Shown here piece after piece: positions 1 through 49,217 of a stretch of 49,217 nt of DNA. The notes beneath the pieces are model-generated. The model was not told where the DNA came from and made no database searches. It saw only the letters and a program-made list of their open reading frames with translations. Source of the stretch: an uncultured Clostridia bacterium (GTDB taxonomy: Bacteria > Bacillota > Clostridia > Oscillospirales > Acutalibacteraceae). Where the stretch lies: assembly GCA_945983355.1 (NCBI GenBank), contig CAMFSU010000014.1:1-49217 (forward strand). The letters are read 5' to 3'. How positions within the stretch are numbered: the stretch's first letter is position 1; each line of letters begins with the position of its first letter. Position numbers and translations under genes: made by a program.

Positions 1-19
1 TTTCAAAAATTCTCCTTTT

Positions 20-334
20 TTATTTTGTAGTGTCACTTTTGGAAGATTTGCTTTCTTCCTGTTTTGCTCTGCGCCGTTCCAGCTTTTGATGTGCCGAAAT
101 GGCTTGATTTTTGGATTTGGTTGCCGACTTTTTGCGCTTTGCCGATTTTGGGGCAATCGGTCTCGGCTCTTTCAGTCCTGCCGCCTCCAAAGCTCTTGGC
201 CAAGGTCCTAAGAAGGCTTTGATTCGTGACCGAGTCGGTTCATCAAAATCATCCTTACGTGGCAGTCTTCCGAGTTCCTTGTGCTTCTCTCTTAAAAGTT
301 CTTCCGCCCAGGACTTTTTCTCATCTTGTGTCAC
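20..334 (-). CDS. Small basic protein with HNH-repeat-like domain
   Basis: A 104-residue protein. Residues about 20-54 (LGRLPRKDDFD, then FLGPWPRALEAAGL) match the pattern of the 'homing endonuclease associated repeat' (HNH_repeat), a small DNA-binding helical module. No HNH catalytic motif is present. The C-terminal half is very rich in Lys, Ser and Arg and is probably disordered and nucleic-acid binding. The start is a GTG with GGAGGG 7 nt upstream. The gene lies downstream of a cobalamin riboswitch and its terminator on the same strand, so it should be B12-controlled. After its stop, a GGAG followed by TTG at position 6 suggests that another gene continues off the left edge, which may be the true riboswitch target. 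The function is unknown; the domain call is by pattern only. Confidence 0.7.
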   Translation of the reverse strand: MTQDEKKSWAEELLREKHKELGRLPRKDDFDEPTRSRIKAFLGPWPRALEAAGLKEPRPIAPKSAKRKKSATKSKNQAISAHQKLERRRAKQEESKSSKSDTTK

Positions 335-438
335 TTATCAACCCTCCTTTACAAATAAAAAATACCCTTTCAACCAAATAGGTCAAAAGAGTACAACAGA
401 TTTAAAACACGGCATAGCGAAGAAAGGCTTTGGCTCTA

Positions 439-498
439 CAAAAATAAAAAAGAATGCAAACCCAAAGCCGCAATGCGGCGATAAATCGGTTGCACTCT
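439..498 (-). terminator. Rho-independent terminator, expression platform of the riboswitch
   Basis: On the minus strand AGAGTGCAACC pairs with GGTTTGCATTCT (one bulge). The stem encloses an inner GCCGC-ATT-GCGGC hairpin and is followed at once by a U-rich tract. It lies about 30 nt past the aptamer and before the downstream start codon, which is the layout of a transcription-terminating riboswitch. Confidence 0.75.
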
Positions 499-527
499 TC
501 TCACCAAAGTTGTGTTGAACCTAAAAA

Positions 528-726
528 GACACGGCAGGTCTCCTGACTTATGATGCGGCAATATAAATTGCCAAGAAACGATCCTTCTCAAAGTGCCGGC
601 ATTGCTACCCAACACTTCAATGGATTTAGTGTTTCCATTCAGTCAAATACAGTAATGGCGGTTGTTCCGGATTCGAACCGGATTCCCTTTTTCATTTACT
701 CAGCTAACAACTTTTCAAACCGTATC
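528..726 (-). ncRNA. Cobalamin riboswitch aptamer
   Basis: On the minus strand the conserved 3' element AAGTCAGGAGACCTGCC is present (549-533). So are a B12-box-like segment (AATCCGGAACAACCGCC followed by ATTACTGTA) and a GGGAATCCGG segment. The ends pair as P1: GATACGG (726-720) with CCGTGTC (534-528). This matches the cobalamin riboswitch class. Ligand binding is expected to favour the terminator at 439-498 and switch off the downstream gene or genes. Confidence 0.9.
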
Positions 727-753
727 TTCTTATATCGATATTTTATTTTAATA

Positions 754-782
754 ATTATATCACAGATAAGAATATTTTTCAA
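754..782 (-). promoter_or_regulatory. Sigma-A promoter of the riboswitch transcript
   Basis: Minus strand TTGAAA (782-777), 17-nt spacer, TATAAT (759-754). The predicted start near 747 lies just before the P1 stem of the aptamer. Confidence 0.8.
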
Positions 783-813
783 TATGTAAATTTCAACATT
801 TTTTGAACAAAAA

Positions 814-1485
814 TCATTCCACCCGATACTTCATACACGGTCTGCCGCCGGTTTCGTAATTCATTTCACCGACCACTTTTCCCGATTCGGCAAGATAGTT
901 CATATATCTGCGCACGGTTACGCCCGTAAGATTTACCTTTTCGGCAATTTCATCACCGGTAAACCACGTGTTTTTATTGGTTTTCAGATATTCCATAATA
1001 AGCTCAAGCGTCTTTTCCTGAATACCTTTCGGGAAAAGGTCGTCGCTCTTTTTACGTGAATTGTCGATAATATGGTCAATGCTTTTCTGACTCAGCGTAT
1101 CAATATCTTTAAGCGCATTGTTTTGGGCAATATATTTTTCAAGTGCCATTTGGAAACGGTCAAAGGTAAAGGGCTTTACGAGATAATCCACAATACCAAG
1201 GTGCAACGCTTCTTCTAAAGACTCACGCTCGTTTGCCGCCGTTACCATAATGGCATCTACGGCAATTTGCTTGTTGCGGATTTGTCTGAGTGTTTCAAAA
1301 CCGTCCATTTTTGGCATAAACACATCCAAAATCAAGAGATCTACCGTGTTATTTTCAAGGAATTCGAGAGCACTCAAACCGTCACTACAATTGCCGACGA
1401 TTTCAAAATTTTTGTTTCGTTTTATATATTGTTCGTTTATCATGGCGACCATTGGGTCGTCTTCCACAATCAAAACCTTATACAT
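814..1485 (-). CDS. CitB/DcuR-type response regulator
   Basis: A 223-residue cytoplasmic transcription factor. The N-terminal receiver (about 3-120) has the acidic pocket VEDD (Asp9/10), phospho-acceptor Asp54 in LLILDVFMP and Lys104 in VKPF. The C-terminal part (about 165-223) is the winged-helix seen in CitT/DpiA/DcuR regulators (TGDEIAEKVNLTGVTVRRYM). The start codon overlaps the end of the upstream kinase gene by 8 nt, so the two are translationally coupled. Family members activate uptake or fermentation genes for di- and tricarboxylates. Here the nearest candidate target is the divergent transporter gene at 3317. The ligand is unknown. Confidence 0.88.
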   Translation of the reverse strand: MYKVLIVEDDPMVAMINEQYIKRNKNFEIVGNCSDGLSALEFLENNTVDLLILDVFMPKMDGFETLRQIRNKQIAVDAIMVTAANERESLEEALHLGIVDYLVKPFTFDRFQMALEKYIAQNNALKDIDTLSQKSIDHIIDNSRKKSDDLFPKGIQEKTLELIMEYLKTNKNTWFTGDEIAEKVNLTGVTVRRYMNYLAESGKVVGEMNYETGGRPCMKYRVE

Positions 1486-3103
1486 TGACCTTCTCCTTTA
1501 CAAAACTTACCGAGAAAGAACTTCCCACGCCTTCCTGAGACTCTACCGTGATTTTACCGCCGAAATTTTCAACCATTGCTTTTACTTGATATAGTCCCGT
1601 GCCTCTGCCTTCGCCTTTGGTAGAAAATCCGTTTTCAAAGATAAGTTCCAAATTGCTCGACTTGATACCGCTGCCCGTATCGTCAACGGTAATCAACACG
1701 GCACCGGGTTTTGAGTAAATTCCAAACATCAGCTCTTTATGGTCTTTGTAGTCAGAACCTTCATTCATCGCATCGAAGGCATTATCAAGTAGGTTGCCGA
1801 TAACGGTTATCAGCATTTCGGAAGGAAGATTCATATCTGCTGTAGAATAATAACATCCTTCACGCAGTACAAAATTAATATTGAGTTCGGAGGCTCTTGC
1901 AATTTTTCCGATGAGGAGTGCCGCAACAGCAGGTTCGCTGACAGCGTTCATAACCTTACTGATATTTTCACGTTGTACTATTGTGATATTTTGGATGTAC
2001 GAGCTTGCATCATCATACATCCCCATTTGTATCAAACCAAGAATAACGTGTAGCTTATTTGTGAAATCATGATTGTTTGCTCTCATAGAGTCCACAAGAT
2101 ACCGTGTTCCTGAAAGTTCTTCCATTAGTTTTGTATATTCGGCTCGGTTATGAAGAATAGCAACCGTTCCCACAGTCATTCCATCTTCTTTAATCGGTAC
2201 ACAGTCAAGAATAATGTCTGCCTTTGCAAGATTGATATTCCTTTCCTTGTCGCCGCTTTTTATGTTACGGGAAAGAATATCATCACCAATAACATCCACA
2301 CTTTGTCCAACAATGTTAATCAGCGGACGATCGAAAATCATACGGATTGCGGATTCATTGGCAAACTGTATGACGCCGTTTGTATCAAAAGCGATGATAC
2401 CTTCCGCCAAGGTTTCAAGGATATTGTCACGCATTTTATACATCGCCGTGAATACATCAGGTTCGTATCCCATAAGACTCTTTTTAACTTTTCCCGAAAG
2501 TTCTCCCGCAATGATCAGTTCAATTAAAATCGCAACCACGGTAATAAGGAGAAAGATGAATAGCATCTGCACCGTTTCGGCTTTTATATTCTTCGTCAGC
2601 ATAATCGCCATTACAACACCGACGTATTCTCCGTCCTCGTCATATACGGCAGCATAAGCACGGCGCTGACTACCTGAAGGGCCGGTTTCGTCTACCGCAT
2701 AGTAGCCGTCCGTATTGCTTTTGAAGTCGGGCATATTACCGTCATATCTTGTTCCGATCAAAGTGTGGTTGGAGTGATACATACGAACGCCGTCTTTGTT
2801 TACAACGGAGATAACGTCAATATCGTCAAGAGTATCCTTCAAGGTATCAAGATATTCAACGATAACAGTCTCTTCTTCGATGCTCTTACCCGTCATCATT
2901 GGAGAATTAGCAATCGCTTCGGCTACGTTTTGTAGATTTTGGTCACGCTTCTCCGTTTCAAAATGAATATTGATAAGCGTTCCCGCAACACCTAAAATCA
3001 GTGCCAATGAAATAATCAAAATGAGCTGTGTGCGAAAGAACAATTTTTGAATACCGCTGAGCGATATTCTTGGTTTATCAGCCGTTTCTTTTCCTGCTTT
3101 CAT
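1478..3103 (-). CDS. CitA/DcuS-type membrane sensor histidine kinase
   Basis: 541 residues. The order is: cytoplasmic start; TM1 about 23-45; extracellular sensor of about 130 residues, the CitA/DcuS-like single-Cache position; TM2 about 178-200; PAS about 230-320; dimerisation helix with phospho-acceptor His in ANNHDFTNKLHVILGL (about residue 342); HATPase with N box GNLLDNAFDAM, G1 DDTGSGI and G2 GRGTGLYQV. This is the standard kinase of the citrate/C4-dicarboxylate sensing family and phosphorylates the overlapping response regulator. The ATG has only a weak GGAAAAGG upstream. All kinase motifs are intact. The signal is not predictable from sequence. Confidence 0.9.
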   Translation of the reverse strand: MKAGKETADKPRISLSGIQKLFFRTQLILIISLALILGVAGTLINIHFETEKRDQNLQNVAEAIANSPMMTGKSIEEETVIVEYLDTLKDTLDDIDVISVVNKDGVRMYHSNHTLIGTRYDGNMPDFKSNTDGYYAVDETGPSGSQRRAYAAVYDEDGEYVGVVMAIMLTKNIKAETVQMLFIFLLITVVAILIELIIAGELSGKVKKSLMGYEPDVFTAMYKMRDNILETLAEGIIAFDTNGVIQFANESAIRMIFDRPLINIVGQSVDVIGDDILSRNIKSGDKERNINLAKADIILDCVPIKEDGMTVGTVAILHNRAEYTKLMEELSGTRYLVDSMRANNHDFTNKLHVILGLIQMGMYDDASSYIQNITIVQRENISKVMNAVSEPAVAALLIGKIARASELNINFVLREGCYYSTADMNLPSEMLITVIGNLLDNAFDAMNEGSDYKDHKELMFGIYSKPGAVLITVDDTGSGIKSSNLELIFENGFSTKGEGRGTGLYQVKAMVENFGGKITVESQEGVGSSFSVSFVKEKVNV

Positions 3104-3142
3104 ACCTTTTCCATCCCTGATATCAATCCCTGAGTTTGAATC

Positions 3143-3171
3143 ATTTTATCACACTTTAATGAATTTTTCAA
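3143..3171 (-). promoter_or_regulatory. Promoter of the two-component operon
   Basis: Minus strand TTGAAA (3171-3166), 17 nt, TAAAAT (3148-3143), reading toward the kinase start at 3103. Confidence 0.7.
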
Positions 3172-3180
3172 TTTCCGAAC

Positions 3181-3202
3181 CTTTCAAAAGGACTTTTGAA
3201 AG
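3181..3202. promoter_or_regulatory. Perfect palindrome, candidate operator
   Basis: CTTTCAAAAG-GA-CTTTTGAAAG is a perfect 10-bp inverted repeat with a 2-bp centre. It sits between the divergent promoters of the two-component system and the SemiSWEET-like gene, about 50 bp upstream of the latter's -35. There is no T-tract on either side that would make it a terminator. It is a candidate binding site for the response regulator (inference). Confidence 0.55.
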
Positions 3203-3251
3203 TAAAAAAAGTGAGTAAAAACGACTGTTTATGTATCTATTTTTCAAAAAA

Positions 3252-3280
3252 TTGTCTTTTGTAGGCGGCGGTGCTATTCT
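3252..3280 (+). promoter_or_regulatory. Promoter of the SemiSWEET/SGNH pair
   Basis: TTGTCT (3252-3257), 17 nt, TATTCT (3275-3280). The imperfect boxes suggest dependence on an activator. Confidence 0.6.
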
Positions 3281-3316
3281 ATCTGCGAAGTCCAACCAAT
3301 GCAAAGGAGAATGATT

Positions 3317-3604
3317 ATGGGATCAATTTTGGAGACAGTTATGCTTGTGTGCTTCGGCTTTTCTTGGCCGCTAAACGTTATTAAAGCATATAGAGCAAAA
3401 ACCGCAAAAGGAACGAGCCTGCCGTTTATTTTGCTTATTATCACCGGTTACATAGCAGGCATTTCCGCAAAGCTTATTTCGGGGCAGATCAATTATGTGC
3501 TGATTGCTTACATTTTGAACTTGGCAATCGTGTCCTTAAATGTAATCGTATATTTCCGCAACGTTTCCCTTGATAAAAAGCGTTTGCAAGAAACGGAGGC
3601 ATAA
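3317..3604 (+). CDS. SemiSWEET / PQ-loop family small transporter
   Basis: A 95-residue membrane protein with three hydrophobic segments (about 3-20, 36-54, 60-80). The signature PLNVIKAYRAKTAKGTSLPF resembles the PQ-loop segment of bacterial SemiSWEETs, with PL in place of PQ. SemiSWEETs are three-helix units that dimerise to move sugars. The start at 3317 is chosen because AAGGAG lies 7 nt upstream; the in-frame ATG at 3311 and the one at 3299 sit on or before that site. It is followed after 2 nt by the SGNH-like gene and is divergent from a CitA-type sensor pair. The substrate is unknown. Confidence 0.75.
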   Translation: MGSILETVMLVCFGFSWPLNVIKAYRAKTAKGTSLPFILLIITGYIAGISAKLISGQINYVLIAYILNLAIVSLNVIVYFRNVSLDKKRLQETEA

Positions 3605-3606
3605 CA

Positions 3607-4194
3607 ATGAGAGAAGCAGAAATTAAAAGCTACGAAAAACTTAACGAACTTGCCGAACAAGGCGGTATTGTCATCTTCGGTAGCGGTGCTGACAAGGATA
3701 TTCCCACAGGTGAAATCCGTCAGGCTTTTGCTGTAGAATCAAAGATTTATAACCGTAGTTTTGAAAACCTTTCCGTCACCGAGGCCGTAAGTATATATAA
3801 AAAAGTTATTGCCCCTCTTGCACCCGAAACTGTAATGATACATATCGGTGAGGCAGATCTTGGTATATTCGCAGAGAAACCTACCGAGTTTGATAATAAG
3901 TATCTTGAACTGATCAAGGTTATTAAGGCTCAAAATAAAAAATGCAGCATTGCAGTCGTATCCTTGAAGAATTACGACAGCGATCCTAAAATTGCCGAGA
4001 TGAATAAGCACCTGAAATACGTTGCCGACTCCGAAAAATGTGAGTATGGCGATATTTCCGCAAAGAAGGTTTGGAATCCAAAGGCATCTATGGATGCTGC
4101 ATCTTTCGTGTATTCCATCGGTTTTGTTCATCCACTCAAAAATAAACGTCCTTTATATGACCTTGTAAAAATGCTGTTTTGCTACGAAGCATAA
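3607..4194 (+). CDS. SGNH/GDSL-hydrolase-like protein with altered catalytic blocks
   Basis: 195 residues with the Rossmann-like order of SGNH hydrolases. Block I appears as IVIFGSGAD in place of GDS. Then come NRSFENLSVTEAVSIYKKVI, HIGEADLG at the GxND position, and VHPLKNKRPL near the C-terminus at the DxxH position. The usual Asn of block III is replaced, so activity is uncertain. No signal peptide is seen, so it should be cytoplasmic. The gene starts 2 nt after the SemiSWEET gene and is surely co-transcribed. It could be a non-catalytic partner or an esterase acting on the imported compound (inference). Confidence 0.6.
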   Translation: MREAEIKSYEKLNELAEQGGIVIFGSGADKDIPTGEIRQAFAVESKIYNRSFENLSVTEAVSIYKKVIAPLAPETVMIHIGEADLGIFAEKPTEFDNKYLELIKVIKAQNKKCSIAVVSLKNYDSDPKIAEMNKHLKYVADSEKCEYGDISAKKVWNPKASMDAASFVYSIGFVHPLKNKRPLYDLVKMLFCYEA

Positions 4195-4199
4195 AAAAC

Positions 4200-4235
4200 G
4201 CGACGGCAGGGAGATTTATTTCTCTCTGTCGCCGC
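4200..4235. terminator. Bidirectional terminator
   Basis: Imperfect 15-bp stem (GCGACGGCAGGGAGA against TCTCTCTGTCGCCGC). It is followed by TTTCGTTT on the plus strand and by a run of six T on the minus strand. It ends both the SGNH gene and the convergent TnpV cassette. Confidence 0.75.
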
Positions 4236-4241
4236 TTTCGT

Positions 4242-4619
4242 TTAATTATAGATTATATCGTGATTAACAATCTCTGTGGCTCTGCTACGGATGTTATTCA
4301 TCTGAGCAACCCACTCCATTTGATTATCAACTTTAAGTTGTTCGGTTACGCCCTCACGCTCTGCTATCTGCTTTACGAGCCGAGAAAACATATCCTCCGC
4401 CTGCTTGTCTATGTCTGCAAGGTATTCATTCAGCTTGCCGCTTGTCAGCAGATTAAGATACAACACTTTGCGGTTTTGCTTAATGTACCGCAAATGGCGC
4501 TGTCCCCATACTCCGATAGGCTGTTGTTCTTCCTCCGGCAACTTCAAGCAGGGAATGTAATAGTCGCCTTGCAGTTCGTACCAAAGACCGTTCTTTTCAT
4601 CATAAATAACCTTTTCCAT
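4242..4619 (-). CDS. TnpV-like transposon-associated protein
   Basis: 125 residues, recognised as the TnpV family found in clostridial and other Firmicutes mobile elements (GLWYELQGDYYIPCL near the N-terminus, then GVWGQRHLRYIKQNRK). The C-terminal half is helical and charged. No catalytic motif is known, and a role in transposition has never been clear to me. It is the last gene of a three-gene minus-strand cassette placed between core genes, with 2 nt between its start and the next upstream gene. No transposase or recombinase accompanies it here. Confidence 0.8.
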   Translation of the reverse strand: MEKVIYDEKNGLWYELQGDYYIPCLKLPEEEQQPIGVWGQRHLRYIKQNRKVLYLNLLTSGKLNEYLADIDKQAEDMFSRLVKQIAEREGVTEQLKVDNQMEWVAQMNNIRSRATEIVNHDIIYN

Positions 4620-4621
4620 AA

Positions 4622-4807
4622 TTACGCCTCCTTGTAGATTACCTTGAATTTCTTTTGTTTTGCATCAATGATTTTTAGCAGAACCTCGTCCACAGCATCG
4701 GTGTGCTTGCCGTTGGCGATCAAACTGTTCCGCATTTCGTTCAAGCAGTTCACAACTACCCGCCGTTCAAAATCGTCAAGTGCTATGTAATACTTCTTAT
4801 CTCGCAT
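4622..4807 (-). CDS. Small conserved mobile-element protein
   Basis: 61 residues (ALDDFERRVVVNCLNEMRNS core). It is helical and charged, of a kind commonly seen next to TnpV in Firmicutes; function unknown. The frame stays open up to 4939, but the ATG at 4807 has a clear AAAGGAG upstream, so the short form is chosen. It sits 5 nt after the DUF6809 gene and 2 nt before the TnpV gene. Confidence 0.65.
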   Translation of the reverse strand: MRDKKYYIALDDFERRVVVNCLNEMRNSLIANGKHTDAVDEVLLKIIDAKQKKFKVIYKEA

Positions 4808-4812
4808 ATCGG

Positions 4813-5112
4813 TCACTCCTTTAGCAAGTCTTGAAACGGGGTATCGGTTGCAACAAAGGTATCGTATGTAAAGTTTGCTCCCAAGCGAAAACCTATCATA
4901 AAACTGTCGAGATTGGATTCGCCGTTTACCACGCTCCACGCATTTACAAAGTCAAGAAACTTTTTCTTGTTTTCGCCGGAAAGCCGTTCAGTCAGAAAGT
5001 CCTCATTGAGCATCAAAACCTCCATTTGTTTCTGCACAGCTTTGTTCTGCTTAGTGCTTCGTGCCTGTGGATCGATGTTGCCGTAATAAAATTCTTCTAT
5101 AAATTTGCCCAT
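4813..5112 (-). CDS. DUF6809-like mobile-element protein
   Basis: 99 residues. The N-terminus EFYYGNIDPQAR and the C-terminal FMIGFRLGANF match my recollection of the DUF6809 family, found repeatedly beside TnpV. It is predicted to be a small helical protein of unknown function. AAAGGAGGT lies 7 nt before the ATG. It is the first gene of the cassette, preceded by a structured leader with a terminator. Confidence 0.7.
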   Translation of the reverse strand: MGKFIEEFYYGNIDPQARSTKQNKAVQKQMEVLMLNEDFLTERLSGENKKKFLDFVNAWSVVNGESNLDSFMIGFRLGANFTYDTFVATDTPFQDLLKE

Positions 5113-5152
5113 ATTGTTACCTCCTTTGATTTTCTACCATAATTGTACTCAA

Positions 5153-5282
5153 AGGCGGTTAGATAGTCGAATGTACCGCCATAAATAGAAAAAGGCCAAG
5201 AAAAAAGAGAGAAGCCTAAACTTCTCTCAATTCTCTTGCCCTGCAATGCTCGTACCTTTAAGTTATTGTCCTTAAGGGTACG
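5153..5282 (-). other. Structured leader of the TnpV cassette with an internal terminator
   Basis: Read on the minus strand, three hairpins follow one another. The first is CGTACCCTTAAG...CTTAAAGGTACG (5282-5251). The second is GAGAGAAG-TTTAGG-CTTCTCTC followed by six T (5228-5201), a good rho-independent terminator. The third is GGCGGT...ACCGCC (5179-5153). Together they look like an attenuator or a small terminated RNA upstream of the cassette. A 63-codon frame crosses it, but the hairpins and lack of a ribosome site argue against coding. Confidence 0.5.
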
Positions 5283-5315
5283 ATGCATTCGGAAGTGCTT
5301 TTTTATTTTGGTGCA

Positions 5316-5376
5316 ATGAAGCGCACCTTACAGTGCATGAAGAATAAAGTCACCTTTGGCTATGAAGTATGCCTGC
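5316..5376. repeat. Short degenerate palindrome array with ATGAAG spacers
   Basis: ATGAAG occurs at 5316, 5337 and 5362. Between and after the copies lie short imperfect palindromes (GCAC-CTTACA-GTGC; TATGCC-TGC-GGTATA). The architecture is like the GCGATAT array at the right edge of the window. The rest of 5283-5388 shows no gene. Confidence 0.45.
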
Positions 5377-5379
5377 GGT

Positions 5380-5417
5380 ATAAAATAAACAAGGCAATCG
5401 GATTTTCCGATTGCCTT
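5380..5417 (-). terminator. Terminator of fba
   Basis: Perfect stem AAGGCAATCGGA/TCCGATTGCCTT with a short A/T loop. It is followed on the minus strand by TTGTTTATTTT, 18 nt after the fba stop. Confidence 0.85.
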
Positions 5418-5434
5418 TAATTTTTAATGCTTTA

Positions 5435-6298
5435 TTATGCCTTGTTAACAGAACCGAAAAGTTCCATCTTTTCTTTAACGGTTGCTTTAATTGCTTCAAA
5501 GCCGGGAGCCAAAAGCTTTCTTGGGTCAAAGCCCTTGCCGCTTAAATCCTTACCTGCTTCAACATATTCGCGGGTTGCAGCAGCAAAAGCAAGCTGACAT
5601 TCGGTGTTTACATTGATTTTTGAAACGCCGAGTGAAATTGCCTTTTGAATCATATCAGCGGGGATGCCTGTACCACCGTGTAAAACGAGGGGCATATCGC
5701 CTGTTAATTGTTGGATAGCATCCAATGTATCAAAGCTTAAACCTGCCCAATTTTCAGGGTATTTACCGTGGATGTTACCAATACCTGCTGCAAGCATTGT
5801 GATGCCTAAATCAGCAATCATTTTGCATTCATTGGGGTCAGCACATTCGCCTGCACCAACAACGCCGTCTTCTTCGCCACCGATAGAGCCAACTTCAGCT
5901 TCAAGTGAAAGACCGAGTTCGTCACAAATAGCAACAAGCTCCTTAGTTTTTGCAATGTTTTCTTCGATGGGGTAGTGTGAACCGTCAAACATAACGGATG
6001 AGAAGCCTGCATCTATACATTTTTTGGCGCCTTCATAGCTGCCGTGGTCAAGGTGAAGTGCAACAGGAACGGTGATGTTTAATTCTTCAAGCATACCGTT
6101 AACCATACCAACGATGGTTTTGTATCCGCACATATATTTGCCGGCGCCTTCAGAAACGCCCAAAATAACGGGAGAGTTAAGCTCCTGTGCGGTTAAAAGA
6201 ATGGCCTTTGTCCATTCAAGGTTGTTGATGTTGAATTGACCGACTGCATATTTGCCGGCTTTTGCTTTTTGAAGCATATCTTTTGCAGATACTAACAT
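5435..6298 (-). CDS. fba: Fructose-bisphosphate aldolase, class II
   Basis: 287 residues. This is a zinc-dependent aldolase of glycolysis/gluconeogenesis that cleaves fructose-1,6-bisphosphate to DHAP and glyceraldehyde-3-phosphate. LHLDHGSYEG gives the catalytic Asp84 and a zinc His85. Further conserved blocks are MFDGSHYP, GNIHGKYP (zinc His), VLHGGTGIP and INVNTE (phosphate and substrate loop). The start at 6298 is chosen because GGAGGA lies 8 nt upstream; a longer TTG-initiated frame would place the ribosome site inside the gene. It is monocistronic, with its own promoter and terminator. A tagatose-bisphosphate aldolase is a weaker alternative. Confidence 0.93.
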   Translation of the reverse strand: MLVSAKDMLQKAKAGKYAVGQFNINNLEWTKAILLTAQELNSPVILGVSEGAGKYMCGYKTIVGMVNGMLEELNITVPVALHLDHGSYEGAKKCIDAGFSSVMFDGSHYPIEENIAKTKELVAICDELGLSLEAEVGSIGGEEDGVVGAGECADPNECKMIADLGITMLAAGIGNIHGKYPENWAGLSFDTLDAIQQLTGDMPLVLHGGTGIPADMIQKAISLGVSKINVNTECQLAFAAATREYVEAGKDLSGKGFDPRKLLAPGFEAIKATVKEKMELFGSVNKA

Positions 6299-6333
6299 TT
6301 GAAATTCCTCCAATAAATATTTTTATCCTTATT

Positions 6334-6362
6334 ATTGTATACTAAAAGCCCGTTAAAATCAA
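6334..6362 (-). promoter_or_regulatory. fba promoter nested in the upstream terminator
   Basis: Minus strand TTGATT (6362-6357), 17 nt, TACAAT (6339-6334). The -35 box lies in the loop of the preceding terminator hairpin. Confidence 0.65.
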
Positions 6363-6382
6363 GCAAATTTTAACGGACTTTT
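6344..6382 (-). terminator. Terminator of the E2-like gene
   Basis: Stem AAAAGTCCGTTAAAAT / ATTTTAACGGGCTTTT with a 7-nt loop and T-rich arm, 12 nt past the stop of the 6394-7236 gene. Confidence 0.75.
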
Positions 6383-6393
6383 GTGTATTTTAA

Positions 6394-7236
6394 TTATTTG
6401 TCGCTGTCCTCAATAACTTTTTCGGGAGCAACCTCCAAAAGCTCGGGATTAGCGAGATATTTTTTAAGTGCTTTGAAAGCGGTGGCAAAGTAACTGCCCG
6501 AGCAAATGCGTTCGTCCATAGTAACGCCGATAGGCAGTGAACGAACAAAAACAACTTCATCACCCTTGCGTTTTGCAACCTCACGCAAATTGCCCATTGC
6601 CATAAACAAGCTTGTGGTGCCGAATTCATAGCAGTGGTGGTAAATGTGGTTGGTGCGGATAGATGCAAGGTTTGTTATGCCCATACTCATATGAAAAGGG
6701 GATGCGTTAATAATGGCTTTAGGCAAAAGGCCATAACGGTCCATAAGCTTAAACACCTTTACACCAACGGTTAAAAGACCGGGTATGCTAAGCAAAATTT
6801 TAATAAGCTTTTCGGTGCTGTTGTTTTCGGGCACATCGCGGTTTTCTTCAACATATTTGTTGATAATGTCGTTAACCTCGAAAACGGTATTTGCTTTATC
6901 AAAATACATTTTAGACATTGTGCCGTTATGGTCTTCAAGTGATTTTAAAACCACCATTCCCACAGCAACTTCGTTTCTTGCATAAATCTTTTTGTTAACA
7001 ACGAAACGGTTAAGCTCGGGGAATTCAGCCATAGTGCGAATATAAGCCGCAATAACCAAAGCCATATGGCTTATGCGGATACCCTCTTTACGCTTTTTGT
7101 TTATGTATTCTTGAATTGGGTCATAAGGGATGTCGATGGTTATCATATTCATCGAGTCAACACGCTTATCCATAATATGTGCCGCAACCCTGTACATAGG
7201 GTCAGTATGGCGGAGTCTTTTTCCGTCTGCTCTCAT
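6394..7236 (-). CDS. E2-type acyltransferase-fold protein without lipoyl domain
   Basis: 280 residues resembling only the catalytic domain of 2-oxoacid dehydrogenase E2 or chloramphenicol acetyltransferases (starting HTDPMYRVAAHIM, ending near VTMDERICSGSYFATAFKAL). No lipoyl or E1/E3-binding domain is present. The family's catalytic HxxxDG is replaced by DERICSG, so the general-base His is missing and ordinary acyl transfer to CoA is doubtful. There are no E1 or E3 genes nearby. RBS AAAGAGGT precedes the ATG. It has its own promoter and terminator. It may be a divergent acyltransferase or a structural relative; the substrate is unknown. Confidence 0.7.
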   Translation of the reverse strand: MRADGKRLRHTDPMYRVAAHIMDKRVDSMNMITIDIPYDPIQEYINKKRKEGIRISHMALVIAAYIRTMAEFPELNRFVVNKKIYARNEVAVGMVVLKSLEDHNGTMSKMYFDKANTVFEVNDIINKYVEENRDVPENNSTEKLIKILLSIPGLLTVGVKVFKLMDRYGLLPKAIINASPFHMSMGITNLASIRTNHIYHHCYEFGTTSLFMAMGNLREVAKRKGDEVVFVRSLPIGVTMDERICSGSYFATAFKALKKYLANPELLEVAPEKVIEDSDK

Positions 7237-7279
7237 ATTTTACCTCTTTTTGTCGATTTTGTGAATAAATTGTAAACTA

Positions 7280-7308
7280 ATAATACCATAAAAGATTATA
7301 AATCGCAA
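7280..7308 (-). promoter_or_regulatory. Promoter of the E2-like gene
   Basis: Minus strand TTGCGA (7308-7303), 17 nt, TATTAT (7285-7280), 44 nt before the ATG. Confidence 0.65.
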
Positions 7309-7330
7309 TATTTTTTTAAAATTAAATAAC

Positions 7331-7359
7331 TTGTTAAATTTAGGTTTATATGATATAAT
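7331..7359 (+). promoter_or_regulatory. Promoter of the tepA-ftsK-tex operon
   Basis: TTGTTA (7331-7336), 17 nt, TATAAT (7354-7359), about 55 nt before the first start codon. No terminator is seen until 14512, so the five genes through the DMT gene are likely one transcript. Confidence 0.75.
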
Positions 7360-7414
7360 TTATGTGTATGCATTTTTTAAATAAATCTTTCCATAATAAT
7401 TATGGGTGATTTTA

Positions 7415-8089
7415 ATGAGTAATGACAATTCGCTTAAAAATGAAAAAAGCGAAGAAGTAAAGGAATTTGGCTCGGTTGTGGCAAGTGACGGCAAGCATAA
7501 AATTTATTGCCTAACTATAATTGGTGAAATTGAAGGCCACACCGTTTTGGCGGAAAACAGCAAATCCACAAAGTACGAGCATATAATTCCACAGCTTGTC
7601 GCGGTTGAGCAGTCGGCCGAAATTGACGGGCTTTTGGTGATTTTAAACACTATCGGCGGCGATGTTGAGGCAGGCCTTGCCATTGCCGAGCTTATTTCGG
7701 GTATGAAAAAGCCCACCGTGTCCTTTGTGCTAGGCGGCGGTCATTCTATCGGTGTGCCGCTTGCAGTTTCGGCAAAGCGTTCATATATTGCGCCGTCGGC
7801 AACAATGACGGTGCACCCTGTTAGAAGCAACGGTCTTTTTATAGGTGTTCCGCAAATGCTTAACCACTTTCAGCGTATGCAAAACCGCATTAGCGATTTT
7901 GTTTGCCGAAATTCAAATATAAATGCCGAAACCTTTAATTCGCTTATGATGAACACAGGCGAAATGGTGACCGATGTCGGCAGTGTGCTGTCGGGCGAAA
8001 AGGCGGTTGAGGTGGGGCTGATTGATGAAATTGGCAATTTGTCCCAAGTAATTGACGGGCTTTATAAGCTTATTGATAATAACGGCTGA
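7415..8089 (+). CDS. tepA: ClpP-like translocation-enhancing serine peptidase TepA
   Basis: 224 residues with the ClpP/crotonase fold. The nucleophile lies in GGGHSIGVPLA (Ser about residue 111) and the His in MTVHPVRSNG. There is a glycine-rich NTIGGDVEAGLAIAE oxyanion segment. In Bacillus the homologue lies next to spoIIIE and was linked to protein export. There is no signal peptide, so it should be cytoplasmic. The ATG at 7415 is preferred over the GTG at 7406 because GGGTGA sits 5-6 nt before it. The next gene is the FtsK/SpoIIIE translocase, the same order as in Bacilli. Confidence 0.85.
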   Translation: MSNDNSLKNEKSEEVKEFGSVVASDGKHKIYCLTIIGEIEGHTVLAENSKSTKYEHIIPQLVAVEQSAEIDGLLVILNTIGGDVEAGLAIAELISGMKKPTVSFVLGGGHSIGVPLAVSAKRSYIAPSATMTVHPVRSNGLFIGVPQMLNHFQRMQNRISDFVCRNSNINAETFNSLMMNTGEMVTDVGSVLSGEKAVEVGLIDEIGNLSQVIDGLYKLIDNNG

Positions 8090-8132
8090 TTTTTCAGCCA
8101 TACATATAACACTTTTAAGGGAGAAGATTTTT

Positions 8133-10517
8133 TTGGCAACTAAAAAAAGGAAGTACACAAAACGCACTACCCAAAAGGAAACACAGCAGTCAAAGGCGGC
8201 AAAGCAACAGCTTTATTCTATAATCGGCTTTGCCTTGGCAATTTTTATGCTTTGTGTTGTCTTTATCAAGGGTGAAAATGTTTGGCTTTGGTTACATAAC
8301 TTTACATTTGGTATTTTTGGCGTTACCGCTTTTGTAGTGCCGATTTTTATCGGCATTGTGTCGGTTTTGCTTGCAATGGAAAAATTAAGCGGCACCGCAT
8401 TGGCAAAAATTATCGGCGGCGGTGTGTTAATTGCTTTAATTGGCGCAATTATTGACATTTTTTCAAAGCACAACCCCGACATTTCGTTTTGGGCACATCT
8501 TGCTAATGCTTACACAACGGGTACTGCACTTAAAAGCGGTGGCTTTTTCGGTGCTTTAATCGGGCAACCGATATATCTTTTATTTGGCAAAACGGGTGCG
8601 GCAATAACTGTTATTTTGCTTATATTCGTGCTTATAATGGTGCTTACCGGTACAAAGCTTATCCAGCTTTTCAAAATGCTTAAAAAGCCCGCAAAATTGG
8701 TTGCCGAGCAGGTTGAAAGCGCTTATCAAAAGAAAGAATCAAAAGAAGACGATAAAGAAATTAAGGTTATTAAGGGCTTTAATGTTGATATCCCTGTCGA
8801 CGGCAGTATTAAGGAAAGACAGCAAGAACAAAACGAGCTTCCCCTTAAAAGTCGCCGTTTAGTGCGCGCTTATAAAGACGAAGGCATCGATGATGTTAAT
8901 GTTTCACTTCCCGACGGCACAGAGGATGGTCAAAAGCTTGATACCGCACTTGACACCGCAAAGCAAGAAATTGTTATTGATATGAAGGCCGAAACCGAAA
9001 GCTTTACCGAAGAGGTTAAGGAAAATCTCGATACCGCATCCGACAAGGGCTATGTTTACCCGCCCACCACACTTTTAAAGGACACACGCGGTACAGCGGG
9101 ACTTATTGCCGAGGATAACTCTGACACAGCCGAGCATTTAGTTAGAACTCTTAGAAGCTTTGGTGTTGAAACCCGAATTGTTGATATTTCACGCGGTCCT
9201 ACCGTTACAAGATACGAGCTTCAGCCCTGTGCAGGTGTAAAAATCAGCAAAATCACCGCCTTGGCGGATGACATCGCGCTTAATTTGGCGGCAGGTAATG
9301 TCAGAATTGAGGCGCCAATCCCCAACAAAGCGGCGGTTGGTATTGAAGTTCCAAACAAAGAAAAGAACGCCGTTGGTATTCGTGAAATTTTAGAAGCGCC
9401 CGAATTTACATCGGCAAAATCTAAACTTACTGTTGCACTTGGCAAGGATATCACAGGTAATATTATTACAACCGATATTGCGAAAATGCCACACGGTCTT
9501 ATTGCGGGCGCTACCGGCTCGGGTAAATCGGTTTGCACAAACTCAATTATTATAAGTCTTTTATATAAAAACACCCCCGACGAATTAAAGCTGTTGCTTA
9601 TCGACCCCAAAACAGTTGAATTTGAGCCATATAACGGCATACCTCACCTTATGGTGCCGGTTGTAACCGACCCCCGCAAAGCCGCAGGTGCACTTGGCTG
9701 GGCGGTTGGCGAAATGGAAAAGCGTTATAAAATGCTTTCCGACCGTAAGGTTAGAAATATTGAAGAATATAACGAGGCGGTCGAGGGCCTTACCGACGAG
9801 CCAGAGGTTGAAAAAATGCCTTATATCGTTATTATGATAGATGAGTTTGCTGATTTAATGCAAACTGCATCGAAAGAGGTTGAAGACCACATTGCCCGAC
9901 TTGCCGCAAAGGCGAGAGCTGCCGGCATACATATGATTTTGGCAACACAACGCCCGTCGGTTGATGTAATTACAGGTGTTATTAAGGCCAACATCCCAAC
10001 AAGAATTGCGCTTACAACCTCATCACAAATCGATAGCCGCACCATTATTGACCAAGCGGGTGCTGAAAAGCTTCTTGGTCGTGGTGATATGCTGTTTAAC
10101 CCTGTTGGCACCTCAAAGCCAAGTCGTTTGCAGGGCTGCTTTGTAAGCAACGAAGAAATTAAAGCAGTGGTTGACTTTGTTAAGGGTGACCGTACCGCTT
10201 CTTATAATGAAGATGTTATGAATGAAATCGAGCGTCAGGCCGCTATCGAAAAGAAGCAACGCACAGGTCTTGAAGAAGACGGCCCCGATGAAGACCCAAT
10301 GCTTAAGGAAGCCATAAGGGTTGTTGTGGAAAACGGTTTGGCATCAACCTCACTCTTACAAAGAAAGCTAAAGCTCGGCTATGCCCGTGCTGCACGCATT
10401 ATTGATGAAATGGAAGCACGTGGCGTTGTCGGCGGATATGAGGGCTCGAAGCCGCGCAAGGTGCTTATCACTTCCGACCAGTTGATGGAAATGGAAGCCA
10501 CCGAAAGTGACGAATAA
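8133..10517 (+). CDS. ftsK: FtsK/SpoIIIE-family DNA translocase
   Basis: 794 residues. An N-terminal membrane domain has four hydrophobic helices (about 25-190), then a charged linker. The RecA-like motor has Walker A GATGSGKS (about 459-466) and Walker B VIMIDEFADL (about 570). The C-terminal gamma winged helix (ARAARIIDEMEARG) reads polar KOPS/SRS-type sites. The protein pumps chromosomes through the division or sporulation septum. TTG at 8133 is chosen because AAGGGAG precedes it at about 9 nt; a longer frame from 8052 would overlap tepA and lacks a site. Whether it acts as FtsK or SpoIIIE cannot be told from sequence. Confidence 0.92.
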   Translation: MATKKRKYTKRTTQKETQQSKAAKQQLYSIIGFALAIFMLCVVFIKGENVWLWLHNFTFGIFGVTAFVVPIFIGIVSVLLAMEKLSGTALAKIIGGGVLIALIGAIIDIFSKHNPDISFWAHLANAYTTGTALKSGGFFGALIGQPIYLLFGKTGAAITVILLIFVLIMVLTGTKLIQLFKMLKKPAKLVAEQVESAYQKKESKEDDKEIKVIKGFNVDIPVDGSIKERQQEQNELPLKSRRLVRAYKDEGIDDVNVSLPDGTEDGQKLDTALDTAKQEIVIDMKAETESFTEEVKENLDTASDKGYVYPPTTLLKDTRGTAGLIAEDNSDTAEHLVRTLRSFGVETRIVDISRGPTVTRYELQPCAGVKISKITALADDIALNLAAGNVRIEAPIPNKAAVGIEVPNKEKNAVGIREILEAPEFTSAKSKLTVALGKDITGNIITTDIAKMPHGLIAGATGSGKSVCTNSIIISLLYKNTPDELKLLLIDPKTVEFEPYNGIPHLMVPVVTDPRKAAGALGWAVGEMEKRYKMLSDRKVRNIEEYNEAVEGLTDEPEVEKMPYIVIMIDEFADLMQTASKEVEDHIARLAAKARAAGIHMILATQRPSVDVITGVIKANIPTRIALTTSSQIDSRTIIDQAGAEKLLGRGDMLFNPVGTSKPSRLQGCFVSNEEIKAVVDFVKGDRTASYNEDVMNEIERQAAIEKKQRTGLEEDGPDEDPMLKEAIRVVVENGLASTSLLQRKLKLGYARAARIIDEMEARGVVGGYEGSKPRKVLITSDQLMEMEATESDE

Positions 10518-11422
10518 TGCCCAAAATTAACACAAAAAGAATTTTAACGGTGATTACAGCGATGCTTTGCATCGTTGTTTTCACTGTTTTAATGTTTATT
10601 ACCCGAAATCCCGCACTGTTAGATCGAAGTGGCAGTCATTACATCTTTGATTATGATGACGATTTTATAAAGTTTATCGATGTTGGTCAAGGGGATAGCG
10701 CACTTATTTACAGCAACGGCTATTCGGCAATAATTGATATGGGCATTGCCCCATCTAGCGACAGTATAATTGACACCTTAAATGACTGTAAAATAAATGC
10801 GGTTGATATGCTTATTATTTCGCATTACCATACCGACCATATTGGTGGTTTTACCGATGTGGCAAACAGGTTTGAAATTAAAAATATGTTAGGTCCAAAG
10901 GTAAGTGACCATAACATTGAAGCCGCCCAAAAGGCAAAGGAAACGGTGCTGTCGGGCGGTGGCAGGTTTTATGAGGCGATTTATGGGCTAAACTTTATGC
11001 TTGGCGAATTTAAGATTACAGTTTTGGGATATTGCGGATTTGCCGACGAAAATAACCGTTCGGTTTATGTTATGGCCGAAATTGATGGGCAAAAGTTTTT
11101 GTTTACGGGCGACGGTGAGCTTATTGCCGAAACCGAACTGCTTAAAAGAACAAAGGACATTGACTGCGATGTTTTAAAGGTGGCGCACCACGGCAGTAAA
11201 ACAAGCACAAATTATGAATTTTTAAAAGCCGCCACACCCGAATATGCTGTTATTTCAGTGGGAAAGGATAATTCCTACAACCACCCGCACAGCGAAAGCA
11301 TAACCGCCCTTGAAAAAGCTAATGCCGAAATTTACCGTACCGATTATCACGGCGATATAATTTTTTATATTGAAAACGGCGAAATTGAAATAAAAACTGA
11401 AAAAACAGGTGATTATTATTAA
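10517..11422 (+). CDS. ComEC-like metallo-beta-lactamase-fold protein, membrane anchored
   Basis: 301 residues with one N-terminal TM segment (about 9-27). An MBL domain related to the C-terminal part of ComEC/Rec2 follows: FIDVGQGDSALIY, the metal motif HYHTDHIGG, FTGDGE, VLKVAHHGSKTST and NHPHSE. The ComEC competence membrane channel is absent, so this is the stand-alone type, predicted to be extracytoplasmic and possibly a nuclease or phosphodiesterase. It overlaps the ftsK stop by 1 nt (TAATG) and the next gene by 14 nt. The substrate is unknown. Confidence 0.8.
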   Translation: MPKINTKRILTVITAMLCIVVFTVLMFITRNPALLDRSGSHYIFDYDDDFIKFIDVGQGDSALIYSNGYSAIIDMGIAPSSDSIIDTLNDCKINAVDMLIISHYHTDHIGGFTDVANRFEIKNMLGPKVSDHNIEAAQKAKETVLSGGGRFYEAIYGLNFMLGEFKITVLGYCGFADENNRSVYVMAEIDGQKFLFTGDGELIAETELLKRTKDIDCDVLKVAHHGSKTSTNYEFLKAATPEYAVISVGKDNSYNHPHSESITALEKANAEIYRTDYHGDIIFYIENGEIEIKTEKTGDYY

Positions 11423-13583
11423 CATTATTGAAAAATTAACCGAAGAATTTTCACTAAAACCCTTTCAGGTTGAAAACACAGTAAAGCTTATTGACGAGGG
11501 TAACACCATACCCTTTATTGCGCGTTACCGTAAGGAAGCCCACGGCTCGCTTGATGACCAGGTGCTTCGTGAATTATCTGAACGCCTTAATTATCTTCGC
11601 AATATGGATGAAACACGCGAAAAAATAATGGCATCTATTGAAGAGCAAGGCGCTTTAACTGATGAGCTTGTTGCGGCAATTGAGGCGGCGCAAACACTTA
11701 CCGAGCTTGACGATATTTATAGACCATACAAGAAAAAGCGCAAAACAAGGGCAAGCGTTGCAAAAGAAAAGGGCTTAGAGCCCTTGGCGGATATTATTTA
11801 CGCACAAGCGCCCGACTGTAAACCACCCATTGAATTGGCTGCCGATTTTATAAATGCCGAATTAGGTGTTGAAACTGCCGAGGATGCGCTTCAAGGCGCA
11901 ATGGATATAATTGCCGAAAAAATTTCAGACGATGCCGACATAAGAAAGCGTATGCGCTTTGTTTGTATGGCGCACGGCATTTTAAATGTTAAGGGCACAA
12001 AGGACGACCTTGATGTTTATGAAATGTATAAGGAATACAGCGAAGCTCTTTCAAAAATTGCCGACCATAGAATTTTGGCAATAAACCGTGGCGAAAAGGA
12101 AGAATTTTTAAAGGTTTCTATCGATTTTGATGAGCAAAAAGCGATGTTTATCATTGCTAAAAACCACATTAAAGAGGGCAGCCCGGCTACCGAAACTGTG
12201 GTAGCGGCCGCAAAGGATGCTTACAGCCGTTTAATTTTCCCGTCAATAGAAAGGGAAATTCGTTCAGAACTTACCGACCGTGCATCTACCTCGGCTATCA
12301 AGGTTTTTTCCACCAATTTGCATCAGCTTTTAATGCAACCACCTGTTAATGACAAGGTGGTTTTAGGGCTTGACCCCGGGTATAGAACGGGCTGTAAGGT
12401 TGCGGTTGTTGACGGCACAGGCAAGGTGCTTGACACAGGTGTAATTTACCCCGCACCCCCAAAAAGTGACATAGAAAATGCAAAAATAATTGTTAAAGCG
12501 CTTGTTAAAAAGCATGGTGTACAGGTTTTTGCTATCGGCAACGGCACTGCAAGTCACGAAACCGAGGTTTTTGCCGCCGAGGTTATTAAAGAGCTTAACG
12601 ATGGGCTTTCATATATGGTGGTAAGTGAAGCGGGGGCAAGTGTTTATTCGGCTTCAAAATTAGCTGCAGAGGAATTCCCTGATTATGATGTTTCACTTCG
12701 CAGTGCGGTGTCTATAGCCCGTCGACTTCAAGACCCACTTGCCGAGCTTGTTAAAATCGACCCCAAGGCAATTGGTGTTGGTCAGTATCAACATGATATG
12801 CCCCAAAACCAATTAAACGGTGCACTTGACGGCGTTGTTGAAGACTGTGTAAACTCGGTTGGTGTGGACCTTAACACTGCATCGGTTCAACTTTTGGCTC
12901 GTGTTTCAGGGCTTGGCCCTGCGGTTGCCAAAAATGTGGTGGCATATCGTGAAGAAAACGGCCGCTTTACAAACCGCAGTCAGCTTAAAAAGGTTTCAAA
13001 ATTGGGGCCAAAGGCATTTGAACAATGTGCCGGCTTCTTGCGTATTACCGACGGTAAAAACCCGCTTGATAATACCTCGGTTCACCCCGAAAGCTATGAT
13101 GCCGCCGAAAAGCTTATTAAGCTTTGTGATTATACTGATAAGGATTTGAAAAAAGGCGCTTTAACCAACCTTTCTGAAAAGGTGAATGAAAAAGGTGTAA
13201 GCGTTGTTGCAAACGAAATCGGCGTGGGCGAGCCCACCCTTTTGGATATTGTAAAAGAGCTCGAACGCCCCGGTCGTGACCCGCGTGATGAATTACCCGC
13301 ACCGCTTCTTCGCACCGATATTATGTCGATGGAGGACCTTAAAGCCGGTATGGAGCTTACGGGCACAGTTAGAAATGTTATCGACTTTGGTGCGTTTGTA
13401 GATATTGGTGTGCACCAAGATGGACTTGTGCATATTTCCCACATTACAAACCGCTTTATAAAACACCCTGCCGAAGTTTTAAAGGTGGGCGACATTGTAA
13501 AGGTTTGGGTGCTTTCAGTAGATGTTAATAAAAAACGCATTTCCTTAACTATGCGAAAGGACAAATTAAATGAAGCAAAATAA
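11409..13583 (+). CDS. tex: Tex-family RNA-binding protein
   Basis: 724 residues in the Tex/Spt6-like order. The helical N-domain begins with EEFSLKPFQVENTVKLIDEG. Then come the YqgF RNase-H-like domain (LGLDPGYRTGCKVAVVDG, about 319-336), helix-hairpin-helix repeats (LARVSGLGPAVAKNVVAYRE) and a C-terminal S1 domain (about 645-715, GTVRNVIDFGAFVDIGVHQD). It is a nucleic-acid-binding factor linked to transcription and stress in other bacteria. The start is uncertain. GTG at 11409 has no clear ribosome site, while AGGTGA at 11407-11412 would suit a rare ATT start a few codons later. Confidence 0.92.
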   Translation: MIIINIIEKLTEEFSLKPFQVENTVKLIDEGNTIPFIARYRKEAHGSLDDQVLRELSERLNYLRNMDETREKIMASIEEQGALTDELVAAIEAAQTLTELDDIYRPYKKKRKTRASVAKEKGLEPLADIIYAQAPDCKPPIELAADFINAELGVETAEDALQGAMDIIAEKISDDADIRKRMRFVCMAHGILNVKGTKDDLDVYEMYKEYSEALSKIADHRILAINRGEKEEFLKVSIDFDEQKAMFIIAKNHIKEGSPATETVVAAAKDAYSRLIFPSIEREIRSELTDRASTSAIKVFSTNLHQLLMQPPVNDKVVLGLDPGYRTGCKVAVVDGTGKVLDTGVIYPAPPKSDIENAKIIVKALVKKHGVQVFAIGNGTASHETEVFAAEVIKELNDGLSYMVVSEAGASVYSASKLAAEEFPDYDVSLRSAVSIARRLQDPLAELVKIDPKAIGVGQYQHDMPQNQLNGALDGVVEDCVNSVGVDLNTASVQLLARVSGLGPAVAKNVVAYREENGRFTNRSQLKKVSKLGPKAFEQCAGFLRITDGKNPLDNTSVHPESYDAAEKLIKLCDYTDKDLKKGALTNLSEKVNEKGVSVVANEIGVGEPTLLDIVKELERPGRDPRDELPAPLLRTDIMSMEDLKAGMELTGTVRNVIDFGAFVDIGVHQDGLVHISHITNRFIKHPAEVLKVGDIVKVWVLSVDVNKKRISLTMRKDKLNEAK

Positions 13584-14490
13584 CCTTAAAGGCAGTTTAA
13601 TTTTAAGCATTGCGGCATTTATTTGGGGTATGGCCTTTGTGGCGCAAAACCAAATAAGTGACAGCGTGCCAACCTTTACAATAAACGCTTTTCGTTCCTT
13701 TATTGCGGTAATTTTTCTGCTAATTTTTTGGAAAATTACCAACATAAAATCAAAGGAAACTTTCATCCCAAAAGATAAAGCCACACGCAAAAAATATCTT
13801 GCGGCGGCGTTAACGTGCGGCGGCTTTTTGGCAGTTGCAATGAATTTGCAGCAGTTTGGCATAGCCCTTTACCCAAAAACTGCGGCAGTAGAGGCACATT
13901 CGGGGTTTTTAACCGCACTTTATGTGATTTTGGTGCCGTTTTTTTCAGTGTTTTTAAGAAAGAAAATCGGTGTGTTGGTTTTCGGCGGCGGAATAATGGC
14001 AACTGTCGGCATTTATATGCTTTGCTTTGCAAAGGGCTTTGAGGGCTTTTACCTTGCCGACTTGGTTGTTTTTTGCTGTGCCATTGCCTTTGCACTTCAA
14101 ATTTTGGCGGTGGATAAATATGTCGGCTTTACGGGCGGGGTTAAACTTTCGATAATGCAGTTTTTTGTGGTGGGTGTAATTTCCACCATTTGTGCCTTGA
14201 TTTTTGACCTTAAAAACCTGTCGGTTTCAGCACTTATCGACGGCGCTTTGCCAATTTTATATCTTGGCATAATGTCAAGCGGCATTGCTTATACACTTCA
14301 AATTGTCGGTCAACGCTTTGCCGAGCCATCAGTTGCCTCAATTACTATGAGCTTTGAAAGTGTTTTTGCCGTTTTGGGCGGTGTACTGTTTTCAAAGGGC
14401 ACACTTTCTAAAAATGAAATTATAGGTTGTATAATAATGTTTGCGGCAATAATTACTGCACAATTACCCGAATTAAAAAAGAATAAATAA
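13570..14490 (+). CDS. EamA-family (DMT) transporter
   Basis: 306 residues, ten hydrophobic helices in two homologous halves (EamA repeats). It begins LKGSLILSIAAFIWGMAFVA and has a second-half core ILYLGIMSSGIAYTLQ. This drug/metabolite-type family exports or imports small metabolites across the membrane; the substrate is not predictable. It overlaps the end of tex by 14 nt, so it is the last gene of the tepA operon, ended by the terminator at 14512. Confidence 0.85.
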   Translation: MKQNNLKGSLILSIAAFIWGMAFVAQNQISDSVPTFTINAFRSFIAVIFLLIFWKITNIKSKETFIPKDKATRKKYLAAALTCGGFLAVAMNLQQFGIALYPKTAAVEAHSGFLTALYVILVPFFSVFLRKKIGVLVFGGGIMATVGIYMLCFAKGFEGFYLADLVVFCCAIAFALQILAVDKYVGFTGGVKLSIMQFFVVGVISTICALIFDLKNLSVSALIDGALPILYLGIMSSGIAYTLQIVGQRFAEPSVASITMSFESVFAVLGGVLFSKGTLSKNEIIGCIIMFAAIITAQLPELKKNK

Positions 14491-14511
14491 TGTGTGCCTT
14501 CGGCACGAATA

Positions 14512-14545
14512 AAAATAGCACCCAACTTTTGTTGGGTGCTATTTT
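14512..14545. terminator. Bidirectional terminator
   Basis: Perfect 15-bp stem AAAATAGCACCCAAC / GTTGGGTGCTATTTT with a TTTT loop, between the convergent DMT and galK genes. T-rich on both strands. Confidence 0.9.
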
Positions 14546-14560
14546 ATTATTTATTATTTA

Positions 14561-15832
14561 TTATTTAATTTCATATCCACCAACGGGGCGAATTGCTAAT
14601 ACACTGCAGCTGCCCTTGCCGTAAGCTTTTTCGATCATTGTTTTATAATCAGAAAGCAAATCGGTCGGGATATAGCACTGAATTGTACCTGCAAAGCCGC
14701 CACCGTGAACACGGCAAGCGCCCTTATCACCTAAAAATTGCTTTGTTAAAGCGATGGCAAGTGATAAGCCCTGCTCTTTTACAGCGGTGGTAGAATAAAG
14801 GTTTTGCAAATAGTCAAATGATGATTGACCCGATGCATTAACAAGCTTTAAAAAGTCTTCAAAGCGACCTTCTTTGAGTGCGTCACGCTGGTCTAAAACA
14901 CGGGCGTTTTCATTAAAGAAGTGGAAAGCACGAAGCACTGCGCGTTCACCAAATTCTTTGCGAAGCTCGGCAATTTTTTCATAAAACTCATTAGTGTTTG
15001 CATCACGCAAAAATTCAACACCCAAGGCATTGCTTATTTGCTTACATTCAATGGTAATGTCGGCATAATCCTGTGTTAAGTTTGCGTGGTTTCCGCCTGT
15101 GTCAACAACACAAAGGGTATAGCCAAACTTTTTAATGTCAAGGTCAATTTTTTCGGTGACAGGGTTTGCGGGGTCGTTAAAATCAGCGTATGTAAAGCCA
15201 CCCAATGAACTTGCCATTTGGTCCAAAAGACCACAGGGCTTGCCAAAATATTCTCTTTCAGCAAATTGGCTGATTTTTGCAATCTCAATGGGAGATACCT
15301 TATTGTCAGCAAACAATCCGTTTAAAATATTTGCGGTAAGCACCTCAAACGCGGCAGAGGATGACAGCCCCGAGCCCTTTAAAACATTAGAGGTGGTGTA
15401 AGCGTTAAAGCCCTGAAGTGCTATGCCCATTTGACTAAATTTAAAGCAAACACCACGAATAAGTGAAGCGGCACGGCCAATTTCCTTTTCGCGCTTTTCA
15501 AGCTCGTCAAGGTTTATAACATCCATATCATAACCCTTTGACTTAATGCGAACGTTGTTATCATTATTCAAAGAAACAATGGCGATAACATCCATATCAA
15601 CGCCGCCTGCAAGCACACAGCCGTGCTGATGGTCGGTGTGGTTGCCGCCAACCTCGGTACGACCGGGGGCAGAGAAAAGGCGTATATCATTTTGTGTGGG
15701 GAATATTTTTTCGAATTCGCAAACTGCGTCAAAATAACGTGCCCTTGCCTTTTCGGCATCGCCGTAAAGCATTACAAAATCGTTATCAAAGCCGCCGTTT
15801 TGAATTTTATTTTTAATTTGAGTAATGTTCAT
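14561..15832 (-). CDS. galK: Galactokinase
   Basis: 423 residues, GHMP kinase family. The galactokinase signature GRTEVGGNHTDHQHG lies near residues 58-72, the ATP loop LKGSGLSSSAAFEV near 150, and motif 3 VHGGGFAGT near the C-terminus. It phosphorylates galactose (ATP) at C1 in the Leloir pathway. A roughly 35-residue N-terminal extension before the signature makes it slightly longer than the 390-residue norm, as in other clostridial homologues I recall. The start is 12 nt after ackA with AAGGGTG upstream, so ackA-galK is an operon. No galT or galE is nearby. Confidence 0.9.
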   Translation of the reverse strand: MNITQIKNKIQNGGFDNDFVMLYGDAEKARARYFDAVCEFEKIFPTQNDIRLFSAPGRTEVGGNHTDHQHGCVLAGGVDMDVIAIVSLNNDNNVRIKSKGYDMDVINLDELEKREKEIGRAASLIRGVCFKFSQMGIALQGFNAYTTSNVLKGSGLSSSAAFEVLTANILNGLFADNKVSPIEIAKISQFAEREYFGKPCGLLDQMASSLGGFTYADFNDPANPVTEKIDLDIKKFGYTLCVVDTGGNHANLTQDYADITIECKQISNALGVEFLRDANTNEFYEKIAELRKEFGERAVLRAFHFFNENARVLDQRDALKEGRFEDFLKLVNASGQSSFDYLQNLYSTTAVKEQGLSLAIALTKQFLGDKGACRVHGGGFAGTIQCYIPTDLLSDYKTMIEKAYGKGSCSVLAIRPVGGYEIK

Positions 15833-15844
15833 TTTAAAACACCC

Positions 15845-17041
15845 TTATTTTGAAATAATTGCCAATGTATCGCGTGCGATTGCAAGCTCTTCATTGGTTG
15901 GAATAATGTAAACGTCAACCTTGCTGTTGTCGGTAGAAATTTTAACCTCTTCACCGCGGATAGTGTTCTTTTCGTTATCAATCTCAACACCGAGATATGC
16001 GAGGTTTTCGCAAACATATCTGCGAAGTTCGCCATCGTTTTCACCGATACCGCCTGTAAAGGCAATAGCATCAACACCGTTCATAGCTGCAACGTATGAG
16101 CCAACAAATTTTAAAATTTGATAGCGTTGCATATCAATTGCGAGCTGTGCGCGGTGGTTGCCTTGTTCAGCAGCCGCAGCAACGTCACGGTTGTCATTAG
16201 AAACACCCGAAACACCTAAAACGCCCGATTCTTTGTTGCAAATGTGGTTAATATCGGCGGGGGTAAGGTTTTCTTTTTCGGCAATAAAGGTCAAAGCAGA
16301 GGGGTCGAGTGTACCTGTGCGGGTACCCATCATAAAGCCATCAAGTGGGGTAAAGCCCATTGAAGTGTCAAAGCACTTACCGTCTTTAACAGCGGTGATA
16401 GAACAGCCGTTACCAAGGTGGCAGGTGATGATTTTCATATCCTTGCGGTCTTTGCCAATAACCTCAGCCAAGCGGTTGCTTACAAAGTCGTGGCTTGTGC
16501 CGTGTGCGCCGTATTTACGCACGCCGTATTTTTCATAATATTCATAAGGAAGCGCAAACATATAAACATGCTCAGGCATTGTTTGGTGGAAGGATGTGTC
16601 AAACACTGCAACCTGTGGCTTTTCTTTACCAAAGGTTTTAATGCAAGCCTTAATAGCAAGAACGTGAGCAGGGTTGTGAAGAGGTGCTAATGCGCCAAGC
16701 TCATCAATGTCGTTAAGTGCTTTGTCATCGATAAGGCAAGAGCCCTTGAAAATTGCGCCGCCCTGCACAATTCTGTGACCGATAGCTGAAACCTCGTCAA
16801 AAGAATCGATAACCTTTGCGTCAGATTTGGTTAAAGCGTAAACTACTGCCTCAAATGCTTCGCTGTGGGTTGGCATTGCGGTTTCAGCCGAATATACTCT
16901 GCCATCAGCGGCCTTGTGGGTGATAGCGCCTGAAACACCGATTCTTTCACAAAGCCCCTTTGCCAAAACCTGTTCATTTTCCATATCAATAAGCTGATAT
17001 TTAAGTGATGAACTGCCTGCGTTTACAACAAAAATTTTCAT
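15845..17041 (-). CDS. ackA: Acetate kinase
   Basis: 398 residues, full length. Motifs: VNAGSSSLKYQLID (N-terminal ATPase-fold loop), GHRIVQGG, VFDTSFHQTMPEHVY, RKYGAHGTSHDFV (catalytic His region), HLGNGCSI and FTGGIGEND. The enzyme interconverts acetyl phosphate and acetate with ATP, the last step of acetate fermentation. No pta is adjacent. GGAGGC lies 6-7 nt before the ATG. It is divergent from tmcAL, whose product consumes acetate. Confidence 0.95.
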   Translation of the reverse strand: MKIFVVNAGSSSLKYQLIDMENEQVLAKGLCERIGVSGAITHKAADGRVYSAETAMPTHSEAFEAVVYALTKSDAKVIDSFDEVSAIGHRIVQGGAIFKGSCLIDDKALNDIDELGALAPLHNPAHVLAIKACIKTFGKEKPQVAVFDTSFHQTMPEHVYMFALPYEYYEKYGVRKYGAHGTSHDFVSNRLAEVIGKDRKDMKIITCHLGNGCSITAVKDGKCFDTSMGFTPLDGFMMGTRTGTLDPSALTFIAEKENLTPADINHICNKESGVLGVSGVSNDNRDVAAAAEQGNHRAQLAIDMQRYQILKFVGSYVAAMNGVDAIAFTGGIGENDGELRRYVCENLAYLGVEIDNEKNTIRGEEVKISTDNSKVDVYIIPTNEELAIARDTLAIISK

Positions 17042-17066
17042 TTTTTACTGCCTCCGTCAAAATGTA

Positions 17067-17095
17067 TTGAATTAAAAAATAAAATATGCTATATT
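17067..17095 (+). promoter_or_regulatory. tmcAL promoter
   Basis: TTGAAT (17067-17072), 17 nt, TATATT (17090-17095), overlapping the start region of the divergent ackA transcript. Confidence 0.65.
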
Positions 17096-17104
17096 AACTA
17101 ATAT

Positions 17105-17133
17105 ATAATACAATAAATTTTTCCTATTTTCAA
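17105..17133 (-). promoter_or_regulatory. ackA promoter
   Basis: Minus strand TTGAAA (17133-17128), 17 nt, TATTAT (17110-17105), 64 nt before the ackA start. Confidence 0.7.
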
Positions 17134-17158
17134 GTTTATTTATAAAAGAAGTGATTTT

Positions 17159-18331
17159 TTGTCAAGAATAGGCATAATTGCAGAATTTAACCCTTTGCAT
17201 TTAGGGCATAAGTATCTAATAGATGAGGCAAAAAAACAGGGCGAGGTTGTGTGTGTTATAAGCTCTAACTTTGTTCAGCGGGGCGACACCGCAATTTGTG
17301 AAAAGCGTGTACGCACACAAATGGCGCTTGACTGTGGGGCAGACCTGGTTTTAGAGCTTCCCGTTTGCTATTCAATGTCAACTGCACAAAGCTTTGCCTT
17401 TGGCGGTGTTAGTGCTCTTGTGATGGCTGGGTGTGACACAATCATGTTTGGCAGTGAGACGGGGGAGATTGAGCCGCTTTTAAAAACTGCCGAAATTTTG
17501 TGCTCAAATAAGTTTAAAGAAAAGTTAAGTCAAAATTTAAAAAACGGCCGCACCTTTGCAAAGGCAAGGCAAATAACTGCCGAAAGCTGTGGCGCAACCA
17601 AAGGTATTTTAGAGGGTGCAAATAATAATTTGGCAATAGAATATATTTTGGCGGCAAAAATGCTTGGTGCAAATTTAAGTTTTAAAACGGTTAAAAGATT
17701 AGGTGCAAACCACGATAGCGGCGATATTTTGGGTGGCTTTGCCTCAGCTTCCCTCATCCGCGAAAAAATCCTTTTGGGCGATTTTTCATTTGCGCAAAAA
17801 TATATGCCAAAATCGGCGTTTTCGCTTCTAAGTGAGGATAATGTATCAAATATCAATTTAATAGACAGGGCGATTTTAGCCACACTTCGCACCAAAAGCT
17901 TAAATGACTTTAAAAATTTACCTGATGTTAGCGAAGGGCTTGAAAACAAACTTTTGTCATCAATAAGGGTTGCAACTGACCTTTGTGATGTTTATAATAA
18001 AATTAAAAGCAAGCGTTACACCTTGGCGCGTGTCAGAAGAATTGTGCTTTCGGCGTTTTTAGGGCTTGATAACACATTTTTTATGAAAGCACCGCCGTAT
18101 ATACGGGTTTTGGGCTTCAATAAAAACGGCAAGAAAATCATCAGCCAACAGCGAAAGCAAAACGGTAACAAATTGGTGTTAAAGGCGACCGAAATTAAAA
18201 ATTTTGGTGCTGATGCCGAAAAAATGTTTGCGCTTGAAAACCGCGCAACCGATTTATATCTTTTATCATTAAAAAAGCCACAGGAATGTGGGCTTGAATA
18301 TAAAGCAAACTTAATTAAAACGGAGTGTTAA
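17159..18331 (+). CDS. tmcAL: tRNA(Met) cytidine acetate ligase
   Basis: 390 residues. The nucleotidyltransferase-like N-terminus IIAEFNPLHLGHKYLI carries the HxGH ATP motif. Further TmcAL (YlbM) blocks are ISSNFVQRGDTAI, LELPVCYSMSTAQSFA, GANNNLAIEYI and SASLIREKI. The enzyme activates acetate with ATP and forms N4-acetylcytidine at the wobble base of elongator tRNA(Met). The start is TTG with GAAGTGA upstream. It lies divergent from ackA. It is probably the first gene of a run through 20760. Confidence 0.9.
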   Translation: MSRIGIIAEFNPLHLGHKYLIDEAKKQGEVVCVISSNFVQRGDTAICEKRVRTQMALDCGADLVLELPVCYSMSTAQSFAFGGVSALVMAGCDTIMFGSETGEIEPLLKTAEILCSNKFKEKLSQNLKNGRTFAKARQITAESCGATKGILEGANNNLAIEYILAAKMLGANLSFKTVKRLGANHDSGDILGGFASASLIREKILLGDFSFAQKYMPKSAFSLLSEDNVSNINLIDRAILATLRTKSLNDFKNLPDVSEGLENKLLSSIRVATDLCDVYNKIKSKRYTLARVRRIVLSAFLGLDNTFFMKAPPYIRVLGFNKNGKKIISQQRKQNGNKLVLKATEIKNFGADAEKMFALENRATDLYLLSLKKPQECGLEYKANLIKTEC

Positions 18332-18336
18332 TTTTT

Positions 18337-19269
18337 ATGGTAAATGTAAGTATTATTGAAAGCTACAAAAAATACGGTAAATGCGTATGCATTTCAAACG
18401 GCGTGATTGAGGCCTATGTTACGGTTGATTTGGGTCCCCGCATCATTAGATTCGGTTTTGTTGGACAGCAAAACATTTTAAATGACCACCGCGAGAAATT
18501 CTCACCCTTGACCGACGAAAAATATGAAGCATTGTTTGGCAAGGGCAAAGCGTGGGAAAGCATGGGCGGTCACAGGGTTTGGGTAACCCCTGAAAGTTAT
18601 CCAGAAACCTATACCCCCGATGATAAGTCCGTGACTTACTCTGTAAATGACGACAGTGTTGTGTTTACTTCGGTTGAGGAGCCCGAGGTTGGCAAGGCCA
18701 AAACACTTACTGTTAAAATGGCACCCGAAGCTGCTGAAATGACCGTTAAAATGAATGTTAAAAACATTAGTGGTGCAAAACGTGAGTTTTCAGTTTGGGC
18801 AATCAGTGTTTGTGAGGCGGGTGGTAATTTAATTATCCCAATGAACACTAACGACACAGGTCTTTTACATAACCGTTCAATTTCGGTTTGGCCTTATACC
18901 GATTTAAGCGACAAGCGCATCCGTTTTGGTGCAAAATATGCCGTTATTAAGCAAGATGTTAACGCCACAACTCCGCTAAAGATAGGTTTTGATTTAAATA
19001 AAGGTGTTGTACACTATGTTTTGGGTGATGACATTTTCACAAAGCGTTACAATGCAAAACATGGTGAGCTTCCTTACCCCGATGGAAATTGCTCGTTTGA
19101 AACCTATACCGACAATGTTATGATAGAGGTTGAAACCCTTTCAGCTATTAAGGCGGTTGAAAACGGCGACTGCCACGAATATACAGAATATTGGTCGCTT
19201 GACAAAAAGCCCGGCGAGGTTGATTTTAACAGCGATGCTTCAATTGATGAAATGCTTAGCAAAATGTAA
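18337..19269 (+). CDS. DUF4380-like, galactose-mutarotase-fold protein
   Basis: 310 residues, all-beta. DLGPRIIRFGFVGQQNIL followed by GGHRVWVTPESYPETYTPDD resembles DUF4380 proteins, which have the beta-supersandwich fold of aldose epimerases. Catalytic His/Glu of true mutarotases are not obvious. The predicted protein is cytoplasmic. ATG at 18337 is chosen over the 18325 start because GGAGTG lies 9 nt upstream, overlapping the tmcAL stop. The substrate is unknown, presumably a sugar or polysaccharide. Confidence 0.6.
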   Translation: MVNVSIIESYKKYGKCVCISNGVIEAYVTVDLGPRIIRFGFVGQQNILNDHREKFSPLTDEKYEALFGKGKAWESMGGHRVWVTPESYPETYTPDDKSVTYSVNDDSVVFTSVEEPEVGKAKTLTVKMAPEAAEMTVKMNVKNISGAKREFSVWAISVCEAGGNLIIPMNTNDTGLLHNRSISVWPYTDLSDKRIRFGAKYAVIKQDVNATTPLKIGFDLNKGVVHYVLGDDIFTKRYNAKHGELPYPDGNCSFETYTDNVMIEVETLSAIKAVENGDCHEYTEYWSLDKKPGEVDFNSDASIDEMLSKM

Positions 19270-19274
19270 CTGAT

Positions 19275-19739
19275 ATGATTAGAAAAGCCAATATAAAAGA
19301 CATCCCCAAAATTATGGACCTGCTTTCACAGGTTTGCCTTGTTCACCATAATGGAAGACCTGATATTTTCAAAATCGGCACAAAGTATTCTTCTGCCGAA
19401 TTAGAGGCACTTCTTTGTGATGAGCAACGCCCAATTCTTGTTTGGGCTGATGAAAATGATAAAGTGATGGGATATTGCTTTTGCATTTTTCAGCAGCATA
19501 AAGAAAATTCAATTTTGACCGATATTAAAACCCTTTATATTGATGATTTGTGTGTGGATGAAAAAATGCGGGGAAGACATATCGGTAAAGAGCTTTATGA
19601 TGCGGCAGTAAAGCTTGCAAAGGATAGCGGATGCTATAATCTTACACTAAATGTGTGGAGCTGTAACCCCTCTGCCATGCGGTTTTACGAAGCGCAAGGC
19701 CTTGCACCCCAAAAGGTTGGGATGGAGCTTATACTTTGA
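19275..19739 (+). CDS. GNAT-family N-acetyltransferase
   Basis: 154 residues. The acetyl-CoA-binding motif A is seen in LCVDEKMRGRHIGKELYDAA (R/QxxGxG/A type) and motif B in WSCNPSAMRFYEAQGL. The acceptor is unknown. It begins 5 nt after the DUF4380 gene with no strong ribosome site, so it is probably translationally coupled. Confidence 0.85.
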   Translation: MIRKANIKDIPKIMDLLSQVCLVHHNGRPDIFKIGTKYSSAELEALLCDEQRPILVWADENDKVMGYCFCIFQQHKENSILTDIKTLYIDDLCVDEKMRGRHIGKELYDAAVKLAKDSGCYNLTLNVWSCNPSAMRFYEAQGLAPQKVGMELIL

Positions 19740-19779
19740 TTTTGAGTGTATAAGGAAAACAAGGATGGCGGAGAATTAA

Positions 19780-20760
19780 ATGAAAACTAAAAACATAGCC
19801 ACGGTTTACGCTGTTTTGGCTGCGGCACTTTATGCGATTAATGTGCCATTGTCTAAACTGCTGTTAAATTATGCCCAACCTACAATGATGGCGGCATTTT
19901 TGTATCTTGGTGCGGGTATAGGATTATTTATTTACAGCTTGATAGAAAAAGCATTCGGCAAACAAGTTAAAAGAGAGCCATTAACCAAAAAAGAATTGCC
20001 GTACACTATAGCAATGGTGGTGCTGGATATTGCCGCACCCATACTTTTAATGTTTGGTATTTCTTTAACCAATTCTGCAAATGTGTCGCTTTTAAACAAT
20101 TTTGAAATTGTGGCAACCTCCATAATTGCTCTTGTGGTATTTAAGGAAGTAATATCTAAAAAACTGTGGTTTGCAATTGCGCTTGTAACGGTTGCAAGTG
20201 CTATACTCAGTTTTGAAGGTGCTGAGTCATTTACATTTAACAGCGGTTCGCTGTTTGTGCTTGGCGCTTGTCTTTGTTGGGGGCTTGAAAACAACTGCAC
20301 CAAAATGATAAGCAATAAAAGCTCGGTCGAAATCGTAATTATTAAGGGCACTTTTTCAGGGCTTGGCAGTTTAATTTGTGCTTTTGTTTTGGGCGAGCGT
20401 ATACCTGCAATTTATTGGATATTGTGTATATTGCTTTTGGGATTTGTGGCTTATGGTCTAAGCATACATTTTTACATTATGGCACAAAAGAATTTGGGCG
20501 CCGCCAAAACAAGCGCTTATTATTCGGTTGCACCTTTTTTAGGCGTTGTATTCAGCTTTTTATTCTTAAGCGAAAGACCGGGCATACAGTTTTATGTTGC
20601 ATTGGTTATTATGATTATCAGCACTTATTTTATGGTTAAGGATACAATCTCGTTACAGCACACCCACGAACACGCTCACGGCGATATAGTTCATACACAT
20701 ATTCATACGCATGGTAGCGATAGCGAAAACCACAATCATAAACATAACTTACCATTATAA
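19780..20760 (+). CDS. EamA-family (DMT) transporter with His-rich tail
   Basis: 326 residues. Ten hydrophobic helices in two EamA repeats end near residue 290. A cytosolic or external tail of about 35 residues follows, with roughly a dozen His, many as HxH pairs (HTHEHAHG, HTHIHTHG, HNHKH). Such tails are typical of zinc, nickel or cobalt transporters and chaperones and are not part of the EamA fold. GGAG lies 6 nt before the ATG. A rho-independent terminator follows 4 nt after the stop. Metal export or metal-gated transport is an inference. Confidence 0.85.
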   Translation: MKTKNIATVYAVLAAALYAINVPLSKLLLNYAQPTMMAAFLYLGAGIGLFIYSLIEKAFGKQVKREPLTKKELPYTIAMVVLDIAAPILLMFGISLTNSANVSLLNNFEIVATSIIALVVFKEVISKKLWFAIALVTVASAILSFEGAESFTFNSGSLFVLGACLCWGLENNCTKMISNKSSVEIVIIKGTFSGLGSLICAFVLGERIPAIYWILCILLLGFVAYGLSIHFYIMAQKNLGAAKTSAYYSVAPFLGVVFSFLFLSERPGIQFYVALVIMIISTYFMVKDTISLQHTHEHAHGDIVHTHIHTHGSDSENHNHKHNLPL

Positions 20761-20764
20761 TAAC

Positions 20765-20793
20765 AAAGACGGCAAAAAGCCGTCTTTGTTTTT
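20765..20793 (+). terminator. Terminator of the tmcAL-DMT operon
   Basis: AAAGACGGC-AAAAA-GCCGTCTTT followed by GTTTTT. A near-identical copy occurs at 21022-21050. Confidence 0.9.
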
Positions 20794-20797
20794 ATGG
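20765..20797. repeat. 33-bp direct repeat, copy 1 (terminator duplicate)
   Basis: Matches 21022-21054 with one mismatch in the hairpin loop. The pair brackets the intergenic repeat at 20798-21021. Confidence 0.8.
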
Positions 20798-20811
20798 TCG
20801 AGGCGACAGGA
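20795..20811. repeat. Left attachment-site-like repeat (tRNA-Pro 3' end)
   Basis: TGGTCGAGGCGACAGGA, identical to 43657-43673. Here it is not followed by the rest of a tRNA gene. Confidence 0.75.
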
Positions 20812-21021
20812 AAGCATTTATAAAATTTTAATATATTACCCGCGCGGCCCTCTTGCGGTGACAAAGTTTATTACGGCTTGTAGCGCCTATAAACTTTGAC
20901 CGCTGCGCCTGAAAAAACTCGCTTTATCGTCCACCGGACGCGCTCGCTTTTTCAACCCTGCGTCCCTCACCGCGTTCGGGACTGATACAGCAAATTTGAA
21001 TATTACCGCAATAATAAAAAT
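20798..21021. repeat. Intergenic repeat family, left copy
   Basis: It shares ordered blocks with 43735-43903 at matching spacing: TCTTGCGGTG (20851), GACCGCTGCGCCT (20898) and TCCACxGGAxGCGCTC (about 20930). No open frame or RNA family is recognised. Several inverted segments occur (AAACTTTG with CAAAGTTT; GTCCC...GGGAC). It is flanked by the 33-bp terminator duplication. Confidence 0.6.
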
Positions 21022-21054
21022 AAAGACGGCACAAAGCCGTCTTTGTTTTTATGG
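21022..21054 (+). terminator. Second terminator copy / direct repeat copy 2
   Basis: AAAGACGGC-ACAAA-GCCGTCTTT-GTTTTT then ATGG. No gene reads into it from the plus strand, so it is a duplicate rather than a gene end. From 21055 to 21180 I see no gene; there is a loose direct repeat of a GTAGC..GCAGATTT segment. Confidence 0.7.
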
Positions 21055-21180
21055 CAAAGGCTTATAATATGGCTACCAAGGGGTAGTGTTACAGCGGGTT
21101 ACACTTTTCTCTTTTAACCGTAGCAGATTTCTCTTGTAGCCGTTGCAGATTTTGTACCCCTCAAAAACAACAGAAAAACA

Positions 21181-21220
21181 GAGCTGAACCTCAATGGCTA
21201 TCATCGAGATTCAGCTCTTT
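21181..21220 (-). terminator. Terminator of the recombinase operon
   Basis: Imperfect long stem AGAGCTGAATCTC / GAGGTTCAGCTCT followed on the minus strand by GTTTTT. It overlaps the last codons and stop of the gene at 21211. Confidence 0.75.
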
Positions 21221-21561
21221 TCGATTTCACGGGCATTATTGAGGTCAAAAGCAATCACCCCGTGCGTCTTACTAACCTTTCCGGGGACACGATAGGATTT
21301 GCCACAATCCCAATCGAACTCCGTAGCAAGAAGCCTACACAGACGAATGCTTGTCAGTTCCAGGCTACTTTTTCCGTTATATACAGTTGCGGGAACTCGA
21401 TGGGAGTGAAAATCTTTCCTTTCATACGGGGCCAACAATAATGAATTACCTTCTTCCGAGAGCATAAAACAGATATACTTCGGGCAGCCAATTTCTCGAA
21501 GTGCCTTAACAAATATATGAATACGGTTATTTTTGAGGTAAAATGATAAATAGGTGTCCAT
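21211..21561 (-). CDS. Stand-alone recombinase-tail-like protein, copy D
   Basis: 116 residues. The C-terminal VIAFDLNNAREI matches the FNLPNA/FKLSDF/FDFSDA block of the other three copies in this operon. Conserved hydrophobic strands precede it (YICFMLSEEGNSLLLAPY). It is the most diverged and lacks the SIRW motif. ATG at 21561 is used because it follows the upstream stop by 4 nt; a longer frame would overlap that gene. The function is unknown; it probably works with the serine recombinase. Confidence 0.6.
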   Translation of the reverse strand: MDTYLSFYLKNNRIHIFVKALREIGCPKYICFMLSEEGNSLLLAPYERKDFHSHRVPATVYNGKSSLELTSIRLCRLLATEFDWDCGKSYRVPGKVSKTHGVIAFDLNNAREIEKS

Positions 21562-21565
21562 CACA

Positions 21566-22015
21566 TTAATTACCGTCCTTTTTAGTAACCCAATGCTCTG
21601 CATCACTAAAATCAAAAAGCATCATTACTTTTTTATTGACAGTTACAAGGCGTCCGTTGGCACGGTAATTAAATTTCGGGTCTAATCCCCAGGCATCATA
21701 TATTAAGTCTCCGAAGCGTTTGGACTCCATATTTCGGATGCATAAATTTTTGCCTCCCTTAATCCAACGAATAGAATCCTTATCTACCGAGTTGACCGGG
21801 ACAACAATAAGACATTTCGATTTTGGATTTACCTCAATGCGTACATATTCGCAGTTGTTCAAGCTGGTAAGTACCAGTTTACTGAAGGACAATTTTGTAG
21901 GCCAAATAGAACACGATGGCTCGTTTTTCCTCGGAAGATGAACAAACATATCGGAAGATACGATTTGAAAGCCATCTAACGACATTTCTTCTATTGGATT
22001 GATGCTTGTAGACAT
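21566..22015 (-). CDS. Stand-alone recombinase-tail-like protein, copy C
   Basis: 149 residues with the shared blocks LDGFQIVSSDMF, KLSFSK, NPKSKCLIVVP, DSIRWIKGG and LFDFSDAEHW. They run in the same order as in the recombinase tail and copy B. AAGGGGGT lies 8 nt before the ATG. It follows copy B by 12 nt. No enzymatic motif is visible; a DNA-binding or assembly role is inferred from context only. Confidence 0.65.
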   Translation of the reverse strand: MSTSINPIEEMSLDGFQIVSSDMFVHLPRKNEPSCSIWPTKLSFSKLVLTSLNNCEYVRIEVNPKSKCLIVVPVNSVDKDSIRWIKGGKNLCIRNMESKRFGDLIYDAWGLDPKFNYRANGRLVTVNKKVMMLFDFSDAEHWVTKKDGN

Positions 22016-22027
22016 TTGAATACCCCC

Positions 22028-22630
22028 TTAAGTTTTATCTGTTGTAATGTAACCGTCAGCAAGGTCGATTTTATATGTTTCCTCATGATGCTCGACCGGT
22101 GTGCCGAAATATTCACGCCATTCGCCGGGAAGATACGATTTTGTTTTTCCGCCTTTGACGAACAATTCAAAATCGGAAAGTTTGAATAGGTATAGCATTT
22201 CACCCTCGCAAACAGCAGGTTTACCCATCATTTTGTAACGATATTGGGCATCCCACCCCATGAGGTCGAAAATTTTAGCAGCAAAGATTTTGCAGAGCAA
22301 ATCTCGGTTTTGCAGTTCTTTTTCTCCGCCACCTCGTGCCCAGCGGAGGGAGTCGGGTGCATCTGCCTCGCACGGACGAATAATCAATCTTTTCTGCTCG
22401 GGGTGAATTAAAATTTGAATGTGCGTTACCCCCGGAAACCTACGCAAGCAAGCCATATTAAATTTGATTCTGCTGTCCCAAATAGTGATGGCAGGCTCAC
22501 GTGAATGGGCAAATAACTCTGCCTTTGTGACTTGATATCCGGCAAGGTTAATTAGCTCTTCCGTTTCCTCCGGCTGCCCCTCCAAAGGAACGCTGTTATT
22601 AAAATAGTGTTCAGTCTGTGTCGTGTCCAT
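22028..22630 (-). CDS. Stand-alone recombinase-tail-like protein, copy B
   Basis: 200 residues. An N-terminal acidic stretch is followed by the shared module: LAGYQVTKAELF, RIKFNMACLRRF, IHPEQKRLIIRPC, DSLRWARGG, FKLSDFELFV. A C-terminal part includes LPGEWREYFG, matching PEEWDGDFG of the recombinase tail. This is the copy closest to the tail. ATG at 22630 is chosen (AGAGGAAT upstream); the gene overlaps the recombinase end by 20 nt. Homologues may be labelled integrase in databases, but no integrase motif is present. Confidence 0.7.
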   Translation of the reverse strand: MDTTQTEHYFNNSVPLEGQPEETEELINLAGYQVTKAELFAHSREPAITIWDSRIKFNMACLRRFPGVTHIQILIHPEQKRLIIRPCEADAPDSLRWARGGGEKELQNRDLLCKIFAAKIFDLMGWDAQYRYKMMGKPAVCEGEMLYLFKLSDFELFVKGGKTKSYLPGEWREYFGTPVEHHEETYKIDLADGYITTDKT

Positions 22631-24452
22631 CGTCTGTATCAATTCCTCTCGTTAGTTTCTCCATCGACAATTGCAGTTCTTCAGGAGATGCAGTTGTAAA
22701 TTGTTCAATACCGGGTGCAAGAATACTCTGTGCTTGTGAGTTCCACTCGGTTTTCGGTGCTATATAATAAAAACCATTCTCAAGGGCGTGTTCATAAAAT
22801 CCTTCGCCGAAATCGCCGTCCCATTCTTCGGGGCAAAACTCGATACGGCGTTTTACACTTGAAGCATCCCCGTCATTAACCGTAAGAAGTGTGGCGGGTA
22901 CGGCATTGGGCAGATTAAAAACAATAATCTGCTCTGAGCCACGAAATGCCCAAGTGCCTCGAATTTTGTAACTATACTCTGGATTCCAGCTCATAATACT
23001 GTACAGAGCATTGCCAAAGTGCTGACAGTTTAAGGTTTTTGAATAGATAGGTTTTTCCGGGTCGGGTCGCCATCTTATGCTGTGCGTATCCGACTTTTTG
23101 CACGGGCGGATAGCAATGCGCCGTTCAGTTGGATGCAGCAAAAGTTGAATATATGCGATGTTATCGAATTTTTGAACGCAGAACTTATTAAATGAAATTC
23201 TTTCGTTTGAAATATTGATAACGGGGCCTTCGTATCGATGCTGAAGGAAGTGGCTGCGGACAACCTGGTAACCATCAAGGTCAAATGCACAAAAAGCAGA
23301 TTTACTAATACTTTTAGTGCTACGTGGCTGGCGAACACTATTGGAAATGTCATAATAGGTGCCTGGGTCGTCATTAATCCAATGATGGTTTATTGGGATA
23401 AAGCCCGTAAATATACCCTCATCAATGACATGAAGAAGCGGAAGACCTCCACGCATATGATGCTTTCGGTTTTGCAACAGCACTTGTACAGCCTCAAACT
23501 TCTCAACAGAAATTATAGCCTCGTGGTGACCTGTATAAAGATATTGGTCTCGGTCTTGATTATTTCTTTTATGCTTATGTTCGTATAGGTCAGCCGTGAA
23601 GGTTTTCCAAGTAAGAACACTTCCGCAGTAACGCTCGTTTGTAAGAATATAGCCCACGGACCCGCTGTTCCATCCTGTGCCGCCGGACTTTGTTTCGCAG
23701 CCAATATCCGTGAGAATATCGGCTATCTGTGATTGTGACCATCCGGCAAGATAGGCATCATAGATAAAGCGGACTATTCGAGCCTCACTCTCATTTATGG
23801 TAAGGGGTGCGTATTTTATATATCTGCCGGTTACGTCCTTTGGTCTGTCATACCCCAAGGGAGCAGGTGTCAGCAACTTGCCGTCCTTAAACCGCTGTTG
23901 AAGGGACCAATTCATGGCTTCACTCTTTTTTACCGACTCTTCCTGTGCAAAGGTTGCAAGGAAGGAAAGCATAAATTCGGTGTTTTCCGAAAGAGTATAA
24001 AGGTTGTCAGTTTCAAAAAATACACCAACGGGAGGATTAAGACCTTTCAGCATACGAATAAGTGATATGCAATCAACGAGGTTTCTCGCAAATCGAGATA
24101 CGCTTTTTGTTATAATAAGGTCATATTTCCCGCGTTTGCACTCCTCAATCATTTCATTGAATTGGTCTCTGTTTTTCAATGAAGTACCCGAAATGCCTTC
24201 ATCAGCATAGATGTGCCTTAACTCCCAATTAGGGTGGTCTTCTACGAGTTGACGATAATGTGCCTGCTGAAGTTCAAAGGAGGATAACTGTTCATCGTTA
24301 TCCGTAGAAACACGGCAATATGCACATACACGATAAATGTGACCCTCACTATATAAATCGGCTTTGGGTTTCGCAGGAATAAATGTTCTGCTACTTTCAT
24401 CTACCGTTTGATAAATTTGTCGAAGTTGCTCTCGCTCTTGCGTATTTGCCAT
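22611..24452 (-). CDS. Large serine recombinase with atypical C-terminal domain
   Basis: 613 residues. The resolvase/invertase catalytic domain (about 40-185) has nucleophile Ser49 in AYCRVSTD, DEGISGTS, and the active-site Arg segment SVSRFARN (about 118). The Recombinase domain (about 200-310) contains LGYDRP and NERYCGSV. The usual Cys zinc ribbon and coiled coil are absent. After HVIDEGIFTGFIPI comes a domain (about 395-560: LDGYQVVRSHF, HPTERRIAIRPC, HSIRWRPDP, FNLPNA) repeated in the next three genes. All catalytic motifs look intact. GAGGGCGGG lies before the ATG. It probably excises or integrates the island or a part of it (inference). Confidence 0.88.
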   Translation of the reverse strand: MANTQEREQLRQIYQTVDESSRTFIPAKPKADLYSEGHIYRVCAYCRVSTDNDEQLSSFELQQAHYRQLVEDHPNWELRHIYADEGISGTSLKNRDQFNEMIEECKRGKYDLIITKSVSRFARNLVDCISLIRMLKGLNPPVGVFFETDNLYTLSENTEFMLSFLATFAQEESVKKSEAMNWSLQQRFKDGKLLTPAPLGYDRPKDVTGRYIKYAPLTINESEARIVRFIYDAYLAGWSQSQIADILTDIGCETKSGGTGWNSGSVGYILTNERYCGSVLTWKTFTADLYEHKHKRNNQDRDQYLYTGHHEAIISVEKFEAVQVLLQNRKHHMRGGLPLLHVIDEGIFTGFIPINHHWINDDPGTYYDISNSVRQPRSTKSISKSAFCAFDLDGYQVVRSHFLQHRYEGPVINISNERISFNKFCVQKFDNIAYIQLLLHPTERRIAIRPCKKSDTHSIRWRPDPEKPIYSKTLNCQHFGNALYSIMSWNPEYSYKIRGTWAFRGSEQIIVFNLPNAVPATLLTVNDGDASSVKRRIEFCPEEWDGDFGEGFYEHALENGFYYIAPKTEWNSQAQSILAPGIEQFTTASPEELQLSMEKLTRGIDTDDGHDTD

Positions 24453-24467
24453 AATCCCGCCCTCTTA

Positions 24468-25499
24468 CTAATCTGTGCTACTTTTTGGCAACTGCCAGTA
24501 CCAGCCACCATCTTTCTTTATCGACCTAATACCCATCTGCTTTTTTATATTCATAATAGTTCGTTCACTTATATTTTCTTTACTGAACATAGTGCGAATT
24601 TCCGAAACGGCAACCGGTCCATCGGCAAGTATCACTCGAAGGATATCGGCTGCTCGTGCCTGCTTTGTGGTTTTCTCCTGTATATCATATGAGAGTTGAG
24701 AACCTTCGTATTTATCGGGGTTAATGTCCAACCACTCTAATTTCCGTGATGCATCAACGGAGAAAAACAAATCTTTACCTTTTGGAGAAAGGCTACTTTT
24801 TACATGGTGAATAACGGAAATTGAATCGTCCTGCAAATGCTCAACTTGAATTACACTTCGAGCTGCTGCCACAAGGTCTATACTTCCAAGGCTACGATAT
24901 AATTCCTTTGAGCTTTGCTTTTTGTTAAGGTGTCCAATTAAGACTACGGCGCAATCATACATTGCAGCCCATAAAGCAAGCTGTCGTAGCACCTTTCTTA
25001 GCCGAGAGACGCTTGCAATATCGGTTTCTCCAAGGTATGCCTGTATGGGGTCGATAACTAAAAGTTTAGCATTAAAATCAGCAATAGCCCTACGGACAGA
25101 GTCATCATTAAGGGTTATAAAATTTGTTTCCTCATCTAAAAAAGCCACATTGGAACAATCTGCCCCAGCAGCTGTCAAACGAGGCTTTATTGTGTCACTT
25201 AATCCATCTTCAGAACATTGATAGATAACGTGCATCGGTTTTTTCGGTTTTCTGCCGTCAGGAGCAGCCGTTCCGTTAGAAACAGCGGAAATAATATTCA
25301 TCATAAGGGTGGATTTGCCACAACCTGGGTCGCCCTGTATTAATGTGATTTTTCCAAAAGGGATATACGGATACCACAGCCAGTCAACTGATGTTTCCGA
25401 TATACTACTGTAAAGTTTCAACTGACCGTCACATAAATCAAGCATCGTCTTATCCTTCCCGAAACGCCAAATTTCGCTCCTTTTGGTAATATCATTCAT
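24468..25499 (-). CDS. RecA-fold (AAA_25/RepA-like) ATPase
   Basis: 343 residues. Walker A QGDPGCGKSTLMMN (about 54-67), Walker B LLVIDPIQAYLG (about 145), sensor HLNKKQSS. The C-terminus is a winged helix (about 290-335, ISERTIMNIKKQMGI). It resembles the hexameric RepA-type helicase/primase-loader ATPases of plasmids and phages. It is first in the recombinase operon, 15 nt upstream of the recombinase. The ATG at 25499 lacks a good ribosome site; ATG at 25445 has GGAAGGA upstream and may be the real start. It could serve island replication or recombinase assembly. Confidence 0.75.
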   Translation of the reverse strand: MNDITKRSEIWRFGKDKTMLDLCDGQLKLYSSISETSVDWLWYPYIPFGKITLIQGDPGCGKSTLMMNIISAVSNGTAAPDGRKPKKPMHVIYQCSEDGLSDTIKPRLTAAGADCSNVAFLDEETNFITLNDDSVRRAIADFNAKLLVIDPIQAYLGETDIASVSRLRKVLRQLALWAAMYDCAVVLIGHLNKKQSSKELYRSLGSIDLVAAARSVIQVEHLQDDSISVIHHVKSSLSPKGKDLFFSVDASRKLEWLDINPDKYEGSQLSYDIQEKTTKQARAADILRVILADGPVAVSEIRTMFSKENISERTIMNIKKQMGIRSIKKDGGWYWQLPKSSTD

Positions 25500-25556
25500 A
25501 TTTTAAACTGCATCGTTGCTTTTTGCCATAAACCACAACTTACATTTTTTGCGATG

Positions 25557-25584
25557 TGTATAGTAGTAATTTACATTTTGTCAA
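25557..25584 (-). promoter_or_regulatory. Promoter of the recombinase operon
   Basis: Minus strand TTGACA (25584-25579), 16 nt, TATACA (25562-25557). The direct repeats AATGTAAATTAC and AATGTAAGTTGT around it are candidate sites for the divergent XRE regulator. Confidence 0.65.
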
Positions 25585-25710
25585 GGTTGCAAAATGCGGG
25601 GAGAGTATTTGCATTGTCACCTTGCATTCTTGAAATATACAGCGTTGCTATGTGCAAAAGTTAGAGTTAATATATGATGACCTTGATGGCCCCAGAGAAT
25701 GGAGGACTAA

Positions 25711-26055
25711 ATGATAGATTGCGAAAGCATCGGCGCCAGAATACGGTGCCACAGAAGAAAAAATGGCCTGTCGCAAGAAGAACTTGCTGAACAGGCCGAA
25801 ACAAGCAGGGTTTACATTAGTAACATTGAACGTGGGGAGGCAACCCCAAGTCTGGAGGTAATACTTAATATTGCCAATGCACTGTGTGTATCTGCGGATG
25901 ATTTACTTGCCGGGAATCTACTTTCTTCGAACACGGATAGCACGGAAACAGAAATGGATATTTTGTTTGATTGTTCGCAAGAAGAAAGTCACATCCTTTT
26001 AGAGAATATGCGTGCATTGAAACAGCTTCTTCGAAGATACAAAATTACAAAATAA
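25711..26055 (+). CDS. XRE-family regulator, divergent to the recombinase operon
   Basis: 114 residues. The HTH_3 domain (about 8-63) contains RRKNGLSQEELAEQAETSRVY and SNIERGEATPSLEVILNIANAL. The acidic C-terminal segment is a probable dimer or ligand region. TGGAGG lies 7 nt before the ATG. It sits head-to-head with the ATPase-recombinase operon, so it is the likely repressor of that operon and of itself. Confidence 0.85.
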   Translation: MIDCESIGARIRCHRRKNGLSQEELAEQAETSRVYISNIERGEATPSLEVILNIANALCVSADDLLAGNLLSSNTDSTETEMDILFDCSQEESHILLENMRALKQLLRRYKITK

Positions 26056-26108
26056 ATGCAACTGGGTCACCAAGGCGCATCTGCACTCCGATGGGGGTGC
26101 TGTTTGCG

Positions 26109-27520
26109 TTACACGGCAGATATATCAATTGCCGTTCCATTCTTGAATAAAAAGGTAATTCTATTATCCTTGTGAACTGTTGCTGTTTCCAATAGTGAAA
26201 TCCACAGCTTTTCGTCCCAGTGTTCGAGGACGAGAGGCTGTTTTTCTATGGTGCCGATGAAAATGCGGAATTCTCGGTCGTGCTGCATCCGGCTATCCCT
26301 TTCTGTGGTTACGAATTTGAGCCGTTTTTGGGTCCTTTCATATCGGCTAACCAGGCTATTATATTTTTTGGTGTATTCCTCTTGGGATTGTTCCTTTGAG
26401 GCATTGTCCTTGATGCATTGGCTCACCAGCTCGGCAATTACCTGGAGTTCCTCGTTCAGCCTATCGATTTCCGCATTCTGCTCCGTGCAGTCGCACACCA
26501 AAGACCTCATAGCCTCGCAGGCTTTAAGGAGTATATCTCGGTCAGCCATTAAGGTGTTGTATGCTTTAAGGAACATCTGCTGTATGGTTTCGGTGTCGAG
26601 TGTCGGTGTTTCGCACTTTGACTCACCACCGAACTTGTGATTACAGCGCCATATTTCTCTGCGGTAAGGGTCGTTTGAATGCCAGGTCTTTTTGCCGTAA
26701 AAGCAACCACAATCACCGCAGATGAGCTTGCTTGCAAAGATGCTCATTCCGCTATAACCATGCCCCAGACTTTTTCTTCGTGCAATCTCGTTCTGAACCA
26801 TATCGAAGTCCATCGGTGTTATGATTGCCGGATGGCTGCCCTCGACATAGTATTGGGGTATTTCACCCTCGTTGACCTTTTGCTTTTTCGTGAGGAAGTC
26901 CACAGTATATTTCTTCTGTAATAATGCATCGCCCTTGTATTTTTCGTTTTGTAAGATGCTCAAGATGGTGCTTTGACTCCATTTGGTTTTACCGCTTGGG
27001 GTCGGTATTCCGAGGGCGTCAAGGTGCTTGCAAATGCCGGACGGGGTTTTGCCCTCAAGGAACATTTTGTAAATCAGCCGAACCACCTCTGCCTCTTTTT
27101 CATTGATGACGGGCTGTCCATCCTCGCCACGGTCATAACCGAGGAAGTGGCTAAACGGCATCGTAACTTTGCCATCAGCGAACCTTTTACGCTGACCCCA
27201 GGTAACGTTCTCGGAAATGCTACGGCTTTCCTCCTGGGCAAGGCTCGACATAATGGTTATGAGAAGTTCGCCCTTGCTGTCAAAGGTGTAAATGTTTTCC
27301 TTTTCAAAGAAAACCTCAACGTGGTGTTCTTTAAGGGTTCTAACGGTAACAAGGCTATCGACAGTATTGCGGGCAAAACGGCTCACACTTTTAGTTACAA
27401 TCAAATCAATTTTGCCTGCCAAGGCATCGGCTATCATTTCATTGAAGCCCTCACGGCGTTTAGTGTTCGTGCCGGAAATGCCCTCATCGGTATAAACTTT
27501 TACAAACTCCCAATGCGGTA
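26109..27520 (-). pseudogene. Serine recombinase lacking its N-terminus
   Basis: Coding is recognisable from about PHWEFVKVYTDEGISG to the C-terminus. It has the rest of the resolvase domain (SVSRFARNT), the Recombinase domain (FLGYDRGEDG, NEKYKGDALLQ), a zinc ribbon (CGDCGCF, WRCNHKFGG, CETP) and coiled coil. It is thus a typical large serine recombinase, unlike the one at 22611. The first 60 or so residues, including the nucleophile Ser, are gone. At about 27515-27520 the sequence switches to a phage tail gene in another frame. The frame formally opens at 27599, but those residues are out-of-frame tail-gene sequence. Inactive. Confidence 0.8.
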
Positions 27521-27876
27521 ATTGTGCCGATGGAAGTTCCGCTGTAAGTACCGCTGAATCGCCAGGATGCCGACAGAGCCACACCCGTTTTCGTACCATT
27601 ACTGTTGTGGTTTACACGAACAGTATAGGTTTTGAGCAAGGTCGTATCATATCCTGCCACATCATCGCTGATTGCAGCGGCAGTATAGGTTTCGGATACG
27701 CCATTGATGGATACCGTAGAGTCGGAACGAGAGCCAACCGAAATGGTGTAATACTTCAAATAAACCTTGAGGGTTACATCGGAGTAGTTGCCCGTTACGC
27801 TTTGGGTCGCAGACCAGGTGCAGTACAGGCCGAAGTTGTTTACGGGATATTTATAAAAAGAACCGCTTAATGCCAT
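27484..27876 (-). pseudogene. Phage tail/minor structural protein, 3'-truncated
   Basis: The N-terminal 120 residues resemble a DUF859-type siphovirus structural protein: Ser/Thr/Gly-rich beta repeats such as SGTYSGTSIGTITALG. The frame runs into the recombinase remnant at about 27518 and stops at 27484. The usual protein is several times longer. AGGAGGT precedes the ATG. It follows the coiled-coil tail gene by 14 nt. Confidence 0.6.
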
Positions 27877-27890
27877 AAAGCTGTACCTCC

Positions 27891-28979
27891 TTAGTCAAGA
27901 ATTACAATGTTCAAGCCTTCCGAAGCGGTCGGCATAGGCACGAACTTGGTTTTGCCAACGGTCAATTCACCATCAACCGTGGTCTTTTTTGTTATGGTTT
28001 CGTCCTTATTAAGGGTAAAAATCTTCTCCTCATTGTAGTAGCCGGAGAACTCGGTGTTGTTGATAACCGTCCTCTGTGCGGAGTCTGCATTGGAAACCTC
28101 AATACCACGGCGGTCGATTTTAACCTCTGTGGTATAAATCTCATTAGGAGCGGGAGTCCACTTGTGAACTGTCGTACCTTCCGCAAGGATGATGTCGGCA
28201 ATATACAAACTCGCAAGTCGGTTATATGCGTAAATGGTAATAGTGCCGTCTTGAACGTCGTCGATAACAGCCGAATATTCCGTCCAATCGAAGGTGGAGG
28301 TTGTGCTGAAAAGGTACTTTATTTTTGAGCCGTTGTATTTGATATAAAAATACGAACTGTACCCCGATGTCGTTTTCTTGGCACGGAGTGAAATGGTGTA
28401 GGAAGTTCCCGTTACCGCCCCCGTTACCACTTGCTTGAGGGTTGAAGAATCACTCAAAACAAAGCAAGAATTAGCGGTTGTGTTGTTTTGGGCATCGGTG
28501 CTGCTGTCGGTGGAAACTGTGCCGGAGGTAATCCAATCATCGGTTAGACCATTAAGTCCCGAAGAATTATGGATATAATTGATACCTCCTGCGAACTGCT
28601 CCTGCATCGTAATGGACAAGCCGTCAACCGAATGCTCAAGCTCGGAAACCTTGCTCTGCATTTCAAGCACCTTGGATTGTTCGTTACCAAGGTCATCCTC
28701 CAAGGTTTCAACTGTTTCTGTCAGCGTACCGACATAGGAGTTAAGACCATCTACGCTGTTTTGAAACTCACCGAATTTGGTGGTGTGGGTGGACACGGTT
28801 TCTCGTAGGTCATCCAAATTGTTCTGCACGACCCAGCCTTGTCCGTCCCACACCATCGTTTCGGGAGGGGTTGTAGCGGTGTTAACCCACAACTGACCTT
28901 CGTAAGGGTTCTCCGGCGGCATATCGGACGCAACGACATCGTTGATATGAATGATGGTATACTGTGCGACAGCCGTCAT
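27891..28979 (-). CDS. Phage tail fibre-like protein with coiled coil
   Basis: 362 residues. An N-terminal segment ENPYEGQLWVNTATTPPETMVWDGQGW (in two parts) is typical of phage minor tail proteins. A long coiled coil follows (about 55-130). A beta-rich domain (about 135-270, INYIHNSSGLNG then YTISLRAKK then STFDWTEYSAVI) resembles carbohydrate-binding modules. The C-terminus carries a short conserved IDRRGIEVSN segment. AAGGAGG precedes the ATG. It probably forms a receptor-binding part of a siphovirus tail. Confidence 0.7.
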   Translation of the reverse strand: MTAVAQYTIIHINDVVASDMPPENPYEGQLWVNTATTPPETMVWDGQGWVVQNNLDDLRETVSTHTTKFGEFQNSVDGLNSYVGTLTETVETLEDDLGNEQSKVLEMQSKVSELEHSVDGLSITMQEQFAGGINYIHNSSGLNGLTDDWITSGTVSTDSSTDAQNNTTANSCFVLSDSSTLKQVVTGAVTGTSYTISLRAKKTTSGYSSYFYIKYNGSKIKYLFSTTSTFDWTEYSAVIDDVQDGTITIYAYNRLASLYIADIILAEGTTVHKWTPAPNEIYTTEVKIDRRGIEVSNADSAQRTVINNTEFSGYYNEEKIFTLNKDETITKKTTVDGELTVGKTKFVPMPTASEGLNIVILD

Positions 28980-28991
28980 AAAAGTCCCTCC

Positions 28992-30071
28992 TTACAGCGT
29001 TACAACCACCATAAAGGTTGCTTTTGTGGAAACATCGGAAGTGGAAACCGACAGCGTTTTGCCGGTCTTTGAGCCGGAAGTTCCCCAAGAGGTGTCGATA
29101 GCACCGTCCTTGTTATACTTCGTCCAAGTATAGGTGCCTTTGCCCTCGGCATCGATTTCCGCACCCGCCTGGTAAACAACTGCGGTAAGCACCGTAGAAC
29201 CTTGGCCGTTCTTAAAGACATCGCCGCCCGTGGAGGTAACAATGACCTGGATGGGGTCGGAGTTGTCGATGAAGGTCGCAACATCGGTGAAGGTGCTGTT
29301 GTAGGTGTTGGAAGTGGAATCCGAGTCGGTTGCCACGCAGCGGAACACCGCATAGCTGTCAACGGCAGCCGCATACACAGTAAGAGTTGCCGTGGTGGTG
29401 CCAGTATATTTGCCCGTGGTATCGGAGAGCTTTCTCCAACCGATGCCAAAAGAGGCATCATAGCCGGAAGAAGTGGTAGCGGTAACGGTGCTATCCATAA
29501 TGGCCCACTTGTAGGTAACGTTTGTGGTATCCACAGTAGAACCGCGCCACAGCTCTGCCTTTGCAGTAAGAGTTGCGACTTCGGTATTTTTAAAGACGTT
29601 ACCGTTGGGAGTGGTTACGAGCAGGTCAACGATACCACCGCCGTTGACAACTCTGCTAAAGGAAATTGTCAGCGGATGAGTAATGGAAAGACCCGTAGAT
29701 GCATCCTTGTAGGTGATTACGCAGCGGTAATCAATACCGGTTAAACCTGCCATCACGTTAGCCTTTACGGTCAAAATATGGCTCTTTGCACCGCTCAAAG
29801 CATAGTTGCCGGAACTTGTAATGGCGGTAGTGGAACTACCCACATACCACTTAACAGAGGTAACCGCAGCGGATGTGATTTGGTCGGTAGTTGTACCGAT
29901 AACATAAAGGCTGGGAGTTAAGACCAGGTTGGTCTTTGACCAGTCGGGAGTGTAGGTCGCATTGTCGGGGTTATACATCTGCGACTTCACGTGGTTTGAG
30001 CCAATATAACCTGTGAGGGTTAAGGCGTCATTGTAGTCAATAATCGTAAACTGACCTTGTGCTTTACTCAT
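28992..30071 (-). CDS. Phage tail protein with Ig-like repeats
   Basis: 359 residues, all-beta and Thr/Ser/Val-rich. At least three Ig-like (Big-type) units are seen, with repeated NGNVFKNTEVATLTAKAELW, GGDVFKNGQGSTVLTAVVY and TATLTVYAAAVDSYAVFRC. The N-terminus SKAQGQFTIIDYNDALTLTG is a phage tail-spike lead-in. ATG at 30071 is chosen because AAGGAGGA lies 7 nt upstream; the longer frame runs through the preceding small gene. It is probably a tail tip or fibre component. Confidence 0.7.
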   Translation of the reverse strand: MSKAQGQFTIIDYNDALTLTGYIGSNHVKSQMYNPDNATYTPDWSKTNLVLTPSLYVIGTTTDQITSAAVTSVKWYVGSSTTAITSSGNYALSGAKSHILTVKANVMAGLTGIDYRCVITYKDASTGLSITHPLTISFSRVVNGGGIVDLLVTTPNGNVFKNTEVATLTAKAELWRGSTVDTTNVTYKWAIMDSTVTATTSSGYDASFGIGWRKLSDTTGKYTGTTTATLTVYAAAVDSYAVFRCVATDSDSTSNTYNSTFTDVATFIDNSDPIQVIVTSTGGDVFKNGQGSTVLTAVVYQAGAEIDAEGKGTYTWTKYNKDGAIDTSWGTSGSKTGKTLSVSTSDVSTKATFMVVVTL

Positions 30072-30090
30072 AGGAAAATCCTCCTTATAT

Positions 30091-30240
30091 TCAGCCGAGC
30101 AGGCTGTTTCTTGTTGTAGTGTCGATGAGGTCACAGAAGAAGGTTGCTCGTACCTTGACATCATCGGAGGTTATTTCGATGAATTTTGTTCCACCGAAGT
30201 GAGCATCATTCCACAGCTTATCTGCTTCGGCATAGGTCAT
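30091..30240 (-). CDS. Small phage protein, 49 residues
   Basis: The ATG overlaps the upstream stop as ATGA. Codons run MTYAEADKLWND...NSLLG to a TGA 19 nt before the next start. GGAG sits within the upstream coding end, at very short spacing. The protein is mostly helical at first, then TKFIEITSDDVKVRATFF. It fits the tight spacing of the operon and is likely real, though I know no family for it. Confidence 0.55.
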   Translation of the reverse strand: MTYAEADKLWNDAHFGGTKFIEITSDDVKVRATFFCDLIDTTTRNSLLG

Positions 30241-30578
30241 TCCTCCATTTCATAGTTTTTAGCCACATCCACGACATAATGGAAGTAGCCCGTTTCAGTT
30301 TCATAACCGATATATCTGCGGTCGGTTATGGTAAAATCCGCGCCGAGAAAGGCACGGACAATTGCGTTCTTTTCCTTGGTATAACTATCCTTTGCATAAA
30401 GGGAGAGCCGTGCCTCCTGCACTTCGGCAAGGGGGCGGTTATCTCCGTGTACCGCAAAGGTGTCCACCAAAGGCTCAATAACGATATATTTGTCCGGGGG
30501 CGTATCTTTAAACACTCCCGTTTCAAAGGGTATACCAAGGGTGTCGAGAACCGCATTGATATCCTTAAGCAGACTCAT
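30237..30578 (-). CDS. Phage tail terminator-like protein
   Basis: 113 residues. Its position after the gp10-like gene and its pattern (DINAVLDTLGIPFETGVFKD..PDKYIVIEPL..RLSLYAK) fit the small tail-completion/terminator proteins of HK97-like siphoviruses. AGGAGG precedes the ATG, and the start overlaps the upstream stop by 4 nt. Confidence 0.55.
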   Translation of the reverse strand: MSLLKDINAVLDTLGIPFETGVFKDTPPDKYIVIEPLVDTFAVHGDNRPLAEVQEARLSLYAKDSYTKEKNAIVRAFLGADFTITDRRYIGYETETGYFHYVVDVAKNYEMEE

Positions 30579-31006
30579 ATTTTATCGACCTCCTCTTGGA
30601 ATTTTCGCTTCATAGCATCTTCCGCAGCCGCTTTGCTTGCGGATTTGGCAGGATTCAAAAACGGCTTTGCTCGTTGACCGCTTTTTCCGTATTCGAGAAT
30701 ATTTGCGATTTTTGCGTTGCTACCACCATCAGAACGAGGCTCGGAAAAGCCAAGTTTGATATTGTGGTTGCCGTTTTTATCCACCTTAACCGGGGTAAGA
30801 CCGAGGGAGCGTTCCAATTCGCCCGTGGTACGGGAATCGTAAGCTGTACCGCTACCGATGACAGAGGCAAGGTTGCTCTTGGTTTTTGCCAAAACAATCT
30901 CACCGCCAGCCTCCAAAACACGCTCGGAGATTTCATCGGTTCTGCTACCCAGGCGGGATAGCTTTTCAAGGAAATCATCCGGCATTTGAATATCAGCTTT
31001 TGCCAC
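30575..31006 (-). CDS. HK97 gp10-like phage protein
   Basis: 143 residues. The helical N-terminal MPDDFLEKLSRLGSRTDEISERVLEAGGEIV and C-terminal ILEYGKSGQRAKPFLNPA match the HK97 gp10-like head-tail connection family. GTG at 31006 is chosen (AAGGTGG upstream, 14-nt overlap with the previous gene); the frame is open further upstream but that would overlap more. Confidence 0.75.
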   Translation of the reverse strand: MAKADIQMPDDFLEKLSRLGSRTDEISERVLEAGGEIVLAKTKSNLASVIGSGTAYDSRTTGELERSLGLTPVKVDKNGNHNIKLGFSEPRSDGGSNAKIANILEYGKSGQRAKPFLNPAKSASKAAAEDAMKRKFQEEVDKI

Positions 31007-31334
31007 TGGTCGACACCACCTTTTTTGCAAGAACCTCAATATACATCCCACGACCTTTGACATCCTCCACGGAGGTGATGTCGTATTTATCACCATCACA
31101 GGCGATAATAAGGTCGGTGGTTATATTAAGATCGGGTATGCAGCGAAAACGGAAAAGGTCAGTAGCCTCCGAAAAGGCTGCCAGGTTTGCCCACCGCTGT
31201 GAGCCGTGCCGACCTTCACGATAAGCACGGACAGAAGCCAAACAATCATAAACTGTGGTGGAAAAACCTTCTTCGTCCTTTTCCTTTCGCATAATAACGA
31301 TGTCCACGGGGGTTCTCATTTTACCGAAACTCAT
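30993..31334 (-). CDS. Phage head closure / head-tail adaptor
   Basis: 113 residues, beta-rich. MRTPVDIVIMRKEKDEEGF at the start, CLASVRAYREGRHGSQRW and the terminal KGRGMYIEVLAKKVV fit the head-tail adaptor family (gp16/SPP1-like). GGAAGGTG precedes the ATG. It lies between the gp6-like connector and the gp10-like gene, the standard siphovirus order. Confidence 0.7.
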   Translation of the reverse strand: MSFGKMRTPVDIVIMRKEKDEEGFSTTVYDCLASVRAYREGRHGSQRWANLAAFSEATDLFRFRCIPDLNITTDLIIACDGDKYDITSVEDVKGRGMYIEVLAKKVVSTSGKS

Positions 31335-31335
31335 A

Positions 31336-31647
31336 TCACACCTTCCAATCTCGGTCGAGCCTTAACAGAAGATTGACCGTGTTCCATACTTGCTGTGCCG
31401 CCTGGGGATTGTCTTGGAAAAAGCCGCCTGTGCTGCCATCCCTGGACTCGTAAAAGTGGGATGACAGCATTATTACGGCTTGTTCCGTTGTAGGCGGCAT
31501 AGGATTTTCGGAGTAATATCCGCTTGGAATGTGCTGATAACTTTCGGCATAGGAAACAGCGGCGGTGATGTATCCCTTCAGTAAGGGGTCATCAGCCTCG
31601 TGTTCCAGTATTAAGTTTTGCTTGACCTTTGCGAGAAGTTCATCCAT
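31336..31647 (-). CDS. Phage gp6-like head-tail connector
   Basis: 103 residues. LLAKVKQNLILEHEADDPLLKGYITAAVSYAESYQ and AVIMLSSHFYESRD are the hallmark helices of the HK97 gp6/DNA-packaging connector family. ATG at 31647 has GGAGG 8 nt upstream; a GTG 9 nt earlier is possible. It follows the capsid 3' remnant directly. Confidence 0.8.
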   Translation of the reverse strand: MDELLAKVKQNLILEHEADDPLLKGYITAAVSYAESYQHIPSGYYSENPMPPTTEQAVIMLSSHFYESRDGSTGGFFQDNPQAAQQVWNTVNLLLRLDRDWKV

Positions 31648-31670
31648 CACCGCCACCTCCTTTCATTAGG

Positions 31671-31985
31671 CAGTGGTAGTTTCTGCCTTGAGCTTGAGGA
31701 TTTTAACAGCCTCGGGGAGAATGAGCTTGCCGTCAACGCGCTCCTTGGCAACGAAGCCGACCATACCATTTCCGGCGAAGAGTTCCTTGAGTTCGGCAAA
31801 GGAACGAGTGCCACGGTCACCGATGTTGTAATACTTGAAGTCACCGAAGGCAATGGCATCTTCCGGGGCGAACTGGGAAGTATAAACCTTGTAGCCGAGG
31901 ATGCGGTCAGGCTCACCCTCCTTGTAGGAAGGCTGCCAAATATAAGAGCCGTTGTTATCCTTAAACTTGCGGATTCTTCGTTGTA
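31671..31985 (-). pseudogene. HK97-family major capsid protein, 3' fragment
   Basis: Only the last 100 or so residues remain, reading FKDNNGSYIWQPSYKEG, then GYKVYTSQ..., FGDFKYYNIGDRGTRSF, VAKERVDGKLI and ending KAETTTA. This is the C-terminal P/A-domain part of HK97-type major capsids. The frame is preceded by sigma-factor sequence in a different frame, so the 5' part of the capsid gene, with protease, portal and terminase, was deleted. It has no start codon of its own. Confidence 0.8.
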
Positions 31986-32297
31986 TGCGATGAGGTCGTC
32001 GATTTGAGGAGAAGTGTCTGCAATACTGTCAATCCAGCTCGTTTCATTGCCGTCATCGTCTGTTGTAGTAATATCAAGGGACCGAAAATCTCCGGCTCTG
32101 CGGAACGGACAAGATTCGCAATCCATATCGCAATCAAGGCGTTTGTTAGCGGGGCATACGCACTTTCCGTGATGTTGCTGTCTTTGCCTGTAAAGGTTGA
32201 TGTCGTGGTAGTAGGCATCGAATTCTTCCTGGGTGCAAGGGATGCGTTCCTTGGTGGAACGGATGTAGATATAACGGGTGTTTTCATTATTTGTCAT
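31975..32297 (-). pseudogene. Phage-type sigma-70-like factor, 5' fragment
   Basis: About 105 N-terminal residues remain, reading RYIYIRSTKERIPCTQEEFD, a Cys cluster CVCPANKRLDCDMDCESCPF and a SLDITTTDDDG...DDLIAYNEE region. The pattern matches sigma-like transcription factors of clostridial prophages. The region-4 helix-turn-helix that should follow is missing; the reading frame continues meaninglessly into capsid sequence to 31647. AAAGGAG precedes the ATG. It may still be translated, but cannot be a normal sigma factor. Confidence 0.7.
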
Positions 32298-32352
32298 AAT
32301 TTGGCTCCTTTCGGTTTTACAATCCGTCCAGAGCCGACAATCCGCTATAAAC

Positions 32353-32415
32353 AGAAAAAGACGGCAGGGTGAGACCCAACTCTCCCGTAGGAGAATTTAG
32401 GTCCCGCACTGCCGT
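32353..32415 (-). terminator. Terminator in the phage regulatory region
   Basis: Long stem AAGACGGCAG / CTGCCGTCTT with an inner GGGACC...GGGTCTC pairing and a TTTTTCTG tail on the minus strand. Confidence 0.75.
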
Positions 32416-32449
32416 CTTGCGTTCTGGCGGATTACCTTGTGTTATTTAC

Positions 32450-32608
32450 TTACGCTGCTGTGGGTAGTGGAACATTCTCAATATTGAGCGTTCCGTCGGG
32501 GTTTGCGGTGATACGGGTGATGCAATTTTTCTGAACAATCTCTGCGACCTTGTGGTCTTTACTCCAATCGCACACTCGCTTCCCGTTAAGGTTGCGGAAT
32601 TCTTCCAT
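32450..32608 (-). CDS. Small conserved element protein, 52 residues
   Basis: It runs MEEFRNLNGKRVCDWSKDHK, then VAEIVQKNCITRITANPDGT and ends LPTAA. ATG at 32608 lies 8 nt after GGAGG; another ATG at 32614 is too close to that site. The CITRI..NPDGTL pattern recalls small proteins common in clostridial mobile elements, without known function. It lies between two strong terminators, so it needs its own or read-through transcription. Confidence 0.6.
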   Translation of the reverse strand: MEEFRNLNGKRVCDWSKDHKVAEIVQKNCITRITANPDGTLNIENVPLPTAA

Positions 32609-32625
32609 CGACATTCCTCCTTTCG

Positions 32626-32677
32626 GCAAAAAAATATGGGGCTAACGGAGCAGGAATGTTCCTGTTCCGTTAGCCCC
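32626..32677 (-). terminator. Strong hairpin terminator
   Basis: Stem of about 18 bp (GGGGCTAACGGA.CAGGAA against TTCCTG.TCCGTTAGCCCC) with a 2-nt loop, followed on the minus strand by ATATTTTTTT. It separates the 61- and 52-residue genes. Confidence 0.85.
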
Positions 32678-32712
32678 AATTGGCTCTTCATCAGTACCGA
32701 TTTACTGATGGA

Positions 32713-32898
32713 TTATACGATATTCTTTTTTACTTCCATAACGGTGAGTGTACCGTCCTTTTTCTGCTTGACTTCAGCATTGTTTCCGCGTCCGCAGATG
32801 ATGCGGATTTTTTTCATAATGGACGAATCCTCTTGAGAGGAGGACTGTGGCTGTGTGGGTTTTACGGTCTTCGCTGTTGCGGTGGTTTGTTCTATCAT
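32713..32898 (-). CDS. Small element protein, 61 residues
   Basis: Thr/Gln/Ser-rich N-terminal half, then KKIRIICGRGNNAEVKQKKD and TLTVMEVKK. GAAGGAGGAT lies 7 nt before the ATG. It follows the XRE regulator gene by 18 nt and likely shares its transcript. It shows the same KxDGTLTV/NPDGTLNI pattern as the next small protein. Function unknown. Confidence 0.6.
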   Translation of the reverse strand: MIEQTTATAKTVKPTQPQSSSQEDSSIMKKIRIICGRGNNAEVKQKKDGTLTVMEVKKNIV

Positions 32899-32916
32899 TC
32901 AAAATCCTCCTTCAAA

Positions 32917-34068
32917 TTAGAATGGCAAGTCATCTGCATCGATGTCGTCATCGGTTATATCGTCTTTCATAAAGGAATCAATAGCGTACATCACATCGTT
33001 ATTTACCTTTGGGTGTTCCATTCGCTCTCTTACCACGGTGAACAACACTTCGAGAAGAGGAGCAACGGGGGTATCGTCTTGTGATGCGAGTAAGAGTTGA
33101 CAACCTTTATTGGGGACATACATCCACGCCTCTTTAGCATGTGCCGATGCATCATCGGTTCTGTGTACGCTTTTTTCAATATCCATCAAATAGAGTGTTG
33201 TACCGTTCTTCAACCTCAGATTAAAACAGTCACCGCTAATGTAGGTGCGGGGGCCGAAGGTTTTTGAGTTCAACACAATACGGGTTACTTCTTGCGGATA
33301 TTCACAATCGGTTTCTTCATAGAAAGTTTCTTCGGAGAACAGAGGGTGGTAAATATATCCGTTTATATCCGGCTCTATTCTATTAAGATTAAAAGCAGAT
33401 TCTCTGCACCAATCCAGTTTGTCCTTAAGAGTGTCGGCTTTCAACTTATCGAAAAAGCTGACAATGTACTGCTCTGTGGGAGTGAGACCGGTGAGGTCAA
33501 TCGATATAAGGGTGTCGATACTAACTTTGAGCAGTTTTGCAGCGGTGACAATAAACTCCATACTTGGTTCAGCGGTGTTGCCGTCTTTTTCAAGACGTGA
33601 CATATAACCGAGGCGGATTCCGGCTTCTTTTTCAATTTGGCCGATTTTAACCTCTGGGTGCTGTCGGAGCAATTCACGAATGTTGGAAAAACAAAGAGTT
33701 TTATTGAAGTTCTTGTATTCGCCGAGGAGTGCCTCCAACTGAGTAAGATAGCTTGCCCATCGATTGCGTTCCTTTTTAAGTGCCTCGCAACGTGCAACTA
33801 TATCTTCTTGTGTTCCATATTCCTCGGCAAGAGTATATGCCTCTTTTGAGTCTGCTGACTCGTCTATGTGTTCCCATCTTTGGGCGGCAGCCTCGAGTTC
33901 TCCTATCCTGGAATTCAAATCGTCTATTTCGCTTACTACAAGATTATATTTTTCTTGTATCTCATCTTTATTACAAAGACCCAGCTCGGCGGTTGCTATG
34001 AAACCTCGGATAACATCTTTCTCATCGATTTCGCTGAGTCTTGTTTCGGATAATTTAATTTTAGCCAT
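32917..34068 (-). CDS. XRE-type regulator with N-terminal coiled coil
   Basis: 383 residues. The N-terminal 130 residues are helical and coiled-coil (YNLVVSEIDDLNSRIGELEA). A central HTH_3 domain (about 140-190) has IGQIEKEAGIRLGYMSRLEKD and MEFIVTAAKLLKVSIDTLI. The C-terminal 180 residues are unassigned, with an Asp-rich end (DDITDDDIDADDLPF). ATG at 34068 has AAAGGAAGG upstream; the longer frame is rejected. It has its own strong promoter with an inverted repeat over the -35, so it is probably autoregulated. Likely an island regulator. Confidence 0.75.
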   Translation of the reverse strand: MAKIKLSETRLSEIDEKDVIRGFIATAELGLCNKDEIQEKYNLVVSEIDDLNSRIGELEAAAQRWEHIDESADSKEAYTLAEEYGTQEDIVARCEALKKERNRWASYLTQLEALLGEYKNFNKTLCFSNIRELLRQHPEVKIGQIEKEAGIRLGYMSRLEKDGNTAEPSMEFIVTAAKLLKVSIDTLISIDLTGLTPTEQYIVSFFDKLKADTLKDKLDWCRESAFNLNRIEPDINGYIYHPLFSEETFYEETDCEYPQEVTRIVLNSKTFGPRTYISGDCFNLRLKNGTTLYLMDIEKSVHRTDDASAHAKEAWMYVPNKGCQLLLASQDDTPVAPLLEVLFTVVRERMEHPKVNNDVMYAIDSFMKDDITDDDIDADDLPF

Positions 34069-34100
34069 ATGATACCTTCCTTTCGCATCTCGGTGATAAT

Positions 34101-34129
34101 ATAATACCACCATTTGCACGATTTGTCAA
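34101..34129 (-). promoter_or_regulatory. Promoter of the coiled-coil XRE gene with operator
   Basis: Minus strand TTGACA (34129-34124), 17 nt, TATTAT (34106-34101). TTGCAC and GTGCAA form an inverted repeat around the -35 (about 34114-34138). Confidence 0.75.
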
Positions 34130-34281
34130 TAGGTGCAATAAATATTTTACATTCGCAAGTAAATGCAAAGTTGACACCCAGCATCTCGTTGTCATGTGTT
34201 TTTGGAGAAGCGTGAAGTGCTACAATCAGCCACACACCACGGCTAAAATGATTTATTTCACAAAAACTTCATCAAAACCTC

Positions 34282-34311
34282 TTGACAAGGTGAAGTTGCA
34301 GAGTGTATAAT
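34282..34311 (+). promoter_or_regulatory. Promoter of the rightward XRE gene
   Basis: TTGACA (34282-34287), 18 nt, TATAAT (34306-34311). Half-sites of type GAAGTT(GATGA) in both orientations lie at about 34263, 34290, 34322, 34356 and 34381, so it is surrounded by likely operators. The interval 34069-34427 holds no gene apart from these control signals. Confidence 0.75.
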
Positions 34312-34341
34312 GAGTTCGTAACCTCATCAACTTCACTTTTA

Positions 34342-34370
34342 AGTATAAACACGAAATGAAGTTTTGTCAA
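34342..34370 (-). promoter_or_regulatory. Opposing promoter in the XRE control region
   Basis: Minus strand TTGACA (34370-34365), 17 nt, TATACT (34347-34342). It reads across the rightward promoter toward the gene ending at 32917 and shares the GAAGTT half-sites. Confidence 0.6.
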
Positions 34371-34427
34371 TAGGTTTGCTGAAGTTGATGAAGTTTCAAA
34401 TGTGAATTTTTTATGGAGGAACAAATT

Positions 34428-34865
34428 ATGACTTTTTCCGACAAAATTAAACGCTCCAGAGAAGTAGCAGGAATGACCCAGCAGCAGTTGGCTGATGAGG
34501 TCGGTGTTTCCAAGAGAACGATAGCCTCTTATGAATCCGATGGTGCCAAAGCCAGAAGAGCCACCATTGAAAAGTTGGCTGCCGCCCTCAAGGTTTCCGT
34601 GAAGTACCTTTCCAACGATGATTGCCTTGACCCTCTGGAAGATATCGAAAAGGACGAATACATTGAGCAGGCACGTGCGTTGTATGGTGCAAAGGGTGTT
34701 CGTGATATGAATGAGCTTCTTGCGGATAACGCAGCCCTTTTCGCCGGCGGTGAATTGTCCCAGGAGCAGAAGGATGCATTCTTTGAGGCTGTTATGACCG
34801 CTTATGTTACTTCTAAGGAAGAAGCAAAGAAAAAGTTTGGTCGCAAACATAAAGATGAGGCTTGA
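34428..34865 (+). CDS. XRE-family regulator
   Basis: 145 residues. The HTH_3 domain (about 5-60) has IKRSREVAGMTQQQLADEVG and SKRTIASYESDGAKARRATI. An acidic/helical C-terminal half follows (LSQEQKDAFFEAVMTAYVTS), of the type seen in phage and ICE repressors paired with ImmA. ATG at 34428 follows GGAGGA by 8 nt. Its promoter is ringed by repeated half-sites, so autoregulation is likely. An ImmA/IrrE-like peptidase lies three genes downstream. Confidence 0.85.
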   Translation: MTFSDKIKRSREVAGMTQQQLADEVGVSKRTIASYESDGAKARRATIEKLAAALKVSVKYLSNDDCLDPLEDIEKDEYIEQARALYGAKGVRDMNELLADNAALFAGGELSQEQKDAFFEAVMTAYVTSKEEAKKKFGRKHKDEA

Positions 34866-34945
34866 GTCCGTTTTATGGGACATATGCTATGATAGAATTA
34901 ATATAGGAAGGTCCCTAAAAATCGGATTTTTGGAGGTGAAATCAC

Positions 34946-35491
34946 ATGAAAAAAGGTGGAAAAATAGCACTGCTATGCTTCTTTTTGCCGTGTGAGGTCT
35001 TCTTCGTTATTTGCACTATCCCTGCTTTATTTATCTTTTTGCCGATTGGCATTGTCGGTTTAGTGGTATCCACATTCTTTGGATTGGTAGTTGCGTCTAT
35101 TATTCAATCGATAAAAGGAAAGAAACCGATTCTAAACCTTTTCCGTGAAGGTACGAAAACCTGCAAAAAGTGCGGAACTACATATGAAAAAGCAAAATTC
35201 TATGGCTGCCCTCATTGTGCAGAAGAAAAAAGAAAGAACCAACCGCCATTGCCTACTTTTGCAGAGATGCAAGAAGCAAGAATGGCACGGAAGGCTCGGA
35301 AGGCTGCGTTTTGGGAGGCCGTTGGCACTATTGCGGTTATTGATGAACTGACAAGGCCAAAAGAGAAAAAGCAGGATATGTGGGCACGGATGGATAACGA
35401 TGGTTATATAGACCACGACCCCGGCAACCACGACGTGGACGAGTCTGGCTATTGCATTGATTGCGATAATAACGTCGAGGATATCATGTAA
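34946..35491 (+). CDS. Membrane protein with zinc-ribbon-like motif
   Basis: 181 residues. Two hydrophobic helices (about 7-28 and 30-55), then a CxxC...CxxC ribbon (CKKCGTTYEKAKFYGCPHC, about 73-91). A charged helix follows and an acidic C-terminus with a second Cys pair (YCIDCDNN). The ribosome site GGAGGTGAAATCAC is strong. Family and function are not recognised. Its location between the XRE gene and ImmA suggests an island maintenance or immunity function (weak inference). Confidence 0.65.
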   Translation: MKKGGKIALLCFFLPCEVFFVICTIPALFIFLPIGIVGLVVSTFFGLVVASIIQSIKGKKPILNLFREGTKTCKKCGTTYEKAKFYGCPHCAEEKRKNQPPLPTFAEMQEARMARKARKAAFWEAVGTIAVIDELTRPKEKKQDMWARMDNDGYIDHDPGNHDVDESGYCIDCDNNVEDIM

Positions 35492-35493
35492 AA

Positions 35494-35772
35494 ATGAAAA
35501 AGTTAGTTAAAAGAGAAGACTTGGCACAGGTGTTGTCATACATTAAATCTCTCCCGGAGGGAACAGAAGTTACAACTTTTGAAATTGCAAAGGAACTTTT
35601 GGATAAGAAATGGGAGGATATGGATTACCTGTTTGAACTTGATTATAAGGTTCGCTCTTCCGCATGGAGAAAAGGCCTTGTGCTTGATTCAACAAAGTAC
35701 GATGATATGGAAACGGGATTGCCGTACCACGTTGGTTATGTCATAAGGAAAAGGAGAATATTTGGAAAATAA
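35494..35772 (+). CDS. Hypothetical protein, 92 residues
   Basis: It starts 2 nt after the previous stop. The pattern LAQVLSYIKSLPEGTEVTTF, then EIAKELLD and LDYKVRSSAWRKGLVLD, suggests a small winged-helix-like fold. GAGGAT lies just upstream. No family recognised. Probably co-transcribed from the XRE promoter through the SLOG gene. Confidence 0.6.
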   Translation: MKKLVKREDLAQVLSYIKSLPEGTEVTTFEIAKELLDKKWEDMDYLFELDYKVRSSAWRKGLVLDSTKYDDMETGLPYHVGYVIRKRRIFGK

Positions 35773-35810
35773 ACAGCAGTTATTTGCTTTCATATAAGGA
35801 GGGGTGATAA

Positions 35811-36365
35811 TTGACCTATGCAGAAATCAGCGAAGCGGCCGCAAAGCTGAAAAAGAAGTATGACGAGCGCGACCCTTTTCGCTTATGCCGTGCGATGGGC
35901 ATTATTTTGATATTCCAGGCAATGGGCAAAGACCCCGATGCGGTTAAGGGATTCTTCCTGGAAAGTAATCGCATTAGAACTATTACCGTTAATAGTGACC
36001 TTCCGAAGGTCATTCAAAGAATAATCGTGGCTCACGAAATATGCCACGCAGAGTTTCACCGCAAAAGCGGTATTCACGCCTTTCACGATGTAGGCTTATT
36101 CGACCAAAATGGCGAGTTTGAAAAGGACGCCAACTTATTTGCTGCCGAGTATCTCTTGGAGGATAAAGAAGTGCTTGATGTACTTAACCAAGACACCACA
36201 TTCTTTTCGGCAGCCGCAGAACTGTTGGTGCCGGCAGAGTTGTTGGATTTCAAATTCCGTGTTATGAAATGGAAAGGCTATAAAATGGTTGAACCTCCCA
36301 TCACCGCAAACAGTAATTTTTTGCGTGATATGGAGGTCCCGGAAAATGCCGACTACTATTCTTGA
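35811..36365 (+). CDS. ImmA/IrrE-family metallopeptidase
   Basis: 184 residues. The zinc motif HEICH (about 73-77) within IIVAHEICHAEFH, and the downstream EKDANLFAAEYLL helix with the third ligand Glu, define the family. ImmA-type proteases cleave XRE repressors to derepress mobile elements. The start is TTG with an excellent GGAGGGG 7 nt upstream. The likely substrate is one of the XRE proteins at 34428, 32917 or 25711 (inference). Confidence 0.85.
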   Translation: MTYAEISEAAAKLKKKYDERDPFRLCRAMGIILIFQAMGKDPDAVKGFFLESNRIRTITVNSDLPKVIQRIIVAHEICHAEFHRKSGIHAFHDVGLFDQNGEFEKDANLFAAEYLLEDKEVLDVLNQDTTFFSAAAELLVPAELLDFKFRVMKWKGYKMVEPPITANSNFLRDMEVPENADYYS

Positions 36366-36377
36366 GCCGGCTATGAA

Positions 36378-36872
36378 ATGGTGAATACAATGACAGAAGA
36401 GGAAAAACGGCTACATTGCTGTTGCTTCACAGGGCATCGCCCAGAAAAGCTATCGCAGCCGGAACACGTTGTAGTAGAAAAGCTGACAAAAGAAATCCGC
36501 CAGGCTATTGCTGACGGATTAAATGTGTTTATTTCGGGAATGGCACGAGGAGTGGATATTTGGGCGGCGGAGATAGTGCTTTCGTTACGTGATGTTGGAG
36601 AACCAATAAAACTCATTTGTGCAAGTCCTTATGAGGGATTTGAAGCCAAATGGAGTGCAGATTGGCAGAAAAGATATAACACTATAATGCAGAAAGCAGA
36701 CCTGGTTAGGTTTATTTGTCCGGGGTATAGCCGAGCGTGTTTTCAATTTCGGAACGAGTGGATGGTCGACCATTCTGCGCGTGTTATTGCTGTTTTTAAC
36801 GGAGAAAAAGGTGGAACGAAGAATACGATTGATTATGCAAAGATAAGGAATGTGACCGTTTTGTTAATTTAA
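36378..36872 (+). CDS. SLOG-family (DUF1273/YpsA-like) nucleotide-binding protein
   Basis: 164 residues. The Rossmann-like SLOG signature is present: CCFTGHRPEKL near the N-terminus, VFISGMARGVDIWAAEIVL, ICASPYEG and VIAVFNGEKGGTKNTIDYA. SLOG proteins bind nucleotides or their derivatives; several act in phage-related or defence contexts. The start could be 36378 or the ATG at 36390 (GGTGA upstream). It is the last gene before the restriction operon, separated by a combined terminator/promoter. Confidence 0.8.
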   Translation: MVNTMTEEEKRLHCCCFTGHRPEKLSQPEHVVVEKLTKEIRQAIADGLNVFISGMARGVDIWAAEIVLSLRDVGEPIKLICASPYEGFEAKWSADWQKRYNTIMQKADLVRFICPGYSRACFQFRNEWMVDHSARVIAVFNGEKGGTKNTIDYAKIRNVTVLLI

Positions 36873-36892
36873 TCGCAACTTATCCCAAAATT

Positions 36893-36912
36893 GGCGTCAA
36901 TCTATTGACGCC
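36893..36912. promoter_or_regulatory. Perfect inverted repeat over the R-M promoter
   Basis: GGCGTCAA-TCTA-TTGACGCC. One arm holds GCGTC and the other GACGC, the pentamer published as the target of the related LlaJI methyltransferases. The right arm contains the -35 box. Followed by GCCGTCTTTTTG, it can also act as the terminator of the SLOG gene. Confidence 0.75.
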
Positions 36913-36933
36913 GCCGTCTTTTTGTGCTATAAT
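36905..36933 (+). promoter_or_regulatory. Promoter of the LlaJI-like operon
   Basis: TTGACG (36905-36910), 17 nt, TATAAT (36928-36933), 44 nt before the first methyltransferase start. Confidence 0.8.
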
Positions 36934-36977
36934 ATTATAGCATACTTTTTGCTATTTTGGAAAGGCGGTAACTTTTT

Positions 36978-38387
36978 ATGATTGAACTGAACGGCTTTAA
37001 GAGCTGGCTTGCAACATCTTCTGAATACTCAAAAGCCACCATCAGTAATACCATTTCTCGACTAAAACGCGCAGACTCTTTGCTGCCCTGGTTTGATGAC
37101 GAAGTCTATTTGTTTCGCCTTGAAAAATCCGAAGCATATCAGCGCCTTTCTACTTCTGTTAGGTCGCAGATTAAGCGTGCTGTAAAATTGTATTTTGAAT
37201 ATTTATCTTTTGAAAAGATGAGAGATGCCAGCTATAAAAAGGATGTTACTTCACATAAAATCCTTTCGTTGTTTGCTAATATTGGGGTTGCGGAAGCATA
37301 TTTGGAAGAACTTGGTTTTCACGTTGCTGTTGCGAATGAATTAATTGAACGCAGAGCAACGCTTTATGCTGAAATATACCCCAATACCAAAATGATTTGC
37401 GGCGACATCACCGAAGAGGAGACATACAGAAAAATTGTTTCCTCCTCTCAAATTGCAGGTGTTGATATTATTATGGCTACACCCCCGTGTCAAGGAATGA
37501 GTACCGCCGGACAACAGGCTGAAGATGATTATCGAAACACTTTGATTTGCCCAGTGATTCGAGCTATTAAAGATATCCTTCCTAAATATGTTTTCCTTGA
37601 AAATGTACCGATGTTTTTAAACACCTCAATTATGGTCGACAACCAGAGGGTTCTTATTCCCGAACTGTTAGAAAAAGAATTGTCATCCGAGTATGTGATA
37701 CGAAAATATGTAATCAACACCAAGGATTATTCTGTTCCTCAAACCCGTGAAAGAGCAATCATATTAATGACACGAAAAGGTGAAAAGGAATGGCTGTTGC
37801 CAGGTAAAGATGCAGTTTCGGTGACTATGCAAGATGCCATTGGCCATTTACCGATTCTTGACCCTTTCGTTACCGATATAAGCGAAAGCCAACTTCTTGA
37901 ACTTTTCCCTCATTACTATGAACGTAAGGCAGCGGCAGAAGCCATTTCTCCTTGGCATACTCCTCCACACCACATATATAGACAAGTAGAAGCAATGATG
38001 CATACACCGACGGGTTGTACTGCATTTGACAATAAATATTACTATCCTAAAAAAGAAGATGGTACACCTGTTAAAGGTTATCATAACACATACAAGCGTC
38101 AAAATTGGGACACTGCAGCCTATACTGTAACAATGGACAATAGAAAAATATCATCACAAAACAATGTCCACCCTGGCAGACCTATTGGATACGATTCAAA
38201 CGGTGATGTTCTTTATTCAGATCCAAGAACGCTTACTCTGTATGAAATAATGATTATAATGAGTTTGCCGGAAAATTGGCCTGTGCCAGCTCGCACTTCG
38301 GAAGCTTTTTTACGGCGCATAATTGGTGAAGGAATTCCGTCACTGTTTGTTAAAAAGGCATTTCTTTCATTGTTAGGAGGAAACTAA
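36978..38387 (+). CDS. C5-cytosine DNA methyltransferase 1 (LlaJI-like) with extra N-terminal domain
   Basis: 469 residues. Residues 95-104 (ILSLFANIGV) form AdoMet motif I, Cys171 in TPPCQGMS is the catalytic motif IV, ENV (about 212) is motif VI and QTRERAI motif VIII. The C-terminal motifs IX-X end with PLFVKK-like GIPSLFVKKAFLSL. Residues 1-80 (GFKSWLATSSEYSKATISNT... VKLYFEYLSF) are not part of the methyltransferase fold and resemble the helical core-binding domain of tyrosine recombinases. AAAGGCGGT precedes the ATG. It is first of a four-gene operon and likely methylates one strand of an asymmetric site. Confidence 0.9.
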   Translation: MIELNGFKSWLATSSEYSKATISNTISRLKRADSLLPWFDDEVYLFRLEKSEAYQRLSTSVRSQIKRAVKLYFEYLSFEKMRDASYKKDVTSHKILSLFANIGVAEAYLEELGFHVAVANELIERRATLYAEIYPNTKMICGDITEEETYRKIVSSSQIAGVDIIMATPPCQGMSTAGQQAEDDYRNTLICPVIRAIKDILPKYVFLENVPMFLNTSIMVDNQRVLIPELLEKELSSEYVIRKYVINTKDYSVPQTRERAIILMTRKGEKEWLLPGKDAVSVTMQDAIGHLPILDPFVTDISESQLLELFPHYYERKAAAEAISPWHTPPHHIYRQVEAMMHTPTGCTAFDNKYYYPKKEDGTPVKGYHNTYKRQNWDTAAYTVTMDNRKISSQNNVHPGRPIGYDSNGDVLYSDPRTLTLYEIMIIMSLPENWPVPARTSEAFLRRIIGEGIPSLFVKKAFLSLLGGN

Positions 38388-38388
38388 A

Positions 38389-39528
38389 ATGGCAAAATTG
38401 AATGGATTGTCTTTATTTGCAAATGTTGGTATAGCCGAAGCTTATATGAAAGAGCTGGGTGTCGATATAAAATTGGCAAACGAAATTGATGTTGACAGAG
38501 CGCGTTTTTATCAAGATGTGTATCCAGAAACCAATATGATATGTGGTGATATAACAGATGACGAAACTCGCACACACATAGTAAACGAAGCCCTTGCACA
38601 GGGAGTCGATTTTATTATTGCGACTCCGCCCTGTCAAGGAATGAGTGAAGCCGGGTTGAGATTACAATTCGACCCAAGAAATCAACTTATTTCATATGCT
38701 ATAGATGTTATCAAACGAGTAAAACCAAAGTTTATAATGCTTGAGAATGTACCTCAACAATTGCGAACAAAAATAATGTTTGGCGACGAGGTGGTTCTTA
38801 TCCCGGACTACATCAAAAAGGAACTTGGAAACGAGTATAATTTCAATAAAGAAACTCTTGTAATGGCTAAAGACTACGGAGTTCCGCAATTGAGAGAGAG
38901 AAACATTTTCCTTCTTGTTAGAAAAGATATGGGTATCGTTTGGGAGTTTCCTGAAAAGCAGCCCGAAATTACTCTTGAAGATGCTATTGGCCACCTTCCA
39001 TCCTTGGACCCGCTATTGAGAGAAGGTATGGATGAGACATTAAGACGTTTTCCTGCTTTTAGAAAAAAAGCAGAAGAGGCTAAAAAAGTTTCAAAATGGC
39101 ACTATCCACCCACGCACTCTTGGAAACAAGTAGAGTGGATGTTACACACACCCACAGGAAAGTCTGCTATCTACAATGAAGTTTATTATCCGCAAAAAGC
39201 TGACGGTGTGAGAGTAAAAGCCCATCACAACCACTATCGTAGGCTGAAGTGGGATATGCCGTGTAGAACCATTACGCAGAACAACGGCGTTATTTCATCT
39301 CTCGCTTGTGTTCATCCGGGGCATCCTTATAAAGCAGAAAATGGCGAAACTCTATATTCTGACCCGCGTGTTCTTACAATATATGAATTGCTTATTGTTA
39401 TGTCTTTACCTCTTGATTGGCCTATTCCAGACTGGGCGGGTGAATCATTTGTCCGCAAAGTTTTCGGTGAAGGGATACCTTCAAAACTTGTAAGAGCCAT
39501 AATAGAGGCACTCGTAAAACAATTGTAA
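38389..39528 (+). CDS. C5-cytosine DNA methyltransferase 2 (LlaJI-like)
   Basis: 379 residues, clearly paralogous to the preceding enzyme but without its N-terminal extension. Motif I GLSLFANVGIAEAY (residues 6-19), catalytic Cys82 in TPPCQGMSEAG, LENVPQQL, PQLRERNIF, and C-terminal FGEGIPSKLV. It starts 1 nt after the first gene's stop, with GGAGGAA inside that gene's end. Two similar C5 enzymes in one operon fit modification of the two strands of a non-palindromic target, as in LlaJI. Confidence 0.92.
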   Translation: MAKLNGLSLFANVGIAEAYMKELGVDIKLANEIDVDRARFYQDVYPETNMICGDITDDETRTHIVNEALAQGVDFIIATPPCQGMSEAGLRLQFDPRNQLISYAIDVIKRVKPKFIMLENVPQQLRTKIMFGDEVVLIPDYIKKELGNEYNFNKETLVMAKDYGVPQLRERNIFLLVRKDMGIVWEFPEKQPEITLEDAIGHLPSLDPLLREGMDETLRRFPAFRKKAEEAKKVSKWHYPPTHSWKQVEWMLHTPTGKSAIYNEVYYPQKADGVRVKAHHNHYRRLKWDMPCRTITQNNGVISSLACVHPGHPYKAENGETLYSDPRVLTIYELLIVMSLPLDWPIPDWAGESFVRKVFGEGIPSKLVRAIIEALVKQL

Positions 39529-39540
39529 AGGAGGATTATT

Positions 39541-42267
39541 ATGGCAAAAATCGTAATGCCTAAAAACAGTGCTTTACTCGAAGAAGTAGAAGCAGTACTT
39601 AAGATATATTATGATGCCGGAGGTTGGTTATCAAATGATGAATATAAACGTCAGTTGATGGCAATGATTGGTGATGGACAGTACGCGTCCTCGTATACTA
39701 AAAAAGCACAAATAACCTCCTACTTTGGACTTACGGAGTGGGAAGACATTTCCAATGTTCGTTCACTTCGTAGAATTACAACAAGAGGTAAATCTTTTTA
39801 TGAGAACCTTCTCGCAAAAAACTACGATGGAATATTTGAAGATTTGATGCTGTCTCTTGAAAAAACCACATTCGGTCGTAACAATTTTGGTTGTCCTGAC
39901 AGCGATTCGGATGTTGAACCGCCAATTCTTTTTATTCGCGCAATTGTTGATTTGGGATATTTAACATACAAAGAATTTGCATTTTTGTTGTGGAAATTAG
40001 AAGATTGCGGTGGCAATTATACTGATGCAAAAGCAGAGATTCGCTCGATGCGTAGCCGTATGATATTTGACTTACCCGAAGAAGCAACAAAATATACGGA
40101 CGCTAAGCCAATTATGGTTCTTATTAGGTGGGGCTTTTTGGCTGAGGACGATAATTCAACGGGAGGCAAGCACATTATCATCAATCCTAAAGTGCTTGCA
40201 AAATATAAGCAGCGAATAACGAACTTAAAAATTTATAACATTGACAAGAATGTTATGGATGAAACGAATGACAATGTCGTTATGCCTACATCTGATATTT
40301 TCTCGATGATAAAGCAACGTTATGAAACGGGTGACTACCCTCATATGGAGGGAGAGCGATTAGCTCAAACCTATTCTACCTTTAAGGGATTGTACGGAAA
40401 GGATGCCTTGAAAGCTTTATCGGGCAAAGAGCTGTTGTATAGAATATTTGGCACAAAAGCACAGGACAACCTATCTTTGACATATGCTATTGAACGTGGC
40501 AAAGAATATGCAGATTTTGGCTCTTGTCGTGGCGCTTATGGCTGGGCAAACGTACTTACTTGTTTTGAGGGTAGACAATGGCAATACTGCACCAGCGCTT
40601 CCGACATCACTAACATAACCGAAGAAGAAGCGATTGAAAAAGCGGAATTGCTTATTGGAGACCTTGTTCTCGCACTTGAAATAATCGAGGAATACGATGC
40701 TCAAGGAAAACTGACTAATGCCGAAGGTTACGAAGAATTAGACCAAGAACTCAAAGAAGTGCTTGGTGACCTTTATAATAAACCGCGCTTTAAGAAGCAC
40801 CTTGCAATGTTGTATCCCCACTTGTTTATGAATATGTTTGATTATATTCTAAAAAAGGATGGGTGGCTTAATAGAGTGTTTACCACGCTCCAACTTGAAC
40901 TTTCTGGAAATTGGTACACACAAAGTGGTAGATTCTCTGTTCTGGCAAAAGAGTTGGGAATCCCTAACCTCGACTTATATCAAATCGTGAAATCCTTGCT
41001 TGAAGAATCCGGCGAGGTTTCAGGAGAAACTGCAGGAGATGCTGACGAAATGTTGCAAGATTATAAAGAAAACGAAAAACGATTCCGTGAATGGATGGCT
41101 ACTCAAACTTCGCAGACAGGAAAGCCTTGTACACCGAGTATGATTAGCAATAACAGCGGTGCCTTAAACAAGGTTTGTCAGTTGATGGATATCGTGGAAT
41201 ATCCCGACCTTGAGAGTATTTTCCAAATCACAAATATTGACACATTTAATGACGTAAGGTCTATTATTAAAGCTAACCCCAACTACGATGAGGTAGATAA
41301 GGCTTGCTCTAATCGTTATCTCACGTCAGCATTGAAGTGGTACACAAGATATCTCGATGAGATGTTTGCGCCCGAGGTTCTTGAGCCGGAAACCACGGTG
41401 GAGGCATACGATAAGGAAAAATTCCTTGCAGATGTGTTTATGAGTTCAGATGAGTACGAACAACTTAAGAAATTGCTTTTCTACAAAAGGAACGTTATTT
41501 TGCAAGGCGCACCTGGTGTTGGTAAAACATATTTGGCCAAAAAACTCGTGTATTCTATTATCGAAAAAATGGATGATAGATATATTGAAATGGTACAATT
41601 CCATCAAAACTATAGCTATGAAGATTTTATTATGGGGTACAAACCCGTTGACGAAGGCTTTGAGTTGAAACCCGGTGTTTTCTATAACTTCTGTAAGAAG
41701 GCCGAAAGCGAACCCGAAAACAAGTTCTTTTTCATCATAGATGAAATCAACAGAGGTAACCTCAGTAAAATCTTCGGTGAGCTTATGATGCTTATTGAAG
41801 GTGATAAGAGAGGCATAAAGAATAGAATAAAGCTTGCCTACAAAAATGAATTGTTCTATGTTCCAGCAAATGTATTTATTATCGGTATGATGAACACCGC
41901 TGATAGAAGCCTTGCGATGATGGATTATGCGTTAAGAAGAAGATTCTCTTTCTTTGATGTATTGCCAGCCTTTGACCGCACATCCTTCAAAAATCACATT
42001 CTGCAATATGTTGGTGCTTCGGTAGCGGATAAAGTAGTAAGCCGATTCAAAGATTTGAATGCCAAGATTGCAGATGAGAACAGTTCCAATTTGGGAAAAG
42101 GATACTGCATTGGACACAGTTATTTCTGCGTTCCGCCTGTTGAGGGTCAAAGCGACGAAGAATGGTACGATGCTATTATCGAATACGAAATCTCTCCGTT
42201 GCTATACGAATATTGGTGGGATGATAAGGATAGGGCTGATGAGTGCATTAATGAATTGAAGAGATAA
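39541..42267 (+). CDS. McrB-like AAA+ restriction subunit (R1.LlaJI-like)
   Basis: 908 residues. The C-terminal third is an McrB-type AAA+ GTPase: Walker A GAPGVGKTYLAKKL (about 656-669), FHQNYSYEDFIMGYKP, Walker B FFIIDEINRGNLSKIFGEL (about 728-746), the McrB signature MNTADRSLAMMDYALRRRF (about 783-801). The N-terminal 620 residues are mainly helical with winged-helix-like stretches (SLRRITTRGKSFYENLL) and should give target recognition. I do not recognise a named domain there. AAAGGAGG precedes the ATG. It partners the McrC-like protein to translocate and cut DNA. Confidence 0.88.
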   Translation: MAKIVMPKNSALLEEVEAVLKIYYDAGGWLSNDEYKRQLMAMIGDGQYASSYTKKAQITSYFGLTEWEDISNVRSLRRITTRGKSFYENLLAKNYDGIFEDLMLSLEKTTFGRNNFGCPDSDSDVEPPILFIRAIVDLGYLTYKEFAFLLWKLEDCGGNYTDAKAEIRSMRSRMIFDLPEEATKYTDAKPIMVLIRWGFLAEDDNSTGGKHIIINPKVLAKYKQRITNLKIYNIDKNVMDETNDNVVMPTSDIFSMIKQRYETGDYPHMEGERLAQTYSTFKGLYGKDALKALSGKELLYRIFGTKAQDNLSLTYAIERGKEYADFGSCRGAYGWANVLTCFEGRQWQYCTSASDITNITEEEAIEKAELLIGDLVLALEIIEEYDAQGKLTNAEGYEELDQELKEVLGDLYNKPRFKKHLAMLYPHLFMNMFDYILKKDGWLNRVFTTLQLELSGNWYTQSGRFSVLAKELGIPNLDLYQIVKSLLEESGEVSGETAGDADEMLQDYKENEKRFREWMATQTSQTGKPCTPSMISNNSGALNKVCQLMDIVEYPDLESIFQITNIDTFNDVRSIIKANPNYDEVDKACSNRYLTSALKWYTRYLDEMFAPEVLEPETTVEAYDKEKFLADVFMSSDEYEQLKKLLFYKRNVILQGAPGVGKTYLAKKLVYSIIEKMDDRYIEMVQFHQNYSYEDFIMGYKPVDEGFELKPGVFYNFCKKAESEPENKFFFIIDEINRGNLSKIFGELMMLIEGDKRGIKNRIKLAYKNELFYVPANVFIIGMMNTADRSLAMMDYALRRRFSFFDVLPAFDRTSFKNHILQYVGASVADKVVSRFKDLNAKIADENSSNLGKGYCIGHSYFCVPPVEGQSDEEWYDAIIEYEISPLLYEYWWDDKDRADECINELKR

Positions 42268-42277
42268 GGGAGATATT

Positions 42278-43357
42278 ATGAGCGATACAAAGACACCAAT
42301 TCCTATAAAGAATTTGTTTTATATGCTTTGCTATGCTTGGGATGTTCTCTCTATAAAAGACGATATGCTTGTTGGTTCTGATGACTATAACGATGCATAT
42401 AATCTCTTGGCTCGTGTCTTTTCTCATGGTATTGGAAAAATCATTCGCTCTGGCTTCCACAGGTCGTATATTCCTATGGAGGAGGAATTATCCACACTCC
42501 GAGGGAAAATTGATGTACAGGAAAGCATAAATAGGCTCTCGATGCAACGAAAGCAGTTGGTGTGTTCGTATGATGAGTATTCTACCGACGATATCTTCAA
42601 TCAGATTTTGAACTACACAATTGCAGCATTGATTAAAAATCCTAACGTAGATATATCAATCAAACGGCAATTAAAGAAACAAAAAATGTTTTTTGCAGGA
42701 ATTGGCGAAACAGCACCAACCTTATCCAATAGGAAAAAACTTGTTTTCAACAGAAACAACGTAACCTATAAACTGCTGATTCGTGTTGCCATTATGCTGT
42801 ATGATAATACCACAGTTAATGAGGAAGATGGCAAGGAAACCTTCAAGGATTTCTTTAGACAAGAGCATATGCAAAAAGTGTATGAGAAATTTTTGCTTAA
42901 TTTCTATGCGGCACATCTTGATAAAACAAAATATCGTGTACACGCACCCAAGTTTGTGTGGTTGAAATCTTCAGTGGAGGATATTTTTGACGATTATGAG
43001 GATGCTGGCGATTATATGCCTGAATTGCGAAGCGATATTGTAATAGAAAACAAGGAAAGCGGAATCCAATTCATCATTGATGCCAAGTATTATAGGGAAG
43101 CAATGGTGAAATCTCATCACAGCGATGCGGAGAAATTTAGGCGAGACCATATTTCTCAAGTAATGACATATATGATAAACAGCACATTTTCTGGGACAAA
43201 GAGAGGCGCATTGCTATACCCAACAGTATGCAGAGTTATTGACAGCAAGCGAAACATTGCAACAGGTATGGTTTTCTTCAAGGGTATTAATCTTGATGCT
43301 GATTGGAGAGATATAGAGTCCGAACTGTTGAAGTTTGCAAAAATAGCTGATTTATAA
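42278..43357 (+). CDS. McrC-like nuclease subunit (R2.LlaJI-like)
   Basis: 359 residues. The N-terminal IPIKNLFYMLCYAWDVL and the EEELSTLRGKIDVQESINRL segment are typical of McrC/5-methylcytosine restriction subunits. The C-terminal PD-(D/E)xK nuclease appears as PELRSDIVIE (about 247-256) followed by FIIDAKYYRE (about 264-273), with Asp252, Asp267 and Lys269 (approximate) as metal residues. AAGGGAGA precedes the ATG. It is the last gene of the operon and is followed by a terminator. Confidence 0.88.
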   Translation: MSDTKTPIPIKNLFYMLCYAWDVLSIKDDMLVGSDDYNDAYNLLARVFSHGIGKIIRSGFHRSYIPMEEELSTLRGKIDVQESINRLSMQRKQLVCSYDEYSTDDIFNQILNYTIAALIKNPNVDISIKRQLKKQKMFFAGIGETAPTLSNRKKLVFNRNNVTYKLLIRVAIMLYDNTTVNEEDGKETFKDFFRQEHMQKVYEKFLLNFYAAHLDKTKYRVHAPKFVWLKSSVEDIFDDYEDAGDYMPELRSDIVIENKESGIQFIIDAKYYREAMVKSHHSDAEKFRRDHISQVMTYMINSTFSGTKRGALLYPTVCRVIDSKRNIATGMVFFKGINLDADWRDIESELLKFAKIADL

Positions 43358-43363
43358 GTACAT

Positions 43364-43403
43364 AAAGACTTCCAAGGTCAGGAGGCTTTGGAAGTCTTTT
43401 TTA
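43364..43403 (+). terminator. Terminator of the R-M operon
   Basis: AAAGACTTCCAA / TTGGAAGTCTTT stem with an 11-13 nt loop and TTTTTTA tail, just after the McrC-like stop. Confidence 0.88.
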
Positions 43404-43408
43404 GTAAT

Positions 43409-43553
43409 GACACTTTATATTTTTGCAAAGACACTTTATTTTCTCAATGAAACTTTATCAATTCAAGAGTTTCATTGCAAATTTCACACAAAGCAAAAAA
43501 GGCTCTTGGACACCCGTAAAAACGAGCATTCAAGAGCCACAATGAAACTTTAT
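43409..43553. repeat. Four copies of GA(C/A)ACTTTAT at the island end
   Basis: GACACTTTAT at 43409 and 43430; GAAACTTTAT at 43449 and 43544. The third copy forms an inverted repeat with GTTTCATTG about 20 nt on. No gene lies between 43358 and the tRNA at 43657. Confidence 0.6.
43494..43538 (-). terminator. Terminator-like hairpin, minus strand
   Basis: GGCTCTTG...CAAGAGCC stem with inner near-pairing, followed on the minus strand by TTTTTTGC. It lies downstream of the tRNA and may be a second stop for its transcript. Confidence 0.65.
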
Positions 43554-43600
43554 GAAATTACCTCAAAGCCGAAAAGCCGTTGATTTCAAGGGATTTTTGC

Positions 43601-43653
43601 AAAAAGATAAGCACGACAGTTGCAACCTTAATGGTATCCAAACTATCGTGCTT
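43601..43653 (-). terminator. Terminator of tRNA-Pro
   Basis: AAGCACGATAGTT / AACTGTCGTGCTT stem (one mismatch) followed by ATCTTTTTGC on the minus strand, 3 nt past the tRNA CCA end. Confidence 0.85.
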
Positions 43654-43656
43654 ATT

Positions 43657-43673
43657 TGGTCGAGGCGACAGGA
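43657..43673. repeat. Right attachment-site-like repeat (inside tRNA-Pro)
   Basis: TGGTCGAGGCGACAGGA, identical to 20795-20811. It is the 3' end of the tRNA gene, a classic integration target. Confidence 0.75.
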
Positions 43674-43733
43674 TTCGAACCTGCGGCCTCTGCGTCCCGA
43701 ACGCAGCGCTCTACCAAACTGAGCCACGCCTCG
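43657..43733 (-). tRNA. tRNA-Pro (anticodon CGG)
   Basis: 77 nt with encoded CCA. The acceptor stem CGAGGCG pairs CGCCTCG with discriminator A. The D arm is GCTCAGTTTGGTAGAGC. The anticodon stem CTGCG/CGCAG has loop TTCGGGA (anticodon CGG). The T arm is CAGGTTCGAATCCTG. All arms are complete. Its last 17 nt are repeated at 20795-20811 (island attachment). Its first 23 nt are repeated at 43904-43926, between the gene and the only strong promoter nearby. Confidence 0.97.
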
Positions 43734-43734
43734 A

Positions 43735-43903
43735 CATATAAATATTAAATTGTTTTGAAATTAAAGTGGCGAGGGTCATTTCGCACTGCTACGCAGCTTA
43801 CTCTTGCGGTGCCCGACGACTCGAAACTACCGTTTCTCGCTTGTCGACCGCTGCGCCTTTTCGTTTTCGCTCAATCATCCACAGGATGCGCTCAAACTCA
43901 AAG
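43735..43903. repeat. Intergenic repeat family, right copy
   Basis: Shares ordered blocks with 20798-21021: TCTTGCGGTG (43802), GACCGCTGCGCCT (43846), TCCACAGGATGCGCTC (about 43878), with spacing within 3 nt of the left copy. It is flanked by 24-bp direct repeats (43711-43734 and 43904-43927) made of the tRNA 5' end. It contains one 64-codon frame without a ribosome site, not considered coding. Confidence 0.65.
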
Positions 43904-43926
43904 CTACCAAACTGAGCCACGCCTCG
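43904..43926 (-). pseudogene. tRNA-Pro 5' fragment
   Basis: The first 23 nt of the tRNA (CGAGGCGTGGCTCAGTTTGG and the next TAG) are followed by unrelated repeat sequence, so no tRNA can fold. The 24-bp match extends one base 5' of the tRNA. Confidence 0.85.
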
Positions 43927-43959
43927 ATATATTTAATTTCCGCACTTAACTGCCATATA

Positions 43960-43988
43960 ATTATATATACAACATTAAAAAATGTCAA
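43960..43988 (-). promoter_or_regulatory. Strong promoter upstream of the tRNA 5' fragment
   Basis: Minus strand TTGACA (43988-43983), 17 nt, TATAAT (43965-43960), a consensus promoter starting about 27 nt before the tRNA fragment and about 220 nt before the intact tRNA. Confidence 0.85.
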
Positions 43989-44077
43989 GGAAATTTATAA
44001 AACGAAATTTTTTTATTACAAGCCATTAAAAGTGAGGAGTATTTTGTTTAAAACCTCCTATTTGTGCAGTAAATATC

Positions 44078-44106
44078 TTGCGAATAGGGGGCGGATATGG
44101 TATAAT
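44078..44106 (+). promoter_or_regulatory. Promoter of the ymfF-ymfH-lgt-folD operon
   Basis: TTGCGA (44078-44083), 17 nt, TATAAT (44101-44106), 36 nt before the first start. Confidence 0.7.
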
Positions 44107-44142
44107 AACTATAATTATAACTTTTGAAACGGAGAATTTTAA

Positions 44143-45426
44143 TTGTCTGATAAAATTGTTTCTTTAACAAATGGCGTTGAGGGGTTATTTATAAAAAATG
44201 ACCGCTTTAACACAACAAGCATTTCGTATAATTTTTATTTACCCTTAAAGGAGGAAACAGTGGCTAAAAATGCGCTGTTGCCATTTATCTTGACGGCTTC
44301 AAGTAAGGAGTTCCCTGATTTTTCTGCCCTTAATTTAAAGCTTAATAAATTATATGGTGCACGGCTTGATGCATCGGCCGAAAAATATGGCGACTGTCAG
44401 CTTTTAAGAATGCGAATTTCGGTAATAAATGACCGTTTTACTTTTGATAGTGATTCGTTAGTGCGGTCGGCAAGCGATATGCTTTTGGGACTGATTTTTG
44501 AGCCAAATGTTGAAAACAACGCCTTTACTGAAGAAGATATACAGCGTGAAAAGCGAAAAGCCATTGAACACATAAAGGGTGAAATGGCCGAAAAGCGTAT
44601 TTATGCCAAAAACCGCCTTATAAGTGAAATGTATAAGGGTGACGCTTACGGCATTTCAAAATGCGGTACTGTTTTACAGGTTGAAGAAATTACGGGCGAA
44701 GCACTTTACGAGGCATGGGTCAATATGCTTAAAACCGCATTTGTAAGGGTGCAGGTTATCGGCGAAAGCTTACCGCCAAGGTTTTTCGAGTCGGTGGCTG
44801 AAAGGTTTTCTGAGATTGAGCGTGAAAATATCACCGACCACCGCCTTTGTAAGCCGACAGCCCCCGCTAAAAAGGTTAAAACCGTTTTTGAAAAAATGGA
44901 TATTCAGCAGGGCAAATTGGTGCTTGGCTTTTCAAGTGATATGTACGGCGATGATGATGCCTCCTTGCCGCTAATGGTTATGTGCGACATTTTCGGCGGC
45001 GGACCATATTCACGCCTTTTCACCAATGTGCGCGAAAAAATGAGTCTTTGCTATTATTGTGCGGCGGGAAGTGTTAGATACAAAGGGCTTTTGACCGTCG
45101 ATTCGGGTGTTGAGTGGCAAAACGCTGACAAGGCGATAGAGGCAATTTTAAATCAGCTTGAAATTATGCAAAAAGGCGAATTTACCGATTTCGAGTTTGA
45201 ATCATCAATTAAAAGTATTTGTGATTCACTTAAAGGCCATTATGACAGCCAAAACGGTATTGATTTGTGGTATGCCCTTAAAATCAACAACAATAACCTC
45301 TATTCACCAGAGGATATAATTGAAAAAATTAAACTTATCACCCGTGAGGATGTTATTTACGCAGCAAAGGGTGTTAAGCTTCACACAATATTTAAGCTTT
45401 TGCCGAAGGAGGGACCGATATGCTAA
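44143..45426 (+). CDS. ymfF: M16-family peptidase-like protein, non-catalytic (YmfF type)
   Basis: 427 residues with the two-domain M16 (insulinase/processing peptidase) fold. Visible segments are SISYNFYLPLKEETVAKNAL, FGGGPYSRLFTNVREKMSLCYY and LKGHYDSQNG. The zinc motif HxxEH is absent at the expected N-terminal position, as in YmfF of Bacilli, so it is the partner subunit of the next protein. The start is TTG with GGAG 8 nt upstream. It overlaps ymfH by 7 nt. The role of the pair is unsettled; it has been linked in annotation to EF-P modification or peptide processing. Confidence 0.82.
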   Translation: MSDKIVSLTNGVEGLFIKNDRFNTTSISYNFYLPLKEETVAKNALLPFILTASSKEFPDFSALNLKLNKLYGARLDASAEKYGDCQLLRMRISVINDRFTFDSDSLVRSASDMLLGLIFEPNVENNAFTEEDIQREKRKAIEHIKGEMAEKRIYAKNRLISEMYKGDAYGISKCGTVLQVEEITGEALYEAWVNMLKTAFVRVQVIGESLPPRFFESVAERFSEIERENITDHRLCKPTAPAKKVKTVFEKMDIQQGKLVLGFSSDMYGDDDASLPLMVMCDIFGGGPYSRLFTNVREKMSLCYYCAAGSVRYKGLLTVDSGVEWQNADKAIEAILNQLEIMQKGEFTDFEFESSIKSICDSLKGHYDSQNGIDLWYALKINNNNLYSPEDIIEKIKLITREDVIYAAKGVKLHTIFKLLPKEGPIC

Positions 45427-46685
45427 AAGAAGTTTTTGAAAATGAAATCGGCGAAAGCTATGCTAAATGCGTTTTAGACTGTGGTTTAAAGGTTTTTATT
45501 TGCGAAAAACCGCTTTATAATTCGGCTTATGCTATTTTTGGCACTAAATATGCCTCTATTGATAATGTTTTTTCGGTTAACGGCGAAAGGGTAGAGGTGC
45601 CCGAGGGTATTGCCCATTTTTTAGAGCACAAGCTCTTCGAAAGTGAAGATGGCGACGCCTTTACAAGATATGCCAAAACAGGCGCTTATGCAAACGCCTT
45701 TACCTCGTTTGACAAAACCTGTTATATCTTTAATTGTTCTTCTAACTTTGAAGAAAATCTTGATATATTGCTTGACTTTGTGCAAAGCCCCTATTTCACT
45801 GCCGCAACGGTACAAAAGGAGCAGGGCATTATCGGGCAAGAGATTAGAATGTATGATGACAGTCCCGCTTGGCGTGTAATGTTTAATATGCTTTTTGCAA
45901 TGTATCACAGTCACCCTGTACGCATTGATATTGCGGGCACCGTTGAAAGCATTGCACAAATTGATGATAAGCTTTTATATAAGTGCTATGAAACCTTTTA
46001 CAATCCGCAAAACATGTTTTTGTGCATTACGGGCAATGTTAACACCGAAAAGATTTTAAAAACGCTGGAAACGGCAATAAAGCCCAAAGAAAGCATAGAG
46101 CTTACAAGAATTATGCCGACCGAGCCCGACACAGTTTTAAACCCTTATGTCGAGCAGGCGTTAGAGGTAGCACTTCCCATGTTTTGCTTTGGCTATAAGG
46201 AAAACGCCCAAACAAAGCCCACTATTAAAGAGCGTATTTGCACCGCAGTTTTGCTTGAAATGGTTGTGGGTGACGCCTCGCCACTTTATAAGCGCCTTAC
46301 AAATGAAGGACTTATAAATGATGAATTTTCTTTTGAATATTTTAACGGCGACGGCTACTCGGCAGTGATTTTCGAGGGTGAATCTAAAAATCCGAAAAAG
46401 GTTGCTGAAGAAATCAAGGCCGAAATCAACCGCCTTAAAGAAGAAGGTTTAAGCAAAAAACTGTTCAATGCAATAAGAAGTGGGCTTTACGGAAATGCAA
46501 TTCGCAGCTTTAACAGCGTTGAAAGCATAACAATGGGGCTTGTTGACTGTGCAATGAATGACACAGGGCTTTTTGATGAAATTAAATATCTTAAAAAAAT
46601 TACGGTTGATGATGTTTATAAACGCCTTGCCCTTTTAAATGATGACTGCACAGTTTTGTCAGTTATAACCCCAAAGGAGAAGTAA
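45420..46685 (+). CDS. ymfH: M16-family zinc peptidase (YmfH type)
   Basis: 421 residues. The inverted zinc motif HxxEH appears as GIAHFLEHKLFE (about residues 63-74), with the downstream Glu in EQGIIGQEIRMY. Substrate-pocket sequences include YANAFTSFDKTCYIF and SFNSVESI. This is the catalytic partner of the preceding non-catalytic subunit and is predicted cytoplasmic. AAGGAGG lies 6 nt before the ATG. In B. subtilis the same pair lies close to tepA and spoIIIE, which here are 36 kb away. Confidence 0.88.
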   Translation: MLKEVFENEIGESYAKCVLDCGLKVFICEKPLYNSAYAIFGTKYASIDNVFSVNGERVEVPEGIAHFLEHKLFESEDGDAFTRYAKTGAYANAFTSFDKTCYIFNCSSNFEENLDILLDFVQSPYFTAATVQKEQGIIGQEIRMYDDSPAWRVMFNMLFAMYHSHPVRIDIAGTVESIAQIDDKLLYKCYETFYNPQNMFLCITGNVNTEKILKTLETAIKPKESIELTRIMPTEPDTVLNPYVEQALEVALPMFCFGYKENAQTKPTIKERICTAVLLEMVVGDASPLYKRLTNEGLINDEFSFEYFNGDGYSAVIFEGESKNPKKVAEEIKAEINRLKEEGLSKKLFNAIRSGLYGNAIRSFNSVESITMGLVDCAMNDTGLFDEIKYLKKITVDDVYKRLALLNDDCTVLSVITPKEK

Positions 46686-46688
46686 AAA

Positions 46689-47561
46689 ATGAGCTATGAT
46701 GTTACAATTTTTGGCATAGATATCACCTTAAAGCCGGTTGCTTTTACCTTACCTATCGGTAACGGTTGGGATATTTATTGGTATGGTATTATAATTGCCA
46801 TTGGTTTTTTGGGCGCTCTTATTTATGCCTATTTAAATTATAAACGCTTTAATCTTGATATTGACCGCGTGCTTGATGTTGTGCTTTTCACAACCCCCGT
46901 TGCAATTTTATGTGCCAGGGCATATTATGTCATTTTCGACGGAAGAAAGCTTGAAAGCTTTGGCGACTTTTTTGGTTTTGGCGATTCCTCTGGCTTTTCG
47001 GGGCTTGCTATTTACGGCGGTGTTATAGGCGCATTTGTTATGGGCTTTATAATGTGTAAAATACGCAAGGTTAATGTTTTGGATATGTTCGACCTTGCCG
47101 CTATGGGCTTTTTAATTGGTCAGGGTATTGGTCGTTGGGGCAATTTTGTCAATCAAGAGGCATACGGCACCTTCACAGGCAGTGACTGGTGGGGTATGCA
47201 AAGTGATATTACAATTATGGAAATGGGTCACGGTATGGTGCACCCCTGCTTTTTATATGAATCAATTTGGTGCATTGCGGGTTTTGTTTTAATTCACTTT
47301 TTAAGCAAAAAGCGTAAATTCAGCGGTGAAACCACCCTAATGTACGGCGCGTGGTATGGCTTTGGCCGCACTTTTATCGAGCTTTTGCGTACCGACAGCT
47401 TAATGCTTGGCAAAATCCGCGTTTCCTGTCTGCTTGCGGCGTTACTTTTTGTTGCCTGCACGGTAGCTATTGTTGTAATTCGCAAAAAAATTGCCGAAAA
47501 TAAAGTAGAATATAAAAATTTATTTGATGAAGAGGTGGAAGAGGATGTACAAGCTGATTGA
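46689..47561 (+). CDS. lgt: Prolipoprotein diacylglyceryl transferase
   Basis: 290 residues, about seven membrane helices. The Lgt signature [13 protein letters not shown] (about 146-158) is present with the essential Arg/Asn/Glu residues. YGVI-type helix [13 protein letters not shown] and the C-terminal [12 protein letters not shown] complete the pattern. The enzyme moves diacylglycerol from phosphatidylglycerol to the lipobox Cys of prolipoproteins in the membrane. AAAGGAGAAG precedes the ATG. It overlaps folD by 17 nt. Confidence 0.95.
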
Positions 47562-48396
47562 TGGCAAGGTAATTTCCGCCGCTGTTAAGGAGCGTGTTAA
47601 AGCCGAGGTTGCTACTTTAAAAGAGCAAGGCATTACAACAGGACTTGCGGTTATAATCGTGGGCGAAGACCCCGCCTCAAAGGTTTATGTTAATAACAAG
47701 AAAAAAGCGTGTGAGGCGCTTGGCATTATTTCAGAAGAATATGCCCTGCTCGAAACCACCACACAGGAAGAATTGTTATCACTTATTGATACATTAAATA
47801 AAAAGGAAAGCATTAACGGTATTTTGTGTCAGCTGCCACTTCCGAAGCATTTGGACGAAACGGCTGTTATAAATGCGATTTTGCCCGAAAAGGATGTTGA
47901 TGCTTTTCATCCTATAAATGTGGGCAAAATTATGCAGGGCGATTTTGATTTTGTGCCCTGCACCCCCGCCGGTGTTATGGAAATGCTGGCTTTTGAGGGT
48001 ATTGAAATTGCGGGCAAAACCTGTGTTGTTATTGGTAGAAGCAATATTGTCGGTAAACCAATGGCAATGCTTTTGCTTCATAAAAACGGAACAGTTACCA
48101 TTTGCCATTCAAGAACAAAAAATTTAAAAGAAGTGTGCCAAAATGCCGACATTTTGGTAGCGGCTGTTGGCAGACCTAACTTTGTAACTGCTGATATGGT
48201 AAAAGAAGGCGCAGTTGTAATTGATGTTGGCATAAACCGTGTTGACGGTAAGCTTATAGGTGATGTTAATTTTGGTGAGGTTTGCGAAAAGGCATCATAC
48301 ATCACACCCGTACCCGGCGGTGTTGGACCTATGACCATTGCAATGCTTATGCAAAACACACTTACTGCCGCCAAAAAACAAAACAAGGTGAATTAA
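47545..48396 (+). CDS. folD: Methylenetetrahydrofolate dehydrogenase/cyclohydrolase
   Basis: 283 residues, a bifunctional enzyme of one-carbon metabolism that converts 5,10-methylene-THF to 10-formyl-THF with NAD(P). Motifs: [14 protein letters not shown] (catalytic Lys region), [27 protein letters not shown], the nucleotide loop [14 protein letters not shown], and [18 protein letters not shown] at 47545 is chosen (GGTGGAAGAGG upstream); the frame from 47524 would overlap lgt further. Confidence 0.94.
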
Positions 48397-48397
48397 G

Positions 48398-49042
48398 TTG
48401 CTTAAAAAAATACTGATATGTGTTATCGCCTTAATGGTAATGCTTATAAGCGTTGCCTCGGCCTTAGAGGTAACGGATGACTTTTATCTTTACGGCAGGG
48501 ATAACCAAAAAATTGCACAGTCGCTTTCAATGACTGTGGACGAATTAACAAAATATTGCGGTGAAAATAATATCACCCTTTTGGCTGTTAATAAGGATAA
48601 TACAAAACAAATTCGTGAAACTGCTTTAAAAACCGAGTTTTCAAAAACCGTTAAAAATTTGGCGGTGCTAAAAAATGATGAAATTTTAGCGCTGACCTAT
48701 CAGCTTTGCGGCATTGAAAATGCAAAGGGCAAGGTTATTGAAAAGAACACTTACAAATATCTTAAAATTGAGGTTAAAGGTGAGGATAGCGGCGGGGAAT
48801 ATATTTTAACAAGGTATATTACAGTTAAAAACAGCGAAATTATTTCTTTGAATTTCTACACCTCTGCTAATTTGAGCACCGATTATTGTGATGAAATTTT
48901 TAATTCGCAATTTAAAAGCACTGGTGGTTTAAAGGCGGTTGTAATTGTTTTGTTGGCGCTGCTGTTTGGTGTTGTCGCAACCCTTTCGGTTATGATAGTG
49001 CGTGATTTAAACAAACCAAAGGAAGCTTACGAAGAATCGTAG
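48398..49042 (+). CDS. Secreted/membrane protein of unknown function
   Basis: 214 residues. An N-terminal hydrophobic segment (about 3-20, ending ASA) is a likely signal peptide or anchor, and a C-terminal TM (about 178-200) is followed by a short charged tail. The middle (about 25-175) is extracytoplasmic. IAQSLSMTVDELTKYCGENN recalls a degenerate LysM-like stretch, but that is weak. The start is TTG with AAGGTGAA upstream, 1 nt after folD. No family recognised. Confidence 0.65.
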   Translation: MLKKILICVIALMVMLISVASALEVTDDFYLYGRDNQKIAQSLSMTVDELTKYCGENNITLLAVNKDNTKQIRETALKTEFSKTVKNLAVLKNDEILALTYQLCGIENAKGKVIEKNTYKYLKIEVKGEDSGGEYILTRYITVKNSEIISLNFYTSANLSTDYCDEIFNSQFKSTGGLKAVVIVLLALLFGVVATLSVMIVRDLNKPKEAYEES

Positions 49043-49124
49043 CTAAATTGTTATATCATAGGAAAATTTGTAAGTTATCTCTACAAAATATCAATATAAT
49101 TTCATCTAATTGCCAACTTGATTA

Positions 49125-49202
49125 GCGATATATTTGCTTTGCAAATGCGATATACAAGCAAAACTTGTGCGATATATTATACCTTGCGGTATAATGCGAT
49201 AT
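49125..49202. repeat. Palindrome array with GCGATAT spacers
   Basis: GCGATAT occurs at 49125, 49147, 49169 and 49196. Between copies lie three perfect or near-perfect short palindromes: ATTTGCTTTGCAAAT, ACAAGCAAAACTTGT and ATTATACCTTGCGGTATAAT. The array runs toward the window edge. The region 49043-49124 before it shows no gene or terminator. Confidence 0.75.
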
Positions 49203-49217
49203 GATATAAATCCACCC

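Follow-up and report, generated by a model that had tools for sequence, protein, structure and literature searches.

In the usual account, a serine integrase works as a single protein that one small factor switches. The window considered here, the whole 49,217-nucleotide stretch of clostridial DNA that was analysed, holds a serine recombinase gene followed in its operon by three small genes, and it raises the question of whether these small genes encode detached copies of the recombinase's own tail that serve it as subunits. In the following features, X is the label given here to the domain common to the tail of the recombinase (A) and to the three small proteins (B, C and D).

21211-25499, minus strand: operon of five consecutive genes, the ATPase and A, then B, C and D.
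25711-26055, plus strand: XRE/Cro-type repressor gene, divergent from the operon (HTH_3, 5.9e-15).
24468-25499, minus strand: RecA-fold ATPase (AAA_25, RepA/RadA-like; PF13481, 1.3e-24), the operon's first gene here; against PHROG it matches 'DNA transposition protein' (4e-20).
22611-24452, minus strand: serine recombinase A, with catalytic and recombinase domains, X in its tail and no zinc ribbon.
22893-23297, minus strand: X domain of A, residues about 386-520 (joined by HHalign with D, B and C; pI 9.3).
22028-22630, minus strand: B, a stand-alone X protein, acidic (pI 5.6; HHalign to A, 3e-45).
21566-22015, minus strand: C, a stand-alone X protein found in the four-copy branch only (HHalign to A, 6e-27).
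21211-21564, minus strand: D, a stand-alone X protein and the most diverged copy (joined by HHalign to B, C and A).

The open reading frame listing starts B at a TTG at 22642; an ATG lies at 22630.

The tail of A and the proteins B, C and D are indeed homologous, as the preliminary description had proposed in calling them one domain present four times; the outcome named there as refuting it, a lack of homology among the four regions, did not arise. Single-sequence alignments tested against shuffled sequences joined A, B and C strongly in every pair, and linked D weakly to A and B and not at all to C. When aligned families were compared by HHalign, D was joined to B (2e-17), to C (3e-15) and to A (1e-16). 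As modelled by AlphaFold, D (pLDDT 95.3) and A have their main strands and helices in the same order, and profile comparison gave no signal of an internal duplication within X. No Pfam or NCBIfam family matched X at its cut-off: in these libraries B and D found no family even at E 1, and C had one match per library, both far below cut-off. A search of solved-structure sequences with the B profile gave no match. The D model found no significant fold match in the PDB, so that DNA binding by X is to be regarded as putative; the acidity of B also speaks against it. In BFVD nothing matched D at E <0.001, and its best structural match was Gp105 of Lactococcus phage KSY1, an uncharacterised protein (probability 1.00, TM 0.63, E 0.0045). 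An AbrB/MraZ-like fold, guessed from the strand order, was absent among the 50 PDB matches listed for D, and a likeness of D to PCNA and the beta-clamp recurred only as weak matches (E about 0.5-1.4, TM about 0.2) that do not count as evidence.

The body of A carries a Resolvase catalytic domain (PF00239, 2.1e-26) and a Recombinase domain (PF07508, 3e-24). Arg47 and Ser49 are kept in 54 of the 55 aligned rows of the A family, that is, in every row that covers them, and Arg120 and Arg123 in all 55; the catalytic residues are therefore intact, as previously described. The zinc ribbon is likewise missing, since PF13408 gives no match in A, and 53 of the 55 rows have no CxxC once past the YCRVS region at the N-terminus; L034 and L086 each have one. 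The AlphaFold model of A (pLDDT 79.8 overall and about 91 over residues 411-520) aligned for about 300 residues with structures of serine integrases (9dxd, E 1.4e-15). The best NCBIfam match of A was CcrB (1.6e-31), over residues 41-330 only and at 109.5 of the 900-bit cut-off. By its residues and domains, A looks like an active recombinase.

We identified 189 relatives of B in genome contigs and 116 in viral contigs, of which 80 were kept from each, and the window B as query gave 20 viral loci; scans also gave 24 phage records and one plasmid. The titles of the records place most carriers among Clostridia of gut and rumen, and commensal isolates with the cassette include Neglectibacter sp. 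X58, Butyrivibrio sp. XPD2006 and Acutalibacter sp. 1XD8-36. When 183 loci (L004-L023, L028-L107, L168-L249 and the window) were merged according to where B ends, 144 distinct ones were left, in which two main layouts recur: A-B-C-D, and A-B-D followed by two ParB-like genes. With SRX standing for a serine recombinase with an X tail (A), 66 of the distinct loci read SRX-B-D-ParB1-ParB2, 24 ATPase-SRX-B-C-D and 19 SRX-B-C-D, and the other 35 are mixed, some of them cut, broken or of a rarer form. As a rule, then, the genes stand in the order SRX-B-(C)-D, and the expectation of a conserved gene order was borne out. Some other elements of the preliminary description turned out to be local: four copies of X are found in the A-B-C-D branch, whereas C is missing from the larger branch; the ATPase upstream of A, in the window the first gene of the operon, is carried by only 33 of the 144 loci; and the XRE-like gene, divergent in the window, is next to the operon in most relatives and may point either way, being co-directional with it in many. 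The ParB-like pair occurs in 78 of the 144 loci, and in none together with the ATPase. B stood without an intact SRX at 13 of the 183 loci, ten of them cut by a contig start and three with a broken or shortened SRX. In phage PV036413 the recombinase has no X tail, and X is encoded, as a single copy, by the adjacent next gene. At E 0.01 no PADLOC model matched the window A, B, C or D, nor B, D and both ParB-like proteins of locus L024, and a known anti-phage defence system was on that account set aside for the window proteins; the window ATPase gave a match to mad8 (1.6e-6) that covers 28 residues at the P-loop and weaker ones to two other models, and the L024 A had a match at 0.0076.

In a tree of 112 X domains, B, C and D each formed one clade (support 89/94, 100/100 and 100/94, respectively) with one change apiece, and A required two. 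Since A was one clade in only 1% of bootstrap trees, A may be paraphyletic, with B and C, for example, arising within it. The B and D clades each span both main branches, so the duplications that gave B and D are older than the branch split; C is known from one branch only. Comparison of L038 with L046 gave dN/dS values of 0.14 for the A tail, 0.07 for B, 0.14 for C and 0.20 for D; at 0.073, B was the lowest among the X copies and level with the catalytic domain (0.075). Between the window and L004 the values were 0.03-0.04 for A and B, and the dS of C and D was saturated. By these ratios, all X copies are under purifying selection. Together with the clades, this agrees with what would be expected of distinct subunits, namely that the paralogues are old and kept by selection.

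X proteins that are conserved, unequal and old, beside an active-looking recombinase, are best explained as subunits of one recombination complex. The multi-subunit machine that had been suggested for this locus therefore stands as far as homology, gene order, the active-looking A and selection are concerned, and its assembly we infer. We judge the chances to be about evenly balanced that the operon is the mobility module of a clostridial family of multi-subunit serine-recombinase elements. In such a module A would be the catalytic subunit, with X standing where the zinc ribbon and coiled coil would be, and B, C and D would be old duplicates of X turned into separate subunits. The XRE protein would repress the operon until relieved, after which a dimer of A would bind and cut each partner site. 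The X subunits, as putative DNA-binding proteins in a hetero-oligomer, would take up positions on A or next to it, finish the recognition of the site and govern the choice of sites for synapsis; they would stand in for what ordinary serine integrases have in their zinc ribbon and coiled coil and in a distinct directionality factor. B, C and D can be named as candidate directionality factors. Target or partition functions may be contributed by the ATPase or, in the branch that has it instead, by the ParB-like pair.

In this reading A would move its own cassette. At L038, L040 and L046 the XRE-A-B-C-D genes are 82-84% identical, the chromosomal neighbours differ and there is little likeness outside the cassette; on the left, the likeness between L038 and L040 runs on into a DsbH-like gene, of which it takes in about 55 bp, and well away from the cassette L040 and L046 have 1.5 kb in common in inverted orientation. 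In Pfam, selected neighbours at 16 loci were chromosomal genes (for instance CitMHS, 2-hydroxyacid dehydrogenase, ABC transporter and bile-acid symporter) or restriction or conjugation genes. As raw counts, with one to six neighbours scanned per locus, restriction or BREX genes lay near six of the 16 (L035, L079, L083, L084, L090 and L104) and conjugation genes near two (a relaxase at L084 and a TraG-like gene about 8 kb off at L107).

We then searched positions 5700-16400 of L038 against 60 genomes, relatives of G070 with G070 included. Genome G122 has the L038 site without the 3.8-kb XRE-A-B-C-D cassette, its flanks adjoining and overlapping by 78 bp. A bare cassette was thus gained or lost at this site, the one case of a bare cassette with a clean empty site that was found; searches for L079 and L052, with G088 and G087, yielded no clean empty site. 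The 78-bp stretch is single in G122 and has two copies in L038, one on each side of the cassette, with identities of 62/79 columns between left and right, 58/79 between left and empty and 65/78 between right and empty. Another contig of G122 carries a decayed cassette copy with a similar left stretch (82% over 77 bp). This stretch may represent an attachment-site likeness or an old duplication. A zinc-ribbon recombinase gene adjoins the site, in the empty genome too, and its product could act in trans on the cassette. The L061 cassette has on either side a copy of a 99-bp sequence, the two being similar, which takes in the last part of the endolysin gene upstream. Repeats in the flanks exceeded the 99% control level at only 11 of 136 loci, seven of these being one sequence, and flanking direct repeats were accordingly dropped as a general hallmark.

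That the operon would be its element's only recombinase does not hold as a rule: another is often present, as in phage records and in an element within a spoIIID-like gene, and elsewhere the operon is alone. Five of six phage records (PV036415, PV036453, PV036458, PV036413 and PV036425) list another integrase or DNA invertase, and the sixth (PV036438) lists none across the 6.4 kb examined; in the five phage records that show the gene, A and its X genes are 'hypothetical protein' or unannotated. At L054, searched with G072, a 9.02-kb element with core CATA lies within a SpoIIID-like gene, with an empty site in the six relatives aligned; what abuts the attachment core, at the edge of the element, is a zinc-ribbon recombinase rather than A, and Rfam gave no match on the element. 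Among 40 genome loci with at least 6 kb on both sides, 14 had another serine recombinase in the flanks covered and 26 had none there. The zinc-ribbon label in this count follows a rough CxxC rule, under which the recombinase beside L038 is 'plain', yet it has a Pfam zinc ribbon at 1e-6. In Butyrivibrio XPD2006, A is the genome's sole PF07508 match at E 1e-5. The HK97-type portal, one portal family, was matched in 11 of 16 genomes and lay on the contig of A within 35 kb in four (G073, G074, G076 and G079).

These companions give the most durable of the rival explanations, which we nevertheless consider rather unlikely: the operon may serve phages and other mobile elements as an accessory module, for lysogeny or for early control, in which A resolves dimers, inverts DNA or maintains an excised circle, another integrase integrates and the ParB-like genes serve partition. 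The separate integrases or invertases in the phage records and the spoIIID element, the adjoining repressor and the frequency of the ParB-like pair all favour it, as do the differing types of nearby recombinases, which range from zinc-ribbon-type singles and pairs to a trio of tyrosine recombinases about 11 kb from the operon in Bilifractor (DNA matching of a 20-kb stretch there against phages found none). It fits poorly with bare cassettes that have housekeeping genes as neighbours and whose flanks, as far as covered, show no second serine recombinase, and with the exact gain or loss of one of them. Read from the sequences, these patterns are best explained by a module that moves among many kinds of elements, sometimes alone and presumably autonomously. 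A bolder version of the mobility-module reading, which we advance tentatively and would place below an even chance, is that the operon defines a new compact class of serine-recombinase element, with duplicated tail subunits forming a hetero-oligomeric synaptic machine, aided by ATPase or ParB proteins in target choice or circle partition, and moving alone among Clostridia chromosomes, phages, conjugative elements and restriction islands.

The window copy of the operon itself sits in a decayed prophage, delimited by the following features.

20795-20811: 17-bp copy of the tRNA-Pro 3' end, a direct repeat with 43657-43673, taken as the island's left edge.
26109-27514, minus strand: zinc-ribbon serine recombinase of the prophage, its N-terminus lost, outside the cassette.
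27515-34883, minus strand: remnant of the prophage, carrying head-tail and tail genes and contiguous with the truncated recombinase.
43657-43733, minus strand: intact tRNA-Pro gene, whose 3' end (43657-43673) is taken as the island's right edge.

The repeat and the tRNA gene give an island of about 22.9 kb that contains the prophage remnant and a restriction cluster. In the truncated recombinase the Resolvase match starts at profile position 31 and homology to relatives ends at 27514, where the tail genes start. The remnant has an HK97-gp10 match (2e-9, 30575-31099) and a DUF859 match below the family cut-off (1.6e-5, 27484-27876), and most other reading frames scanned in it matched no family. 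A search with B turned up a single copy in the window genome. Among 70 genomes from the genus, counting that one, six match A at 1e-60, the five others over residues 20-334 at most, leaving X uncovered. It is improbable, in our view, that A and its X partners are simply the integrase of this prophage. In favour of it, about 400 bp separate the operon from the repeat that derives from tRNA-Pro and marks the edge of the island, and the second recombinase in that place is broken; however, five viral relatives (L006-L010) have a similar small reading frame after D and no edge, and another integrase or invertase is listed in five of the six phage records examined. Genome G074, with phage terminase, portal and capsid genes upstream of the operon, likewise has another recombinase between D and a tRNA-Leu, its prophage ends having no long direct repeat to confirm them. 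A regulatory role for B, C and D, for instance as antirepressors or partners of a repressor that share X with A only by descent and act outside the recombination complex, would suit a domain that matches no known recombinase domain and that can work apart, as beside the tail-less recombinase of PV036413, but is very doubtful given that the constraint on B is as tight as that on the catalytic domain and that overlapping or adjoining genes in a fixed order suggest equal dosage.

Compared with known systems, A has the same catalytic and recombinase domains and active-site residues as the large serine integrases (phiC31, Bxb1, SPbeta), but it has X instead of the zinc ribbon and is accompanied by two or three X paralogues. 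We know of no directionality factor that is a copy of its integrase's own tail. CcrA and CcrB of SCCmec are a further comparison, CcrB being the best NCBIfam match of A, far below cut-off as noted; the Ccr system has two catalytic recombinases and, to our knowledge, no X proteins. Like the skin-like sporulation elements (sigK, gerE, yabG, spsM), as far as the accessible accounts of these go, the L054 cassette lies within an element that interrupts a sporulation gene, but the recombinase at that edge has a zinc ribbon, and the cassette is a passenger or partner. In the accessible text on streptococcal ICEs, serine integrase triplets form a module of several proteins with old duplications and clades by position, and 10 of the 42 serine integrases in that set also have no zinc-ribbon match (PMC4701971). 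Multi-protein serine modules with positional clades therefore exist, although in those triplets, as that text presents them, the whole recombinase is triplicated, whereas here the tail domain alone is multiplied and separated (PMC4701971). IMEs can carry ParB, according to the accessible part of another report (PMC5704250). No description of the operon was found in the accessible open literature, subscription papers and preprints being outside its scope, and the main text of PMC9226167 contains neither 'recombinase' nor 'integrase'.

Taken together, if the proposed mechanism is true, this would be a widespread family in which the integrase tail is split into several conserved subunits. Site recognition, synapsis and direction would then be separable gene by gene, and the split-tail family would be a possible source of new integration tools.

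The 3' end of tRNA-Pro recurs as a 17-bp repeat on both sides of the island in the window and, despite these flanking repeats, no tyrosine integrase was found among the window proteins scanned. We also observed a near-repeat to the left of the operon, together with a terminator-like hairpin.

20795-20811 and 43657-43673: 17-bp repeat, tRNA-Pro 3' end
20754-20804 and 21011-21061: 51-bp near-repeat, 86%
34946-43357: restriction cluster, adjoining the prophage remnant

The restriction cluster encodes an ImmA/IrrE-like peptidase, a YpsA/SLOG protein, two C5 cytosine methylases, and AAA_5 and McrBC proteins. Among relatives, restriction or BREX genes lay at most ~2 kb from the cassette or its XRE gene at 6 of the 16 loci with scanned neighbours (L035, L079, L083, L084, L090 and L104), a raw count.

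Further recombinases were observed near the operon. Adjacent serine recombinase pairs lacking the X domain occur in its vicinity at nine loci (L024, L056, L058, L060, L066, L074, L075, L088 and L103), where each pair together with A, the recombinase with an X-domain tail, gives three serine recombinases in a single phage or element. Two other genomes (G085 and G081), in which the examined flanks of A held no other serine recombinase, carry tyrosine recombinase trios ~10-12 kb from A.

G085:C12:426963-430707: tyrosine recombinase trio
G081:C49:42008-45754: tyrosine recombinase trio

In Acutalibacter sp. 1XD8-36, a SpoIIID-like sporulation gene is split by a skin-like element.

L054:7125-16146: skin-like element, 9 kb

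Within this element lie both the cassette and a zinc-ribbon recombinase, whose end meets the element's attachment core. Most of the element is also present, at 97%, in a second locus (L048).
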